Assembly: GCA_938085105.1 (NCBI GenBank)
Contig: CALKGK010000033.1
Location: forward strand, 1 to 53,075
Reading direction: 5' to 3'
DNA from: an uncultured Flavobacteriales bacterium
GTDB lineage: Bacteria; Bacteroidota; Bacteroidia; Flavobacteriales_D; Sanyastnellaceae
DNA length: 53,075 nucleotides
Part shown: piece by piece, positions 1 to 53,075 of the stretch
How the letters are laid out: each line of letters begins with the position of its first letter
How positions within the stretch are numbered: position 1 is the stretch's first letter
Program-made: the position numbers and the translations under genes
The notes under the pieces: model-generated
Database searches by the model: none
Told to the model about the DNA's origin: nothing
Seen by the model: the letters and a program-made list of their open reading frames with translations, nothing else

Positions 1-1
1 C

Positions 2-1204
2 ACTGATGAAGCCGCAGGAGAGGTTTATGTAGCTTGGTCGCCTCCGGGGGAGTTGGATACGGAAGTTTTTCCTGGACCTTATCGCTACCGACTCTTTCAT
101 GCTGAAGGTTTTGGAAACGCCCAAGAGTTGATTCTAGAAACTGGTTTTCAAACGGAGGTCATTAATCCCGATACCATTTTCAATCATCTTGACTTGGATA
201 CGGAAAATACGGCCCACGCTTATCGTGTGGAGTTGTGGAGCGACGAAGAACTGGTGCAATCGAGCTCTACCGCATCAAGCATGTTCTTGGAGTTGATTCC
301 GGATGATAACGAACTCACCATAGCCATCAATTTGGAGGTGCCTTGGATGAATCAAACGTATTCTGTGTATCGATTTAATGATGATTTGGCCGATTTTGAA
401 CTCATCGGAACCTCGAATGAACCTTTTTACACCGACACAGACTTGATCAATAATGTGGTGTATTGTTACTACGTAGAATCAACGGGAACCTATGGAGATC
501 CGTCCATCATTGACCCACTTCTGAACAAATCCCAAGAACGCTGCGGTAAACCCATTGATCTTACACCACCATGCGCTCCTGGTCTAGAAATCAATGCAGA
601 TTGCACCTTGGAGATGGCGGAATTAACGTGGAACAACCCCAACAATACCTGTGCAGATGATGTAACGGGATACAACATCTATTACGCCGCTACACCAGAG
701 GAGGAGCTGACTTTACTAGCTTCTTACTTTGATCCGAACGATACCACTTTCACCTTCAACGCTGACGGCCTAGAGGGGAGCATTGCGGGTTGTTTTGCAG
801 TTACGGCTTTGGATTCTTTGCTTCCAGATATCGACGGAATTCTCAATCAAAATGAAAGTGAATTTTCGGAGGTACTTTGCTCAGACAACTGTCCATTCTA
901 CGTCTTGCCCAACATTTTCACCCCCAACAATGATGGTCAAAACGATTTGTTCCAGCCCTTCCCTTTTAAGTTTGTGGAAAGCATTGACTTGAAAGTGTTT
1001 AACCGATGGGGTGACGTGGTCTTCGAGACCCAAGATCCGGCCATTTTATGGGATGGAAAAGACAATGAATCTGGCAACGTGGTGAGCGATGGGGTGTATT
1101 ATTATACCATCACCATCAATACCATTCGCCTCTCAGGAATCGAGCCCGAGGAAACAAGCGGGTACATTCAAGTGTTAGGAGGGTCAAATCAAAGTACCAA
1201 CTAG
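2..1204 (+). CDS. Type IX secretion cargo protein, C-terminal part (5' end outside window)
   Basis: The reading frame is open from base 2, so the gene starts upstream and only its last 400 residues are visible; the first start-like codon (TTG 53) is internal. The visible part has fibronectin-III-like beta-sandwich segments (for example AELTWNNPNN, GYNIYYAATPEEE) and ends in the gliding-motility-associated C-terminal domain, seen as PNIFTPNNDGQNDLF, then KVFNRWGDVVFE, WDGKDN and VSDGVYYYTI. That domain is the type-B sorting signal of the type IX secretion system, so the protein should cross the outer membrane and be released or attached at the surface. Several Cys residues in the visible part fit an extracellular protein. 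Its ligand or enzymatic role cannot be told from this part. ribE follows after 2 bases, so the two are probably co-transcribed. Confidence 0.88.
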   Translation, partial: TDEAAGEVYVAWSPPGELDTEVFPGPYRYRLFHAEGFGNAQELILETGFQTEVINPDTIFNHLDLDTENTAHAYRVELWSDEELVQSSSTASSMFLELIPDDNELTIAINLEVPWMNQTYSVYRFNDDLADFELIGTSNEPFYTDTDLINNVVYCYYVESTGTYGDPSIIDPLLNKSQERCGKPIDLTPPCAPGLEINADCTLEMAELTWNNPNNTCADDVTGYNIYYAATPEEELTLLASYFDPNDTTFTFNADGLEGSIAGCFAVTALDSLLPDIDGILNQNESEFSEVLCSDNCPFYVLPNIFTPNNDGQNDLFQPFPFKFVESIDLKVFNRWGDVVFETQDPAILWDGKDNESGNVVSDGVYYYTITINTIRLSGIEPEETSGYIQVLGGSNQSTN

Positions 1205-1206
1205 AA

Positions 1207-1800
1207 ATGTTTACAGGAATAATCGAAACTCTTGGCGAGGTAAAAGCCATTGAGAAGGACCAAGAGAACGTCCACTTCACCATAAAATCATCACTCACCA
1301 ACGAGCTCAAGATCGACCAAAGCGTTGCGCACAATGGTTGCTGTCTTACCGTTGTGGGGATTGAAGGAGATGAATATGTGGTTACCGCCATCAAAGAAAC
1401 CATGGACCGCACCAATTTGGGTGAATGGAAAGTAGGGGATAAGGTGAATGTTGAGCGTTGCACGCAGATGAACGGGCGTTTGGACGGACACATTGTTCAA
1501 GGACACGTGGATTCAACAGCCAAAGTGGTGAAGGTAGAAAACGAAGCAGGAAGCTGGAAAGTACACTTCAAATACGCTGAAGGAGTAGATCAGGTAACGG
1601 TTGAAAAGGGTTCCATCACCGTAAATGGTGTGAGCCTTACTGTTGTTGATTCTCACAAAGAAGGCTTCAGTGTTGCGATCATCCCCTACACTTGGGAAGA
1701 AACCAACTTCCACACATTTTCGCCAGGAAGCACTGCAAACATCGAGTTTGATATTGTAGGGAAGTATGTAAAGCGTCTCCTGGAAATGAGAGAGGCCTAG
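1207..1800 (+). CDS. ribE: Riboflavin synthase alpha chain
   Basis: Converts two molecules of 6,7-dimethyl-8-ribityllumazine into riboflavin and the pyrimidine substrate, the last step of riboflavin synthesis in the cytoplasm. The 197-residue length is normal. The N-terminus MFTGIIETLGEV is the family signature, and the protein is two tandem lumazine-binding barrels (about 1-95 and 96-190), each with the characteristic GxSLTV/GCCLTV-type strand (NGCCLTVVG, NGVSLTVVD). The start ATG lies 2 bases after the stop of the secreted protein, so there is no room for its own promoter or an FMN riboswitch. The stop is 2 bases from the end of convergent lptB. No other rib genes are in the window. Confidence 0.96.
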   Translation: MFTGIIETLGEVKAIEKDQENVHFTIKSSLTNELKIDQSVAHNGCCLTVVGIEGDEYVVTAIKETMDRTNLGEWKVGDKVNVERCTQMNGRLDGHIVQGHVDSTAKVVKVENEAGSWKVHFKYAEGVDQVTVEKGSITVNGVSLTVVDSHKEGFSVAIIPYTWEETNFHTFSPGSTANIEFDIVGKYVKRLLEMREA

Positions 1801-1802
1801 TT

Positions 1803-2540
1803 TTATTCGAAAGTTTTTCTTCTCAATTCAAAATTCTGACCGAGGTAAACCCGACGAACTTGCTCATCTGCGGCAAGTTCTTCGGCGCTGCCCTCCCTCA
1901 AGATGTTTCCTTCAAAAAGAAGGTAAGCACGATCGGTAATGCTCAGGGTTTCTTGAACATTGTGATCAGTAATCAAGATGCCGATGTTGCGGTCTTTCAA
2001 ACGAGCCACAATGCCCTGAATGTCTTCCACCGCAATAGGATCTACCCCAGCGAAGGGTTCATCCAAAAGAATAAAGTTAGGGTCGGTAGCCAAAGCGCGT
2101 GCAATTTCTGTTCTTCTTCTTTCACCACCACTTAAAGAGTCGCCCTTGTTGCTACGAACGTGGCCCAAACTGAACTCGTCAATCAAGGTTTCGAGTTTTT
2201 CGAGCTGTTCTTTCTTGCTCAATTTAGTCATCTGTAGCACGGCCAAAATATTCTCTTCAACGCTCAGCTTTCGAAATACACTGGGCTCCTGTGGTAGATA
2301 ACCCAAGCCCAGTTGAGCGCGGCGGTACATGGGTTCTTGCGTGATTTCACGATCGTCCAAAAACACCTTCCCCTCGTTAGGGGTAACCAAACCAACAGTC
2401 ATGTAAAAAGAGGTGGTTTTTCCCGCACCGTTCGGACCGAGCAAACCAACGATTTCTCCTCGATTAACGTGGTACGAAACTCCCTTCACAACAGTTCGTT
2501 TCCCGTATTTCTTAACAATGTTCTCCGCTCGTAATTGCAT
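1803..2540 (-). CDS. lptB: LPS export ABC transporter ATP-binding protein LptB
   Basis: Cytoplasmic ATPase of the LptB2FGC transporter that extracts LPS from the inner membrane and drives it through the Lpt bridge. 245 residues. Walker [10 protein letters not shown] near residue 36, signature [15 protein letters not shown], Walker [14 protein letters not shown] and the switch His in LITDHNV are all intact. The sequence [22 protein letters not shown] begins as in known LptB proteins. Its ATG shares one base with the TAA of the upstream DUF5686 gene, so it is the last gene of the kdsD-tatC-DUF5686-lptB operon. lptC lies about 48 kb away in this window; lptF/G/A/D are not seen. Confidence 0.95.
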
Positions 2541-5026
2541 TAAAAGTCAATTTGTAGTTTGGCGCGAATTCCGAATTTCACGATGTCTGGATTATCCAAA
2601 TAGGACAATCTCCATAGGCCATCAATCCGCAAAACTTTAAAGATGTTTTCCACGCCAATAGCTCCCTCCATGAAAGGTTTGTTTCCTTCAAAAGTATTGG
2701 TGTTGGTTCCTGCCAAGAGCAGTTCATTCTCATTTCGTGGGTCAAATCGTCCAAGCACCCCTTTGGCACTCACAACTTCTCTCCACTTCAACCTGCGAAA
2801 GAGTGGAACTTTATTCAAAAATAAGCCTTCCAAGTGGTAGGAAATTCCAGCACTCACCCATTCGTTGCTCACAAATTCAAAGAAATTCATGGTGTTGAAG
2901 GCGGTTTCGTCATAGAAGAAGGTTTCGTTCCCTTGGTGCAATTGGAGCAGTGGGTAGGGCAATTGTCCGAAAAACTTTCCGGCCTCAACCGAGAGTTTGG
3001 CGTATCCAAAAGGACCAAATCGCAGCTTGTCGCGAACACGGAAAACCACTTTTCGATAGTCGTATTCAGCTCCCAAAACGCCTTCCAAACCACTGCTCAA
3101 GGCCAATTCTAAAGTGGGGTATTTTGTTCCAAGACTCACACGTTCAAATTCCCCTGAAACATATTTTTCCTTGTATGCAAAGCGGGTGTAAAGTGTGATT
3201 TCACTCGTAATGAGTCGGCCTACAGGTACTATGCTCGATTTATTGGCGTCATTGTAACGCTCGTAGTTCAAGGCTCCTAAGGGACGAAGAACTCTGTGGG
3301 TAAAAATGAGCTGGTTACTCAACCCGTAAAACCACTCCCTTTCAAAGGTCACTTTTCCTTCAAGCACGTTGGTGAGCTTGTTGGCAGGGTTTCTTCTGAA
3401 AACAGAACTCAGGACATTGTCTTCTCGAAATGCTCCTGAGGATGCACCAAGTTGTTCAACATCTTTTTTGCCTTCGACGCGAAGGAGAATCCTGGGTTGT
3501 TTTGAGAGCATCAGCCAAACGCCACCCCCGTATTTAAAGCGTTGGTCACGCAAGCCGTAAGCGGTGTACCCTTCGAGCATCACACGTTTACTGAAGGAGT
3601 TGGAGGTTCTTCCGCCCAAACGGAAACGGTGACCTTCCACTGGATTGAAACTGTATAAGGTGTAGTAAGGACCGATTTCAAATTTGCCCACTTGCTTATA
3701 GCCCGAGACAAACAAGGTGATGATGTCCGCAATGGTTCGAAACTGCGGTATGTTCTGAATACTGTCCACCAATTGGTAAACGGATTTCTCATTTTGACTC
3801 AGTTCAATGTGGCGGTGTTTGTCCCAAAACTCATCGTCCCGTTCGCCAGCACCATCGCTCACAATAATGTCAGAGATTCCTTTATAGAACTCGTCACTCC
3901 TCGCTTCATTGATTACAAAGTTCTTGTAGGTGGTTGTTTTCCTCCCGTAAAAGCCCATGGTTTTATCGGCCACATTGAAGTCAACCACCAACCGGTCTTT
4001 GGTGAGCATCCATACCTCAGGCTCCACTTCATCATAGCTTTGCTGCACCTGAAGCCCATGGATCCAATTGATGTTCGCATCTTCGGCAATCCGGGCATCT
4101 ACTTGCTTAATGGCGTAGGTGGTGTCATTTACCCAAAAATCCCCGTTGAAGGTAAGCTCTTGTTTTCTTTTGGGCTGAAACTTGATTTGATAGCACCACT
4201 TATCCCCAATGTAGGTGCTGTCCAACAGGTAATAGTCGTAAAACGCAAAACCTGAATTCGATACGGGAGAAACAAAGCTCTTCCCAAATACGATGATGTT
4301 GTTGTCGTAAATGTTGACGTTCTGGTACATGTCGCCCAAAAACTGATTCACAGAGTTGTTTTCAATACCAGAAACTTGAGCTGCATTAATGACTTCTTTG
4401 CTTGTTTTGGGGTCTTTTCGGTAGTAGAAATTGGACAAGTTCTCGGTCATGAACACGGGCAGGTATACCTTTTCTTCGGAGCTGTCGAGGTTGTCAAAGG
4501 CAAATTGAAAAGGTTTAAAAATCTTTCGCTCCATGAATTCCTCACTCAAATTGTTGAGGTCGAACTCGACTTTATTGTACACCTCGTATTCAAAGGCTTC
4601 CAGTTTTTCTCGGTTGTTGATGTCCTTGTTCCTAAGAATACCGCGAATGATGGCGAAAGCGGGGTTTTCAGCTTCGTCTGGACGAATTTCAGCAACTTCC
4701 AATTGAATGGATGAGATTTGAAGTTGGAAATTAAGTTCCTGCTCTTGATCGCGGCGTACTTTCAAGGTTTGCGTCTCGTAGCCGATAAAAGATGCCTTCA
4801 AACTATCGGAAGCGTAATAGGTTTCGATGCTGTAGAAGCCGTCCAAATCCGTGATGGTTCCAGACTTTGTGCCTTTAAACAAGATATTGACGAAAGGCAA
4901 AGGTTCCCCCGTTTCAGCGTCAGTCACTTTGCCACTCACCTTGGTTTTTTGGGCGAAAGATGCCACAACGAAAAGCAAACTGCTCACGAGGAAGGAAACA
5001 CGAAGTATGGTGGTGCTTATTGACAT
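2540..5026 (-). CDS. DUF5686 outer-membrane protein with carboxypeptidase-like regulatory domain
   Basis: 828 residues. A signal peptide ends near residue 25 (VASFA|QKTK), so the mature protein would begin with Gln. Residues about 28-100 form a carboxypeptidase-regulatory-like beta-sandwich ([30 protein letters not shown]). The rest matches the DUF5686 family, a Bacteroidota outer-membrane protein of unknown function; the many aromatic alternating strands and the terminal [11 protein letters not shown] point to a C-terminal beta-barrel. The gene lies between tatC and lptB, which suggests an envelope role but no specific activity. 86 bases separate it from tatC and it overlaps lptB by one base. 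Function unknown; family assignment is from remembered family features, not a search. Confidence 0.8.
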
Positions 5027-5112
5027 TGATCTTTCAACAATTTACGAAGAACGACAAGATAGCTTGTTTTTGTGCTCATGATCGTCGCCATTTATCCACA
5101 ATTTATGTGGGG

Positions 5113-5922
5113 TTAAGCCTTCACTACTGCCGTTTTACTGCGAATAACTCGTCGTGAAATCATAATGCTGATTTCATACAAGAAAAGTACAGGAACAGCC
5201 ACGAGCACTTGACTGGCAACATCTGGCGGGGTGATGATGGCAGAAAGTACTAAGACCGCTACCAAGGCGTGTTTCCTGAATTTCTTCAAAAGTTCAGGGG
5301 TTACGATCCCAATTTTGGTAAGAAAATAAACCAATACAGGTAGCTGAAAAATGAGTCCGGCAGCCAAAGTAATGCTTGCAACGGTCTTCATGTAAGACAT
5401 GACTGTGGTCTTGGTCAACACTTCTCCAAGTTCATAATTCCCTAAAAATTGAAGGGAAAGAGGGGAGATGACGAAATAGCCAAAAAGAACCCCTGAAAAG
5501 AAAAGGAAGGAAGCCCAAAAGACAACGCCCCGAACATTTTGCACTTCTTTTTTCTTCAAGCCCGGTTTTACAAAGGCCCAAGCTTGATAGTAAATGAAGG
5601 GGAAGGCAACAATAAATCCGCCAATCAAACTCACGACGATGTGAGCGGTGAAATTCCCGACCATCGTCGTGTTGATGATCTCGTAATTGATCTCAGTAAC
5701 GCAAAGCCGGTCTTCCAAGCCCAACAATTCCGACATCTTACAAAGTGCACGGAAAGTGAGGAAGTCAGGTTTGTGCGGACCAAAAATGATTTTGTCAAAA
5801 ACGATGTCTTTGGCGGTGAAAACCCCCATAGCAACCACAAAAATGGCGATCATGGATCGGATGATCCGCATTCTCATTTCCTCCAAGTGGTCGAGGAACC
5901 CCATTTCTTTCTCTTCGCTCAT
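5113..5922 (-). CDS. tatC: Sec-independent protein translocase TatC
   Basis: Core receptor of the twin-arginine translocase, which exports folded proteins across the inner membrane. 269 residues with six predicted membrane segments; the N-terminus MGFLDHLEEMRMRIIRS has the conserved HLxExRxR element, and KKKEVQNVRG precedes segment three. An enlarged periplasmic loop (about residues 45-90, with two Cys) follows helix one, as is common in Bacteroidota TatC. It begins 9 bases after the kdsD stop, in the same operon. tatA/B are not in the window. Confidence 0.95.
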   Translation of the reverse strand: MSEEKEMGFLDHLEEMRMRIIRSMIAIFVVAMGVFTAKDIVFDKIIFGPHKPDFLTFRALCKMSELLGLEDRLCVTEINYEIINTTMVGNFTAHIVVSLIGGFIVAFPFIYYQAWAFVKPGLKKKEVQNVRGVVFWASFLFFSGVLFGYFVISPLSLQFLGNYELGEVLTKTTVMSYMKTVASITLAAGLIFQLPVLVYFLTKIGIVTPELLKKFRKHALVAVLVLSAIITPPDVASQVLVAVPVLFLYEISIMISRRVIRSKTAVVKA

Positions 5923-5931
5923 CGCTCTTTA

Positions 5932-6900
5932 TTAATAAATCCCTTCTCTCAGGATATCATGTAAATGTACGATTCCCAAATAGCTTCCGTCCTGATCAAC
6001 AACGATCAATTGAGTAATGCTGTTTTTTTCCATCATCTCGAAACCAAGCACGGCTAGTTCTTCTCCGCGAATGGTTTTTGGAGACCTGCTCATGATGTCG
6101 GTCAAGCCCAAGTCAGCCATGTTTTTTCCATCGTGAAGCATTCTTCGCAAGTCACCATCAGTAACGATTCCCAGAAGTTTCCCATTTTCCATCACGGCGG
6201 TAGCCCCTTGTCTTTTTGCCGAAATTTCAACGATGGCTTCCTGAATGGACGCACTCACTTGAACGGCGGGGGCAGTTTCTGTAGGTAGGAGGTCGCTCAT
6301 TTTTACGAAAAGTCGTTTTCCAAGGGCTCCACCCGGGTGGTATTTAGCAAAATCTCTGTCAGAAAAACCTTGTTTCTCCATCAGACAAACGGCCAAAGCA
6401 TCTCCCATTGCAAGCTGAGCGGTGGTGGAAGAAGTAGGAGCGAGATTGTTCGGACAAGCTTCTTTTCGAACAGTGGTGTTCAGAATATAATCTGCTTTTG
6501 CGGCAAGGTCAGATCCCAGATTTCCCACCATTCCGATAAGTACATTTCCCATGTTCTTTACCAAAGGAGCCAAGACTTTTATTTCGGGAGAATTCCCACT
6601 TTTTGAGATGCAAATCACGATGTCTCCACCCTGTACAATCCCCAGATCACCATGGATAGCGTCGGCTGCGTGCATGAACATGGAAGGTGTCCCCGTAGAG
6701 TTAAATGTGGCCACCATCTTCTGTGCAATGTTGGCACTTTTACCAATGCCCGTGACCACGAGTCTGCCCTTCGAAGCGTGAATGAGTTCAACGATTTTTT
6801 CAAATTCGTCATCAATGAAGGTGCTCAATTGTAAAACACTCTCAGCTTCAAGTTGAAGCGTTTTGATGGCGAGGGATTGGATTTTGCTGGATGTTTCCAC
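5932..6900 (-). CDS. kdsD: Arabinose-5-phosphate isomerase (KpsF/GutQ family)
   Basis: Interconverts ribulose-5-phosphate and arabinose-5-phosphate, the first step towards Kdo for LPS. A SIS domain fills roughly residues 30-170 (RLVVTGIGKSANIAQK, CISKSGNSPEI), followed by two CBS domains (about 195-320). I chose GTG 6900, giving 322 residues, close to the 328 of E. coli KdsD. The frame stays open to a TTG at 6999, but that codon overlaps a good promoter-like site (TTG 6999-6997, TACTTTTG 6978-6971), so the longer form would start upstream of its own transcript. It is the first gene of the kdsD-tatC-DUF5686-lptB operon and is divergent from recQ with a shared 89-base region. Confidence 0.9.
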   Translation of the reverse strand: METSSKIQSLAIKTLQLEAESVLQLSTFIDDEFEKIVELIHASKGRLVVTGIGKSANIAQKMVATFNSTGTPSMFMHAADAIHGDLGIVQGGDIVICISKSGNSPEIKVLAPLVKNMGNVLIGMVGNLGSDLAAKADYILNTTVRKEACPNNLAPTSSTTAQLAMGDALAVCLMEKQGFSDRDFAKYHPGGALGKRLFVKMSDLLPTETAPAVQVSASIQEAIVEISAKRQGATAVMENGKLLGIVTDGDLRRMLHDGKNMADLGLTDIMSRSPKTIRGEELAVLGFEMMEKNSITQLIVVDQDGSYLGIVHLHDILREGIY

Positions 6901-6938
6901 AGGGAAAAAAAGATAAAAACTCCCTTTGCTTTCGGTTT

Positions 6939-6965
6939 TTGACGAACAAAAAAGAGTTATATTTA
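6939..6965 (+). promoter_or_regulatory. Probable recQ promoter
   Basis: TTG (6939-6941) and TATATTTA (6958-6965) are separated by 16 bases; the second element differs from TAnnTTTG only in its last base. Predicted start near 6972, giving a leader of about 18 bases before ATG 6990. This supports the 6990 start over the open frame that reaches back to 6891. Confidence 0.35.
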
Positions 6966-6970
6966 TTCTG

Positions 6971-6999
6971 CAAAAGTAGCAAATTCTATATGACGACAA
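6971..6999 (-). promoter_or_regulatory. Bacteroidota-type promoter for kdsD operon
   Basis: On the minus strand TTG (6999-6997) is followed after 18 bases by TACTTTTG (6978-6971), an exact match to the TAnnTTTG -7 element used by the main sigma factor of Bacteroidota. The predicted transcript start is near 6965, about 65 bases before the chosen GTG. The -33 element lies inside the first codons of recQ, so the two divergent promoters overlap. Confidence 0.5.
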
Positions 7000-9185
7000 C
7001 CGAGCTCATGCCGAAAGAGGCATTGAAGAAGTACTTCGGATTCGATAACTTTAAAGGTGACCAGGAAGCGGTGATCAAAAGCTTATTGGAAGGCAATGAT
7101 ACTTTCGTAATCATGCCCACAGGTGGAGGTAAATCCATGTGCTATCAGCTTCCTGCGCTTATGAGCAAGGGAGTGGCTATTGTAGTTTCACCACTCATCG
7201 CTTTGATGAAGAATCAAGTGGATGCTATCCGTGGGTTTTGTGAAGACGATGGTGTAGCTCACTTCCTGAATTCCTCGCTAAACAAAGGAGAAACTCAAAG
7301 GGTGCTGAGCGATGTGAAATCAGGCGTGACCAAGCTCCTTTACGTAGCTCCTGAATCGCTCACAAAGGCAGATAACATCGAGTTTCTTCGAGGTGTTGAC
7401 ATCTCTTTCGTGGCGATTGATGAAGCACACTGTATTTCAGAATGGGGCCACGATTTCAGACCAGAGTATAGAAGAATCAAAAGCATCGTTGATGAAATTG
7501 CTGAGGTGCCCATTATCGCACTTACAGCTACTGCTACCCCCAAAGTGCAACAAGATATTCAGAAGAACTTGGGTATGTCTAATGCCAAGCTCTACAAATC
7601 CTCATTCAACCGACCAAACCTCTACTACGAAGTACGCCCCAAGAAAGATGTCCTGCGCCAAATCGTTCAACACATCAAAAAGAACGAGGGAAAGTCGGGC
7701 ATTATTTACTGTTTGAGTAGAAAACGAGTGGAAGAACTGGCGGGATCCCTCCAAGTAAATGGAATTAAAGCACTGGCCTACCACGCGGGGATGGATGGAA
7801 ATGTCCGTTCGAGAATTCAAGATCAATTCTTGATGCAGGACGTGGACGTCATCGTTGCCACCATCGCTTTCGGAATGGGCATCGATAAACCGGATGTGCG
7901 TTTTGTAATTCACTACGATATGCCAAAATCCCTTGAGAGCTACTACCAGGAAACAGGTAGAGCAGGAAGAGATGGGGGAGAAGGACACTGCATCACGTTC
8001 TATAGCTATAAAGACATTGAAAAACTGGAGAAATTCCTCCAGGGGAAACCCATCGCTGAACAAGAGGTGGGAATGCAACTCCTCCAAGAGGTGATGGCCT
8101 ACGCCGAGACTTCGATGTCTAGAAGAAAATTCATTCTGCACTATTTTGGAGAAGAATTTGACGAGGTGAACGGCCCAGGAGCACAGATGGACGATAACAC
8201 CCGTCACCCCAAAGAACGAATCGAAGGGAAAGAAGAGGTTCACCGACTCTTAAAGCTGGTGAAAGAGCAGAAAGAGATGCACAAAGCAAAATACATTGTC
8301 AATGTGCTTTGTGGAGTTTCTAGCGCTGAAGTGGATACCTACAAGGGGGAGAAAAGCGAGTTCTGGAATGAGAGTGGTGGACACACAGAAAAATTCTGGC
8401 ATGCTGTGGTTCGACAATGTGTTGTTCACGGTTTGTTGCGAAAAGAAGTGGAGTCTTATGGATTGTTGAAGATCACGGCCGAAGGAAAACGATTCATTGA
8501 GGCGCCAACGAGCTTTCAGTTAATCAAAGAGGTGGACTTCGATATTGACATGGACGATGCGGTTTCAGTAAGCAAAGCCCCAAGCGGCGGTGCTGCAGAT
8601 CCTGTTCTATTTGGTATGTTGAAAGACCTGCGCAAGAAGGTGGCCAACGAACGTTCATTGCCTCCTTTCGTCATTTTCCAAGATCCATCCCTCGAAGAAA
8701 TGGCGGTAAACTACCCAATCAATGCCGACGAACTCACCATGATTGGAGGAGTAGGCCGAGGAAAAGCAACCAAGTTTGGTGCGCCGTTCATCGCGTTGAT
8801 TAAAAAATATGTGGAGGAAAACAACATCGAACGTGCACAAGACATGTTGGTGAAGTCCATGGTCAACAAGTCGGGAAACAAAGTGAGCATCATCCAAAAT
8901 ATCGACCGTAAACTTCCGCTTGAAGACATCGCCGATGCGCTAGGTAAAAAGACGGAAGACATCATTGAGCAAATCGAGACCATCGTTGCTTCAGGAACAA
9001 AAATCAACATCGATTATTACATCGACGATATCCTCGATGAAGATTCTCAAGAAGACATCTATGGCTATTTTATGGAAGCAGAATCCGACAGTATTGACGA
9101 TGCAGTGGAAGAATTTGAAGGAGATTTTACCGAAGAAGAACTGCGCCTGATGAGGGTGAAATTCATTAGTGAAGTCGGTAATTAA
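6990..9185 (+). CDS. recQ: ATP-dependent DNA helicase RecQ
   Basis: 3'-5' DNA helicase of recombination and fork repair. 731 residues from ATG 6990. Motif I MPTGGGKSMCYQLPA (Lys near residue 48), motif II DEAH (144-147) in the RecQ form DEAHCISEWGHDFRPEY, and motif VI QETGRAGRDG are intact. A winged-helix RQC region follows, then an HRDC-like segment (LRKKVANERSLPPFVIFQD) and a C-terminal helix-turn-helix with an acidic tail (DILDEDSQEDIYGYF). The usual zinc-binding Cys set after the helicase core is not evident: the expected CxxC-type cluster is replaced by AETSMSRRKFILHYFGEEF, so the zinc site is probably lost. The frame is open upstream to 6891 but TTTTELMPKEALKKYFG-type sequence begins at 6990. 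Stands alone, divergent from kdsD. Confidence 0.93.
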   Translation: MTTTELMPKEALKKYFGFDNFKGDQEAVIKSLLEGNDTFVIMPTGGGKSMCYQLPALMSKGVAIVVSPLIALMKNQVDAIRGFCEDDGVAHFLNSSLNKGETQRVLSDVKSGVTKLLYVAPESLTKADNIEFLRGVDISFVAIDEAHCISEWGHDFRPEYRRIKSIVDEIAEVPIIALTATATPKVQQDIQKNLGMSNAKLYKSSFNRPNLYYEVRPKKDVLRQIVQHIKKNEGKSGIIYCLSRKRVEELAGSLQVNGIKALAYHAGMDGNVRSRIQDQFLMQDVDVIVATIAFGMGIDKPDVRFVIHYDMPKSLESYYQETGRAGRDGGEGHCITFYSYKDIEKLEKFLQGKPIAEQEVGMQLLQEVMAYAETSMSRRKFILHYFGEEFDEVNGPGAQMDDNTRHPKERIEGKEEVHRLLKLVKEQKEMHKAKYIVNVLCGVSSAEVDTYKGEKSEFWNESGGHTEKFWHAVVRQCVVHGLLRKEVESYGLLKITAEGKRFIEAPTSFQLIKEVDFDIDMDDAVSVSKAPSGGAADPVLFGMLKDLRKKVANERSLPPFVIFQDPSLEEMAVNYPINADELTMIGGVGRGKATKFGAPFIALIKKYVEENNIERAQDMLVKSMVNKSGNKVSIIQNIDRKLPLEDIADALGKKTEDIIEQIETIVASGTKINIDYYIDDILDEDSQEDIYGYFMEAESDSIDDAVEEFEGDFTEEELRLMRVKFISEVGN

Positions 9186-9266
9186 GTGCTTCAAGTGATG
9201 CTTTGTGACCTTTGTTACTTTCGCTTCAATTGATTGGTTTTAAATTTATCTTCTAAATCAACTCAA

Positions 9267-10136
9267 ATGGATGTAATTTGGAATTCCTTCATCGGTGCAC
9301 TTAATTGGACGGGAAAAATGATCCTCTTCGAAGTGCCCTGGTACGAAAACTACTTCTACGCACTCATCGTTATTTCCTTATTCGTTTGGGGCTTGGAAAT
9401 GCTTTTCCCTTGGAGAAAGAATCAAAAAGTGTTTCGAAAAGATTTCTTCTTGGACGGCTTTTACATGTTCTTTAACTTTTTCCTTTTCTCAGCAGCCATT
9501 TCAGGGTTTTATCAATTACTAGAATCCCTCTTTGCCAATTGGGGAGTGAGCATGCAGTCCCTCGCATTGTTTGATGTTCGGGAATGGGGAGTTGTCACCC
9601 AACTTCTGGTCTTTTTCGTCATTCTTGATTTCGTGCAATGGCTCACCCATGTAGCTTTACACCGTTTTGAATTCTTGTGGAGATTTCATCAAGTGCATCA
9701 TTCGGTTGAAGAAATGGGCTTTGCAGCACACCTCCGATATCACTGGATGGAAAACATCCTCTACAAGCCACTTAAAACTTTGGGGGTGATGCTCATAGGA
9801 GGATTTGAACCGGAACAGGCGTTCATCGTGCATTTTGCAGCCATCACCATTGGTCACCTCAACCATGCAAATGTGCGCATTACTTGGGGACCGTTAAAGT
9901 ACGTGTTCAACAATTCTGTTATGCACTTGTGGCACCATGTTTACGACTTGCCCGAGGGCACTAAACACGGAATCAACTACGGTATTTCACTCAGCCTTTG
10001 GGATTACATTTTTGGTACGGCGTCCATACCTCACGACGATGCACACATCCGTCTAGGTTATCCTGGGGTAGAAAACATGCCAAAAGGATTCTTCGGTCAG
10101 CTCCTCGTTGGTTGGAGAAAAGAACGCAAAGCCTAA
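9267..10136 (+). CDS. Sterol desaturase / fatty acid hydroxylase family membrane protein
   Basis: 289 residues from ATG 9267 (an in-frame TTG at 9234 is a poorer start). Several membrane segments (about 25-45, 65-90, 110-130 and a weaker one around 200) surround the di-iron histidine boxes HVALH, HQVHH, HAN and HLWHH, which are typical of the family. These enzymes hydroxylate or desaturate lipids at the membrane; the substrate here cannot be read from sequence. Some Bacteroidota members act on lipid or carotenoid substrates. The gene stands between recQ and a convergent M20 amidohydrolase, whose end it overlaps by 4 bases. Confidence 0.88.
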   Translation: MDVIWNSFIGALNWTGKMILFEVPWYENYFYALIVISLFVWGLEMLFPWRKNQKVFRKDFFLDGFYMFFNFFLFSAAISGFYQLLESLFANWGVSMQSLALFDVREWGVVTQLLVFFVILDFVQWLTHVALHRFEFLWRFHQVHHSVEEMGFAAHLRYHWMENILYKPLKTLGVMLIGGFEPEQAFIVHFAAITIGHLNHANVRITWGPLKYVFNNSVMHLWHHVYDLPEGTKHGINYGISLSLWDYIFGTASIPHDDAHIRLGYPGVENMPKGFFGQLLVGWRKERKA

Positions 10137-11317
10137 GCTTCGTCTAAGGCGAGCCAAGCCATCAGTCCTATGCTGGTTTCCAATGCCTTTTCATCAATGT
10201 CAAAATGAGGATTGTGCACAGGTGCGCTGAATCTTCCATCTGCTGAAGAGGTACCTAAACGGTAAAAGCAACCGGGAATTTCATGGGTGTAGTAGGCGAA
10301 ATCTTCGGCGGTCATTCTGATGTCCAAGTCCACAACATTTTCCTTGCCCAAATAGGCAATGGCTCGTTCCTTCTTCATTTCAGTGGTTTCCTCGTGGTTG
10401 TGCAAACATGGATAACCAACTCGGATGTCGATATCTGCATTCGCTCCAACGGCAGCACAATTCGCGTGAATAAAAGATTTGATGAATTCATGCGCTTCAA
10501 AACGCCAGGTTTCATCAAAAGTTCGAAAGGTTCCCATTAACTTCACTTCCTCTGGGGTAACATTGGTCGCAAAACCTCCATTGATCGCTCCAAAACTAAG
10601 GACGGTAGGCATGGCAGGATTGCTTTTGCGGCTAACCAATTCTTGCAAACCGGTGATAACTCGAGCTGCAGTCAAAATGGGGTCGATGTTTTTATGTGGC
10701 ATGGCAGCGTGTCCTCCTTTGCCCCTGATAGTAAGATGAATTTCATCAGCACTGGCCATGTAGATTCCCGATTTAAAGCCCACTTTTCCTGCACTTAGTT
10801 CTGGGAAGACATGCTGACCAATGATACTATTCGGTACGGGGTTTTTGAGCACTCCTTCCTTGATTAAAAGGGAAGCACCGCCCGGTAGTTTTTCTTCTCC
10901 AGGTTGAAAGATCAAACGAAAGCTTCCCGTAATTTCATTCTTGATGCTGTTCAGGATTTTGGCTGCACCCAATAAACTGGAGGTGTGTACATCGTGTCCA
11001 CAAGCGTGCATGTTTCCTTCTACTGTAGATTTGTAAGGAACATCGTTCAACTCCTGAATGGGCAAAGCATCGATGTCTGCGCGTAATGCAGTTAATTTTG
11101 AACCGGGATCTTTGCCTTCAATGTGTGCTACTATGCCCGTTCCACCAATACCGCTTTGGTATTTGATGCCCATTGATTGAAGTTGTTCCGCAATGAATTG
11201 AGCGGTCTTGTGTTCTTCAAAACTGAGTTCGGGGTGAGCATGCAGATGGTTTCTCCAAGCTCTACTTTGCTCAAAACCTGATTTGGCGAGCGATTTGATT
11301 TCCGACCTAAGATCCAT
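10133..11317 (-). CDS. M20 family amidohydrolase (IAA-amino acid hydrolase/hippurate hydrolase type)
   Basis: 394 residues from ATG 11317. Metal-binding and catalytic motifs of the M20D group are visible: ACGHDVHTSSLLGAAKIL, GEEKLPGGASLLI, GQHVFPEL and TAEDFAYY, with an internal dimerisation domain (about 185-290, GKGGHAAMPHKNIDP). The family cleaves N-acyl amino acids or similar amides in the cytoplasm; no signal peptide is seen. The start overlaps the stop of the upstream TSUP gene by 11 bases, so the two form an operon, which would fit uptake or export coupled to amide hydrolysis, but the substrate is unknown. Confidence 0.9.
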   Translation of the reverse strand: MDLRSEIKSLAKSGFEQSRAWRNHLHAHPELSFEEHKTAQFIAEQLQSMGIKYQSGIGGTGIVAHIEGKDPGSKLTALRADIDALPIQELNDVPYKSTVEGNMHACGHDVHTSSLLGAAKILNSIKNEITGSFRLIFQPGEEKLPGGASLLIKEGVLKNPVPNSIIGQHVFPELSAGKVGFKSGIYMASADEIHLTIRGKGGHAAMPHKNIDPILTAARVITGLQELVSRKSNPAMPTVLSFGAINGGFATNVTPEEVKLMGTFRTFDETWRFEAHEFIKSFIHANCAAVGANADIDIRVGYPCLHNHEETTEMKKERAIAYLGKENVVDLDIRMTAEDFAYYTHEIPGCFYRLGTSSADGRFSAPVHNPHFDIDEKALETSIGLMAWLALDEA

Positions 11318-11705
11318 TTTCTGCAAAGAGTTTTATTCCGGAGGTCCACAACAAACGAACGGATACGTAAAGCATGATCAGGCCAAAAATAAATTTCACT
11401 TTAACTGGTGGGAGTTTCAGAGCGAGCTTCGATCCAAGATAGCCGCCAATGATGAAGGTGACGGCAATCACGATGGCAAAGTTTACATTGATGTGGCCGC
11501 CCTTGTAATAGTTCATCACTCCAAGGATTCCAATAGGAGGGATCATCATGGCGAGGCTGGTGCCTTGCGCTTCGAATTGGGTCATCCCTAAAAAGTAAAC
11601 GAGCGCGGGAACAACAATTACTCCGCCGCCAATTCCAATGAATCCACTTACCATTCCGGCCATCAAACCAATGGCAATGAGAATCATTACTGTGCCAAAT
11701 TCCAT
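11307..11705 (-). CDS. Half-size TauE/SafE (TSUP) family membrane protein
   Basis: 132 residues with four predicted membrane segments. The TSUP signature is clear: GMVSGFIGIGGGVIVVPAL near the start, then AQGTSLAMMIPPIGILGV. Standard TSUP permeases are about 240-270 residues with two such halves, so this is a single-repeat form that would need to dimerise. Family members move sulfonates, sulfite or other organic anions. An exact TAnnTTTG element lies 12 bases upstream of the ATG. It overlaps the M20 hydrolase gene downstream. Confidence 0.85.
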   Translation of the reverse strand: MEFGTVMILIAIGLMAGMVSGFIGIGGGVIVVPALVYFLGMTQFEAQGTSLAMMIPPIGILGVMNYYKGGHINVNFAIVIAVTFIIGGYLGSKLALKLPPVKVKFIFGLIMLYVSVRLLWTSGIKLFAENGS

Positions 11706-11716
11706 GTGTTTTTTTT

Positions 11717-11724
11717 CAAAGGTA
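11717..11724 (-). promoter_or_regulatory. -7 promoter element of the TSUP-M20 operon
   Basis: TACCTTTG on the minus strand matches TAnnTTTG exactly and ends 12 bases before ATG 11705. No clear TTG is present at -33, so the call rests on one element and position. Confidence 0.35.
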
Positions 11725-11735
11725 AAGTAATCTTC

Positions 11736-14700
11736 CTAGAAGTCGGTGGTGAGCGATAGGTGGAATACGCGCGGCATCACTCGATTGTCATCCACTCCCC
11801 AAGCCCAATCAGCCCTAACGAAATATCCCAAAACGCGCGAGCGAAGACCAAATCCATAACCCCAAATGATGGGCTCACGATTGTTATCTACCGTAATGGT
11901 CACCGGATTCTGCTCGAGAACCACTTGATTGAACTGGTTTTCTTCGTCGTAAGGGTCGCTACCGGTCCAAGCACTGCCCACATCAGCAAAACCAAGTACT
12001 TGGAAATTCTGCACAAAATCCGACTTGATGGGGGTATTCAAGAAGTAATCAAAAATGGGCCAGCGCACTTCTGCATTCGCTACACCAAAACTATTTCCAT
12101 TTCGAGCGTTCACAAAAAATCCTCGAACGGGACTCCCCAAAGCTTGAAAGAAGTAGTCTTCTCCACTCGGGATAGGCGTTTCATTATCAATTTGTTGGAA
12201 CAACCAGTTGTCAACCCCACCCAAATAGGTGATGATGTTACGATGACCAAAAGAACTGTGTCCGGCAATGCGTAAGGCCAAGATCATGCTCCGGTGAATT
12301 TTTTCGTAATGACGAAGGTCCAAGCCCACAACTTTAACATCCCTACCTCGATTAAAGGGATCCCTCAAATATTCCCCCCAAATTTTATAACGTGTTCCGT
12401 TATAAAGGTTAAGGCCTTTTCCAATGGTATTGTCGTAAACGTACTGCACTTTCACACCCACGTTGTGATCGAGTTGATTCTCCTGTGCAAGGGTGAAGAT
12501 ATCCGTGGCAAGAGCAACAGATCGATCCAAGCGATAGGTCCCAGAGATGCGCAAACTGGCCAATTCATTGAAGGGGTATTTGTATTGATACTCGGCGCTG
12601 TAGGTTTGCATTTCGGTGATTCCGAAGCCGTCGTCCGTCACCATTCGGTTCCCTTGGCGCTGAATGGTTATGCGTCGATCAACACGTTTCGAAAGGTCTT
12701 CGTAGCTTAAGCCAATATCAGAGTTGTTCAAAGAGGCGGACAGTCGGAAACCTCCAACAATTTTGTAATCCTCAAACAAATCGGAAATGCCCAATTGAAC
12801 CAATCCCGAGATTCCTGGGAAGGTGGCGCTCGGACCGGTGTTTCGCTGGTAAAATTGGCTGTTGAAACGGTTGTCTACCTGACTCAATACATAGTCGGTA
12901 GCAAAGTTAAGGCGGTAATTTCGAGGTTTAGGTAGCTCAAAAACTTCTTCTGCCTTGCTGCTATCTGCATCGGCTGGAGTGGTGGTAATGTCGTCCAAAC
13001 TAATGCGCTCTTTCTCATAAGTGTAATCCCGAGCATCATCTTCAAAGTGATAGTCGTTGATGTCGATCTGACCTTCTTCAAGTTTTTTGGGTGGAATGGT
13101 AAGTACGTCCAATCCCTTAGGGACATCTTTGTCCATCACCACGCCCAAATCCCCTGCGTTTTGAATGCTCGGATTTTTCGTTTTTTCTTCCAGATAGTAG
13201 GTGGGATGACCGTTTTCGTAAAACACGAGACCAAAGCTTTCGGCTCGGGAGTGGTATTCGTAAGAAATGGGGTTTTTGGAGTAGTCGCTGATTTGCTGAC
13301 TCACTGTAAAAAAGCGGTAATGAATGGTGGTGTCAATCCGTGAAATCGCACTGTCGATTTTAGCCAGATACCTGTTCGAATAGCCATCTTCTTGAGCAAG
13401 GTAGGTGTATCGGTCTTCGTCATAACCAAAGGGAGCATATTCATCCACCTCGGGAGTATTGCTCACCCTTTCGAGGATGTTGCTTTCAGGTTCTAGAGAC
13501 AAAATGAAGATATCCTTGTTCAAGGCAAAAGGTGCCTGTGTATCATCGGTTCTCAAGGTGTCATCGGTTCGATTGGAAGCAAAAATAACGGCCTTCCCTT
13601 CACGGATGAAGCTGGCTTCAAGATCGTCGTAAATATCGTTGGTCAATTGGGTTTGGTTGTTCCCAATCGTTTGGTACATGTAAAGATCCGATTGTCCTTC
13701 CTTCACTCCAGAGAAAATAATTTTTCTTCCATCAGGTGCGTAAGACATATGAATCACCTTGTCGATACGAAAGAGTTCCTTCTCAATTTTCTTCTTCTCT
13801 TCCAAGTTGTAATTCACCATGAAGGCACGCCCCTTTTTCTCGTAAACAAAACTGAGGATGAGGCTGGATGGGTGCCAAGCGAGAACCGGGTAGCTTTTGT
13901 CGTTCAAACGTTCGAGAGGATATCCGTGTTTGAAGATGCGTCGTTTTTTCCCTGTTGAAATGTGGTACAGCCATACTTTGACTTGACCGAGTTCGTTGGT
14001 AGTGTAGGCTAAGTACTCTTGGTCAGGACTGAGTTTGAATTGATCGTATTCCAAGTTTCTTTTCGCCTTCACATTGACCTCCCCCAAGATCTTGGTCTGT
14101 TTTTTCTCTTTAATTTTTTTCTGGCTGAGCTGATCAAGATCTGGAAATTGCTTCACGGAGCTTCGAGAAGCATAAAGGCGATCGTAGTAATTCAGAAAGT
14201 CGCTGTTCAAGCTGGCAAGACTGGTTCCTAAGACAAAGAGAAAACCGCTTTCGATGTTTCTTGAGATTTTTGTCATGTAGAGGATGTTCGGGATGACGTT
14301 TTCGCCATAAACATCGGCCACATACTTCCAAAGTGCATATCCGGCATAAGAAGCATCTTCACCTTCCAAACGATTGAACTTTTCAAAAACCCCAGACTCA
14401 ATCCCATCTTGAACTCGAGCAGCGGTGTAGGGTGTTTCATTTCCTTCTGCGTACTTGACAAGCCCGTCCATGTACCAATCTGGAAGCTGCAAAAGAGCAT
14501 TGTTTTTGATCACTTGGCGCCAATTCCCACCAAACATCATTTGGCTAATGAGCACTTCGCTAAGCGCTAATCTTAGTTGACGCTGATAGCTTTGGTAATC
14601 TCCGGTGAAATACAAAAACACTTTTGAGCCAACAATTCTCGTCGAACCGCCCACGTTGGATTCAATGTCGGAAGTGATGCCCACATTGCTCTGGCGAAAT

Positions 14701-14999
14701 TCACTCATCTTGTTGTACACCACCACTTCAACTTGGTCGTCCAACTTATAATCAAACAACTCTTCCAGTTTGGCCAATTCTTGATCTGCCGCTTGAACCG
14801 TGTAAATGGCCAAGTCTTTCCCTCCTTGGTAATAGTAAACTTCGAATTTTTTATAGGGATAGTAAAGCCAATTAAAGTCGCGATACTGCACTCTGTTCTT
14901 TCCAAAATCTTGCTGGGCACCAGTATAAAACTGAGCTTCCATAAGCATTGGGAAAGCCTGAAAGACCAAAATAAGTAGAAGAACAAAAACTCTTTTCAT
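11736..14999 (-). CDS. Large TolB-propeller / outer-membrane barrel protein with degenerate gluzincin-like domain
   Basis: 1087 residues. The signal peptide ends at MLMEA|QFYTG, giving a Gln mature N-terminus. Three parts can be seen. Residues about 25-290 resemble a peptidase-MA (gluzincin) fold, but the site where HExxH should lie reads LALSEVLIS (144-152), while a following LPDWYMDGLVKYAEG (172-186) resembles the helix with the third zinc ligand. Residues about 310-560 carry PD40/TolB propeller repeats (LSPDQEYLAYTTNELGQ, YAPDGRKIIFSG). Residues about 690-1087 are a BamA-like surface-antigen barrel ending FHLSLTTDF. It is therefore probably an outer-membrane protein with a non-catalytic periplasmic domain. 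Monocistronic. Function unknown. Confidence 0.8.
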   Translation of the reverse strand: MKRVFVLLLILVFQAFPMLMEAQFYTGAQQDFGKNRVQYRDFNWLYYPYKKFEVYYYQGGKDLAIYTVQAADQELAKLEELFDYKLDDQVEVVVYNKMSEFRQSNVGITSDIESNVGGSTRIVGSKVFLYFTGDYQSYQRQLRLALSEVLISQMMFGGNWRQVIKNNALLQLPDWYMDGLVKYAEGNETPYTAARVQDGIESGVFEKFNRLEGEDASYAGYALWKYVADVYGENVIPNILYMTKISRNIESGFLFVLGTSLASLNSDFLNYYDRLYASRSSVKQFPDLDQLSQKKIKEKKQTKILGEVNVKAKRNLEYDQFKLSPDQEYLAYTTNELGQVKVWLYHISTGKKRRIFKHGYPLERLNDKSYPVLAWHPSSLILSFVYEKKGRAFMVNYNLEEKKKIEKELFRIDKVIHMSYAPDGRKIIFSGVKEGQSDLYMYQTIGNNQTQLTNDIYDDLEASFIREGKAVIFASNRTDDTLRTDDTQAPFALNKDIFILSLEPESNILERVSNTPEVDEYAPFGYDEDRYTYLAQEDGYSNRYLAKIDSAISRIDTTIHYRFFTVSQQISDYSKNPISYEYHSRAESFGLVFYENGHPTYYLEEKTKNPSIQNAGDLGVVMDKDVPKGLDVLTIPPKKLEEGQIDINDYHFEDDARDYTYEKERISLDDITTTPADADSSKAEEVFELPKPRNYRLNFATDYVLSQVDNRFNSQFYQRNTGPSATFPGISGLVQLGISDLFEDYKIVGGFRLSASLNNSDIGLSYEDLSKRVDRRITIQRQGNRMVTDDGFGITEMQTYSAEYQYKYPFNELASLRISGTYRLDRSVALATDIFTLAQENQLDHNVGVKVQYVYDNTIGKGLNLYNGTRYKIWGEYLRDPFNRGRDVKVVGLDLRHYEKIHRSMILALRIAGHSSFGHRNIITYLGGVDNWLFQQIDNETPIPSGEDYFFQALGSPVRGFFVNARNGNSFGVANAEVRWPIFDYFLNTPIKSDFVQNFQVLGFADVGSAWTGSDPYDEENQFNQVVLEQNPVTITVDNNREPIIWGYGFGLRSRVLGYFVRADWAWGVDDNRVMPRVFHLSLTTDF

Positions 15000-15121
15000 G
15001 CAGTTGGAAAGTGGGACAGAAAGATAAGCAAATCATGGACTTCTCCCCGGGAAAAATCGGGATTTACTTATGCTATCAAGCATTAAAGTAGCACCTTTGT
15101 TCAAGTAATGAAAATAGTGCC

Positions 15122-15799
15122 ATGTTAACAATACAAAAATGGAGCATTAATCCCTTCTCTGAGAATACCTATGGTGTTTGTGATGGGGATGGAAATGCCC
15201 TAATCATCGATCCGGGAATGTACAACGCACAAGAGGCTGAAGAAGTTTTGGTGTGGTTGGAGAAAAATGGACAAAAGTCACAAGCCATTTACCTAACGCA
15301 TGCTCATCTTGATCATGTTTTTGGTTGTGACCACCTGTTCCAAAAGTTGGCTTTGGTGCCCAAATGCCACGCTTTGGATGAACCTACTCTCAACATGGCG
15401 GCTCGGGCTGCACAGATGTACCAGCTCAATTTTACAGCTCCACCAAAAGTGCAGTTTACTTTAGAAGAGGGAGATGAAATTCACTTGGGCGAGCATAAAG
15501 CAAAAGTGATTTTTGTTCCTGGGCACGCTCCCGGACACACGGCCTTTTATTTTGAAGATGAGCGAAAACTTTTTTCCGGAGATGTGCTCTTTCAAGGAAG
15601 TGTTGGGAGAACGGATTTACCGGGAGGAAACGAAGATGTTTTGCGACAGAGCATTGAAAAACTTTACAACACATTGCCTAACGACACTCTTGTTTATTCA
15701 GGACATGGTGATGAAACAACCATCGGAAACGAGAAAAAGAGCAACCCTTTTGTGAATGAATTTGGATCAGGCCTTTTCCAAAGTAAAGGCAAAGGTTGA
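15122..15799 (+). CDS. Metallo-beta-lactamase-fold hydrolase (glyoxalase II-like)
   Basis: 225 residues, cytoplasmic. The zinc-binding motif THAHLDHVFG (about 59-68), the later His in PGHAPGHTAFYF, the Asp in LFSGDVLF and the final His in YSGHGDET are all present, so the enzyme should be active on a thioester or similar ester. Length fits the small glyoxalase II-like group (about 210). A short ATG-initiated frame just upstream (15109) stops inside this gene and is not taken as real. The last 33 bases overlap the end of the convergent histidine kinase gene. Confidence 0.9.
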   Translation: MLTIQKWSINPFSENTYGVCDGDGNALIIDPGMYNAQEAEEVLVWLEKNGQKSQAIYLTHAHLDHVFGCDHLFQKLALVPKCHALDEPTLNMAARAAQMYQLNFTAPPKVQFTLEEGDEIHLGEHKAKVIFVPGHAPGHTAFYFEDERKLFSGDVLFQGSVGRTDLPGGNEDVLRQSIEKLYNTLPNDTLVYSGHGDETTIGNEKKSNPFVNEFGSGLFQSKGKG

Positions 15800-16810
15800 C
15801 CCTACGCCTGCAGTACTTCGCACGTTGATGGTTTGTCCGTGAGCATCAATGATGTGCTTCACAATGGCCAAACCAAGTCCGCTACCTCCAACGTGACGAG
15901 CTCTTGATTTATCTACACGATAGAAACGTTCAAAAATTCGGGGAAGCTCTTCCTCGCTGATACCCACCCCTGTATCGGCAACTTCAACGAGAATGGTGTC
16001 TTCCATATCGTAAAAGCTGAAAATCGACTTCCCATCGGGCTTTCCGTAATTGATTGAATTAACGAGCAAATTGGTGAGCACTTGCTCAATTTTGGAACGA
16101 TCACCATTCACCTGAATGGCCTTTTGGTTGGGGTTCTTCAGGATCAAGCGAATGTTAGCTCCCTTGGCGCGTTGTTCCAAGGAATCGATCACTTCCAGTG
16201 CAAGCTCGACAATATCGAAACGGTCGATATCCAGATCGTACTTTCCATCCTCAATTTTGGTAATCGCATCCAAATCCTCAATCAAGGTGGTGATTCGATC
16301 TACACTCTTGGCTGCTTTCATCAAAAACTTGCGGTTGTTTTGAGGATCTTCCAAAGCTCCTTCCAACAAGGTTAAGATGTATCCCTGAATATTGAAAATA
16401 GGTGTTTTTAACTCATGGGCAAGATTGCCAATAAAGTCACGCCGAAAAGAATCGGTTTGCTTTAAAGCGGTGATTTCTGAAATTTTCCCTTCTGCCCAAT
16501 CCAATACATCTCGGTTGACTTTATCTACAACATCCTCATTCATCTTGATATCCCGTCTCGAGTCTTTCGTACTCTTAAAACGGTGGATGGTTTTGTAGAT
16601 GATCTTTACTTTTTGATAGATGAACTTCTCAACCGACCAGTAGATGGTTAAGTAGGAAACACCGAAAGTGCCGCCCAAAAGAAGTACAGTTCCTAAAAAG
16701 TTGATCGGACGTTGATCAATTAAAGTGTAAGCAATACCGCCCAATCCAACCACGATTGTAATGATCACAGAGGTTTGTAATGCTACGTCCCTCGGTGTCT
16801 TTACTGCCAT
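15767..16810 (-). CDS. Sensor histidine kinase, PhoR-like
   Basis: 347 residues. Two membrane segments (about 12-30 and 38-60) with almost no periplasmic loop are followed by a short linker, a HisKA domain with phospho-acceptor His132 in AHELKTPIFN, and an HATPase_c domain with DTGVGISEEE and GGSGLGLAIVKHI. No PAS domain is evident, unlike E. coli PhoR, and the minimal sensor suggests it responds to a membrane partner or membrane state. The ATG overlaps the TAA of the response regulator gene by one base (TAATG), so the pair is translationally coupled. The signal is not known; phosphate is only one possibility. Confidence 0.9.
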   Translation of the reverse strand: MAVKTPRDVALQTSVIITIVVGLGGIAYTLIDQRPINFLGTVLLLGGTFGVSYLTIYWSVEKFIYQKVKIIYKTIHRFKSTKDSRRDIKMNEDVVDKVNRDVLDWAEGKISEITALKQTDSFRRDFIGNLAHELKTPIFNIQGYILTLLEGALEDPQNNRKFLMKAAKSVDRITTLIEDLDAITKIEDGKYDLDIDRFDIVELALEVIDSLEQRAKGANIRLILKNPNQKAIQVNGDRSKIEQVLTNLLVNSINYGKPDGKSIFSFYDMEDTILVEVADTGVGISEEELPRIFERFYRVDKSRARHVGGSGLGLAIVKHIIDAHGQTINVRSTAGVGSTFAFTLEKA

Positions 16811-17487
16811 TATTCTTCAAATTTATAGCCGACTCCCTTAACGGTTTTGAAAAAATTGTCGCCCAGTTTTTCACGTAATTTTCGAATGTGAACATCGATT
16901 GTTCGATCGCCCACAATCACGTCATTCCCCCAAACATTGCTCAAAATCGACTCACGAGTGAATACTTTTCCGGGCTGGGAGGTTAATAAAGATAGTAATT
17001 CAAATTCTTTTTTCGGCAAAGTCATCTCCTCGCCGTCTTTCAAAACAACGTAACGTTCTTTGTCAATAGAGATGCCCTTAAGCTGCTTGCCTGGACTTCC
17101 GGTTTCACCAGACTCTTTTCTACGAAGCAAGGCGCGGACACGGCTCACAAGTACTCTCGGTTTGATGGGTTTGGTGATGTAATCATCTGCCCCAGCGTCG
17201 AAACCTGCGATCTGACTGTAGTCTTCACCTCTTGCCGTTAGGAAGGCGATGATCACGTTTTCCAACTGCTTGTTTTCGCGAATTTGAATGCACGTTTCCA
17301 TGCCATCCATGCGTGGCATCATCACATCCAAGAGTATGAGGTCGGGCTGGAATTTCAAGGCCAAATCAATGGCTTCTTTCCCATTGTTGCACGATTGTAC
17401 CTCAAAGTTCTCCTTCTCCAAGTTGTATTTGATGAGGTCAAGAATGTCCTGCTCGTCATCTACCAATAATATTTTTTGCGTGCTCAT
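16810..17487 (-). CDS. Response regulator, OmpR/PhoB family
   Basis: 225 residues. Receiver domain 1-120 with acidic pocket DDEQD, phospho-acceptor Asp54 in LLDVMMPRMDG, and the conserved switch Thr/Lys (FLTARGED, ITKPIKPR). A winged-helix DNA-binding domain follows (about 135-225: LPKKEFELLSLL, VIVGDRTIDVHIRKLREKLG). First gene of the two-gene unit with the kinase. The promoter is one of the best in the window (TTTG, 17 bases, TAGCTTTG), about 20-50 bases before the ATG. Confidence 0.93.
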   Translation of the reverse strand: MSTQKILLVDDEQDILDLIKYNLEKENFEVQSCNNGKEAIDLALKFQPDLILLDVMMPRMDGMETCIQIRENKQLENVIIAFLTARGEDYSQIAGFDAGADDYITKPIKPRVLVSRVRALLRRKESGETGSPGKQLKGISIDKERYVVLKDGEEMTLPKKEFELLSLLTSQPGKVFTRESILSNVWGNDVIVGDRTIDVHIRKLREKLGDNFFKTVKGVGYKFEE

Positions 17488-17507
17488 GCTTCTCTTCTAT
17501 TGTGATG

Positions 17508-17536
17508 CAAAGCTACCCGCACCACTTTAAGCCAAA
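17508..17536 (-). promoter_or_regulatory. Promoter of the two-component operon
   Basis: TTTG (17536-17533) and TAGCTTTG (17515-17508) on the minus strand, 17 bases apart, match both elements of the Bacteroidota consensus. Predicted start near 17501, leader about 14 bases to ATG 17487. Confidence 0.55.
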
Positions 17537-17607
17537 GTTAAGTGTTTCTTAACAAGAGCGCCTATTTGTGTTTTAGGCCCTTTTGTTTGGTGAAGGTAGT
17601 TCAATAA

Positions 17608-17641
17608 AAAGAGCCAGACAACGATTGCTGCCTGGCTCTTT
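17608..17641 (-). terminator. Rho-independent terminator after the DUF4476 gene
   Basis: A perfect 10-base stem AAAGAGCCAG/CTGGCTCTTT with a 14-base loop, followed on the minus strand by a T-rich tract. It begins about 18 bases after the stop of the DUF4476 gene and separates it from the two-component promoter. Confidence 0.75.
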
Positions 17642-17659
17642 GATTCTGATTTATCTTCC

Positions 17660-18448
17660 CTATCGGGCCATGAAGTTTCTGAGTTCCCTACGATGACTGC
17701 TCCATTGCAACTCATCCACCACAACTTCATAGCGGTGGGGATCGAGTACATGTGGAAATGCAAACTTCGCAAGTTCAAGTTGATGTTCTCCAAAAGTGAA
17801 ACATCTTAATAGCTCACGCACTTGGTGTGAACTCAATTGTTTCTGACGAACAGCTTGTTTGGCAATGTCCATTCGGTCATCGCTCCACGTTTCGCGCTTG
17901 ATCCTTTGTAATAATTGTTCAAAGGCGCCGTGCGACATGGGAAAAATCCCGTTGTTTGAAGGGTATCCCATGTCTTGACAAACACTTGGGTTTTCATTGT
18001 AAGAAAGTCGGGTTCTATCACGATTTCCTTGAGGGTAGTTCTGGTATTGTGGTTGATGCATGGTTTGTCCGAGGGCAAGAACATCATCAATACACAATCC
18101 TCCATTTGGGTGAATGCTCGCAATGGTTTTCGCCCTATTTTCTAAGGTGATGAATCCATTGTATAGGAGTCGACCCCTACCTTGACGTGGTCCGCATGCT
18201 TGTTCGGTATATACTTTCAATCGATGCTGACCCGCTCTCAAAGAGGACAAGGTGATTTCGCAATCGCTGAAGTACTTTTGTCGGTTCAATTCCACCACCA
18301 CGTTTTGCTGATGTGGGGTTGAAAGTTGAAGAACAGCGCTTCCAGCGAAAACGGTAGATCCTGAAAGGAGGATCAGTAGGGTAGCAAATGTGATGCTACC
18401 GATGAACTTGGCGATGCTTTGATCGCCTTTCTTGAAGATCGTTTTCAT
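17660..18448 (-). CDS. DUF4476 domain secreted protein
   Basis: 262 residues. An N-terminal signal sequence (hydrophobic FIGSITFATLLILLSG, cleavage near VFA|GSA) places it outside the cytoplasm. The middle (about 35-95) is a beta-rich domain with paired Cys. The last 90 residues match DUF4476 (FEQLLQRIKRETWSDDRM, VRELLRCFTFGEHQLELAKF, RYEVVVDELQWSSHR), a helical domain frequent in Bacteroidota secreted proteins with no known activity. It has its own terminator, and a perfect inverted repeat lies in its upstream region, suggesting specific regulation. Confidence 0.8.
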   Translation of the reverse strand: MKTIFKKGDQSIAKFIGSITFATLLILLSGSTVFAGSAVLQLSTPHQQNVVVELNRQKYFSDCEITLSSLRAGQHRLKVYTEQACGPRQGRGRLLYNGFITLENRAKTIASIHPNGGLCIDDVLALGQTMHQPQYQNYPQGNRDRTRLSYNENPSVCQDMGYPSNNGIFPMSHGAFEQLLQRIKRETWSDDRMDIAKQAVRQKQLSSHQVRELLRCFTFGEHQLELAKFAFPHVLDPHRYEVVVDELQWSSHRRELRNFMAR

Positions 18449-18473
18449 AAGCGTGTTTTTAATGGGTTATCTT

Positions 18474-18509
18474 CTTCATCTATTCAAAGCTTGTGCCAAA
18501 TAGATGAAG
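18474..18509. repeat. Perfect 11-base inverted repeat upstream of the DUF4476 gene
   Basis: CTTCATCTATT (18474-18484) and AATAGATGAAG (18499-18509) are exact inverted copies with a 14-base spacer. They lie 26-61 bases before the DUF4476 start and 25 bases after the VOC gene stop. No T tract follows on either side, so it does not look like an intrinsic terminator. It may be an operator or a leader hairpin. Confidence 0.75.
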
Positions 18510-18533
18510 CCCAATAAAAACAGGCCTTTCAAC

Positions 18534-19601
18534 TCAATCTTTAATCCTTGAAAAGCGCAAAGCCTTAAGCATGAAGTTGGGCAGAGGCTTGTTAGGGTCA
18601 CGTTTTTCAACGTTCAAGAAAACACCCCACTTTTCGATGATAGGTACTTTGTAAACTTCGATCAACTCAATCCACGCTTTGTCGGGGTCGTCAATATAGG
18701 TGCAGTGAACCTTTGTATTCCCCATGTCCAAGGCGTCATTACTATCGCAGGTGAAGCCGAAACCTTGTTTCGCGAGTTCTTTGCCTAAAGCATCCATCCC
18801 TCTTACGTCCAAGCCCAAGTGAACAAAGCCACAATCGGCCCAAATTCGGTCTTTGAAAAGGTAACGTGGAGTGTAATTTTTGCGCTCAATAAGTTCGATG
18901 TAGGATGTGCCGGTAACGCGAGCAAAACCACCTCCGGGCTGCTTGGATTGTTTGAGCAATACGCGTCGGAAAGTGCCGTCTCCACCGGGAAGGTGAGCCC
19001 AGTCCTCAAAGGTGCCTGTTTCATCGTAAACCACCTCGTCATAACCCAAGATTCCTGAATAAAGGGTGCGCGCTTGATCCATGTTGCTCACTCCAATCGT
19101 GCAACCAGCCATTCCTCCAGATGGATGACCATTGTCGCTAAACCACTGCTCTCCTTGAACATACTGATAATGGTTGCCGTCGAGATCCTCAATACAGAAG
19201 GTATGTTCTCCATTGGGCAAGGTCTTGAGTTCACTCACCTGCTTCGCACCTTGAGTTAAGCAGTACTCTCGCATGGCTTTTGGATTCTTACATTTTACAA
19301 GTGCAATGTATATTCCGAGGTCTCCCAAAGCGGTTTCGAAAACAGCCTTTTGTGGTTCAAAAGTGGTTGGACGAATGACTTCCACAGCACATCCTCCTTG
19401 GAGGTTCATGATCATGGAGGCACGCTTGGTGATCACATCTCCATTGGTGTGATTGATCATAAGGTCGGCCGGGGCAACTGCATCAAAAAAGGGAATGTCA
19501 AGACCAAAGAATTTTCTAAAATACTTCAGAGATGCATCCATGTCGCTCACTGCAATACCAATGTGCTGAATTCCGTTTATCCTTGCGCTATTTGTACTCA
19601 T
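18534..19601 (-). CDS. VOC family protein with two glyoxalase/dioxygenase-type domains
   Basis: 355 residues from ATG 19601. Two VOC modules: residues about 7-135 (INGIQHIGIAVSDMDASL, FCIEDLDGNHYQYVQG) and 150-310 (MAGCTIGVSNMDQARTLY, GFVHLGLDVRGMDALGK). The overall arrangement resembles extradiol or hydroxyphenylpyruvate dioxygenases, but the C-terminal iron site of HPPD is not recognisable, so the reaction is left open. Each module offers possible metal ligands (His14, His257 and nearby Glu). Its ATG overlaps the TGA of the upstream acyltransferase by 4 bases (ATGA), so it is the last gene of pheT-acyltransferase-VOC. Confidence 0.78.
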   Translation of the reverse strand: MSTNSARINGIQHIGIAVSDMDASLKYFRKFFGLDIPFFDAVAPADLMINHTNGDVITKRASMIMNLQGGCAVEVIRPTTFEPQKAVFETALGDLGIYIALVKCKNPKAMREYCLTQGAKQVSELKTLPNGEHTFCIEDLDGNHYQYVQGEQWFSDNGHPSGGMAGCTIGVSNMDQARTLYSGILGYDEVVYDETGTFEDWAHLPGGDGTFRRVLLKQSKQPGGGFARVTGTSYIELIERKNYTPRYLFKDRIWADCGFVHLGLDVRGMDALGKELAKQGFGFTCDSNDALDMGNTKVHCTYIDDPDKAWIELIEVYKVPIIEKWGVFLNVEKRDPNKPLPNFMLKALRFSRIKD

Positions 19602-20869
19602 TTTGCTTTGATTAATGCCATTTTTGAACACCAAACTGACCATTTTTCGAACAACTCAGGCTCCATTTTACGCAAGCTGGATTCTTGCTTCCGGCGTTGA
19701 AGCGAGCGAACTTGATCGTAAAAGAATACGGCAAAAATACCCAAGACAAATGAACCGAGCAAGAAGCCCAGCATCCATTTCCATCCAAGCATAAGTCCGA
19801 TAAACAGGCCAATGACGCACGAGAAGAGGGGGATCAAGATCATCCCAAAGGTGAGCTTGAAGGTGCTACTAAAGTGCGGGTCTTTGATCTTACCTTTCAC
19901 AATTTGAGCGCTCACAAGTGCTGGAAGTCCGTGCAATAAACATCCCAACAATCCAATGGGGAAATAGGTGAAGAACATTAGTCCTTTCCAAACGGGTTCT
20001 TTTTGTGCCCAAGGAAAGTGCTCGAGGTCGACCCCTTTCGACTGGGCGAGGTTTTCAAGTGACTTGTACTCTTCGATGAGTTCGGGTTTTCCTCGTTTTG
20101 ACCAAGAACTTTGATAATTCAAAAGCGCATCAAGACTGGCTCCCTTCGCCTCAATAAAACGAGTGTAGGCGTTCAAAGGGGAGTAAGACTCTTTGTTGGG
20201 GAGATCGAGTACAACTTCTTGGAGACCTTGCTTTACCTCGTTCATCAAGGCATTGTGGCTGGCAGGAGAGTTCGGATGATTTTCCAACCATTTCTTGATG
20301 GTCACGGCTTCACCGATTCGAACAACACAGTCTTTTCGAAAGCCTTCATAATCTTCGTAATGCACTCCCATGGGAACAATATGGATGTCTTCCATGCTGG
20401 GGTCTTGCTCAATGGCTTTATAAACCAATCTTGCTAGACCTTTTTTGAGTGGACGAAGGGTCTTTTTATTTCCATGGTTTCCTTCTGGGAAGAGCGCCAT
20501 CACAGCCCCTTTTTTCAGTCGTTTAACGCAAAGCTCAAAGATGGCGTCGTTTTGTTTGGCCAGGTTGTCTACTTTGTCGTGCATTCGATACACGGGGAGC
20601 ATGTTTAGGCCCATCACGAATCGTTCGGCTAAACCGGGTTTAAAAACGTCAGCACGAGTTAGGAAATGGAGTTGACGAGGCGCACTCAAGCAGCACATCA
20701 AGGGGTCCATCAAGCCGTTTTGGTGATTGCTCACTACGATACAAGGTGTGCCTCGTTTTGGGAAATGATGCAGCCCTTCCACCTTATATTTTCGATAGAA
20801 GAACTTTGCGCTAATCCAAACAAAAGGGAAAAGCAAGCTATATAGTCCCGACCTTGATTTGACTTTCAT
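19598..20869 (-). CDS. PlsC-type lysophospholipid/glycerol-phosphate acyltransferase
   Basis: 423 residues. The acyltransferase domain covers about 30-235: motif I is VSNHQNGLMDPLM, with five residues between His and Asp rather than the common four, a form seen in GPAT-like members; motif III is LFPEGNHGNKKTLRPLK, with binding-site residues intact. The C-terminal part (about 295-390) has three hydrophobic stretches that should anchor it in the inner membrane, and the end is highly basic. It probably acylates a glycerol-phosphate or lyso-lipid. Starts 3 bases after pheT and overlaps the VOC gene, so it is co-transcribed with both. Confidence 0.85.
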   Translation of the reverse strand: MKVKSRSGLYSLLFPFVWISAKFFYRKYKVEGLHHFPKRGTPCIVVSNHQNGLMDPLMCCLSAPRQLHFLTRADVFKPGLAERFVMGLNMLPVYRMHDKVDNLAKQNDAIFELCVKRLKKGAVMALFPEGNHGNKKTLRPLKKGLARLVYKAIEQDPSMEDIHIVPMGVHYEDYEGFRKDCVVRIGEAVTIKKWLENHPNSPASHNALMNEVKQGLQEVVLDLPNKESYSPLNAYTRFIEAKGASLDALLNYQSSWSKRGKPELIEEYKSLENLAQSKGVDLEHFPWAQKEPVWKGLMFFTYFPIGLLGCLLHGLPALVSAQIVKGKIKDPHFSSTFKLTFGMILIPLFSCVIGLFIGLMLGWKWMLGFLLGSFVLGIFAVFFYDQVRSLQRRKQESSLRKMEPELFEKWSVWCSKMALIKAK

Positions 20870-20872
20870 GGA

Positions 20873-23311
20873 TTAAGATCTAAGCACGGCTCCGTGTTCT
20901 TTTTCAATGGCCGTGCGGATGCGTTCAACACTCTTGTCAATGATGGCATCGTTGAGTGTTTTTTCTTCGTCTTGAAGTCGCAAGCTGATGGCATAGGATT
21001 TTTTTCCTGCCTCCAGTTTATCGCCTTCGTAAACATCAAAAAGTCCTACTTTTTTCAATAGTTTTCTTTCGGCTCTGAAGGCAGTGTTCTGCAAATCGGC
21101 AAAGCTTACGTTTTGATCGAGCAAGAAGGAAAGGTCTCTTTTTACTCCAGGGAATTTCATGATTTCACTCGACTTCAAATGCTTGTTGTTGATCATCGAA
21201 AAGAGAAGTTCCCAGTTCAAATTGGCCCACCATACTTCATTTTGAATGCCGAAGTGTTTTCTCATTGATTTACTCACCTTACCGAAGGTTCCAACAGTCT
21301 TCTTACGGAATTGCAGATTCAAACCTTCGCTACAGAAAGGAACTTCTCCCGACTTCTCTTTGATTTGATCTTTCCACCCAAGCACATCAAAAATGGCCAT
21401 CACTTCCGCTTTAAGGTGCTCAAAACCGCTGCTGTCTTGAGTGTTGTTCCAATTGCTCTGACGCTGCTGGCCGCTCATAAAGATGGATAGCTGTTCTTGC
21501 TCGTCATACCCCGATTCATACTTGTGGTACACTCGCCCAAATTCATAGGCAAAGATGTCCGGATTCTGATGGTTTTGGTTTCGTTGAATCGCTTCCATTC
21601 CTTGGAAGAAAAGGGTTTGACGCATGATTTCGAGGTCGGAACTCAAAGGATTGAGCATTTTCACGACGCTTGCTGCACTTTTTTCCGGGTCAGGCATCAG
21701 AGCGATGTAGGCATCAGAGCTCAGGGAATTGGACATCATCTCCATGGCTCCTCGGGCGCTAAGGATGGAGGATAGACGCTCTTTGTATTTTTCTCGGTTG
21801 GGCTTTTGCTCGTAAGAGAGGGTGGAAGTGAGCCGCTCAGGCAAAGGCACTTCATTGAATCCATAAATGCGAAGAATTTCTTCAAGCACATCGGCTTCTC
21901 GAGTAACGTCACCGCGATACAAAGGAGCTTCTACAAGAAAAGTATCTCCGTTCTTCTGGAGAATAGGCATGTCCAAAGATTGCAAAATGGATTCAACATC
22001 CGCCATTGGGATGTCCATGCCAATCATGCGATCCATGCGTTGCTTGTTCACTTCAATTTGTGCGGTTTTGGGCAAATGTGCTTCGTCGATTGCACTTACC
22101 ATCTCGTGTTGAGCTTCTGCACCAGCAAGTTCACAAATCAAAGCCGCCGCTCGGAACAAAGCTTTTTCAGTGAGTTTTGGATCCACTCCACGTTCAAAAC
22201 GGAAGGAGGAATCGGTATTCAATGCGTGTCTTCTTGCGGTTTTTCGAACGCTCACAGGATTGAAATATGCGCTTTCGAGAAAGATGTTTTTGCTTCTTTC
22301 GCTCACGCCAGAGTCCATTCCACCGAAAACTCCAGCCATACAGAGTCCGCCATTATCGTCGCAAACCATGAGGTCTTCAGAAGAAAGTTTCCGTTCAGTT
22401 TCATCCAAAGTGATGAACTTGCTGTCTTGAGCCAAATGACCTACATGGATATTACCTTGAACTTTATCTGCGTCGAAAGCGTGCAGTGGTTGACCAATAT
22501 CATGCATCACGTAATTGGTGATGTCTACAATGTTGTTGATGGGTTTTAGACCAATGCTATTAAGGGCTTGTTTGAGCCAATCTGGACTTTCACTAACCTG
22601 GACATTACTCAGATAAAGTCCTAAGTATTTCGGGCAATGAGCAGGGTCGTCAGAGGAAACTTGAATGGGCGAAGTTTGATGTCCAAGACTCATTTCCGCA
22701 TCGATGTGCTTCAGTTGACTTGGTTTTTGCTGATGCGATAGGGCTGCATGAAGATCTCGAGCTACACCAAAATGCGACATCGCATCCGTTCTATTTGGGG
22801 TTAAGCCGATTTCAATGCAGGTGTCAGAATCGAGGTTGAAGTAGCTCGCAACGCTGGTTCCTGCAATGGCAGATGGGTCGAGCACCATGATACCATCGTG
22901 CCCTTTACCCAAACCAATTTCATCCTCGGCACAAATCATTCCCATGGAAACCTCGCCACGAATTTTTCCTTTTTTGATTTTGAATGCTTCTCCTTCAAGG
23001 GGGTGAAGTTCTGTTCCCACGGTGGCAACAATAACTTTTTGTCCGGCAGCAACATTCGGAGCTCCGCAAACAATTTGAAGGGCTTCTTCTCCTCCTATGT
23101 TTACTTCACAAACCTTTAAGCGATCGGCGTTCTCGTGTTGTACACAGGTGAGGACTTCACCTACGAGCAAACCTTTGAATCCCCCCTTGACTCTTTCTAC
23201 TTCTTCAAGGCCTTCTACTTCTAAACCGGTATCGGTAAGAATAGGTGCCATTTCTTCTGCACTGAGTGGAGTATCAATCCATTTTTTTAACCAAGAGTAG
23301 GAAATCTTCAT
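20873..23311 (-). CDS. pheT: Phenylalanine--tRNA ligase beta subunit
   Basis: Forms the alpha2beta2 enzyme with PheS that charges tRNA-Phe. 812 residues, normal for the family. Domains in order: N-terminal MKISYSWLKKWIDTPLS, an EMAP/tRNA-binding OB fold (about 40-150, LLVGEVLTCVQHENADRLKVC), B3/B4 editing region (about 210-390, RRHALNTDSSFRFERG), B5 domain (about 405-475), the catalytic-like core, and a C-terminal anticodon-binding FDX-ACB domain (about 715-810, FPGVKRDLSFLLDQNVSFADL). The partner pheS is on the opposite strand about 5 kb away rather than adjacent. First gene of a three-gene unit. Confidence 0.97.
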   Translation of the reverse strand: MKISYSWLKKWIDTPLSAEEMAPILTDTGLEVEGLEEVERVKGGFKGLLVGEVLTCVQHENADRLKVCEVNIGGEEALQIVCGAPNVAAGQKVIVATVGTELHPLEGEAFKIKKGKIRGEVSMGMICAEDEIGLGKGHDGIMVLDPSAIAGTSVASYFNLDSDTCIEIGLTPNRTDAMSHFGVARDLHAALSHQQKPSQLKHIDAEMSLGHQTSPIQVSSDDPAHCPKYLGLYLSNVQVSESPDWLKQALNSIGLKPINNIVDITNYVMHDIGQPLHAFDADKVQGNIHVGHLAQDSKFITLDETERKLSSEDLMVCDDNGGLCMAGVFGGMDSGVSERSKNIFLESAYFNPVSVRKTARRHALNTDSSFRFERGVDPKLTEKALFRAAALICELAGAEAQHEMVSAIDEAHLPKTAQIEVNKQRMDRMIGMDIPMADVESILQSLDMPILQKNGDTFLVEAPLYRGDVTREADVLEEILRIYGFNEVPLPERLTSTLSYEQKPNREKYKERLSSILSARGAMEMMSNSLSSDAYIALMPDPEKSAASVVKMLNPLSSDLEIMRQTLFFQGMEAIQRNQNHQNPDIFAYEFGRVYHKYESGYDEQEQLSIFMSGQQRQSNWNNTQDSSGFEHLKAEVMAIFDVLGWKDQIKEKSGEVPFCSEGLNLQFRKKTVGTFGKVSKSMRKHFGIQNEVWWANLNWELLFSMINNKHLKSSEIMKFPGVKRDLSFLLDQNVSFADLQNTAFRAERKLLKKVGLFDVYEGDKLEAGKKSYAISLRLQDEEKTLNDAIIDKSVERIRTAIEKEHGAVLRS

Positions 23312-23330
23312 TGCTGCAAATTTGAACCGT

Positions 23331-23338
23331 CAAAGGTA
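23331..23338 (-). promoter_or_regulatory. -7 element before pheT
   Basis: TACCTTTG on the minus strand, exact to TAnnTTTG, 20 bases upstream of the pheT ATG. No convincing TTG at the expected -33 position. The remaining bases of the 229-base gap to the stress-protein gene show no gene or terminator. Confidence 0.35.
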
Positions 23339-23540
23339 AGGAATTTACTGCGTTTTTGGCTTGTGGATTCGGTCTTGGATTTGACTTGCCTAGGGTTGCC
23401 ATTTCTAATCAATCGGCAGCGTGTAATTTGTGTTTTGTTAGCTAAAGAACTGATGCAAGTCATTTTAATTGCTACTTGAATTTTAGACCTTCGTTGAAAG
23501 CCTTTACTTCAAAGGGCACATTAACCATAAAATTGATCCC

Positions 23541-24407
23541 ATGAAAAGAATATTGGTTCCTACAGATTTTTCAGAATGTTCATATTATGCTGCGGAAGTG
23601 GCTGCTCAGTTGGCAAAGAAAACGGGCGCTCGCGTCTTTCTTCTGCACGCGCTAGAAGTCCCGCAATATTCGAGCAATGAGCCTTACCCCACCATGAGCA
23701 ACACTGCAGAGGGTATTTTTATGATGAAATTGGTAAAGCAGGAGTACGAGAAGTTGATTTCTCAAGATTTCTTCAAAGGTGTTGACGTTGCTGAGGTGGT
23801 TCAATGGGAGAATGTCTATGATACCATCACTAAACAAGCGGAAGAGCACGATATCGATTTGATCGTTATGGGTTCTCACGGAGCCAAAGGAGCCAAAGAG
23901 TTCTTCGTAGGTTCTAACGCAGAGAAAATTGTGAGAACAGCAGCTTGTCCTGTGATCACGGTGAAAGAGCGCAGCGAAAACTTCGCTCCAAAAACCTTGG
24001 TTTACGCTTCGAGTTTTTACGGCGAAACAGTGGAAGCTTTTGGAGAGATTAAAGAGTTAATAGACCTTTTCAACCCCGAGGTGCATTTGCTGAAAGTCAT
24101 CACTCCTGGAAACTTTGAAGCGACGGATTACAGTGAGCGCTTGATGAAAGAATTTGCTGAGCACTACGATTTGAAGAACTACAGCATGAATATTTATAAT
24201 GAGATGACTGTGGAACGAGGCATTCATGAGTTTGCAAATTCGAGAAAGGCCGATATTCTAGCGATGGAAACGCACGGAAGAAGAGGGTTAGCACATTTTT
24301 TCAGACAAAGTTTGGCCGAGGATGTAGCGAATCATACACGCTTGCCACTGATTACCATGAGAATACCGGAAGAAGAGCAGAACAATGGTGGGATTTTCCC
24401 AGATTAA
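23541..24407 (+). CDS. Universal stress protein, tandem Usp domains
   Basis: 288 residues made of two Usp domains (1-142 and 150-285). The first has the ATP-binding motif in complete G-2x-G-9x-GS form: GSHGAKGAKEFFVGS (about 111-125), followed by CPVITVKE. In the second the matching stretch ETHGRRGLAHFFRQS lacks the first and third Gly, so it probably does not bind ATP in the usual way. Members help survival under starvation, acid or oxygen stress by mostly unknown means. Single gene with its own upstream region. Confidence 0.92.
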   Translation: MKRILVPTDFSECSYYAAEVAAQLAKKTGARVFLLHALEVPQYSSNEPYPTMSNTAEGIFMMKLVKQEYEKLISQDFFKGVDVAEVVQWENVYDTITKQAEEHDIDLIVMGSHGAKGAKEFFVGSNAEKIVRTAACPVITVKERSENFAPKTLVYASSFYGETVEAFGEIKELIDLFNPEVHLLKVITPGNFEATDYSERLMKEFAEHYDLKNYSMNIYNEMTVERGIHEFANSRKADILAMETHGRRGLAHFFRQSLAEDVANHTRLPLITMRIPEEEQNNGGIFPD

Positions 24408-24466
24408 TTCGAAAGCTCCCAATGAAAATCTAGTCATCAAGGGAAAGTAGAATTGAAAATAGCCCT

Positions 24467-24474
24467 TATATTTG
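24467..24474 (+). promoter_or_regulatory. -7 element immediately before tRNA-Pro
   Basis: TATATTTG is an exact TAnnTTTG match ending 6 bases before the first base of the tRNA. At the usual spacing transcription would begin within a few bases of the mature 5' end. A TTG at 24453-24455 is only 11 bases away, too close for a normal -33. Confidence 0.4.
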
Positions 24475-24480
24475 CCCCAT

Positions 24481-24555
24481 CGGGATGTAGCTCAGCCAGG
24501 TTAGAGTACACGTCTGGGGGGCGTGGGGCCGGAAGTTCGAATCTTCTCATCCCGA
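24481..24555 (+). tRNA. tRNA-Pro (anticodon GGG)
   Basis: 75 bases fold as a full cloverleaf. Acceptor stem CGGGATG/CATCCCG (7 pairs, C1-G72 as usual for bacterial tRNA-Pro), D arm GCTC/GAGT, anticodon stem CACGT/GCGTG with loop CTGGGGG giving anticodon GGG at 24516-24518, and T arm GGAAG/CTTCT with TTCGAAT loop. Discriminator base is A and CCA is not encoded. A -7-like element lies 6 bases upstream and an intrinsic terminator 18 bases downstream, so it is a single-gene unit. Confidence 0.95.
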
Positions 24556-24572
24556 CAAAAGAAAACCATACT

Positions 24573-24603
24573 AAAAAGCACTTTCTCCAGAAGGTGCTTT
24601 TTT
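24573..24603 (+). terminator. Rho-independent terminator after tRNA-Pro
   Basis: Stem AAAAAGCACTTTC (24573-24585) with GAAGGTGCTTTTT (24590-24602), one T-G pair, tight four-base loop TCCA, followed by a T-rich run. Confidence 0.8.
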
Positions 24604-24711
24604 CTTTTCACAACCCAAAGAACATTTGTATCTCGTCGAAGTGGTTCACATTTGGTTCTTGATTTGTGTGCTGACCGTGAAAATGATCACCTTTTAAAGA
24701 ATTAATCCATC

Positions 24712-25152
24712 GTGAAAAGAACGCCCTCCTTCTTATCCATACGATCTCTTAGCATCCTTTTTTTCGGCCTGTTCTAAAGACTAAGGCTGCACAAATCCGG
24801 CAGCATCCAATTACGATGATGAGGCCATTGAGGATAATGGCTCATGTAAGTTTGAAGGCGAAATGGTTTTTTGGTTCAGTCAGGAAACAAGCGCGGATCT
24901 CATCACAGAAGGTACCGAAACCCTTTATTTCTTTTTGGACGACCAAGAGGTTGGAGAGGCGCCAACTTCACTTTTTTGGGAAGAAACACCCAATTGTGGA
25001 GCTGCGGTTCTTAAAGTGTGAGTGGCGATTTGGGAAGTGGAACCAGCAGAAACTTTACCTATCGCGTGATTGATGAGGATGGCACCGATCGTTGGACTAG
25101 AATTGTTGCTTTTAGCGTAAATTCCTGTTCCATAGTGGAGTTGACGCTTTAA
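24712..25152 (+). pseudogene. Decayed lipoprotein gene, frameshifted
   Basis: No single frame codes a protein, but three consecutive frame segments read as one lipoprotein-like product. GTG 24712 opens MKRTPSFLSIRSLSILFFGL, a signal sequence, and stops near 24775. From 24785 the +1 frame reads GCTNPAASNYDDEAIEDNGS and then KFEGEMVFWFSQETSADL on to AVLKV with a stop at 25019-25021. The first frame then resumes at 25018 with VSGDLGSGTSRNFTYRVIDE and ends at 25152 (SIVELTL). The GCTNPAASNYDDxAxxDNGSC element is a common module after the signal peptide of Bacteroidota secreted and lipid-anchored proteins. At least two frame changes are needed, so it is called a pseudogene; sequencing error is the alternative. 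Nothing else is seen in 24604-24711 or 25153-25307. Confidence 0.65.
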
Positions 25153-25307
25153 TAAACATTGTTCAGCGAGCAGTAGTGCTTCTTGGGTGTTGTCTGTTTT
25201 CAATCGACTCGATACTTACTAAAGATGTAATTTAGTTCTGGAAGAAAACATGCGGGATACACACTAATTTTTGTACTTTTCCCACTCATATTACTATCGC
25301 GCAAAAA

Positions 25308-25715
25308 ATGGACGTTCAATACCGTATTCTTTTGGTTGATGATGATGAAGCTTCTTTGTATTTGCATCGCTTCTTTCTTCAGCGCCATCCAGCGTCCATC
25401 GATGTTAGCTCAGAGCGAGATGGACATGCTGCTCTCAAGACGATCAAAGAATTGTTAGAGCAAGATCAATTGCCAGACGCACTTCTCCTAGATCTTAATA
25501 TGCCAAAACTCAATGGCTGGGAATTATTGGAAGCGCTAGAAGAGTTAAAAGACCCACGAATAGCAGGCATCCACATTGTGCTCATTTCAACAACCGTCAA
25601 CCCAGACGATCATCAAAGAGCCAAAATGCATCCACTTGTTCAAGGGTTTATCCCTAAGCCACTGAAAAAAGATGAGGTGAATGTGTTGATTGATCAACTC
25701 GGACAGAGCGTTTAA
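25308..25715 (+). CDS. Single-domain response regulator (CheY-like)
   Basis: 135 residues forming only a receiver domain: acidic pocket DDDEA (11-15), phospho-acceptor Asp62 in LLDLNMPKLNG, switch Ser/Thr in VLISTTVN and Lys in FIPKPLKK. No output domain, so it should act by protein contact, for example in a phosphorelay. No kinase is adjacent; the nearest are the TPR kinase at 29188 and the PhoR-like kinase at 15767. The N-terminus MDVQYRILLVDDDEAS starts as expected. Converges with the TonB-like gene. Confidence 0.9.
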   Translation: MDVQYRILLVDDDEASLYLHRFFLQRHPASIDVSSERDGHAALKTIKELLEQDQLPDALLLDLNMPKLNGWELLEALEELKDPRIAGIHIVLISTTVNPDDHQRAKMHPLVQGFIPKPLKKDEVNVLIDQLGQSV

Positions 25716-25739
25716 CGCATTGACGTTTTTGACGATATT

Positions 25740-26471
25740 TTACTGGAACCCCATTCCAACCATAATGCTTGGAGACCCTTCAAGAAATTGAAAAGTAATG
25801 GGTAGTATGAATGTGGAACTCACAGAAATTTCGCCGAGTTTCGCAGGCGTCCAAGCAGGCATCTCTTGCACAGCTTTTATTGCTTCCTGATCCAAAAAGA
25901 AATGCGCACTTTCAAGAAGAGAGATGTCCAGAATTTCCCCCGATTCATCAATGTTGAATGCCAATTTGACCGTGCCTTCGATCTGCTTGATTTGTGCGGG
26001 CTCGGGGTAAGAAACCTTGTCTGAAATAAAGTCAAGAAGCGCGCCATAGCCTCCTGGGAAATGAGCAGCAATGTGTCCCTTGCTAGAAGTCTGCATGGTC
26101 TCTTTGGGATAGATGCGATCGTTTTTAGGAGTGCCGTCCGACTCAAAGCGTTTCCAAACGCCTACTTTTCGTCCGTTTTTGAACATGCCTTCCGACTCCA
26201 AATTTCCATTCCAATAGAAGAATTGAAAGAATCCATCTTCACTTTCGAGGTCCTCGTCCAAATACTCGCCAATCATTTTGGTCTTTCCAGATAAAAAGAA
26301 AACTTCAGTCTTATATTTGCCGTTGTCTAAAGCGAGTGTCTCACGATAATACTGAGCCTGGCTGATCACCGATGTGGTGTCGAGTTGAGGACTCAACAGC
26401 TCTCGGCCATTTTGACTGAGGACAGTCGTAGCACTCGTAATAGAAAATAGAAATAAAACTGTTTTCTTCAA
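25740..26471 (-). CDS. TonB C-terminal domain protein with MORN-like repeats
   Basis: 243 residues if translation begins at TTG 26471, which puts LKKTVLFLFSITSATTVLS|Q at the N-terminus as a signal sequence or anchor; the alternative TTG 26501 adds ten residues and would lie only about 5 bases after the predicted transcript start. There is no ATG. Middle part (about 65-130) has YwqK/MORN-type turns (FYWNGNLESEGMFKNGRKVG). The C-terminal 80 residues are a TonB C-domain (EGTVKLAFNIDESGEILDIS, LDQEAIKAVQEMPAWTPAK). There is no Pro-rich linker and the anchor looks cleavable, so it may not energise receptors in the classic way. Confidence 0.78.
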   Translation of the reverse strand: MKKTVLFLFSITSATTVLSQNGRELLSPQLDTTSVISQAQYYRETLALDNGKYKTEVFFLSGKTKMIGEYLDEDLESEDGFFQFFYWNGNLESEGMFKNGRKVGVWKRFESDGTPKNDRIYPKETMQTSSKGHIAAHFPGGYGALLDFISDKVSYPEPAQIKQIEGTVKLAFNIDESGEILDISLLESAHFFLDQEAIKAVQEMPAWTPAKLGEISVSSTFILPITFQFLEGSPSIMVGMGFQ

Positions 26472-26512
26472 GATGAGGAAGGTATAGGCTAGTGGAGCCA
26501 AGGTTAATGAAT

Positions 26513-26544
26513 CAAAATTACCTCATTGATTTCGTTTTTTTCAA
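26513..26544 (-). promoter_or_regulatory. Promoter of the TonB-like gene
   Basis: TTG (26544-26542) and TAATTTTG (26520-26513) on the minus strand with a 21-base spacer; the -7 element is an exact match. Predicted start near 26507, which favours the TTG 26471 start with a leader of about 35 bases. Confidence 0.45.
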
Positions 26545-26587
26545 CCAAGGCGGGGCACTTATTAACAAAACAATGTAAAGTAGTAGG

Positions 26588-26923
26588 ATGGATTTTGAAT
26601 TTGAAAAAGAGTGGCAAGAAGCTTTAAAGAAAGTTGAAAAAACCTTTGGTGAAGGCTTGGACTTGCAGGCAGTACTTTTCTTGATTGGCGTTCAAGAGCT
26701 GGGTCAGGGTTACCGAAATTTCAAGAAGGATGAGAAAGTGGAGCTGCTGCACATTGCTATCTGTACCTTACTTCAAGATTATGGGTATTACGAGTTTATT
26801 GGGAGGGATGAAGACGATTGGCCGCACTTCAAGCGAGTAAAAGAGCTACCTCAGTTACCTCCAAATGAACAAGATTTAATGATGAGAAAAGCAGTTGTGA
26901 ATTACGTTGCGGGAGCCTTTTAA
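26588..26923 (+). CDS. Conserved hypothetical protein, 111 residues
   Basis: No family recognised with confidence. The protein is acidic and probably all-helical and cytoplasmic, with no signal or membrane segment. Visible features are a helix DFEFEKEWQEALKKVEKTFG, a hydrophobic core LDLQAVLFLIGVQELGQGY, and an aromatic acidic stretch DYGYYEFIGRDEDDWPHF near residue 75. Coding is supported by a clean ATG start, length, and the absence of an alternative frame. It stands between divergent tonB-like and convergent lipoprotein genes, so it seems to be transcribed alone. Confidence 0.75.
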   Translation: MDFEFEKEWQEALKKVEKTFGEGLDLQAVLFLIGVQELGQGYRNFKKDEKVELLHIAICTLLQDYGYYEFIGRDEDDWPHFKRVKELPQLPPNEQDLMMRKAVVNYVAGAF

Positions 26924-26935
26924 TGAGGTTCTCGT

Positions 26936-27322
26936 CTATTCGATGGTTACCGTTTCTTCGTTGGTGGTTTCTTCTTCAACTTTAATAATTCCAAAACCTT
27001 CCAAGCTTCCTTTCGTGGCTGTAATGTCTAGAACAACAAACCCTGCTTGTCCCTGTTGGTAAAAATCGCTGAAGTTGAACGATACTTTTCCACTACCGTT
27101 GGTTACTTGAGTAGTGTCAAAACGAGGCTCAGGAACAAAATCACCGTCAGTTGTACCTTCCCCTTTCAAACGAACCGTTGCACCAGGAACCGGAGCTCCA
27201 AAAGCATTCAATACCTGAACTGTTGCAATGGTTTCTTCTTCCTTCTTGCATGAGTTCAAACCTGCAATCATCAAAACGGCCATTGACAATGCAAAACCAA
27301 GCTTTAAACCTTTTCTTTTCAT
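26936..27322 (-). CDS. Small lipoprotein with Ig/carboxypeptidase-regulatory-like fold
   Basis: 128 residues. The signal peptide ends in a lipobox (MIAGLNSC, Cys25), followed by KKEEE. The mature part reads TVQVLNAFGAPVPGATVRLKG, with a later turn DTTQVTNGSGKVSFNF, the pattern of a carboxypeptidase-regulatory or Ig-like beta-sandwich. Probably anchored in the outer membrane. The acidic ending EEETTNEETVTIE is unusual. Role unknown. Divergent from the cyclophilin lipoprotein with 68 bases between starts. Confidence 0.8.
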   Translation of the reverse strand: MKRKGLKLGFALSMAVLMIAGLNSCKKEEETIATVQVLNAFGAPVPGATVRLKGEGTTDGDFVPEPRFDTTQVTNGSGKVSFNFSDFYQQGQAGFVVLDITATKGSLEGFGIIKVEEETTNEETVTIE

Positions 27323-27390
27323 GGTGTACTGAATTTCTTAATTTCGTGGTCCCAAGTAACGGGTAAATACAAAGGAACAAAAAAAAATTG

Positions 27391-28167
27391 ATGAATAAAT
27401 ATCTTCTCTTAATTGCCGGCGCTGCGAGCTTCATGCTCCTAGCTAGCGCGAGCTCATGTAATAATGACGTTGAAAACGCGCCAGAGGTTGCAGTGGAAAA
27501 AGTGGAACAAGAAGTTCAGGAAGCTTTGCCAGAAGCAGATCCGACTCCGCTAGGTCAAAAGGCAAAGATCAGTACCAAGTTTGGAGACATCACGGTGCTC
27601 TTGTACGATGCAACACCTAAACACCGAGATAACTTCATAAAGTTGGCCAAAGAAGGGTACTACGATGGGCTACTGTTTCACCGCGTAATGAAGAATTTCA
27701 TGATTCAAGGTGGTGACCCAGAGTCGAAAGATGCAACTGCCGGACAAATGCTCGGGGGTGGTGGACCAGGGTATACTGTTCCTGCTGAGTTTGTAGATAC
27801 CTTATTGCATTTGAAGGGAGCGCTTGCGGCAGCAAGACAGCCCGATCAGGTGAACCCAGAAAAAGCTTCGTCAGGGAGTCAGTATTACATTGTACACGGA
27901 CGAACTTTCCCGGTGAATCAGTTGCTTCAAATGGAGCAAAAAAGAAACATTGGTGTGGATAGCGCAAATCAATTTCATTACACTCCTCAACAACTTGAGG
28001 CTTACACTACAATTGGTGGCGCTCCATTCTTGGACGGCGAGTACACGGTGTTTGGTGAGGTTCTGGAAGGGTTGAACATTGTTGATTCAATCGCTGCTGT
28101 TAGAACACAAAGAGATCGTCCTTTGGAGGACATTGAGATGACTGTGACTTTGATTGAAGAGAACTAA
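27391..28167 (+). CDS. Peptidyl-prolyl isomerase, cyclophilin-type lipoprotein
   Basis: 258 residues from ATG 27391. Signal peptide with Cys near residue 23 (ASASSCNND) indicates a lipoprotein. An acidic linker precedes a cyclophilin domain (about 55-250): KFGDITVLLYDATPKHRDNF, the catalytic-type FHRVMKNFMIQGGDP, and the final VFGEVLEGLNIVDSI. An insertion of about 40 residues (QLLQMEQKRNIGVDSANQ region) sits before the last strands, as in other Bacteroidota periplasmic cyclophilins. It probably helps fold secreted or outer-membrane proteins. pheS starts after one base, so the two are co-transcribed. Confidence 0.9.
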   Translation: MNKYLLLIAGAASFMLLASASSCNNDVENAPEVAVEKVEQEVQEALPEADPTPLGQKAKISTKFGDITVLLYDATPKHRDNFIKLAKEGYYDGLLFHRVMKNFMIQGGDPESKDATAGQMLGGGGPGYTVPAEFVDTLLHLKGALAAARQPDQVNPEKASSGSQYYIVHGRTFPVNQLLQMEQKRNIGVDSANQFHYTPQQLEAYTTIGGAPFLDGEYTVFGEVLEGLNIVDSIAAVRTQRDRPLEDIEMTVTLIEEN

Positions 28168-28168
28168 G

Positions 28169-29191
28169 ATGATTGATAAAATTGCGGCTTTAAAGGCCTC
28201 CGTAGAGAGCAAAAGCATCTCCTCAGCAGAAGAGTTGGAAGCACTTAGAATAGAATTTTTGGGTAGACAAGGTGCACTGAAAGACCTCAGAGAGGAGTTC
28301 AAAGCAGTTCCTGGTGAGGAAAAGCGTTCAGTAGGAATGGCCCTCAACGAGCTCAAGTCTGCAATTGAGGAAAAACTTCAAACAGCAAAAGACGCTCTTG
28401 AAAATGCCGAAGATCAAGATGGAGCGAAGCAAGATCTCACCCGCCCCGATGGTGGTGTTCCGCTCGGTTCTCGACATCCCATTTCAGTGGTGAGAAGAGA
28501 CATTCTCGATATTTTCAATCGCATCGGTTTTACTGTGGCTGAAGGTCCAGAAATTGAAGATGATTGGCACGTGTTCTCAGGTTTGAACTTTCCGCCAGAG
28601 CACCCCGCCCGCGACATGCAGGATACTTTCTTCGTTGAAAAGGATCCCGATCTAATGCTGCGAACCCACACTTCTTCTGTTCAGGTGAGAGCCATGGAAA
28701 CCCAAGAGCCGCCGTTGAGAATTGTGATGCCTGGTCGCGTTTTTAGAAATGAGGCCATTTCTGCACGTGCTCACTGCATCTTCCATCAGATTGAAGGACT
28801 ATATATCGATAAGGATGTTTCTTTTGCCGATTTGAAACAAACCCTGCTCTATTTTGCAAAGGAGTTTTTTGGGGAGGACGCGAAAATCCGTCTTCGTCCG
28901 AGCTACTTCCCGTTTACCGAGCCGAGTGCGGAGGTTGATGTTTACTGGGGCTTGAAAACTGATGTTGATTACCGCATCACGAAAGGAACAGGGTGGTTAG
29001 AGATCTTGGGCTGTGGAATGGTTGATCCTAATGTTTTGAAAGCTTCTGGAATTGATCCTGAGGTTTATTCGGGTTACGCCTTCGGTATGGGAATTGAAAG
29101 AATTGCGATGCTGCGACACCAGATTGGTGACCTCCGTCACTTTTTCGAGAATGATGCTCGCTTCCTCAAACAATTTAGTAGCGCTTTTTAG
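28169..29191 (+). CDS. pheS: Phenylalanine--tRNA ligase alpha subunit
   Basis: 340 residues from ATG 28169, one base after the cyclophilin stop; the in-frame TTG at 28154 would overlap that gene. N-terminal coiled-coil (about 1-85), then the class II catalytic core: motif 1 region HPISVVRRDILDIFNRIGF, motif 2 FRNEAISARAHCIFHQIEG, and motif 3 GYAFGMGIERIAMLRH. Works with PheT, encoded elsewhere in this window on the opposite strand. Its last 4 bases overlap the end of the convergent kinase gene. Confidence 0.97.
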   Translation: MIDKIAALKASVESKSISSAEELEALRIEFLGRQGALKDLREEFKAVPGEEKRSVGMALNELKSAIEEKLQTAKDALENAEDQDGAKQDLTRPDGGVPLGSRHPISVVRRDILDIFNRIGFTVAEGPEIEDDWHVFSGLNFPPEHPARDMQDTFFVEKDPDLMLRTHTSSVQVRAMETQEPPLRIVMPGRVFRNEAISARAHCIFHQIEGLYIDKDVSFADLKQTLLYFAKEFFGEDAKIRLRPSYFPFTEPSAEVDVYWGLKTDVDYRITKGTGWLEILGCGMVDPNVLKASGIDPEVYSGYAFGMGIERIAMLRHQIGDLRHFFENDARFLKQFSSAF

Positions 29192-31260
29192 TCTTTCGTC
29201 TCTTCCAGATTGGGCAAGCGAAAGATGAGAGTAGCTCCTTTGTTGGGGTAGCTTTCGAGGTTGATCTTGCCTCGAAGTTTTTCACTTGCAATTTTAACGA
29301 GGTAAAGTCCCAAACCAGCACCTTTTGATTTGTTGGTTCCCTTTACAAACATGTCGAAAACACGATCGCGAACTTTTTCCGGGATGCCCAAACCGTTGTC
29401 CTCAATTTTAAGGGTTGCACCTTGCTCATCGGTGTAGATGCTGACTTTACAGAAATCTTCAGGTGTTCCTTTGCGATAATCGATGGCGTTGGCAATGGTT
29501 CGGTTGAGGATGACTTTGAGCAGTTTAAAATCGCTGTAGAAAGGCACCAACTCCTGGATTTCCCAAGTGAGTTGTAGTTCATCCCTTCCCATCAATTCTT
29601 TGTGTTCAAGATCAAATTTGAGCTTATTGAAATCGATTTGCTCAATTTTGACATCCACTTTTTTGTAGTCTACAGCTCGCGATAAGTTCACTAAAATCCC
29701 ATCCATTTGTTCTGAGCAAGAATTGATCAAACCGAGGTACTTTTTGCTCACTGCGTTATGGTCTTCTTTGTCCAAAAGCCGCAATAAAGATTTGATGCTG
29801 GTAAGCGGTGTTCGAAGGTCATGTGAAGACTTATAGATGTAGGTGTTGAGCTCTTTGTTGGCTTTTCGAAGTTCCCGCGTACGCTTGTACACTTTCCATT
29901 CAAGCACTTTACTCAACTTTTGTTTTTGCGAGAACTCACGGTAAAGCAGTCCAATGATGATGACGAAGCACACAATGCCGATCACAATGATGTTCCAAAA
30001 TTGTCGATCGCTGCTGTTTTCGTCTTTGGTGCGGGTGTCCGAACTTTCTCTCAAGTACGTTTCTGTGCTGATTTTCTGCTCATTCAAGGATCGTTTCAAT
30101 GCCGAAATTTGATGCTGTGCATTGATTTGAGCTAGGCTGTCGGCTTTTTTTAAGGCAAGCAAGGCTCCGGGAAGATTCCCTTTCTTCTCCAAAAATTCGA
30201 GCTCATACCTCAAACTTTTCTCCATGAGTTTACTGAGTCCATGATGCTTGGCGTAAGTAAAAGCATCATAATATGCGAGTTCAGCGGCTCCCATTTCGCC
30301 AGATTTTTCTAGAAGTTTCGCCAGATCAATTTGAAGGTGAGCGATTTGGTCAACTTGTCCTGTGGGCATGTGTTCAAGGGCCTTTCTTTGCATTCGAACG
30401 GCATTGCGCCACTCTTTCAATGCTGCGTAGGAACGGGATAAATTGGTGTAAGCGAGGGCTGCACCTTGTTGGTCTTTGTTCTTTAGGTTGAGTTCAGCAG
30501 CTTCATTCAAATGCGCAATCGCTGCAGAATGGTTATCACGCATACCTTCAATGAGGGCCATTTCTCCAAGATTGTTGGCTAAACTGCTGGTGAAGTTCAG
30601 TTGACGATAGATGTTATTGGCTTCTTCAAAGTGAACAATGGAAGAGTCAAAAGCAGCTTCGTGATAGTAGATTTTCCCAAGTTCATCGTGGCAAAGTGCG
30701 CACTGAACAAGATCGTCTTTCCCCTTGCTTAAAACGGTTTCAAACAAACTGATGGCTTCTTCATGCTGCCTGAGTTGGGAGTGTACAATACCGGTTTTGA
30801 ATTGAGCTTTTCTGACTTCCTTCTCCTGATCGCTTTCTAAATAGAGCTTCAAAGCTTCTTCATACTTCTGTAAGGCGATGTCCAGGCTTTTCTCTTCAAA
30901 GTACAACTCGCCAAGCTCAAAATAAGCACGTGCTTCTTCGTCGTGGGTACTGGCTTTGTCCAGTCCTTGTGTAAAGGCTTGAATGGCCTTGATATTCTGG
31001 TCCAAGTATCGCAACGATTTCCCACGGTAGAAAAAGAGTTGATATTGGTCTTGGTGATCAAGTTGGTCCAGAAAACTCAACGCCGAATCCGAATAAAGTA
31101 AACTCCTTTTGTGCTTCCCTTGGTTGCTGGCTTTTTTGCTCTCTTGCAACCATGTTTCCAGGTATGCTTCTTTAAGCGCGTTTTGAGACGTGCAAATGCT
31201 TGCTCCGGTCAGAAGCAATAAGATCGTCAAGAAGATGTGCAATGGGGTGAGCTTACACAT
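29188..31260 (-). CDS. TPR-containing sensor histidine kinase
   Basis: 690 residues from ATG 31260, which places a good signal sequence at the N-terminus (MCKLTPLHIFLTILLLLTG, ending CTS|QNAL). A GTG at 31308 with 4-base overlap of the upstream stop would add 16 charged residues before it; a near-consensus TACCTTTA at 31281-31288 also favours 31260. Residues about 30-370 hold about seven TPR repeats in the periplasm (RAYFELGELYFEEKSLDIAL, SLANNLGEMALIEG). One membrane helix follows (FWNIIVIGIVCFVIIIGLL), a coiled coil, HisKA with the His near 480 in SSHDLRTPLTSIK, and HATPase_c with EDNGLGIP and GAGLGLYLVKI. No regulator is adjacent. Confidence 0.88.
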   Translation of the reverse strand: MCKLTPLHIFLTILLLLTGASICTSQNALKEAYLETWLQESKKASNQGKHKRSLLYSDSALSFLDQLDHQDQYQLFFYRGKSLRYLDQNIKAIQAFTQGLDKASTHDEEARAYFELGELYFEEKSLDIALQKYEEALKLYLESDQEKEVRKAQFKTGIVHSQLRQHEEAISLFETVLSKGKDDLVQCALCHDELGKIYYHEAAFDSSIVHFEEANNIYRQLNFTSSLANNLGEMALIEGMRDNHSAAIAHLNEAAELNLKNKDQQGAALAYTNLSRSYAALKEWRNAVRMQRKALEHMPTGQVDQIAHLQIDLAKLLEKSGEMGAAELAYYDAFTYAKHHGLSKLMEKSLRYELEFLEKKGNLPGALLALKKADSLAQINAQHQISALKRSLNEQKISTETYLRESSDTRTKDENSSDRQFWNIIVIGIVCFVIIIGLLYREFSQKQKLSKVLEWKVYKRTRELRKANKELNTYIYKSSHDLRTPLTSIKSLLRLLDKEDHNAVSKKYLGLINSCSEQMDGILVNLSRAVDYKKVDVKIEQIDFNKLKFDLEHKELMGRDELQLTWEIQELVPFYSDFKLLKVILNRTIANAIDYRKGTPEDFCKVSIYTDEQGATLKIEDNGLGIPEKVRDRVFDMFVKGTNKSKGAGLGLYLVKIASEKLRGKINLESYPNKGATLIFRLPNLEETKD

Positions 31261-31304
31261 TTGGGGAGTTTCGTTTTCGTTAAAGGTAAATGAGGTGTTT
31301 CTCC

Positions 31305-32348
31305 TCACCGTTGGTGGTTAAATTCATCCAACTCTTCAAGGCATGACTTCAAAAGCTGGATACTGTGGGTGATGTCGTTTTTATTCGCCATTTCAATGAC
31401 GCTATGAATGTGTCTTGTTGGAATACTGACAGCTCCAGCAATGCTGCCGCCAGGAGTCATTTGTTGAATGCCTGAAGTATCCGTGCCGCCAGCAGTGAGG
31501 ATTTCTGCTTGCCAAGGAATTTGATGCTTCTCTGCACGTTCTTTCATGAAGCGCACCATGCGTGGGTCACAGATGGTTCGAGCATCCATAATTTTAATGG
31601 CTGTTCCATCACCCAAGCTTGTTACACGTTCGTGTTTTGATGCCCCTGGAGTGTCGAAGGCAATGGTGGTGTCCAAACCAAATCCATAATCGGGTTGAAT
31701 TTTCATGCTGCTCACATTCGCCCCACGGATTCCAACTTCTTCCTGCACGGTGAACACAGCATAGGTGTCGCAGGCCGGAGTTTTAAGCTGGCGAAGGGTT
31801 TCGATAAGAATGTAAACAGAGATGCGGTTGTCAATGGACTTGCAATTCACGCAATCGCCCATTTCAATGAGTCCGCGTTCCCGAGTGATTGGGTCTCCAA
31901 TTTGAATGTACTTTTCCACTTCTTCTTTGCCCATTCCAAAGTCGATGAAATAGTCGCTAATCTTGGGGGCTTTGTTCCGTTCTTCGGGCTTCATGATGTG
32001 TATGGGCTTGCTTCCCATGACACCAATGAGGTCTTTTTTCCCGTGAACAATAACACGCTGAGCAGTAAGCGTTTTTGGGTCGAAACCGCCTAAGGTGTGA
32101 AAACGGGCAAACCCTTGATCATCGATGTGAGTCACAATGAAACCAATTTCGTCCATGTGGGCTCCAATCATGGCTTTCTTGGAGCTCTTTCCCTTCTTCA
32201 ATGCGATCACATTACCGAGGTTGTCCACCTCAATGTGATCCACCAAGCCTTCTATTTCTCGCAATACGACTTTCCTGATGGGTTCCTCAAAACCAGGAGC
32301 GCCAGGGGTTTCACATATTTCTCTAAGAAGTGGGATATTCAAGTCCAT
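31305..32348 (-). CDS. M42 family metallopeptidase (glutamyl aminopeptidase/FrvX type)
   Basis: 347 residues, cytoplasmic, forming a large oligomer in known members. Visible ligands and catalytic residues: IGAHMDEIGFIV (first His, Asp), CKSIDNRIS (bridging Asp), VQEEVGIRGA (catalytic Glu pair), FGLDTTIAFD, and the final His in RHIHSVIEMA. The internal PDZ-like domain is about 70-165. It trims peptides from the N-terminus. 102 bases separate it from the upstream M28 gene; this gap holds two small inverted repeats and no clear promoter. Confidence 0.92.
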   Translation of the reverse strand: MDLNIPLLREICETPGAPGFEEPIRKVVLREIEGLVDHIEVDNLGNVIALKKGKSSKKAMIGAHMDEIGFIVTHIDDQGFARFHTLGGFDPKTLTAQRVIVHGKKDLIGVMGSKPIHIMKPEERNKAPKISDYFIDFGMGKEEVEKYIQIGDPITRERGLIEMGDCVNCKSIDNRISVYILIETLRQLKTPACDTYAVFTVQEEVGIRGANVSSMKIQPDYGFGLDTTIAFDTPGASKHERVTSLGDGTAIKIMDARTICDPRMVRFMKERAEKHQIPWQAEILTAGGTDTSGIQQMTPGGSIAGAVSIPTRHIHSVIEMANKNDITHSIQLLKSCLEELDEFNHQR

Positions 32349-32358
32349 GCAAAGTGTA

Positions 32359-32379
32359 TTTCTTGCAAATTACAAGAAA
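32359..32379. repeat. 7-base inverted repeat in the M42 leader
   Basis: TTTCTTG (32359-32365) and CAAGAAA (32373-32379) with a 7-base spacer, 11 bases before the M42 ATG. A second short one, AGGAC-AAT-GTCCT, lies at 32396-32408. Either could be a weak leader hairpin or operator. Confidence 0.4.
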
Positions 32380-32450
32380 GGCGTCCACCTTGAGTAGGAC
32401 AATGTCCTATGTATGAGCAAATGGTCGTGGAAAAGTCTCGGCTGAAGAAA

Positions 32451-33449
32451 TTATTCTTGGTAAATGACTTCCAACACGGTTTGTCCTACGGCTTTCAACA
32501 CAGTGCTGTCTATGACATCCATGTTGTCAGCGTGGGTGTGATGGAAGTATCCGTATCCCATGGCACGCGGACCGCTAACATGATAGTGAACAATGTTTGC
32601 CGAAGGTATGCCTGCTCCCATGTTGACGAAGTAGTTGTCGTCAATCGTTTGTCCGGTGATTTCATCCACAAAAAGGGTGTCATAACCCAAGTTCTGAGCG
32701 GTTTTCCAAACTTTATCGACGATGCCTGGAGCCAGAGCCACAGAGGTTCCTTCTCGGTTGAATACAGCATCTTTGGCTCCAACCATATCGAGTAGAATTC
32801 CAAATTTCGCGCGGTAGTTGGGTTTGTGTCGATTTCGTGCCCAATACTGAGATCCTAAGCACCAATCGCTGGGGTCGCCATCCGATGGCAGCCATTCGGG
32901 CTTGCCGTAATCTTCGGCATCAAATAAGATGATGTCAATCCCATAATCAGGCTGCTTTTGCTGAATTTGTCGAGCAACTTCCAATAGAACCCCCACACCA
33001 GATCCACCGTCATTTGCGCCGTCGATGGGTTCTTTCATGCGCAAGGTGTCTTTGTCTGCAAACGGACGAGTATCCCAGTGTGCATAAAGCAAAATTCGTC
33101 GTTTGTTGGTGGCTTGAAATTGCGCTATGATGTTTTTCATGGGCAAGTAAGTCCCGTCATAGGCCAGTACTTGTGCTTCTTGAGTAATCACATCAGCCCC
33201 GTAGTTTTCTAACTTTTCAACTAGCCAGTTTCCACAAGCCTTGTGTCCTTCGCTTCCAGGCACACGCGGACCAAAATCCACTTGTTTTTGGATGAAATCG
33301 TAAGCGTTTTGAGCGTTAAAGTCTGGAGTTGATACGCGCGGTTTTTGTGTCTGTTTTTCACCCTTTACTGGGGGAGCAACTTCATCATCACCACAGGCAC
33401 TCAGAAAGAGTCCCGAAAGCACAAATAAGAAAAGTAGTTTATCCTTCAT
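32451..33449 (-). CDS. M28 family lipoprotein, probable glutaminyl-peptide cyclotransferase
   Basis: 332 residues from ATG 33449, which begins [19 protein letters not shown], a signal peptide with lipobox LSAC. The M28 core reads [42 protein letters not shown] and [11 protein letters not shown]. These stretches resemble the type II glutaminyl cyclases described from Porphyromonas and relatives more than aminopeptidases, so N-terminal pyroglutamate formation on exported proteins is the favoured role; M28 peptidase activity is the alternative. Zinc ligands would be Asp of DGANDGG, Glu of AEDYG and the His of [11 protein letters not shown]. The start overlaps the cysS stop by 11 bases. Confidence 0.82.
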
Positions 33450-34938
33450 AGGTCCAGGTCGTTCCCTCTCTCGAGTCTTTGATTTCAACGTGAATGGCTT
33501 TGAGTCGGTCACGAATGCCATCGGCCTGAGCAAAATCCTTGTTCGCTTTGGCTTCTTTTCTCATTTCAATAAGCATCTCCATGAGCTCATTGCTGAGTTT
33601 GCCTCCTTCTTCTTCTTGAGATTTTGTTTCTCGCTGCAAGCCGAGCACTTCTCCCATGAATCCATCAAACAAGAATTTGAGTTCTTGAAGATCGTTCTCA
33701 TTGAGTTTCACTTTTCCATCTTTGGCAGAATTGATCACCTTCACGGCATCAAACAAAACAGCAATTAAAATGGGTGTATTAAAATCGTCGTTCATGGCGT
33801 CAAAACACCTTTGCGTCAAGGCGGGGATGTCTGCCGTGCTTTCAGCAGAAGCTTCAAGTTTTTCCAATACATCAATGGCCGCACACATTCTTTGGTAGCC
33901 TTTTTCTCCTGCTTGAAGAGCTTGGTTAGAGAAGTCAAGCGTGCTGGCGTAATGTCCTTGCAGCATGAAGAACCTTACGGTCATTGGACTGTATCCTTGC
34001 TCAAGAAGCTTGTGGTTACCTGTGATTAATTCTTCAGGGGTGAAACCATTTCCTTCAGACTTCGCCATTTTCCGTCCGTTTACGGTGAGCATGTTCCCGT
34101 GCATCCAGTAACGAACCGATTCTTCTTGGCCATTCGCTCCGCAGTTCTGCGCAATTTCACATTCGTGGTGAGGGAACTTCAAATCCATTCCACCTCCGTG
34201 AATGTCAAAAGACTTCCCTAAATATTTTGTACTCATCACTGAGCATTCCAAGTGCCATCCCGGAAAACCATTGCTCCAAGGTGAAGGCCACTGCATGAGA
34301 TGGCTGTCGTTGGCTTTTTTCCAAAGGGCGAAATCGAGCGGACTCTGTTTTTCGTCTTGCCCGTCGAGGGTTCTTGTATTACTGATGAGGTCTTCAATCT
34401 TTCTCCCAGAAAGCGCACCGTAGTGATGGCTTTCGTTGAATTTTGGGACGTCGAAATAAACCGATCCGTTGGATTCGTATGCAAAGCCGTTATCCATGAT
34501 TTCTTTGATCATCTCGATTTGCTCCACAATGTGTCCAGTAGCTGTTGGCTCGATCGAAGGAGGCAAGATGTTGAACACTCGCATTACATCGTGAAAATCA
34601 TTGGTGTACTGCTGCACCACTTCCATGGGTTCGAGGTTCTCCAGACGGGCCTTCTTTCCAATCTTATCTTCCCCATCGTCGCTATCACCAGTGAGGTGTC
34701 CAACGTCAGTAATGTTCCGCACGTAGCGAACCTTATAGTCAAGAAAAAGGAGGTATCTGTAAACAATATCGAAGGTGAGGAAAGTTCGGACATTCCCCAG
34801 GTGCACATTGCTGTAAACGGTTGGTCCGCATACGTAAAGACCTACGTACGGGCTGTTGAGGGGTTTGAAAACTTCTTTTTTACGAGATAAGCTGTTGTAA
34901 ATGTTCAGCTCTTGTTGGAGGTGTTTTGCAGTGTCCAT
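33439..34938 (-). CDS. cysS: Cysteine--tRNA ligase
   Basis: 499 residues, class I synthetase. Zinc-binding Cys in [16 protein letters not shown] with the HIGH-type motif as HLGN, further ligands in WHLECSVMS and HHECEIAQ, and a KMSKS-loop that reads KMAKSEGN, with Ala for the first Ser. The C-terminal helical domain contains DFNTPI and ends with [19 protein letters not shown]. It is followed by the M28 lipoprotein in an 11-base overlap. A promoter-like pair lies directly upstream. Confidence 0.96.
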
Positions 34939-34952
34939 GCTACAAAGAAAAT

Positions 34953-34979
34953 CAAATTTAGTGGGTAATGGATGACCAA
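34953..34979 (-). promoter_or_regulatory. Probable cysS promoter
   Basis: TTTG (34980-34977) and TAAATTTG (34960-34953) on the minus strand, spacer 16 bases, the latter an exact -7 element. Leader of about 8-14 bases to ATG 34938. Confidence 0.45.
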
Positions 34980-35005
34980 AAAAACAAAATTCGTTCTAGG
35001 TTGAA

Positions 35006-35043
35006 CGAAAAAAAACTCCTGCTTCAAAAAAGAAACAGGAGTT
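35006..35043 (-). terminator. Rho-independent terminator after the MORN protein gene
   Basis: Minus-strand stem AACTCCTGTTTC (35043-35032) with GAAGCAGGAGTT (35025-35014), 12 pairs including one wobble, six-base loop of T, followed by a run of T. It starts 20 bases after the gene end and separates it from cysS. Confidence 0.85.
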
Positions 35044-35062
35044 GGTTTAGTGTTAGTTGTTG

Positions 35063-35968
35063 TTACTCTGCTGTAATCACACCAGTACCGATGTATTTAC
35101 CATTTTTATATACTTCGATTCGAATGAGGAGTCCGTCTTTATTGTATCGGTTCCATTTTCCGTTCCACAAGCGTCCATTCTTAAACTCTCCAACTTGGGT
35201 CACTTGCATGTCTGTATTGTACATGGTGTTGAACCCATTTGGTCTAAAGCTAATGGCTTCGTTGGTTTGAGCGGGTTTTGTTTCTTCAGATTCCTCCTCA
35301 AGTTCTTCTTTGTTCGCTTTTGGAGTTTCTTTTGCTTGAGGTCGGGTGGCCTGACGGTCGTAGGTTTTTATTGAGCCTTCTTTCAGCACACCATCATTCA
35401 ATGTTTTTTCTTCTTTCAATCGCCCATCAGGGAAATAGCGCTTCATTACGCCTTGCTCTTTTCCGTTGATGATTTCGACCTCGAGTTCTACTTGACCGTT
35501 GTCGTGGTAGTAGTACTGCTTACCATTTCGTTTTCCACTATCGGCAAAAAAGAATCGCTGTTGCAATTCACCGTTTTCATAGTAGCGTTCGAAGTTGCCC
35601 ACGTTTTTATTGCGCTGCCAAGTTCCTTTTTCTTCGAGTTGAGCGTTTTCATAATAGATGGCATAAGGTCCAAAGGGCTTGTTTGCATCGTAGGTGATTT
35701 CGCTTCTCAATACTCCAGAAGGGTAGAATTTCTTCCAAACGCCTTCTTTTTTATTGTCTCGATAGAGTCCTTCTTCAACGGTAGCATCAGGCTGAAATCC
35801 CCCATCGGGCACCATGTACCCTTTGATCATCCAATAACCTTGCTTCTGTCCGTTCTCATCCACATGATTGTATCCTTCATCTCCATTGGCCCATCCGATG
35901 GTGCCAACGAGCATGAATATCCAAGTGAGGAGGACGTATTGTTTGAGTTGTGTTTGACGTACTAACAT
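35063..35968 (-). CDS. Secreted MORN/YwqK-repeat protein
   Basis: 301 residues. Signal peptide (LLTWIFMLVGTIGWA|NGD) and then a chain of about eight MORN-like turns of roughly 22 residues: GLYRDNKKEGVWKKFYPSGV, AIYYENAQLEEKGTWQ, RYYENGELQQRFF, YYYHDNGQVELEV, KRYFPDGRLKEEK. A Lys/Glu-rich linker (about 205-235) precedes a last repeat (WNGKWNRYNKDGLLI). Database names that call such proteins an antitoxin come from the YwqK family and carry no meaning here. Likely an envelope or surface protein of unknown role. It has its own strong terminator. Confidence 0.8.
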   Translation of the reverse strand: MLVRQTQLKQYVLLTWIFMLVGTIGWANGDEGYNHVDENGQKQGYWMIKGYMVPDGGFQPDATVEEGLYRDNKKEGVWKKFYPSGVLRSEITYDANKPFGPYAIYYENAQLEEKGTWQRNKNVGNFERYYENGELQQRFFFADSGKRNGKQYYYHDNGQVELEVEIINGKEQGVMKRYFPDGRLKEEKTLNDGVLKEGSIKTYDRQATRPQAKETPKANKEELEEESEETKPAQTNEAISFRPNGFNTMYNTDMQVTQVGEFKNGRLWNGKWNRYNKDGLLIRIEVYKNGKYIGTGVITAE

Positions 35969-36026
35969 AGGAATTGATTAAGCTAAGTTCCTTTCTTGTA
36001 CGCTTTGTCCTACGAAATGGTTTCAA

Positions 36027-36980
36027 TCATTTCTTTTTTTTTGCAATTTCTTTCAGCATGTCCTCAACCATGGTCTCCAAGGTGTATTTGGCCTGCCATC
36101 CCCAGTCATTTTGAGCATGCTCATCATTGATGCTTCCTGGCCAACTATCGGCAATGGCTTGTCGGAAATCGGGTGCGTAGCTGATTTCAAATTCAGGAAT
36201 ATGTACCTTAATTTGATGGGCAATTTCTTCTGGGGTGAAGGAAATTCCTGCGAGGTTGTAAGATGATCGTATCTTGATGTCTTCCTTCGGTGCCTCGGTG
36301 ATGTCGATGGTGGCCTTGATGGCATCTTCCATGTACATCATGGGCAGGCGACTGTCCTTATTCAAGAAAGACTCAAACTTTCCATCTTCCAAGGCTTTGT
36401 AGAAAATGTCGACAGCATAATCGGTGGTTCCTCCTCCTGGAGCGGAGCGGTGACCAATAAGTCCTGGGTAGCGAATACTTCTCACGTCAACGCCCCAACG
36501 ATTGAAATAATACTCGCACCAGCGTTCACCAGCGAGCTTGGAAATGCCGTAAACCGTGCTGGGCTCACAAATGGTGTATTGCGGAGTGTCTTTACTTGGC
36601 GTTGTTGGACCGAAAACGGCGATGCTGCTTGGCCAGAAAATGCGGTCAATCCAGCCTTTTTTTGCATAGTCCAAAACGTTGAACAAGCTGTTCATGTTGA
36701 GGTCCCAAGCCATGTCAGGCTTTTGTTCTCCCGTGGCGCTGAGCATTGCAGCGAGATGATAAACAACTTTAATGTTGTACTTCTTAATGATTTCCCCGAG
36801 AAGTTCCTTGTTCAGAACGTTCAGGATTTCATACGGACCCTCGCTCAAAAGTGGGTCAGTTGCCGGACGAATATCTGCGGCCACCACTTGCTCTACTCCA
36901 AATTGAGCGCGCAGTTGCATGACAAGCTCAATCCCTATTTGCCCAGAGGCACCAATCACTAACATTTTATCCTTCTCCAT
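36027..36980 (-). CDS. L-threonine 3-dehydrogenase, NAD-dependent epimerase (SDR) type
   Basis: 317 residues from ATG 36980, the usual size of the short-chain type. Rossmann motif VIGASGQIG (8-16), catalytic YGISK and nearby Ser in WPSSIAVFG, and the family-specific PGGGTTDYAVDIFYKAL. It should oxidise threonine to 2-amino-3-ketobutyrate; the companion ketobutyrate ligase is not in the window. A general nucleotide-sugar epimerase is less likely because of the GTTDYAV element. The frame is open upstream into the response-regulator gene. A -7 element (36999-37006) supports the chosen start, although ATG 36989 is also possible. Confidence 0.9.
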   Translation of the reverse strand: MEKDKMLVIGASGQIGIELVMQLRAQFGVEQVVAADIRPATDPLLSEGPYEILNVLNKELLGEIIKKYNIKVVYHLAAMLSATGEQKPDMAWDLNMNSLFNVLDYAKKGWIDRIFWPSSIAVFGPTTPSKDTPQYTICEPSTVYGISKLAGERWCEYYFNRWGVDVRSIRYPGLIGHRSAPGGGTTDYAVDIFYKALEDGKFESFLNKDSRLPMMYMEDAIKATIDITEAPKEDIKIRSSYNLAGISFTPEEIAHQIKVHIPEFEISYAPDFRQAIADSWPGSINDEHAQNDWGWQAKYTLETMVEDMLKEIAKKKK

Positions 36981-36998
36981 AGCTATCATTAAGCGTTC

Positions 36999-37006
36999 CA
37001 AAGGTA
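36999..37006 (-). promoter_or_regulatory. -7 element before threonine dehydrogenase
   Basis: TACCTTTG, exact TAnnTTTG, ends 19 bases before ATG 36980 in the short gap after the LytTR regulator. No TTG at -33, so confidence is modest. Confidence 0.35.
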
Positions 37007-37014
37007 CATTTTGA

Positions 37015-37728
37015 TCACAGACTGAGCAACTCTTTAAATCGAACGGCTTGTCTTCTTGAGACCTCAATTTCCCGCTGATCATCCAGCCAAACTTTGAGCC
37101 TGCCGTTGAACCAAGGTTCGATTTTTTGAATTTTTTTTAAGTTGATGATCTCTTGTCGGTTCGCCCTGAAAAAATGCTCGGGGTCCAAGCGTTCTTCCAG
37201 TTGATTCAAAGAGCGCAAAATCATGGGTTTGTGTTGGTCGAAATAAACCCGAGAGTAATTCCCACAGACTTCAAATGAACGAATGTCTTCGATCTTAACC
37301 AGCCAACATTTCTCACCATCTTTCACAAAAACTTGTTGATCACCTTGCAGGTAATCGGTGCTGCTTGGTGGAACACTTGAACTTCTAAGCTCAAGTTTTG
37401 ATATGGCTTTGGCGAGCCGATCTTCCTTGATGGGCTTAAGCAAATAGTCCAAAGCATTGAATTCAAAACTCTTGATGGCAAACTCGTCATAAGCAGTAGT
37501 GAAAATCACTTGGGGAGCAATTTCCAGACTTTCGAGCAGTTCAAAACCATTTTTCCCAGGCATATTGATGTCGAGAAAGAGAAGGTCGGGGTCCAGTTCT
37601 TCAATCATCCGTTCTGCTACTTCGGCGTTTTCAGCTTCTCCCAATATTTCGATTTCGGGGTGAGCTTCGAGCAGCGCTTTCAGTTCTAAGCGCGCCAGTC
37701 TTGAATCTTCAATGATGAGTGCTTTCAT
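37015..37728 (-). CDS. LytTR-family response regulator
   Basis: 237 residues from ATG 37728. Receiver domain 1-115 with Asp53 in FLDINMPGKNG, switch Thr in FTTAYDE and Lys in LLKPIKED. A LytTR DNA-binding domain follows (about 135-237: FVKDGEKCWLVKIEDIRSFE, FFRANRQEIINLKKI, EIEVSRRQAVRFKELL). The ATG overlaps the kinase TGA in the ATGA form, so the pair is translationally coupled. The partner is the LytS-like kinase upstream. Target genes unknown. Confidence 0.93.
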   Translation of the reverse strand: MKALIIEDSRLARLELKALLEAHPEIEILGEAENAEVAERMIEELDPDLLFLDINMPGKNGFELLESLEIAPQVIFTTAYDEFAIKSFEFNALDYLLKPIKEDRLAKAISKLELRSSSVPPSSTDYLQGDQQVFVKDGEKCWLVKIEDIRSFEVCGNYSRVYFDQHKPMILRSLNQLEERLDPEHFFRANRQEIINLKKIQKIEPWFNGRLKVWLDDQREIEVSRRQAVRFKELLSL

Positions 37729-38810
37729 GATTTTTGTTGAATGATAATGGAGGCGATCACCCATTCTCCTTGTTGACGAATGGAGAAGGAGGCGCGATCT
37801 CCGTGAATGAGCTTCAGCCTACGATGAATGTTTTCTACACCGATGCCGTTGTTTTCTTTGGTTCTCTCGGGACTTTTAAGTCGTCCACTGTTCTTCACTT
37901 CCAAGTGCAGTGCAGTACCCTCAATTTTTGCGGTGATGATGACATCGCCACCCTGAGGTAAATGAGCAATTCCATGCTTTACGCTGTTTTCAGCCAAAAT
38001 CTGAAGGGTCATGGGCGGCACCAGGACGTTCAAAGACTCCTCACTCGCGGTGATTCGGTAGCGCAAGCGATCTTCGAACTGAATGTCGCACAATTCCAAA
38101 AACTGCTCTACGATTTCGAGCTCCTGCTTTAGTTCCACCTCTTGAGTTTTGAGGTAGTTCATGGAATAGCGCAAGATGTCTGAAAGGTGAGTAATCATTT
38201 CCCGTGAGCGCGGCACATCCTCCAAAGTAAGCGCTCGAATATTATTGAGGGCGTTGAACATGAAGTGAGGATTGATTTGCGCTTTCAGTAAATTGAGTTG
38301 TGCTGTTTTTGCTTCTGCTTCAAGCTTATATTTCTCGACCCGGGAGGCTTGTCCAATTTGAATAAAGTGATAACTGAAGTAGAGAATGTTCCAAAGAAAG
38401 ATAACAACAAAAGTATTGATCCACTGGGCCAATGCATTGCTCCAAGTGAAGTTTTCAGGTTCATTTAATAGGTAGAGTGCAGCATAGTAAAAACTCAAAA
38501 AAGAGGCGGTCCAAACGATGCTTACACAAAAGCTACCAAGAATAGCGGGGAGCATTATTTGAAAGGGCGGACGCTCAATCCATCGCTTTGATTTGATGTA
38601 GTTGCGGTAGGCAGAACTCAAAGCAAATCCGCTCAAAAATGCGAAAACAGCACTGGCCACAGAAATCAAAATCGGCGCGCCCCTCAATACGTTGAAGGTG
38701 AGCGCAAGGGCAAAGAAGCCAATCCAACCGACGAGTTGTGCAACCCAAAATCGTCTGTTTTCTTCTTCTCGTGCCTCTTCAGGACGAATATTTAAAGGGC
38801 CTTGATCCAA
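37725..38810 (-). CDS. LytS-like sensor histidine kinase
   Basis: 361 residues. Four membrane segments (about 22-42, 47-68, 87-113, 130-152) with short loops, a coiled-coil linker, then a His_kinase domain with His182 in INPHFMFNALNNIRAL, and an ATPase domain with AENSVKHGI and NNGIGVENIHRRL. The start is not certain: the only candidate near the right place is TTG 38810, which overlaps the end of the upstream hydrolase gene by 19 bases; no ATG is available. Operon with the LytTR regulator. Confidence 0.85.
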   Translation of the reverse strand: MDQGPLNIRPEEAREEENRRFWVAQLVGWIGFFALALTFNVLRGAPILISVASAVFAFLSGFALSSAYRNYIKSKRWIERPPFQIMLPAILGSFCVSIVWTASFLSFYYAALYLLNEPENFTWSNALAQWINTFVVIFLWNILYFSYHFIQIGQASRVEKYKLEAEAKTAQLNLLKAQINPHFMFNALNNIRALTLEDVPRSREMITHLSDILRYSMNYLKTQEVELKQELEIVEQFLELCDIQFEDRLRYRITASEESLNVLVPPMTLQILAENSVKHGIAHLPQGGDVIITAKIEGTALHLEVKNSGRLKSPERTKENNGIGVENIHRRLKLIHGDRASFSIRQQGEWVIASIIIQQKS

Positions 38811-40189
38811 GTAGTGATGTTTTTGAGGGTGAATTCTGAAATACTGATCTCAATCTTACCATACTCACTCAATGCTCCACTCAGCGATGGTTGAAATAGA
38901 TGGTTGTGTTGTTTCAGTGCTACGATTTTATAGTTGTCGTTTCGGGCTCTTCTCAAAGCAAATTCAATGGCGTTGAGGTTCGAGGCCGCTTCTACTTGAG
39001 TGTCCACAGTCCCATTCAATGCTAGCACAGGGCAGCGCACACGCTTCCAGTCTTCTGATGGGTCGTGAGAAAGGAAAAAACGCATCCACGCAGTGTTCAA
39101 AGAGCGATCGTACGTTTCCAAGGCTGAATCAATTCCTCCCATGTTGGCCACCACGCCCGCTGGAGCTTTCTCAATCAAATAATTGCGAAGTGCATTTCTC
39201 GTTGCTCCTTGGTCTTTTTCAGTAAGCACAATTTCACACATGCCCATAATAAAATCGGCCTGCTTTTGGGCACTTTCTTCACCCATGCCCTCTGCGATCA
39301 TCATGGCCTTGTTTTGCTTTTCGAGAATTCTTCTCCCATCAATTCCGGGTCCCGCCAATGAAATCACAAAGTCCACGTCCGGATTATCTGCTGCAACCAT
39401 GGCTGCAATAAGACCGCCTTCACTATGGCCCAAAAGACCAACCTTCCGAGATGCATGTTCCTTTTTCGATTTGAAAAAAGCGATGATGGCCTTCACGTCT
39501 TCCGCAAAGTCGATGCTGGTGGCCGAAGAAAAATCTCCTGTGCTTTTCCCCACTCCACGATCGTCATATCGAAAAGAGGCAATGTTTGCTTTTGCGAGGT
39601 GATCAGCCAAAACCCAAAACGGTTCGTGACCAAGGATTTCTTCATTTCGGTTTTGCGGACCACTTCCACTAATCATTATAACCAAGGGCGCATTGTTGTC
39701 TTCGTTTTGAGGTAAACTCAAGGTTCCGTTCAAGGAAACACCGGCAGCCGTGCTTTCAATGCTAAAATCTTCGCTAGCATAGGTGAAAGGAGCGCTAGGA
39801 GTTTGTGGAAAAACTTTTTTGACTGGGGCGATGGCTTCTCGACCCATTTCAAGCTCGTATCGGGTTCCGTATTGGACCACAGTTCCTCGCAGACTTTCTT
39901 TGCTGGTTTTCGGAAACTCCATCACAAGATCAATTTCCTCCATTTTTAAGGTGAGCGTACCAGCTTCAAATGCTACTTGGCTGAATGGGTCCTCTCCTTC
40001 GTGCTGGTCTGGACTCCTCATCCAAGCCTTGCCATCTTCTTGAAGCCTTAACTCCAAGCGGATGGTTGTTACAGAAAGATCCAAGGCTCCATACCACTGA
40101 CCACAAATAGCTGCGGGCAAATTTTGATTTTGAGCTTGAACGGACATCAGCCCGAAAAAGAAAAGCAAGAATAGAAATGAGCGCATCAT
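38792..40189 (-). CDS. Exported alpha/beta hydrolase
   Basis: 465 residues. Signal peptide ends LMSVQA|QNQN with Gln at the mature N-terminus. Residues about 25-130 form a beta-rich domain seen in similar Bacteroidota hydrolases. The hydrolase fold runs about 145-460: oxyanion region ISGSGPQNRNE, RYDDRGVGKSTG, nucleophile elbow GLLGHSEGGLIAA (Ser near 254), acid likely in LNGTVDTQVEA, and His in LKQHNHLFQ. It probably acts on an ester or acyl peptide in the periplasm; substrate unknown. Upstream of the LytS/LytR-like pair, whose first gene it overlaps, so they may be co-transcribed. Confidence 0.88.
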   Translation of the reverse strand: MMRSFLFLLFFFGLMSVQAQNQNLPAAICGQWYGALDLSVTTIRLELRLQEDGKAWMRSPDQHEGEDPFSQVAFEAGTLTLKMEEIDLVMEFPKTSKESLRGTVVQYGTRYELEMGREAIAPVKKVFPQTPSAPFTYASEDFSIESTAAGVSLNGTLSLPQNEDNNAPLVIMISGSGPQNRNEEILGHEPFWVLADHLAKANIASFRYDDRGVGKSTGDFSSATSIDFAEDVKAIIAFFKSKKEHASRKVGLLGHSEGGLIAAMVAADNPDVDFVISLAGPGIDGRRILEKQNKAMMIAEGMGEESAQKQADFIMGMCEIVLTEKDQGATRNALRNYLIEKAPAGVVANMGGIDSALETYDRSLNTAWMRFFLSHDPSEDWKRVRCPVLALNGTVDTQVEAASNLNAIEFALRRARNDNYKIVALKQHNHLFQPSLSGALSEYGKIEISISEFTLKNITTWIKAL

Positions 40190-40358
40190 GGCCTTTAGTT
40201 TTTGCTAAGATAAACGGAGAAAGGCGCATTTGGTGAAAAATTGGACGAATGGAGATGAAAGCGGATAAATGGAAGGATTCCCATCAATGTGCAAAAGTCT
40301 TTACCAGAATTGGTGATTTCTATGCGGAAATTTCAAAAATTGCGACAAACCTGCAAAT

Positions 40359-40892
40359 GTGATCCTGAGTTTATTAAAATCCGGGGGAAATTATTCTGAA
40401 TTGTCGCCAAAAGAATACCAAGAGGTGTTCGAGCAATTCTATGATAATATCCGAGCTTACATCTATTTTAAGTGTTCTGACCAAGATTTGGCGGAGGACT
40501 TGGCTCAGGATACCTTTATCAAATTGTGGGAAAACAGAGCTAAAATCGACCGCTCAACCGTGAAATCCTACCTCTATACGATTGCAGGAAACCTCACAAT
40601 CAACTACCTTAAGCGTCAGCAACTCAAATACAAATTCATCAATCAGGCGGAGCAAGGAAAGGAAAAATCCAACCCGGAGTTTATTCTGGAGATGAAAGAA
40701 TACGAGGCCAAATTGGAGCGAGTGATTGCAACGATGCCAGAGGGAAGTAGAGAGGTCTTTTTGATGAACCGACTGGAAGATATCAAGTACAAAGACATTG
40801 CAGAACGTCTCGGCATTAGTGTGAAAGCGGTGGAAAAACGCATGAGTAAGGCCATTAAAATTATCCGCGACTCCTTGGGCGTGGACATTTAA
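40359..40892 (+). CDS. ECF RNA polymerase sigma factor
   Basis: 177 residues from GTG 40359; an overlapping ATG at 40357 is out of frame. Region 2 (about 20-85) has SDQDLAEDLAQDTFIKLWE, and region 4 (about 120-172) has MPEGSREVFLMNRLEDIKYK and IAERLGISVKAVEKRMSKAI. This matches the Bacteroidota ECF group that works with FecR anti-sigma factors and TonB receptors. It heads a unit with the receptor (3 bases later), DUF4249 lipoprotein and fecR. The 169-base region before it holds no match to TAnnTTTG with a good -33. Confidence 0.93.
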   Translation: MILSLLKSGGNYSELSPKEYQEVFEQFYDNIRAYIYFKCSDQDLAEDLAQDTFIKLWENRAKIDRSTVKSYLYTIAGNLTINYLKRQQLKYKFINQAEQGKEKSNPEFILEMKEYEAKLERVIATMPEGSREVFLMNRLEDIKYKDIAERLGISVKAVEKRMSKAIKIIRDSLGVDI

Positions 40893-40895
40893 ACC

Positions 40896-43574
40896 ATGAG
40901 AAATATCGGGCTCGTCTTTCTGCTTTTACTTTTTTCAAGCTTGCTTTTCGCATCGCCCACTACTTCTTTTTTCCCTCAAGAAGTACTACAATCTTCTTCA
41001 CCAAACATCAGCGCATCTTTTGAAGATGTTCCCTTGAACCGAGTGCTGAGATCGCTCCAAAAAGAGTTTGGATACTCCTTTGCTTATGACGGAAAAGCAC
41101 TTAAAAGCTTCTCTGTGAGCGCAGATTTTGAGAATGCTTCGATTACCGAGGTGCTGGATGAGCTTTGCTACCCTCGAGGGCTGAACTATGAAAACGTGGG
41201 TGGGACATTTGTTATTTTCAGACAAGAAAAGTCATTGGTTCCATCGAAAACGAGTCCGACCAGAACAAATTTTACGGTAGAAGGCCGAATTCTCGATGCC
41301 AATAGTTTGGAGCCCCTTCCTTTTGCTAATGTGCGTGAAAAGGGAGAACAATTGGGGGCGTCGAGCAATGTGGAAGGGTATTTTCAACTGTTCAATGTAA
41401 GTAGCGATACGGCTCAAATTGTGATTAGCTATATTGGCTACCACACCAAGAATTATCGGATTCAAGCAGGGGATGAAAAAGGGGCCATTCAAATTTTACT
41501 GAATCGGGATGAAGGATTGCTTCCAGAGGTTACGGTCTTATCTGATTTGGGGGAGGTAATAAGCACCGGTGAACTTCCGGGGATATATAGCCTCAACATG
41601 AATGTGATGGAGGTGCTTCCGAACATCGGAGAGAATGATGTCGTTCGGTCGTTCCAGCTTTTACCGGGCATTTCTGCTACCACAGAAAGCAGCGCAGAAT
41701 TTCACGTTCGGGGTGGCGCTTCCGATGAGAATCTCCTTTTGTTGGACGGCTTCACATTGTATCACGTAGATCATTTTTACGGACTCTTCAGTGGTTTCAA
41801 TTCCAACAGCATCAAAAATGCTCGAATTCACAAGGGAGTACTGAGCGCAGAATATGGAGGGAGAGGAAGTGCTGTGCTCGAACTAACCGCGAAAAACGGA
41901 AACTTGCTGAGACCAAACACACGCGTAGATCTCAGTTTAATGAGTCTTTCAGCGCTCATCGAGAGCCCGATTTTGGACCAACAAGCGTCCATGATGCTCT
42001 CTTTTCGCCGTTCCTTTTCCGATGTAGTCTTCTCACCCTTGTATCAATCCCTCTTCAATAATGTTTACGAGCGAAGCATTCAAAGCAGCGACCGCGCTTC
42101 TGTTGACCCTTTCAGCGAAACACCTCCCAGTTTTTATTTTTACGACCTGCATTTTAAGGTAGGTTTTGAGACGAGCCAAAAAGACCGATTCGCTTTGAGC
42201 TTTTTTTCAGGGCAGGATCAGTTGGACTTGAGTTATGAAGATCTCAGTTCAGACGCAAGACTTCGAGTGCAGTACAACGATCTCAGTGAATGGGGAAACC
42301 TTGGGGTGAGTGGTAAATGGAGCAGACAATGGCGTCCAGATCATTTCACAAAGGCCACCCTCGGTTATTCTTCCTATCAAAGTGCTCTTTTCGGTTTTGA
42401 TGTTCAAGACAATCGATTCATAGGGTTTGTGGATACGGTTTTCTTCGATCGAAATACCCGCTTGGACGATGCTACTTTTCGTCTAGATCACACCTGGAAC
42501 CAAGAGCATCATGAGGTGAAAGCAGGTTTTCATCTCACCAACTATTCCATCGATAATCAAAGCTTGAATGAGGGAAGGAGTGGGGCTGGGCAAGAAGGCA
42601 GTGCTCAATTGTTTTCCCTGTACGGACAAGATTCCTGGAAGAAAAGTGAGCACTTTGAAGTATTGGGAGGTTGGAGGTTGAACGCTTATTCACGGCGGGA
42701 GGGAATCAGCATCAATCCTCGTCTTTTGCTGAAGTGGATGCCGAAGCAAAATTGGGAGTGGCGAGCAGGTCTTGGAGTGAATGAGCAGTTCATCAGAAGA
42801 GTGCAAAGGCAAAATTTGTTGCTCAATACCTCAGATCAATGGACCCTAGCCTCAGGAGATGAGGGGGTACCTTCGCTTCGGTCTCGTCAAATTACCGCAG
42901 GTTTTTCTTGGTCGAAAGCATCATGGAAGTTAGAAGTGGATGGTTTTTGGGTGATGAAAGAAGGTGTGGTGGAAGATGTGCAGTTGCTGAACGGACTCAC
43001 ACCACCACTCAGCAACCAGGACTATTTATTTGGGGAAGGAATGGTACTGGGAGGAGAGCTTCTATTAAAAAGGGAAAAGGGCCGACACAATGCTTGGTTG
43101 GCTTACACATTGAGCTACAACCAAAACGATTTTCAACTCCCCGCGGATGACTTTATACCCGCTCGCTTTCTAGAAACACACGAGTTGAAGGCCGTTTATC
43201 TGTTTCGATCTGGTCCGTGGAAGGCTTCCGCAATTTGGGTCTATGGTAGTGGTATTCCAACAACGCATTATCTCGGCAATTACGATGTGAGTTTGCTTCC
43301 CAACCAAACGAGTAATTGGCCCGGGTTCGGCGCTGTATTGGGAGATCGACTGCCTGCCTATCATCGTTTGGACCTCAGCGTAGATTATGCTTTTTCTGTG
43401 GGAGGAGCCAATGTTTTTGCCGGACTCTCGTGCTTTAATGTCTATGATCGGCTCAATGTGAGGGATCAACAGTTTTATGTTTCCGGACTCACTCAAGACG
43501 GTTTGAGCGTGGAATTGAGTCAACTCGCTTACCTCGGGTTTACCCCATCCATTCAAATTTCTGTGCAATGGTAA
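40896..43574 (+). CDS. TonB-dependent outer-membrane receptor with N-terminal signalling (STN) domain
   Basis: 892 residues. Signal peptide about 1-20; STN domain about 37-107 (SFEDVPLNRVLRSLQKEFG, DELCYPRGLNYENVGGTFVI), the part that talks to a FecR anti-sigma; carboxypeptidase-regulatory domain about 125-205 (VEGRILDANSLEPLPFANV); plug about 220-335 (VRSFQLLPGISATTESSAEF, FHVRGGASDENLLLLDGFTL); then a 22-strand-type barrel ending TPSIQISVQW. The substrate cannot be read. Lies between the sigma factor and a DUF4249 lipoprotein whose ATG overlaps its end by 7 bases, so all three are one unit. Confidence 0.93.
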   Translation: MRNIGLVFLLLLFSSLLFASPTTSFFPQEVLQSSSPNISASFEDVPLNRVLRSLQKEFGYSFAYDGKALKSFSVSADFENASITEVLDELCYPRGLNYENVGGTFVIFRQEKSLVPSKTSPTRTNFTVEGRILDANSLEPLPFANVREKGEQLGASSNVEGYFQLFNVSSDTAQIVISYIGYHTKNYRIQAGDEKGAIQILLNRDEGLLPEVTVLSDLGEVISTGELPGIYSLNMNVMEVLPNIGENDVVRSFQLLPGISATTESSAEFHVRGGASDENLLLLDGFTLYHVDHFYGLFSGFNSNSIKNARIHKGVLSAEYGGRGSAVLELTAKNGNLLRPNTRVDLSLMSLSALIESPILDQQASMMLSFRRSFSDVVFSPLYQSLFNNVYERSIQSSDRASVDPFSETPPSFYFYDLHFKVGFETSQKDRFALSFFSGQDQLDLSYEDLSSDARLRVQYNDLSEWGNLGVSGKWSRQWRPDHFTKATLGYSSYQSALFGFDVQDNRFIGFVDTVFFDRNTRLDDATFRLDHTWNQEHHEVKAGFHLTNYSIDNQSLNEGRSGAGQEGSAQLFSLYGQDSWKKSEHFEVLGGWRLNAYSRREGISINPRLLLKWMPKQNWEWRAGLGVNEQFIRRVQRQNLLLNTSDQWTLASGDEGVPSLRSRQITAGFSWSKASWKLEVDGFWVMKEGVVEDVQLLNGLTPPLSNQDYLFGEGMVLGGELLLKREKGRHNAWLAYTLSYNQNDFQLPADDFIPARFLETHELKAVYLFRSGPWKASAIWVYGSGIPTTHYLGNYDVSLLPNQTSNWPGFGAVLGDRLPAYHRLDLSVDYAFSVGGANVFAGLSCFNVYDRLNVRDQQFYVSGLTQDGLSVELSQLAYLGFTPSIQISVQW

Positions 43575-44326
43575 GGTCGTTTAAACATAGCGTCTATTTG
43601 TGCTTCTTGCTTCTTCTTTTAGGGTCATGTGAAGGGAGTATGAACGATGACAGTGAACAGTGGCTTGTGGTGAACGGAGTTTTGCTGGCGAATGAATCCG
43701 TGGTATTGGACATTGCTTATCTGGAGGATATGCGCACTCCGCAAATTGAAAGAGCTTATCTAGAGTCTGAAGGCGGACAAACCATTCCTCTGCAGTTGAT
43801 CGATGGTCAACTTCGTGGTGATGAAAATGATTTTATTTCAGCGAATACCCTGTACACTCTTGAGATTTTGGCCGAAAAGCGAAATACCAGCGCGCGTATT
43901 GAAGTACCTCCCCAGTTGGAAATTAACCAAGTTTCTGCACAGGTGATCCCCATTGATGAGGCTTCCACCGGACAACCTATTTTCACCGTGCTTTGGCAGA
44001 ATAACATCGGTACAACACAATTGCTGGTGTTGGAAGAAGAATCTGGAATTGATATTCCGTTTACCGTTCCATCGGGTCAATTTTCGAGTTCGTTCAACGG
44101 ACCTGTCCCTGGGCAAGGAGCAACCTTGTTCGATACGGATTTTGAGTTTTACGGGGAACACAATTTGCTCATTTATGCCGTTCCAGAGAGCTACGAAGAA
44201 GCATTTTTTTATCGTCCAGATCCTTTGAATGGCGCACTCAATGCCTTTCCTGATAACGTTTATAACGGTTCGGGATTCATCTATGGTGCAACCAAAATCG
44301 AAATACCATTAACAATAAGTCCTTAA
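43568..44326 (+). CDS. DUF4249 lipoprotein
   Basis: 252 residues. Signal peptide with lipobox LLLLLGSC (Cys near 21), then a beta-rich domain (WLVVNGVLLANESVVLDIAY, LESEGGQTIPLQLIDGQL, ISANTLYTLEILAEKRNTSA). DUF4249 lipoproteins usually sit next to TonB-dependent receptors and may play the surface-lid role that SusD plays for SusC, but this is inference. The start overlaps the receptor gene by 7 bases (ATGGTAA), indicating translational coupling. The end is followed by a GGTAGGG motif before fecR. Confidence 0.88.
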   Translation: MVRSFKHSVYLCFLLLLLGSCEGSMNDDSEQWLVVNGVLLANESVVLDIAYLEDMRTPQIERAYLESEGGQTIPLQLIDGQLRGDENDFISANTLYTLEILAEKRNTSARIEVPPQLEINQVSAQVIPIDEASTGQPIFTVLWQNNIGTTQLLVLEEESGIDIPFTVPSGQFSSSFNGPVPGQGATLFDTDFEFYGEHNLLIYAVPESYEEAFFYRPDPLNGALNAFPDNVYNGSGFIYGATKIEIPLTISP

Positions 44327-44327
44327 T

Positions 44328-44372
44328 GAGGTAGGGGAGTGATCGTCCTGCTTGTATTTAAGCCGTATAAGA
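44328..44372 (+). promoter_or_regulatory. Possible ECF-type promoter or control site before fecR
   Basis: GAGGTAGGGGAG (44328-44339) followed by CGTATAAGA (44364-44372). The same two words recur after fecR (45226-45259). Similar AGGGG...CGTxxTA-like pairs precede ECF-controlled genes in Bacteroidota, but the spacing (25 bases) is wide. It may be autoregulation of fecR by the sigma factor. Confidence 0.3.
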
Positions 44373-44384
44373 CAATATCGCGAA

Positions 44385-45218
44385 GTGAAAGAAGAGAAGA
44401 AATATTCAAAGGTACTCCAGCAATGGTCAGTTCCATTCAAGCAAAGCAAATCAGCTGCTTGGGATGAGCTTCAGGCTAAGATTGCTGGATTGGAAGAAGG
44501 AAAGGTGCGTTCGATCAACTCGAATAAGCGTCCGCTATGGTGGGCACTTTCAGGAGCTGCAATGTTGGCACTTGCTGCCATGTTCTTCCTTCAAAACGAT
44601 GAGGTGAGAATAGATTCAGGAAGAACGGCCATGACCCATGTCTTACCGGACGGATCTGAAGTGCTCTTGAACAAAAACTCAAGCATCGTTTATTCCGATG
44701 ATTTTAGTGAGCGCAGTCTTACTCTGGATGGAGAGGCTTTCTTTCAAGTAGAAAAAGGATCTCGATTTGACGTAAATACCTCTGAAGGAGTAGTGAGTGT
44801 TCTAGGAACTAGTTTTAATGTATTCGGTGAAGATGATCTTTTTGAAGTGCAATGCTACACCGGGAAGGTGAAGGTTTCCTTGACGGGAAAAGAAAGTCAA
44901 GATCGACTGCTATTGCCTCAAGAGGAAACGAGCATGAGCCAAGGAAGCTTAGCTGCAGTTCGGTCATTTGATGGAAACACTCCAATGTGGATGAACGGTT
45001 GGGCTTTTGCCTATGATGCTGCCCCATTGAAGAAAGTACTGAAAGATTTGGAACGTCGTTATGACGTGAACATCGAACTCAATGGAACGGGCGCAGAAAC
45101 CTTCACTGGGGAGTTCGAAACAGAAGACCTCGAGATCGCATTGAAAACAATTTGTTTGCCTTATGGTTTTAATTATCAGATAGACGATAAGAAAATTGTA
45201 AGAATTTTCAAGAAATAG
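44385..45218 (+). CDS. FecR-family anti-sigma factor
   Basis: 277 residues if started at GTG 44385 (MKEEKKYSKVLQQW); TTG 44352 would add 11 residues and has a stop 12 bases before it. No ATG fits. A short cytoplasmic N-terminal helix region is followed by one membrane segment (WWALSGAAMLALAAMFFLQ), then the periplasmic FecR domain (ALPDGSEVLLN-type: VLPDGSEVLLNKNSSIVYS, TLDGEAFFQVEKGSRFDVNT, GTSFNVFGE) and a DUF4974/STN-like C-terminal domain (PLKKVLKDLERRYDVNIELN, ICLPYGFNYQIDDKKIVRIF). It should hold the sigma factor until the receptor signals. The N-terminal helix is short compared with common FecR (no DUF4880 seen). Confidence 0.88.
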   Translation: MKEEKKYSKVLQQWSVPFKQSKSAAWDELQAKIAGLEEGKVRSINSNKRPLWWALSGAAMLALAAMFFLQNDEVRIDSGRTAMTHVLPDGSEVLLNKNSSIVYSDDFSERSLTLDGEAFFQVEKGSRFDVNTSEGVVSVLGTSFNVFGEDDLFEVQCYTGKVKVSLTGKESQDRLLLPQEETSMSQGSLAAVRSFDGNTPMWMNGWAFAYDAAPLKKVLKDLERRYDVNIELNGTGAETFTGEFETEDLEIALKTICLPYGFNYQIDDKKIVRIFKK

Positions 45219-45225
45219 GCACAAC

Positions 45226-45317
45226 AAGGTAGGGTAGAAGTACGTTTACCTGTATAAGAAGTATAGTTTACCACAAGGAACAGTCCTTTCTTGGACTGTG
45301 TGATAAATAGTATAGTT
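45226..45317 (+). other. Intergenic region after fecR with repeats and a hairpin
   Basis: Contains AAGGTAGGGTAG (45226-45237) and GTATAAGA (45252-45259), copies of words found before fecR, then AGTATAGTT twice (45260-45268 and 45309-45317) on either side of a 7-base hairpin ACAGTCC/GGACTGT (45280-45299). No protein is encoded. It could be a promoter region, the 3' part of the fecR mRNA, or a small RNA ending at the 45369 terminator. Confidence 0.45.
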
Positions 45318-45335
45318 AGTTTTAGTTAAGGTTTG

Positions 45336-45369
45336 GAAGCTCTCGAAAACGTTCGGGAGCTTCTTTTTT
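45336..45369 (+). terminator. Rho-independent terminator of the ECF/FecR unit
   Basis: Stem GAAGCTCTCGAA (45336-45347) with TTCGGGAGCTTC (45352-45363), 12 pairs including one wobble, loop AACG, followed by six T. Confidence 0.88.
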
Positions 45370-45418
45370 GTCCCTACTCTACCTCCATTCAATCCACAAG
45401 ATGCTGTATTTTTGCGCA

Positions 45419-46609
45419 ATGGATTCCACTAAAATTTCTGATTTCAACTATCAACTCCCTGAGGGTCTCATTGCACAAAGACCGCTTGGAGAAAGAACGG
45501 CTTCCCGCTTGTTGGTTTTTGAAAAGGGAACAATTCAAGATCGAATTTTCTCTGAACTTCCTCAGCTCCTTCCAAACAACACCCAATTGGTGATCAATAA
45601 CACTCAAGTGATCAATGCACGAGTCATTCTTTTTCGTGAAACGGGTGCGCGGGTTGAACTGTTTCTCCTTGCTCCAAAGAATCCCAAGAGCATGGAAGAA
45701 GCGATGATCTCAGAAGGGAGATGCACGTGGACCAGTCTTGTTGGTGGTGGAAAGCGTTGGAAGGAGGGAGAACAGATTTCACTCAATGCTGATGGCTTGG
45801 TATTGAAGGCAAAGCGACTGCAGCATTTGGGAGAACATTCTGAAGTGGAATTCACTTGGGATCCAAAAGATGGAAACTTTGGTGAGCTTTTGGAAAGTCT
45901 TGGAAAGGTGCCGCTACCTCCATACATGAACCGGGAAGTAGATGAAGCCGATCCTGAGCGCTATCAGACTACGTATGCAGAGGTTCGTGGGTCCGTGGCC
46001 GCGCCAACTGCGGGACTCCATTATACCCCCGAAATACTGGGCGAGATGAGTTCAAGAGGCCATTCCATCGAGAAGTTGACACTTCACGTTGGAGCGGGTA
46101 CGTTCAAACCCGTGAGCAGCGAAGAGTTTCGCGACCACGACATGCATGCGGAACACATTTCAGTGAAAAGGAGTACCATTGAAGCCCTCGCTGCTCATGG
46201 GGGCCCGCGAGTTGCTGTGGGAACAACATCCCTTCGCACTTTGGAAAGTTTGTATTGGCTGGCGGTGGCAAAAGTACATGGAAGATTGGCAAACAAAGTG
46301 GAACAGTTCGACCCCTATGAGCTAGAAGATCCGTTCAAAAATTATTCAGAGGCACTTCAGTACCTTTTATCCCAAGCGGGAGATGCTGAGGAATTGAATG
46401 CAGCCACTTCACTTATGATTGTGCCGAGTTATCAGGTAAAGAGCATCGATGGCATCACCACCAATTTTCACTTGCCAAAAAGCACACTTTTACTTCTGGT
46501 GGCCGCATTGATTGGCGAAGACTGGACGAAGGTGTATGAACATGCCGTAAATGAGCAATACCGATTCCTCAGTTATGGAGATACTTCCCTTCTCTGGAAA
46601 CAACGCTAA
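45419..46609 (+). CDS. queA: S-adenosylmethionine:tRNA ribosyltransferase-isomerase
   Basis: Transfers and isomerises the ribosyl part of SAM to 7-aminomethyl-deazaguanine in tRNA, a late step of queuosine formation. 396 residues from ATG 45419. Signatures: ISDFNYQLPEGLIAQRPL, NNTQVINARV, the SAM-site AAPTAGLHYTPEIL, LHVGAGTFKPV and AVGTTSLRTLES, and NFHLPKSTLLLLVAAL. It is somewhat longer than the common 350, with extra length in the middle and C-terminal parts. Stands alone between two terminators. A TATTTTTG element (45407-45414) touches the start codon, so transcription from it would be nearly leaderless. Confidence 0.95.
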   Translation: MDSTKISDFNYQLPEGLIAQRPLGERTASRLLVFEKGTIQDRIFSELPQLLPNNTQLVINNTQVINARVILFRETGARVELFLLAPKNPKSMEEAMISEGRCTWTSLVGGGKRWKEGEQISLNADGLVLKAKRLQHLGEHSEVEFTWDPKDGNFGELLESLGKVPLPPYMNREVDEADPERYQTTYAEVRGSVAAPTAGLHYTPEILGEMSSRGHSIEKLTLHVGAGTFKPVSSEEFRDHDMHAEHISVKRSTIEALAAHGGPRVAVGTTSLRTLESLYWLAVAKVHGRLANKVEQFDPYELEDPFKNYSEALQYLLSQAGDAEELNAATSLMIVPSYQVKSIDGITTNFHLPKSTLLLLVAALIGEDWTKVYEHAVNEQYRFLSYGDTSLLWKQR

Positions 46610-46637
46610 GCAGCAAGAATTTCAAAATGTAAAGCAC

Positions 46638-46671
46638 AAAAAAAGTCCCACAATTGCAGGACTTTTTTTTT
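46638..46671. terminator. Bidirectional terminator between queA and the PpiD-like gene
   Basis: AAAAAAAGTCC (46638-46648) pairs with GGACTTTTTTT (46659-46669) and gives T runs on both strands. It serves both convergent genes. Confidence 0.85.
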
Positions 46672-46694
46672 GATCTAGTGATCGAGTATTTTGC

Positions 46695-48797
46695 TTAGAA
46701 GCTCAAGCGGTTATCTACCACATTAGCGTCTTCTTTCATTGCGTTGAACAAACGTGTTGAAGCTGCTCCTTTGATTCGAGTCGTTAAACGATCTTGATCT
46801 TCGAAGTAATCTTCTTTGTCCTCAGCGGTGGTTTTTTCTTCTGATTTAGCAACCACCCAAACACCGCCTTCTCCTTTAATTGGAAGAGACATGTTACCCA
46901 TAGGAATACCCAAAGCGATTCCTACAACTTCTGGTTCTTGTTGTGTAACGCTAGAGCCAGCGATTGTTGTTGTTTTCAATGAGATGTTACGTGCTGTTTT
47001 TACCTTCGCCTCTGCAAGTGTGGCTACCTCTTCAAGAGTAGAACCGTTTTTCATTTTATCCATGAACAACTTGGCTTTCTCTTCTTTCAATACTTCGGCA
47101 CGCATTTCTTCTTCTACGTTCTCAAAACTTGGAATTCCTCCTTCACGAACTGCAGTAACCAAAGCAACTACATACCCATCCTTCACAGAAATTGGAGTGG
47201 ATACTTCGCCTTTTTCTACATCCGGTCTGTACAACCAAGAAACGACTTTACCTGCATTCTGAATACCCTGAATGTTTTGTGCATTTTGAGCAATTCTATT
47301 GGCGTTAACTACAGCATAACCTGAAGTATCAGCACCGTCGAGGAAAAGTTGCTCTTTATTGTAAAGAATAGAGAAGTCGGTCGCTTCTTTCAAAATCGCC
47401 TTGCGCGTTGTGCTTGAAGGAGCAATACTTCTTTCAATCAATGCCAAGCTCACTTGGTCAACAGACCAACGTTGATCAACGATTTCAATCAAGTGAACAC
47501 CATAGCTGGTTTCTACTGCTCCGATATCACCGATGTTTCCATCAAAACTGAAATCCTCGAATGGCTTCACCATTTGTCTACGTGGGAAGTATTCATACAA
47601 ACCACCATTGTTCTTCGATCCTGGATCATCCGAGAAACGTTGCACCAAGTCGTCCCAGTCGCCACCATTTTTGTAAACACGCTTCAAGCTATCTGCTCTT
47701 GCGTTGAGTTCACTCATTTCAGCTTCATCGCTTACATCGTTAGCTTTCAAAAGAATGTGACGAACAGAAACGGTAGAATCAGCAACCTCTCCTTTCGCAA
47801 CAACACGAGCCAATTGATAGTTGTCGCCATCTTGACGAGGCCCTACTAAATCACCAATGTTCGCAGCGTAAGCCATACGTGCCAATTCGTTCCCTGTAGT
47901 GTCTGCAGCTTTGAAGCTTACTTCGTTGTAACGACCAGTACCTCCGTTTTGCATTACGAACACAGAGTCAGAAGCCGCTTGTGGCCATGAAGTAGCCAAG
48001 TCTTTCAATTCATTTTCAACTGCACTGATGTCTTCCGAAGAGGACTCGATGCGGAAGAGAACATATTTCATGTCTCTTGAGCGGGTCTCTTCATATTCTT
48101 TGTCTCCTTTGTGCTTTTGGTAGTATGCGCGAACTTGACTGTCTTTAATGGTCACCAATGAATCATTGATGTCATCATAACGCTTCACTACATACTGAAT
48201 GTTTGCTTTTTCTTGAGTAGCCAAATAGTCATACTTCGCATCCAAAGAACTTGCATACAATCCTTTTTGCACCAAGTTGTTGTACTTCTCACGCTTGCGC
48301 TTCGAAACAATAACATTGGTGTACCCGTTGTACTTCTGACGTTGAGCGCGTTGGTCTGATGTTGCCATTTGAGCAAAGTTCTGTCTCCAGTTGCTTTTAG
48401 CATCTTCAGTTACATTCTGTCCATAAAAGGTACTTTGAACGTAAGGAGAAATGTGCTCTCCAAAACGAATTTCATCAAACTCTTCTTGAGTAACAACGTC
48501 GATTCCTAGGTCTTCATACTCTGAAGTAAGGATGTTTTGCTCGATAAGATCGTTCCAAACGTCGTTTTTCAGGCTTTGAGTATTGGTGTAATCAAAGAGT
48601 TGCTCGCGCTCCATCAAGGCATTTTGCCAGTTTTGAGCAGAGATGCTGGAACTCCCAACTTCGCCAATTGAACGGTTTGCTCCTTGTCCAAATAAGGCAA
48701 GTACAGCATCGTAGGGAATCAAGAATCCGATCATCCCAATCGCTAAGAATGCAATCAGCACCCAGCGTAAACTTCTAATTTTTTCTAATTCAGCCAT
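46695..48797 (-). CDS. PpiD/SurA-like membrane-anchored peptidyl-prolyl isomerase
   Basis: 700 residues from ATG 48797; upstream in-frame start codons to 48848 would reach the preceding gene. The N-terminus MAELEKIRSLRWVLIAFLAIGMIG is a single anchor helix, as in PpiD. A SurA-type N domain follows (about 60-200), a parvulin domain about 340-450 (SVRHILLKANDVSD, FSDDPGSKNNGGLYEYFP, VETSYGVHLIEI), and a second, degenerate parvulin-like domain towards the C-terminus. It should assist folding of exported proteins at the inner membrane. In the envelope cluster with lptC and the CorC-like gene. Confidence 0.9.
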   Translation of the reverse strand: MAELEKIRSLRWVLIAFLAIGMIGFLIPYDAVLALFGQGANRSIGEVGSSSISAQNWQNALMEREQLFDYTNTQSLKNDVWNDLIEQNILTSEYEDLGIDVVTQEEFDEIRFGEHISPYVQSTFYGQNVTEDAKSNWRQNFAQMATSDQRAQRQKYNGYTNVIVSKRKREKYNNLVQKGLYASSLDAKYDYLATQEKANIQYVVKRYDDINDSLVTIKDSQVRAYYQKHKGDKEYEETRSRDMKYVLFRIESSSEDISAVENELKDLATSWPQAASDSVFVMQNGGTGRYNEVSFKAADTTGNELARMAYAANIGDLVGPRQDGDNYQLARVVAKGEVADSTVSVRHILLKANDVSDEAEMSELNARADSLKRVYKNGGDWDDLVQRFSDDPGSKNNGGLYEYFPRRQMVKPFEDFSFDGNIGDIGAVETSYGVHLIEIVDQRWSVDQVSLALIERSIAPSSTTRKAILKEATDFSILYNKEQLFLDGADTSGYAVVNANRIAQNAQNIQGIQNAGKVVSWLYRPDVEKGEVSTPISVKDGYVVALVTAVREGGIPSFENVEEEMRAEVLKEEKAKLFMDKMKNGSTLEEVATLAEAKVKTARNISLKTTTIAGSSVTQQEPEVVGIALGIPMGNMSLPIKGEGGVWVVAKSEEKTTAEDKEDYFEDQDRLTTRIKGAASTRLFNAMKEDANVVDNRLSF

Positions 48798-48855
48798 GTC
48801 TAAGCTTTGAATTTTTAAGTGGGCGAATATACGGAAGCTATTCGACAATTAAAAG

Positions 48856-50136
48856 TTAGTCGACATCATGAACGTGCAAGTCGACCAATTCTATGCGTGC
48901 ATTGTTCACTTCCACGATCTTGAAGGCAAAATTTGCCACGCTCATTTGAGTACCAGGATCGGGAATGTCCTCGGCGTGATGAATGATCAATCCACCCAGA
49001 GTGTCGTATTCATCCGATTCAGGTAAACCAAGTCGGTAACGCTCGTTAATGTAGTCAATCTCAAGTCGTGCAGAGAACTGAAAATAATCTGGAGCCAACT
49101 GTTTTTCGGTCATTTCCTCCTTGTCGTGCTCGTCTTCGATTTCACCAAAGAGCTCCTCAACGATGTCTTCAATCGTAATGATCCCACTGGTTCCTCCAAA
49201 TTCGTCAACCACAACGGCAAGGTTTCTTTTTTTCGCGATAAAATCTTCCAATACTCGGTTAGCAGGAGCAGGTTCGGCAACGATAAATGTGGGCAAGAGG
49301 ATGTTTTTGATGTCTTCGGGGTTCTTAAAGAGGTCGTAGCTATGACAATATCCGATGATGTTATCGATGCTGTCTCGGTAGATAACGATCTTAGAATAGC
49401 CGGTTTCAATGAATCGTTCTTTGAGCAAGTCAATGGAGTCATTGAGTTCAAGCGCTTCAATTTCGTTTCGCGGAATCATGCAGTCGCGGGCTTTCGTTTC
49501 TCGCAAGTCGAGTGCATTTTGAAGAATTTGAATCTCGTGTTCTGTGTCTTCATTATCCTGCATGTTCTCACTGGCTTCTCGAAGAAAGTGATCGAGGTCG
49601 ACTGTTCCAAATACCACTTCTTCATTTTCCGTTTCCGCCCGTAAAATATAACGGATGAAAAGCATGGAGATGTTGGTAATGATCCACGATGGAATATACA
49701 AGATGTAGAATAGGATGGCCAAGGGAATGGCAAAGATGCTGAGCCACCTGTTGGGGTTCAACCTGAAAATACTTTTCGGCAAAAACTCAGCGGTAAAGAG
49801 GATGACTACAGTTGTGATGAGGGTTTGGGATAAAAGAGCCACGTAAGGAAGGTGGTACTCATCCCAGTCGTTCACACCAAACATCATGTTGGCCACAAGC
49901 TCTCCTGCCTTGATTCCGTAAAAAACAAGAGCGATGTTGTTCCCAATGAGCATGGCGCCGATAAACTTCTTTGGCCGACGAAGGAAGGAGGAAAGAATGC
50001 GTGCTGTAAAATTGCCTTGTTTGTTTTCAAGCTCGATGATGAGCTTATTTGCCGAAACAAAAGCGATCTCCATGCCGGAGAAGAATGCGGAAAAGGCGAG
50101 TGATGTGAGAATCACCAACCAACTGTCATAGTCCAT
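48856..50136 (-). CDS. CorC/HlyC family transporter-like protein (CNNM, CBS pair; GldE-like)
   Basis: 426 residues from ATG 50136. A CNNM domain with four membrane segments (about 5-185: FSAFFSGMEIAFVSANKLI, ALLSQTLITTVVILFTAEFL, FLPKSIFR), a CBS pair (about 205-330: CMIPRNEIEALELN, AVVVDEFGGTSGIITIEDIV), and a C-terminal CorC domain (about 345-425). Members transport or sense magnesium or cobalt; GldE of gliding flavobacteria is in the same family, and I cannot tell the two apart here. 58 bases before the PpiD-like gene. Confidence 0.9.
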   Translation of the reverse strand: MDYDSWLVILTSLAFSAFFSGMEIAFVSANKLIIELENKQGNFTARILSSFLRRPKKFIGAMLIGNNIALVFYGIKAGELVANMMFGVNDWDEYHLPYVALLSQTLITTVVILFTAEFLPKSIFRLNPNRWLSIFAIPLAILFYILYIPSWIITNISMLFIRYILRAETENEEVVFGTVDLDHFLREASENMQDNEDTEHEIQILQNALDLRETKARDCMIPRNEIEALELNDSIDLLKERFIETGYSKIVIYRDSIDNIIGYCHSYDLFKNPEDIKNILLPTFIVAEPAPANRVLEDFIAKKRNLAVVVDEFGGTSGIITIEDIVEELFGEIEDEHDKEEMTEKQLAPDYFQFSARLEIDYINERYRLGLPESDEYDTLGGLIIHHAEDIPDPGTQMSVANFAFKIVEVNNARIELVDLHVHDVD

Positions 50137-50160
50137 GTGGCGGATCGGGATGATTGAATA

Positions 50161-50192
50161 CAAATGTAAGCCAAAAAACGCTCATACTTCAA
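50161..50192 (-). promoter_or_regulatory. Promoter of the CorC-like gene
   Basis: TTG (50192-50190) and TACATTTG (50168-50161) on the minus strand with 21 bases between; the -7 element is exact. Its -33 end lies at the very end of the 74-residue ORF (stop 50189-50191), so there is also read-through from the lptC operon. It sets ATG 50136 as the start. Confidence 0.45.
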
Positions 50193-50413
50193 GTGCGTTT
50201 CTTCTGGTCCTCAATTTGTCGTTCCATGCGTTTTCTGAAGTGACGACGAAAGAAATAATAGACGATTGCAATGCCGGGTAACCAAAGATATTTGCTGCTT
50301 TCAAGACCTTCTCTCCAAATAAAGTATCCCGACAAAATGACGGCGGCGACGGAGATTCCTAGCCAGAGTTTTTCAGAAGTTCGGTGGACTTTTAATAGTT
50401 GTTCAGGGTTCAT
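50189..50413 (-). CDS. Small two-helix membrane protein, 74 residues
   Basis: No family recognised with confidence. Two hydrophobic segments (about 17-33, WLGISVAAVILSGYFIW, and 43-57, WLPGIAIVYYFFRR), a short loop and a strongly basic C-terminus (RRHFRKRMERQIEDQKKR) that is probably cytoplasmic. Its ATG overlaps lptC by 11 bases, so it is coupled to it. Small proteins of this kind stand between lptC and the CorC-like gene in other flavobacteria as far as I recall. Confidence 0.75.
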   Translation of the reverse strand: MNPEQLLKVHRTSEKLWLGISVAAVILSGYFIWREGLESSKYLWLPGIAIVYYFFRRHFRKRMERQIEDQKKRT

Positions 50414-50987
50414 CTTGTTCGTCTTTTTTTGGTTGGTCGAGGAGAATATCTCCCGTTACTTCCCATAATCGGTAGTAGGAAAACTTGGAGTTGGTGGTCA
50501 TCCCTTTCGAGAAGATGCTTCCATCTTCATTGGTAATTTCAACAAATTTGTTGGTATATACCTTATCGCTGTCCTGGAGCCAAATCAGTTCTTCTGTTTT
50601 TAGAATGGCCCCTTCTGTGTTGTGAAAAACAACGTTTTCCTTCGCTTCAAGGATGCCTTCTCCGTCGAAGAAGGTGCCTCTTTCAGCACTTAATACGGCA
50701 CTCACGTTTTCCAAACTATCATACATCAACATCTCAAAACCACCTTCAACTTCAATCCGAGCTCGCTCTCCCTCATACCGATTGAGCACTTCAGCGATGA
50801 GTGTGTTGGTGAGCTTCGCGTTTTCGGTGTAGTGAAAGGTACCGTTTTTAACGGTTTGAACTGGGAAGTCGAGATCGTCTGTTAGCGCCTTGATCTGGTC
50901 AATGTCGTTCTCACATGAAAAAAGCACCCCAGTGATCAAGATCACCGAGATGCTTTTTAAAATTTTATTTGCTCGAGCTGCTTTCAA
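50403..50987 (-). CDS. lptC: LPS export lipoprotein LptC
   Basis: 194 residues from TTG 50987, which directly follows the upstream TAG; no ATG is available near it. N-terminus has a lipobox-like ending (VISVILITGVLFSC-type, Cys near 25), unlike the anchored E. coli form but usual in Bacteroidota. The body has the repeated strand pattern of OstA/LptC: ENAKLTNTLIAEVLNRYEG, VSAVLSAERGTFFDGEGI, LEAKENVVFHNTEGAILKTE, KVYTNKFVEITNEDGSIFS. Passes LPS from LptB2FG to the periplasmic bridge. Acidic tail DQPKKDEQDEP. Confidence 0.85.
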   Translation of the reverse strand: MKAARANKILKSISVILITGVLFSCENDIDQIKALTDDLDFPVQTVKNGTFHYTENAKLTNTLIAEVLNRYEGERARIEVEGGFEMLMYDSLENVSAVLSAERGTFFDGEGILEAKENVVFHNTEGAILKTEELIWLQDSDKVYTNKFVEITNEDGSIFSKGMTTNSKFSYYRLWEVTGDILLDQPKKDEQDEP

Positions 50988-52319
50988 CTATCGCGCTCTT
51001 ACGGTAGTTGTTTCACCCGTACAAGTGGTAAAGCTGCTTCCAACAGAAATTCCATACTTAAAGAGGTCTTCTGTAGATGGGAACTGTCCTGAATAAGTTC
51101 CAACTTTTTTACTTGCACCATCAGCTCCGGCTGCTTTCGCTCTGTTGTAGTAATCAACGGCCAACCAGTACATGGCGCGTTCACCAATTCCACCATCGGC
51201 ACATTGAGGAGCTGAAACAACAATCGCATCTCCAATAAGCATAAGTGCTTCGGCATTGTTTTGTCCGCCTTGTTTCACCTTGTTCGCATATGAGCGTGCT
51301 TTCGATGCTTGCTTCAGGATGATTGCAATTTGACCTGCTCTCAACATATACTTGTCTGCATCCGCGCTATCACCGCAAAGTTCAACAGCTTGCTCAACAT
51401 ATTTCAACGCTTTGCTGTATTCACTTTTCTTCAAGTAACCCATTCCAACTGCATAAGCAGATTCGTGTGTTGGATTAGAAGTATGCACAGTTTCAGCAGT
51501 GTTCAAATAGAAATCGCTTTCTGTACATTCTTTGGCTTGCATCAACTTCAGCGCTTTGATTTTGAGGTCAAGATCATCTGGGTTGGCCATCACCTTCTTC
51601 TCGAAAGTGGGTACCATGCTCTCGCATTCAGCAATCACTACAAATATTTCGTCGATGTTGGCTTTTGCTTTGACGTATCCTTCACGCACAGACTCTTTCG
51701 TCTCGTTTGCAATGTTGTGATCTGCAATTTCTTGAAGTTGAAGATACTCTGTAAGCATGCTTGCGCGAATGTCATCTGCCGCTTCACCTTCAGCTGCATT
51801 CAAAAGCTTGTATGAAGTGAGGTAGTAACCCGAAATGGTGCTTGCTGCTGTTTCCAAACCTAAGCAGTCCATTGATTCTTTGAACATTACATTTACGCTA
51901 GCGATGCTATCTGGGAAGAAACGGTATTTATCACCCGCTTTGTAGCCCAAGATCGTGCATTTGTTGTTCGGCTTGCGTGAGGTAGCAGGGTAGAGTTCCA
52001 TTCGCTTGTCGTAAATAGCCATAAGTGAGTCTGCCAATACTGCTTTACGTTCTCCTTTGGCTTTTTTCAATTCAGACTTGATGAAACGCGCTCCGTCAGA
52101 ATAGAGGCTTTCAGATACTTTTGGCGGACAAACCTTACAGGCTTCTTGCCATGCTGGGTAAGCATCGTCATAGTTTTTCTGTTTTTTGAAGCTCTTGTAA
52201 ACACTCAATGCTTCTTTACAGATCAATTGTTCCTCTTCTGTTGCACCGTATTTTTCATCTTGGGCAAAAGAACTGCTAGCGGTAATGAGGATAAGGAGAA
52301 GTACTGTTAGACGTTTCAT
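50988..52319 (-). CDS. Secreted TPR-repeat protein of the lptC cluster
   Basis: 443 residues from ATG 52319. Signal peptide (MKRLTVLLLILITASSSFA|QDE) with Gln at the mature N-terminus. The rest is helical with tetratricopeptide-like repeats, clearest near 280-385 (HESAYAVGMGYLKKSEYSKA, DADKYMLRAGQIAIILKQAS). Several Cys pairs (VCPP, MDCLGLE, AECES) suggest disulfides. It sits between the outer-membrane barrel and lptC, which suggests an envelope role, perhaps as scaffold; no activity can be stated. A similar 400-residue protein precedes lptC in many flavobacteria. Confidence 0.8.
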   Translation of the reverse strand: MKRLTVLLLILITASSSFAQDEKYGATEEEQLICKEALSVYKSFKKQKNYDDAYPAWQEACKVCPPKVSESLYSDGARFIKSELKKAKGERKAVLADSLMAIYDKRMELYPATSRKPNNKCTILGYKAGDKYRFFPDSIASVNVMFKESMDCLGLETAASTISGYYLTSYKLLNAAEGEAADDIRASMLTEYLQLQEIADHNIANETKESVREGYVKAKANIDEIFVVIAECESMVPTFEKKVMANPDDLDLKIKALKLMQAKECTESDFYLNTAETVHTSNPTHESAYAVGMGYLKKSEYSKALKYVEQAVELCGDSADADKYMLRAGQIAIILKQASKARSYANKVKQGGQNNAEALMLIGDAIVVSAPQCADGGIGERAMYWLAVDYYNRAKAAGADGASKKVGTYSGQFPSTEDLFKYGISVGSSFTTCTGETTTVRAR

Positions 52320-52335
52320 TATGAATGGTTTTGTT

Positions 52336-53075
52336 TTAATCGTATTTTCTTTGTCTGAACCAAGCGTTCTTGAAGTAAGGCGAAAGCGAAACTCCAATTT
52401 GCAAATTCAGGTAGTTTTCTCTGAGGAGATTGTTCTCCGTTGTCCCTCTCGTTCCAAGTTCCATGCCGAAATTGAATCTCGAGATACTTTTGGACGCCAA
52501 CATGGGGATGTTGATGGCAAAAGTGAAGGCTTCATCTTGCAATTGATAACTGTCTAACTGCAGATAAGTTTCGGCTGTTCGGACTCCAAAGTAGTAATGA
52601 GACCGGCCTAAAAAGTTTTTTGCGTCTTGAATACTCTTAGGAACAAACTTGATTCCTAGAGAACTTTCGGTGAAGTTGGCGAGCTGTGGATTGAAGAGGA
52701 CTCCGTCGATGTTTCGCTCAGATGTGCTCCACTCTTGGTTTCGAATTTCAGCGGCAAGGGTAACTTCTCGACCTTTTTTGCCTTGATAACGCACAGAGAA
52801 TCCTGTGGTCAAACGCTGTGGGATACTAGTGGTACCGGTTCCGTTGATGATGTAGGTGGTGTCAATGGGGAAAGAAACCAATGAAAATTCTTGGGTCGTT
52901 TCTCCGAGTTCCTTCAAGGAAGTGCTCCAGATCATTTCCGGTGTGTAGCTCACACCAGCGCTCAAGCTCCATCTTTCCCTGAGCTTTTTATCTTGATCGT
53001 AGTTCTGCTTGAGGATGTAGGTGTATTGCAAACCAATGTCAGCCCCAAAACCTTTCATTTTGTTTCTCGAAGTGA
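52336..53075 (-). CDS. Outer-membrane beta-barrel protein, C-terminal part (5' end outside window)
   Basis: The frame stays open through base 53075, so the ATG at 53058 is likely internal and 246 residues of a longer gene are visible. Alternating strands with aromatic ends (SLSAGVSYTPEMIW, VSFPIDTTYIINGTGTTSIP, LTTGFSVRYQGKKGREVTLA, SHYYFGVRTAETYLQLDSYQ, SRFNFGMELGTRGTTENNLL) and the terminal SPYFKNAWFRQRKYD are those of a Bacteroidota FadL-like/porin-like barrel family whose ends read W(F/I)xxRKYD. In flavobacteria the order pantothenate kinase, this barrel, TPR protein, lptC is common, so coaX may lie just outside the window. Confidence 0.8.
   Translation of the reverse strand, partial: TSRNKMKGFGADIGLQYTYILKQNYDQDKKLRERWSLSAGVSYTPEMIWSTSLKELGETTQEFSLVSFPIDTTYIINGTGTTSIPQRLTTGFSVRYQGKKGREVTLAAEIRNQEWSTSERNIDGVLFNPQLANFTESSLGIKFVPKSIQDAKNFLGRSHYYFGVRTAETYLQLDSYQLQDEAFTFAINIPMLASKSISRFNFGMELGTRGTTENNLLRENYLNLQIGVSLSPYFKNAWFRQRKYD

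Follow-up and report, generated by a model that had tools for sequence, protein, structure and literature searches.

The window, that is, the whole stretch of 53,075 nucleotides from an uncultured Flavobacteriales bacterium analyzed here, carries a broken gene between a universal stress protein gene (23541-24407, PF00582) and a response regulator gene (25308-25715, PF00072). The left neighbor of the broken gene is a tRNA-Pro gene with the anticodon GGG (24481-24556, plus strand), and the corresponding site of the sister genome has the same tRNA gene. It is followed on its 3' side by a terminator-like hairpin (24573-24602, plus strand), and a similar sequence follows tRNA-Pro in the sister genome as well. 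Downstream of the hairpin, the plus strand of positions 24712-25152 holds a decayed lipoprotein gene that runs from a GTG start to a TAA stop in three pieces occupying three reading frames.

Piece 1 (24712-24757, plus strand) is probably the start of a signal peptide, judging from its position, start codon and hydrophobicity. It ends at the first lesion, a frame change that we place at a run of seven T (24758-24764); mononucleotide runs of at least 7 number 21 across the window. When read onward from the GTG at 24712, translation stops after 21 codons, at 24775-24777, before the lipobox, so that no lipoprotein is expected. Piece 2 (24761-25018, plus strand) contains the lipobox FSAC, a GCTNPAAS...NGSC element and the first half of the domain. 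It reads FSACSKD, then meets an in-frame TAA between the lipobox and the GC element (24782-24784, the second lesion) and continues with GCTNPAASNYDD... up to 25018. This frame offers no ATG, GTG or TTG codon from the preceding stop up to the lipobox, so that a start would need another frame. A second frame change at about 25009-25018, the third lesion, leads to piece 3 (25015-25152, plus strand), which encodes the second half of the domain and ends with the stop at 25150-25152. The two frame changes and the in-frame TAA thus disable the reading frame. An earlier note on this DNA had proposed a single lipoprotein read by changing frame twice, after 24775 and at about 25018. The single gene and the second frame change hold, but the first change belongs at the run of T, since the first frame simply runs into its stop at 24775-24777, and the TAA at 24782-24784, in the frame of the lipobox and the GCTNPAAS element, was missed, which makes three lesions rather than two.

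The unity of the gene is apparent from a profile built from eight intact relatives only, with the window sequence left out. Piece 2 (24785-25018) matches positions 26-99 of this profile with an E-value of 8e-27 and piece 3 (25015-25149) matches positions 103-146 with an E-value of 1.2e-11, so that two pieces that are out of frame with each other nevertheless fall on adjoining positions and together cover most of the profile length of 147. The remaining nine plus-strand frames listed for 24600-25200 scored 0.74 or worse. A family profile that includes the window piece among its rows runs through the TAA, matching 24758-25009 with one TAA. Piece 1 by itself gave no significant match (E = 4.3), being too short for support of its own, and its coding bias is negative in all three frames. 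By contrast, gene-like codon usage is seen for pieces 2 and 3 in the family frame only (0.17 and 0.19 per codon, respectively, with negative values in the other frames); the reference was a set of 29 local genes scoring 0.14-0.32 per codon, which also trained the score.

Of 114 genomes of the same bacterial family, 53 gave a match at an E-value of 1e-8 or better; in many of these, the match is to some other protein and confined to its lipobox and GC element. The alignment comprised 32 near full-length relatives, namely 26 with the GC element, 5 without it and one order-level relative; these are not independent, as some are near-identical, and one (L104) runs off its contig. An additional uninterrupted relative from genome G055, outside the 32, served as a row in alignments A1 and A2, in the eight-relative profile and in the tree. 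Over the aligned part, 31 of the 32 relatives are uninterrupted. The exception (L109, G080:C44:934-1353), from a genome that is 69% complete, has an in-frame TAA in the signal-peptide region. The genome of the window bacterium itself encodes an uninterrupted paralogue (G000:C78:27506-27949), which is 44% identical to the middle piece of the broken gene, the highest identity of the window copy to any relative. Another locus of this genome (L131, G000:C42:9500-11200) contains a frame of 181 residues that matches the profile mainly via the lipobox and the GC element.

The lipobox Cys, the GC...DGSC element and the C-terminal domain of about 100 residues are all present in the window copy, in the same order as in the family, the difference being that the relatives are intact and the window copy is spread over broken frames. 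The parent gene would have encoded a secreted Flavobacteriales lipoprotein of about 147 residues, composed of a signal peptide, a lipidated Cys, the GC...DGSC element and the domain of about 100 residues, and the intact family protein is predicted from its sequence to be exported and lipidated at the Cys. In five of the 32 relatives (L110-L114, genus g4) the lipobox and C-terminal domain are kept and the GC...DGSC element is absent, which gives the element the look of a module that can be removed. The family members tested against Pfam and NCBIfam stayed below the curated cut-off of every model, sequence searches of Pfam, NCBIfam and PDB yielded neither a family nor a structure for the domain, and the 78-residue piece of the window alone had no match among PDB sequences. 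The A2 profile matched residues 319-353 of macrophage perforin-2 (MPEG1; PDB 6u23/6u2j) weakly through the GC...DGSC element (E = 0.029), and the aligned MPEG1 letters, GCTD...NF...ANTDDGSC, are much like the bacterial element. A literature search found, by title, no paper on the DDGSC element. When the neighbors of nine homologous loci (L132, L088, L090, L091, L092, L094, L097, L100 and L107) were compared by eye, none was common to them, except between L090 and L091, which belong to one genus.

The relatives also inform on the individual lesions. In the 27 relatives with the element, the residue just before its GC varies (E in 12, P in 6, D in 4, R in 3, T in 1 and K in 1) and is never a stop, as it is at the second lesion of the window copy. 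At the third lesion, the conserved Cys and Leu codons lie 32 nt apart, compared with 11 codons in 31 of the 32 relatives and 12 in one. The earlier note had also suggested that two single-base losses at the first junction would restore the reading LFLKTKGC. This join can be rejected, because in the relatives the lipobox and the GC element share one frame, with the lipobox Cys a few residues before the GC of the element.

A single genome of the same genus, the metagenome-assembled sister genome G001, was compared with the window. It retains the stress protein gene, tRNA-Pro and the response regulator gene in this order, and blastn aligned it to window positions 24-11800, 11592-17941, 18081-24603 and 25322-32225. 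The intervening stretch without alignment (24604-25321) measures 718 bp here and 65 bp there, and the distance from the end of tRNA-Pro to the start of the response regulator is 751 bp in the window versus 101 bp in G001. Thus, about 650 bp following the tRNA-Pro terminator, including the decayed gene, are absent from the matching site in G001, with colinear DNA on both sides. No match at 1e-8 was found in G001; six weaker matches were obtained, and the two listed among them fall within frames of 997 and 1234 aa, with an alignment limited to the first 25-26 query residues. The lipoprotein gene most likely belongs to a short stretch of variable DNA bounded by the tRNA-Pro terminator and the response regulator gene. 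Judging from these two genomes, the segment may have been gained here or lost from G001.

The earlier note had taken the position of the broken gene next to a tRNA gene as a possible sign of an edge of variable DNA. The variable segment bears this out to a limited extent, but a role of the tRNA finds no support. The 3' end of tRNA-Pro (22 nt, with up to 3 mismatches allowed) occurs once in the window, and the sole direct repeat listed for 24400-25400 is an 11-nt match in two copies, 91% alike, which is not convincing as an att site; neither a duplicated tRNA 3' end nor a flanking att repeat, which would mark a tRNA-borne integrative element, was thus found. Moreover, no integrase or transposase family was detected among the 10 genes of 18534-29188. 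We therefore rejected tRNA-targeted integration. When 27 homologous loci were scanned, some of them truncated by contig ends, a tRNA gene was found within about 1.5 kb at four (L090, L091, L100 and L102), and two of these four, from one genus, adjoin tRNA-Thr(CGT).

The accuracy of the assembly was assessed from the other genes of the window, where tiling gave 45 ORFs with a minimum length of 90 codons. One of the 45 (24753-25073) lies across the broken gene in another frame and is without a relative at this site. All the remaining 44 align in one frame to G001, over 50,916 nt in total, and only two of them cover less than 90% of their stop-to-stop frame (0.81 and 0.86), the latter because of a contig end in G001. 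The stop codon in G001 lies at the same end within 5 residues wherever it is readable (27 of the 35 ORFs tested, one being cut by the end of the stretch). Stops occur in 9 of the 44 G001 copies. In 7 of these they fall no further than residue 38 of the stop-to-stop frame, upstream of the probable start or close to it. In the other two, both on contig C75 of G001, the stop is an internal TAG, at about 2246 (L138) and about 12018 (L137), whereas the corresponding window genes (33439-34938 and 44343-45218) have open frames. The former window gene we take to encode cysteinyl-tRNA synthetase, which makes an assembly error likely for the TAG of its G001 copy.

Several readings of the broken frame can be weighed against these data. 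That unrelated short ORFs happen to lie here, as the open frames of 44-85 aa at this place might suggest, has a negligible probability; the adjoining profile positions and the E-values of pieces 2 and 3 refute it for these two pieces, and for piece 1 it is possible. A more substantial concern is that the breaks are sequencing or assembly errors and that the organism itself has an intact gene. The assembly is a draft of 99 contigs, the first lesion falls on a homopolymer, and internal TAG codons in 2 of the 44 genes compared in the sister genome indicate that single stops do occur in such drafts, which weighs slightly against a pseudogene and in favor of error. In addition, one study (PMC3711429) treats similarity-validated frameshifts confined to one genome as expected sequencing errors rather than true indels, an expectation that would extend to the frame changes found here. 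However, three lesions in 441 bp, when the other coding sequence compared from this genome is unbroken over 50,916 nt, make general sequencing noise unlikely and favor true decay: for three evenly spread errors, the chance that two would join the first within 441 nt is about (441/51357) squared, or 7e-5 (1.2e-4 when computed on the smaller ORF set). We consequently regard error as an unlikely explanation.

Expression of the gene by recoding, or phase variation at the run of seven T, appears very improbable. The run is a plausible slippage site, and runs of at least 7 within 75 nt before the lipobox Cys are present in 7 of the 32 relatives too, but slippage there would mend neither the TAA nor the second frame change. 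Neither the position nor the direction of a break is conserved as in programmed frameshifting: 31 of the 32 relatives have a single continuous frame, the remaining one is interrupted by one stop within the signal peptide, and none of those aligned shows the breaks of the window copy. Even more remote is the scenario in which the run of T acts as a phase switch and read-through of the stop combined with a second slippage would yield a rare full-length lipoprotein, a bet-hedging surface protein. The best account of 24712-25152, and in our view the most likely one, is a genuine pseudogene that two frame changes and a nonsense codon have inactivated, and we infer that the three lesions are present in the living organism. 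Decay of the gene, as surmised in the earlier note, is thus upheld by the lesions and by the uninterrupted relatives.

In this pseudogene, 6 of 29 near-invariant columns depart from the family, compared with 0 to 7 in the 25 core relatives; being within the range of the relatives, these departures give no independent sign of long decay. Its GC content is 0.449 versus 0.447 for the window, and when read in the family frames it resembles local genes in codon usage. Nothing marks the decayed gene as foreign or long dead. In the tree, the window row is unplaced (end branch of 1.06, in no starred group, with a long-branch warning), and the nearest paths lead to G014a (1.57) and to its own paralogue (1.62), so that the tree speaks neither for nor against a recent duplication of the C78 copy. 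A search of the same genome with the 131 bases of 24599-24729 found no second copy, the other 10 matches having E-values of 0.67 or worse.

Frame changes plus a stop, conserved flanks and intact relatives elsewhere are features that the window gene shares with bacterial pseudogenes as described in Liu et al. 2004 (PMC522871) and in Kuo and Ochman 2010 (PMC2916853). It differs in carrying three lesions in one short gene: the latter study gives a single lesion in 346 of 378 Salmonella pseudogenes, and only 32 had been inactivated by more than one change. In this lineage, a gene located within the segment of about 650 bp between the tRNA-Pro terminator and the response regulator gene would have lost its function, and judging from the sequence, the window copy should yield no product larger than the 21-codon peptide. 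The uninterrupted C78 paralogue could make this loss tolerable. Positions 24712-25152 should accordingly be annotated as one pseudogene, not as short ORFs. The case represents ordinary lineage-specific gene decay and points to a small lipoprotein family whose presence varies from one related species to another.
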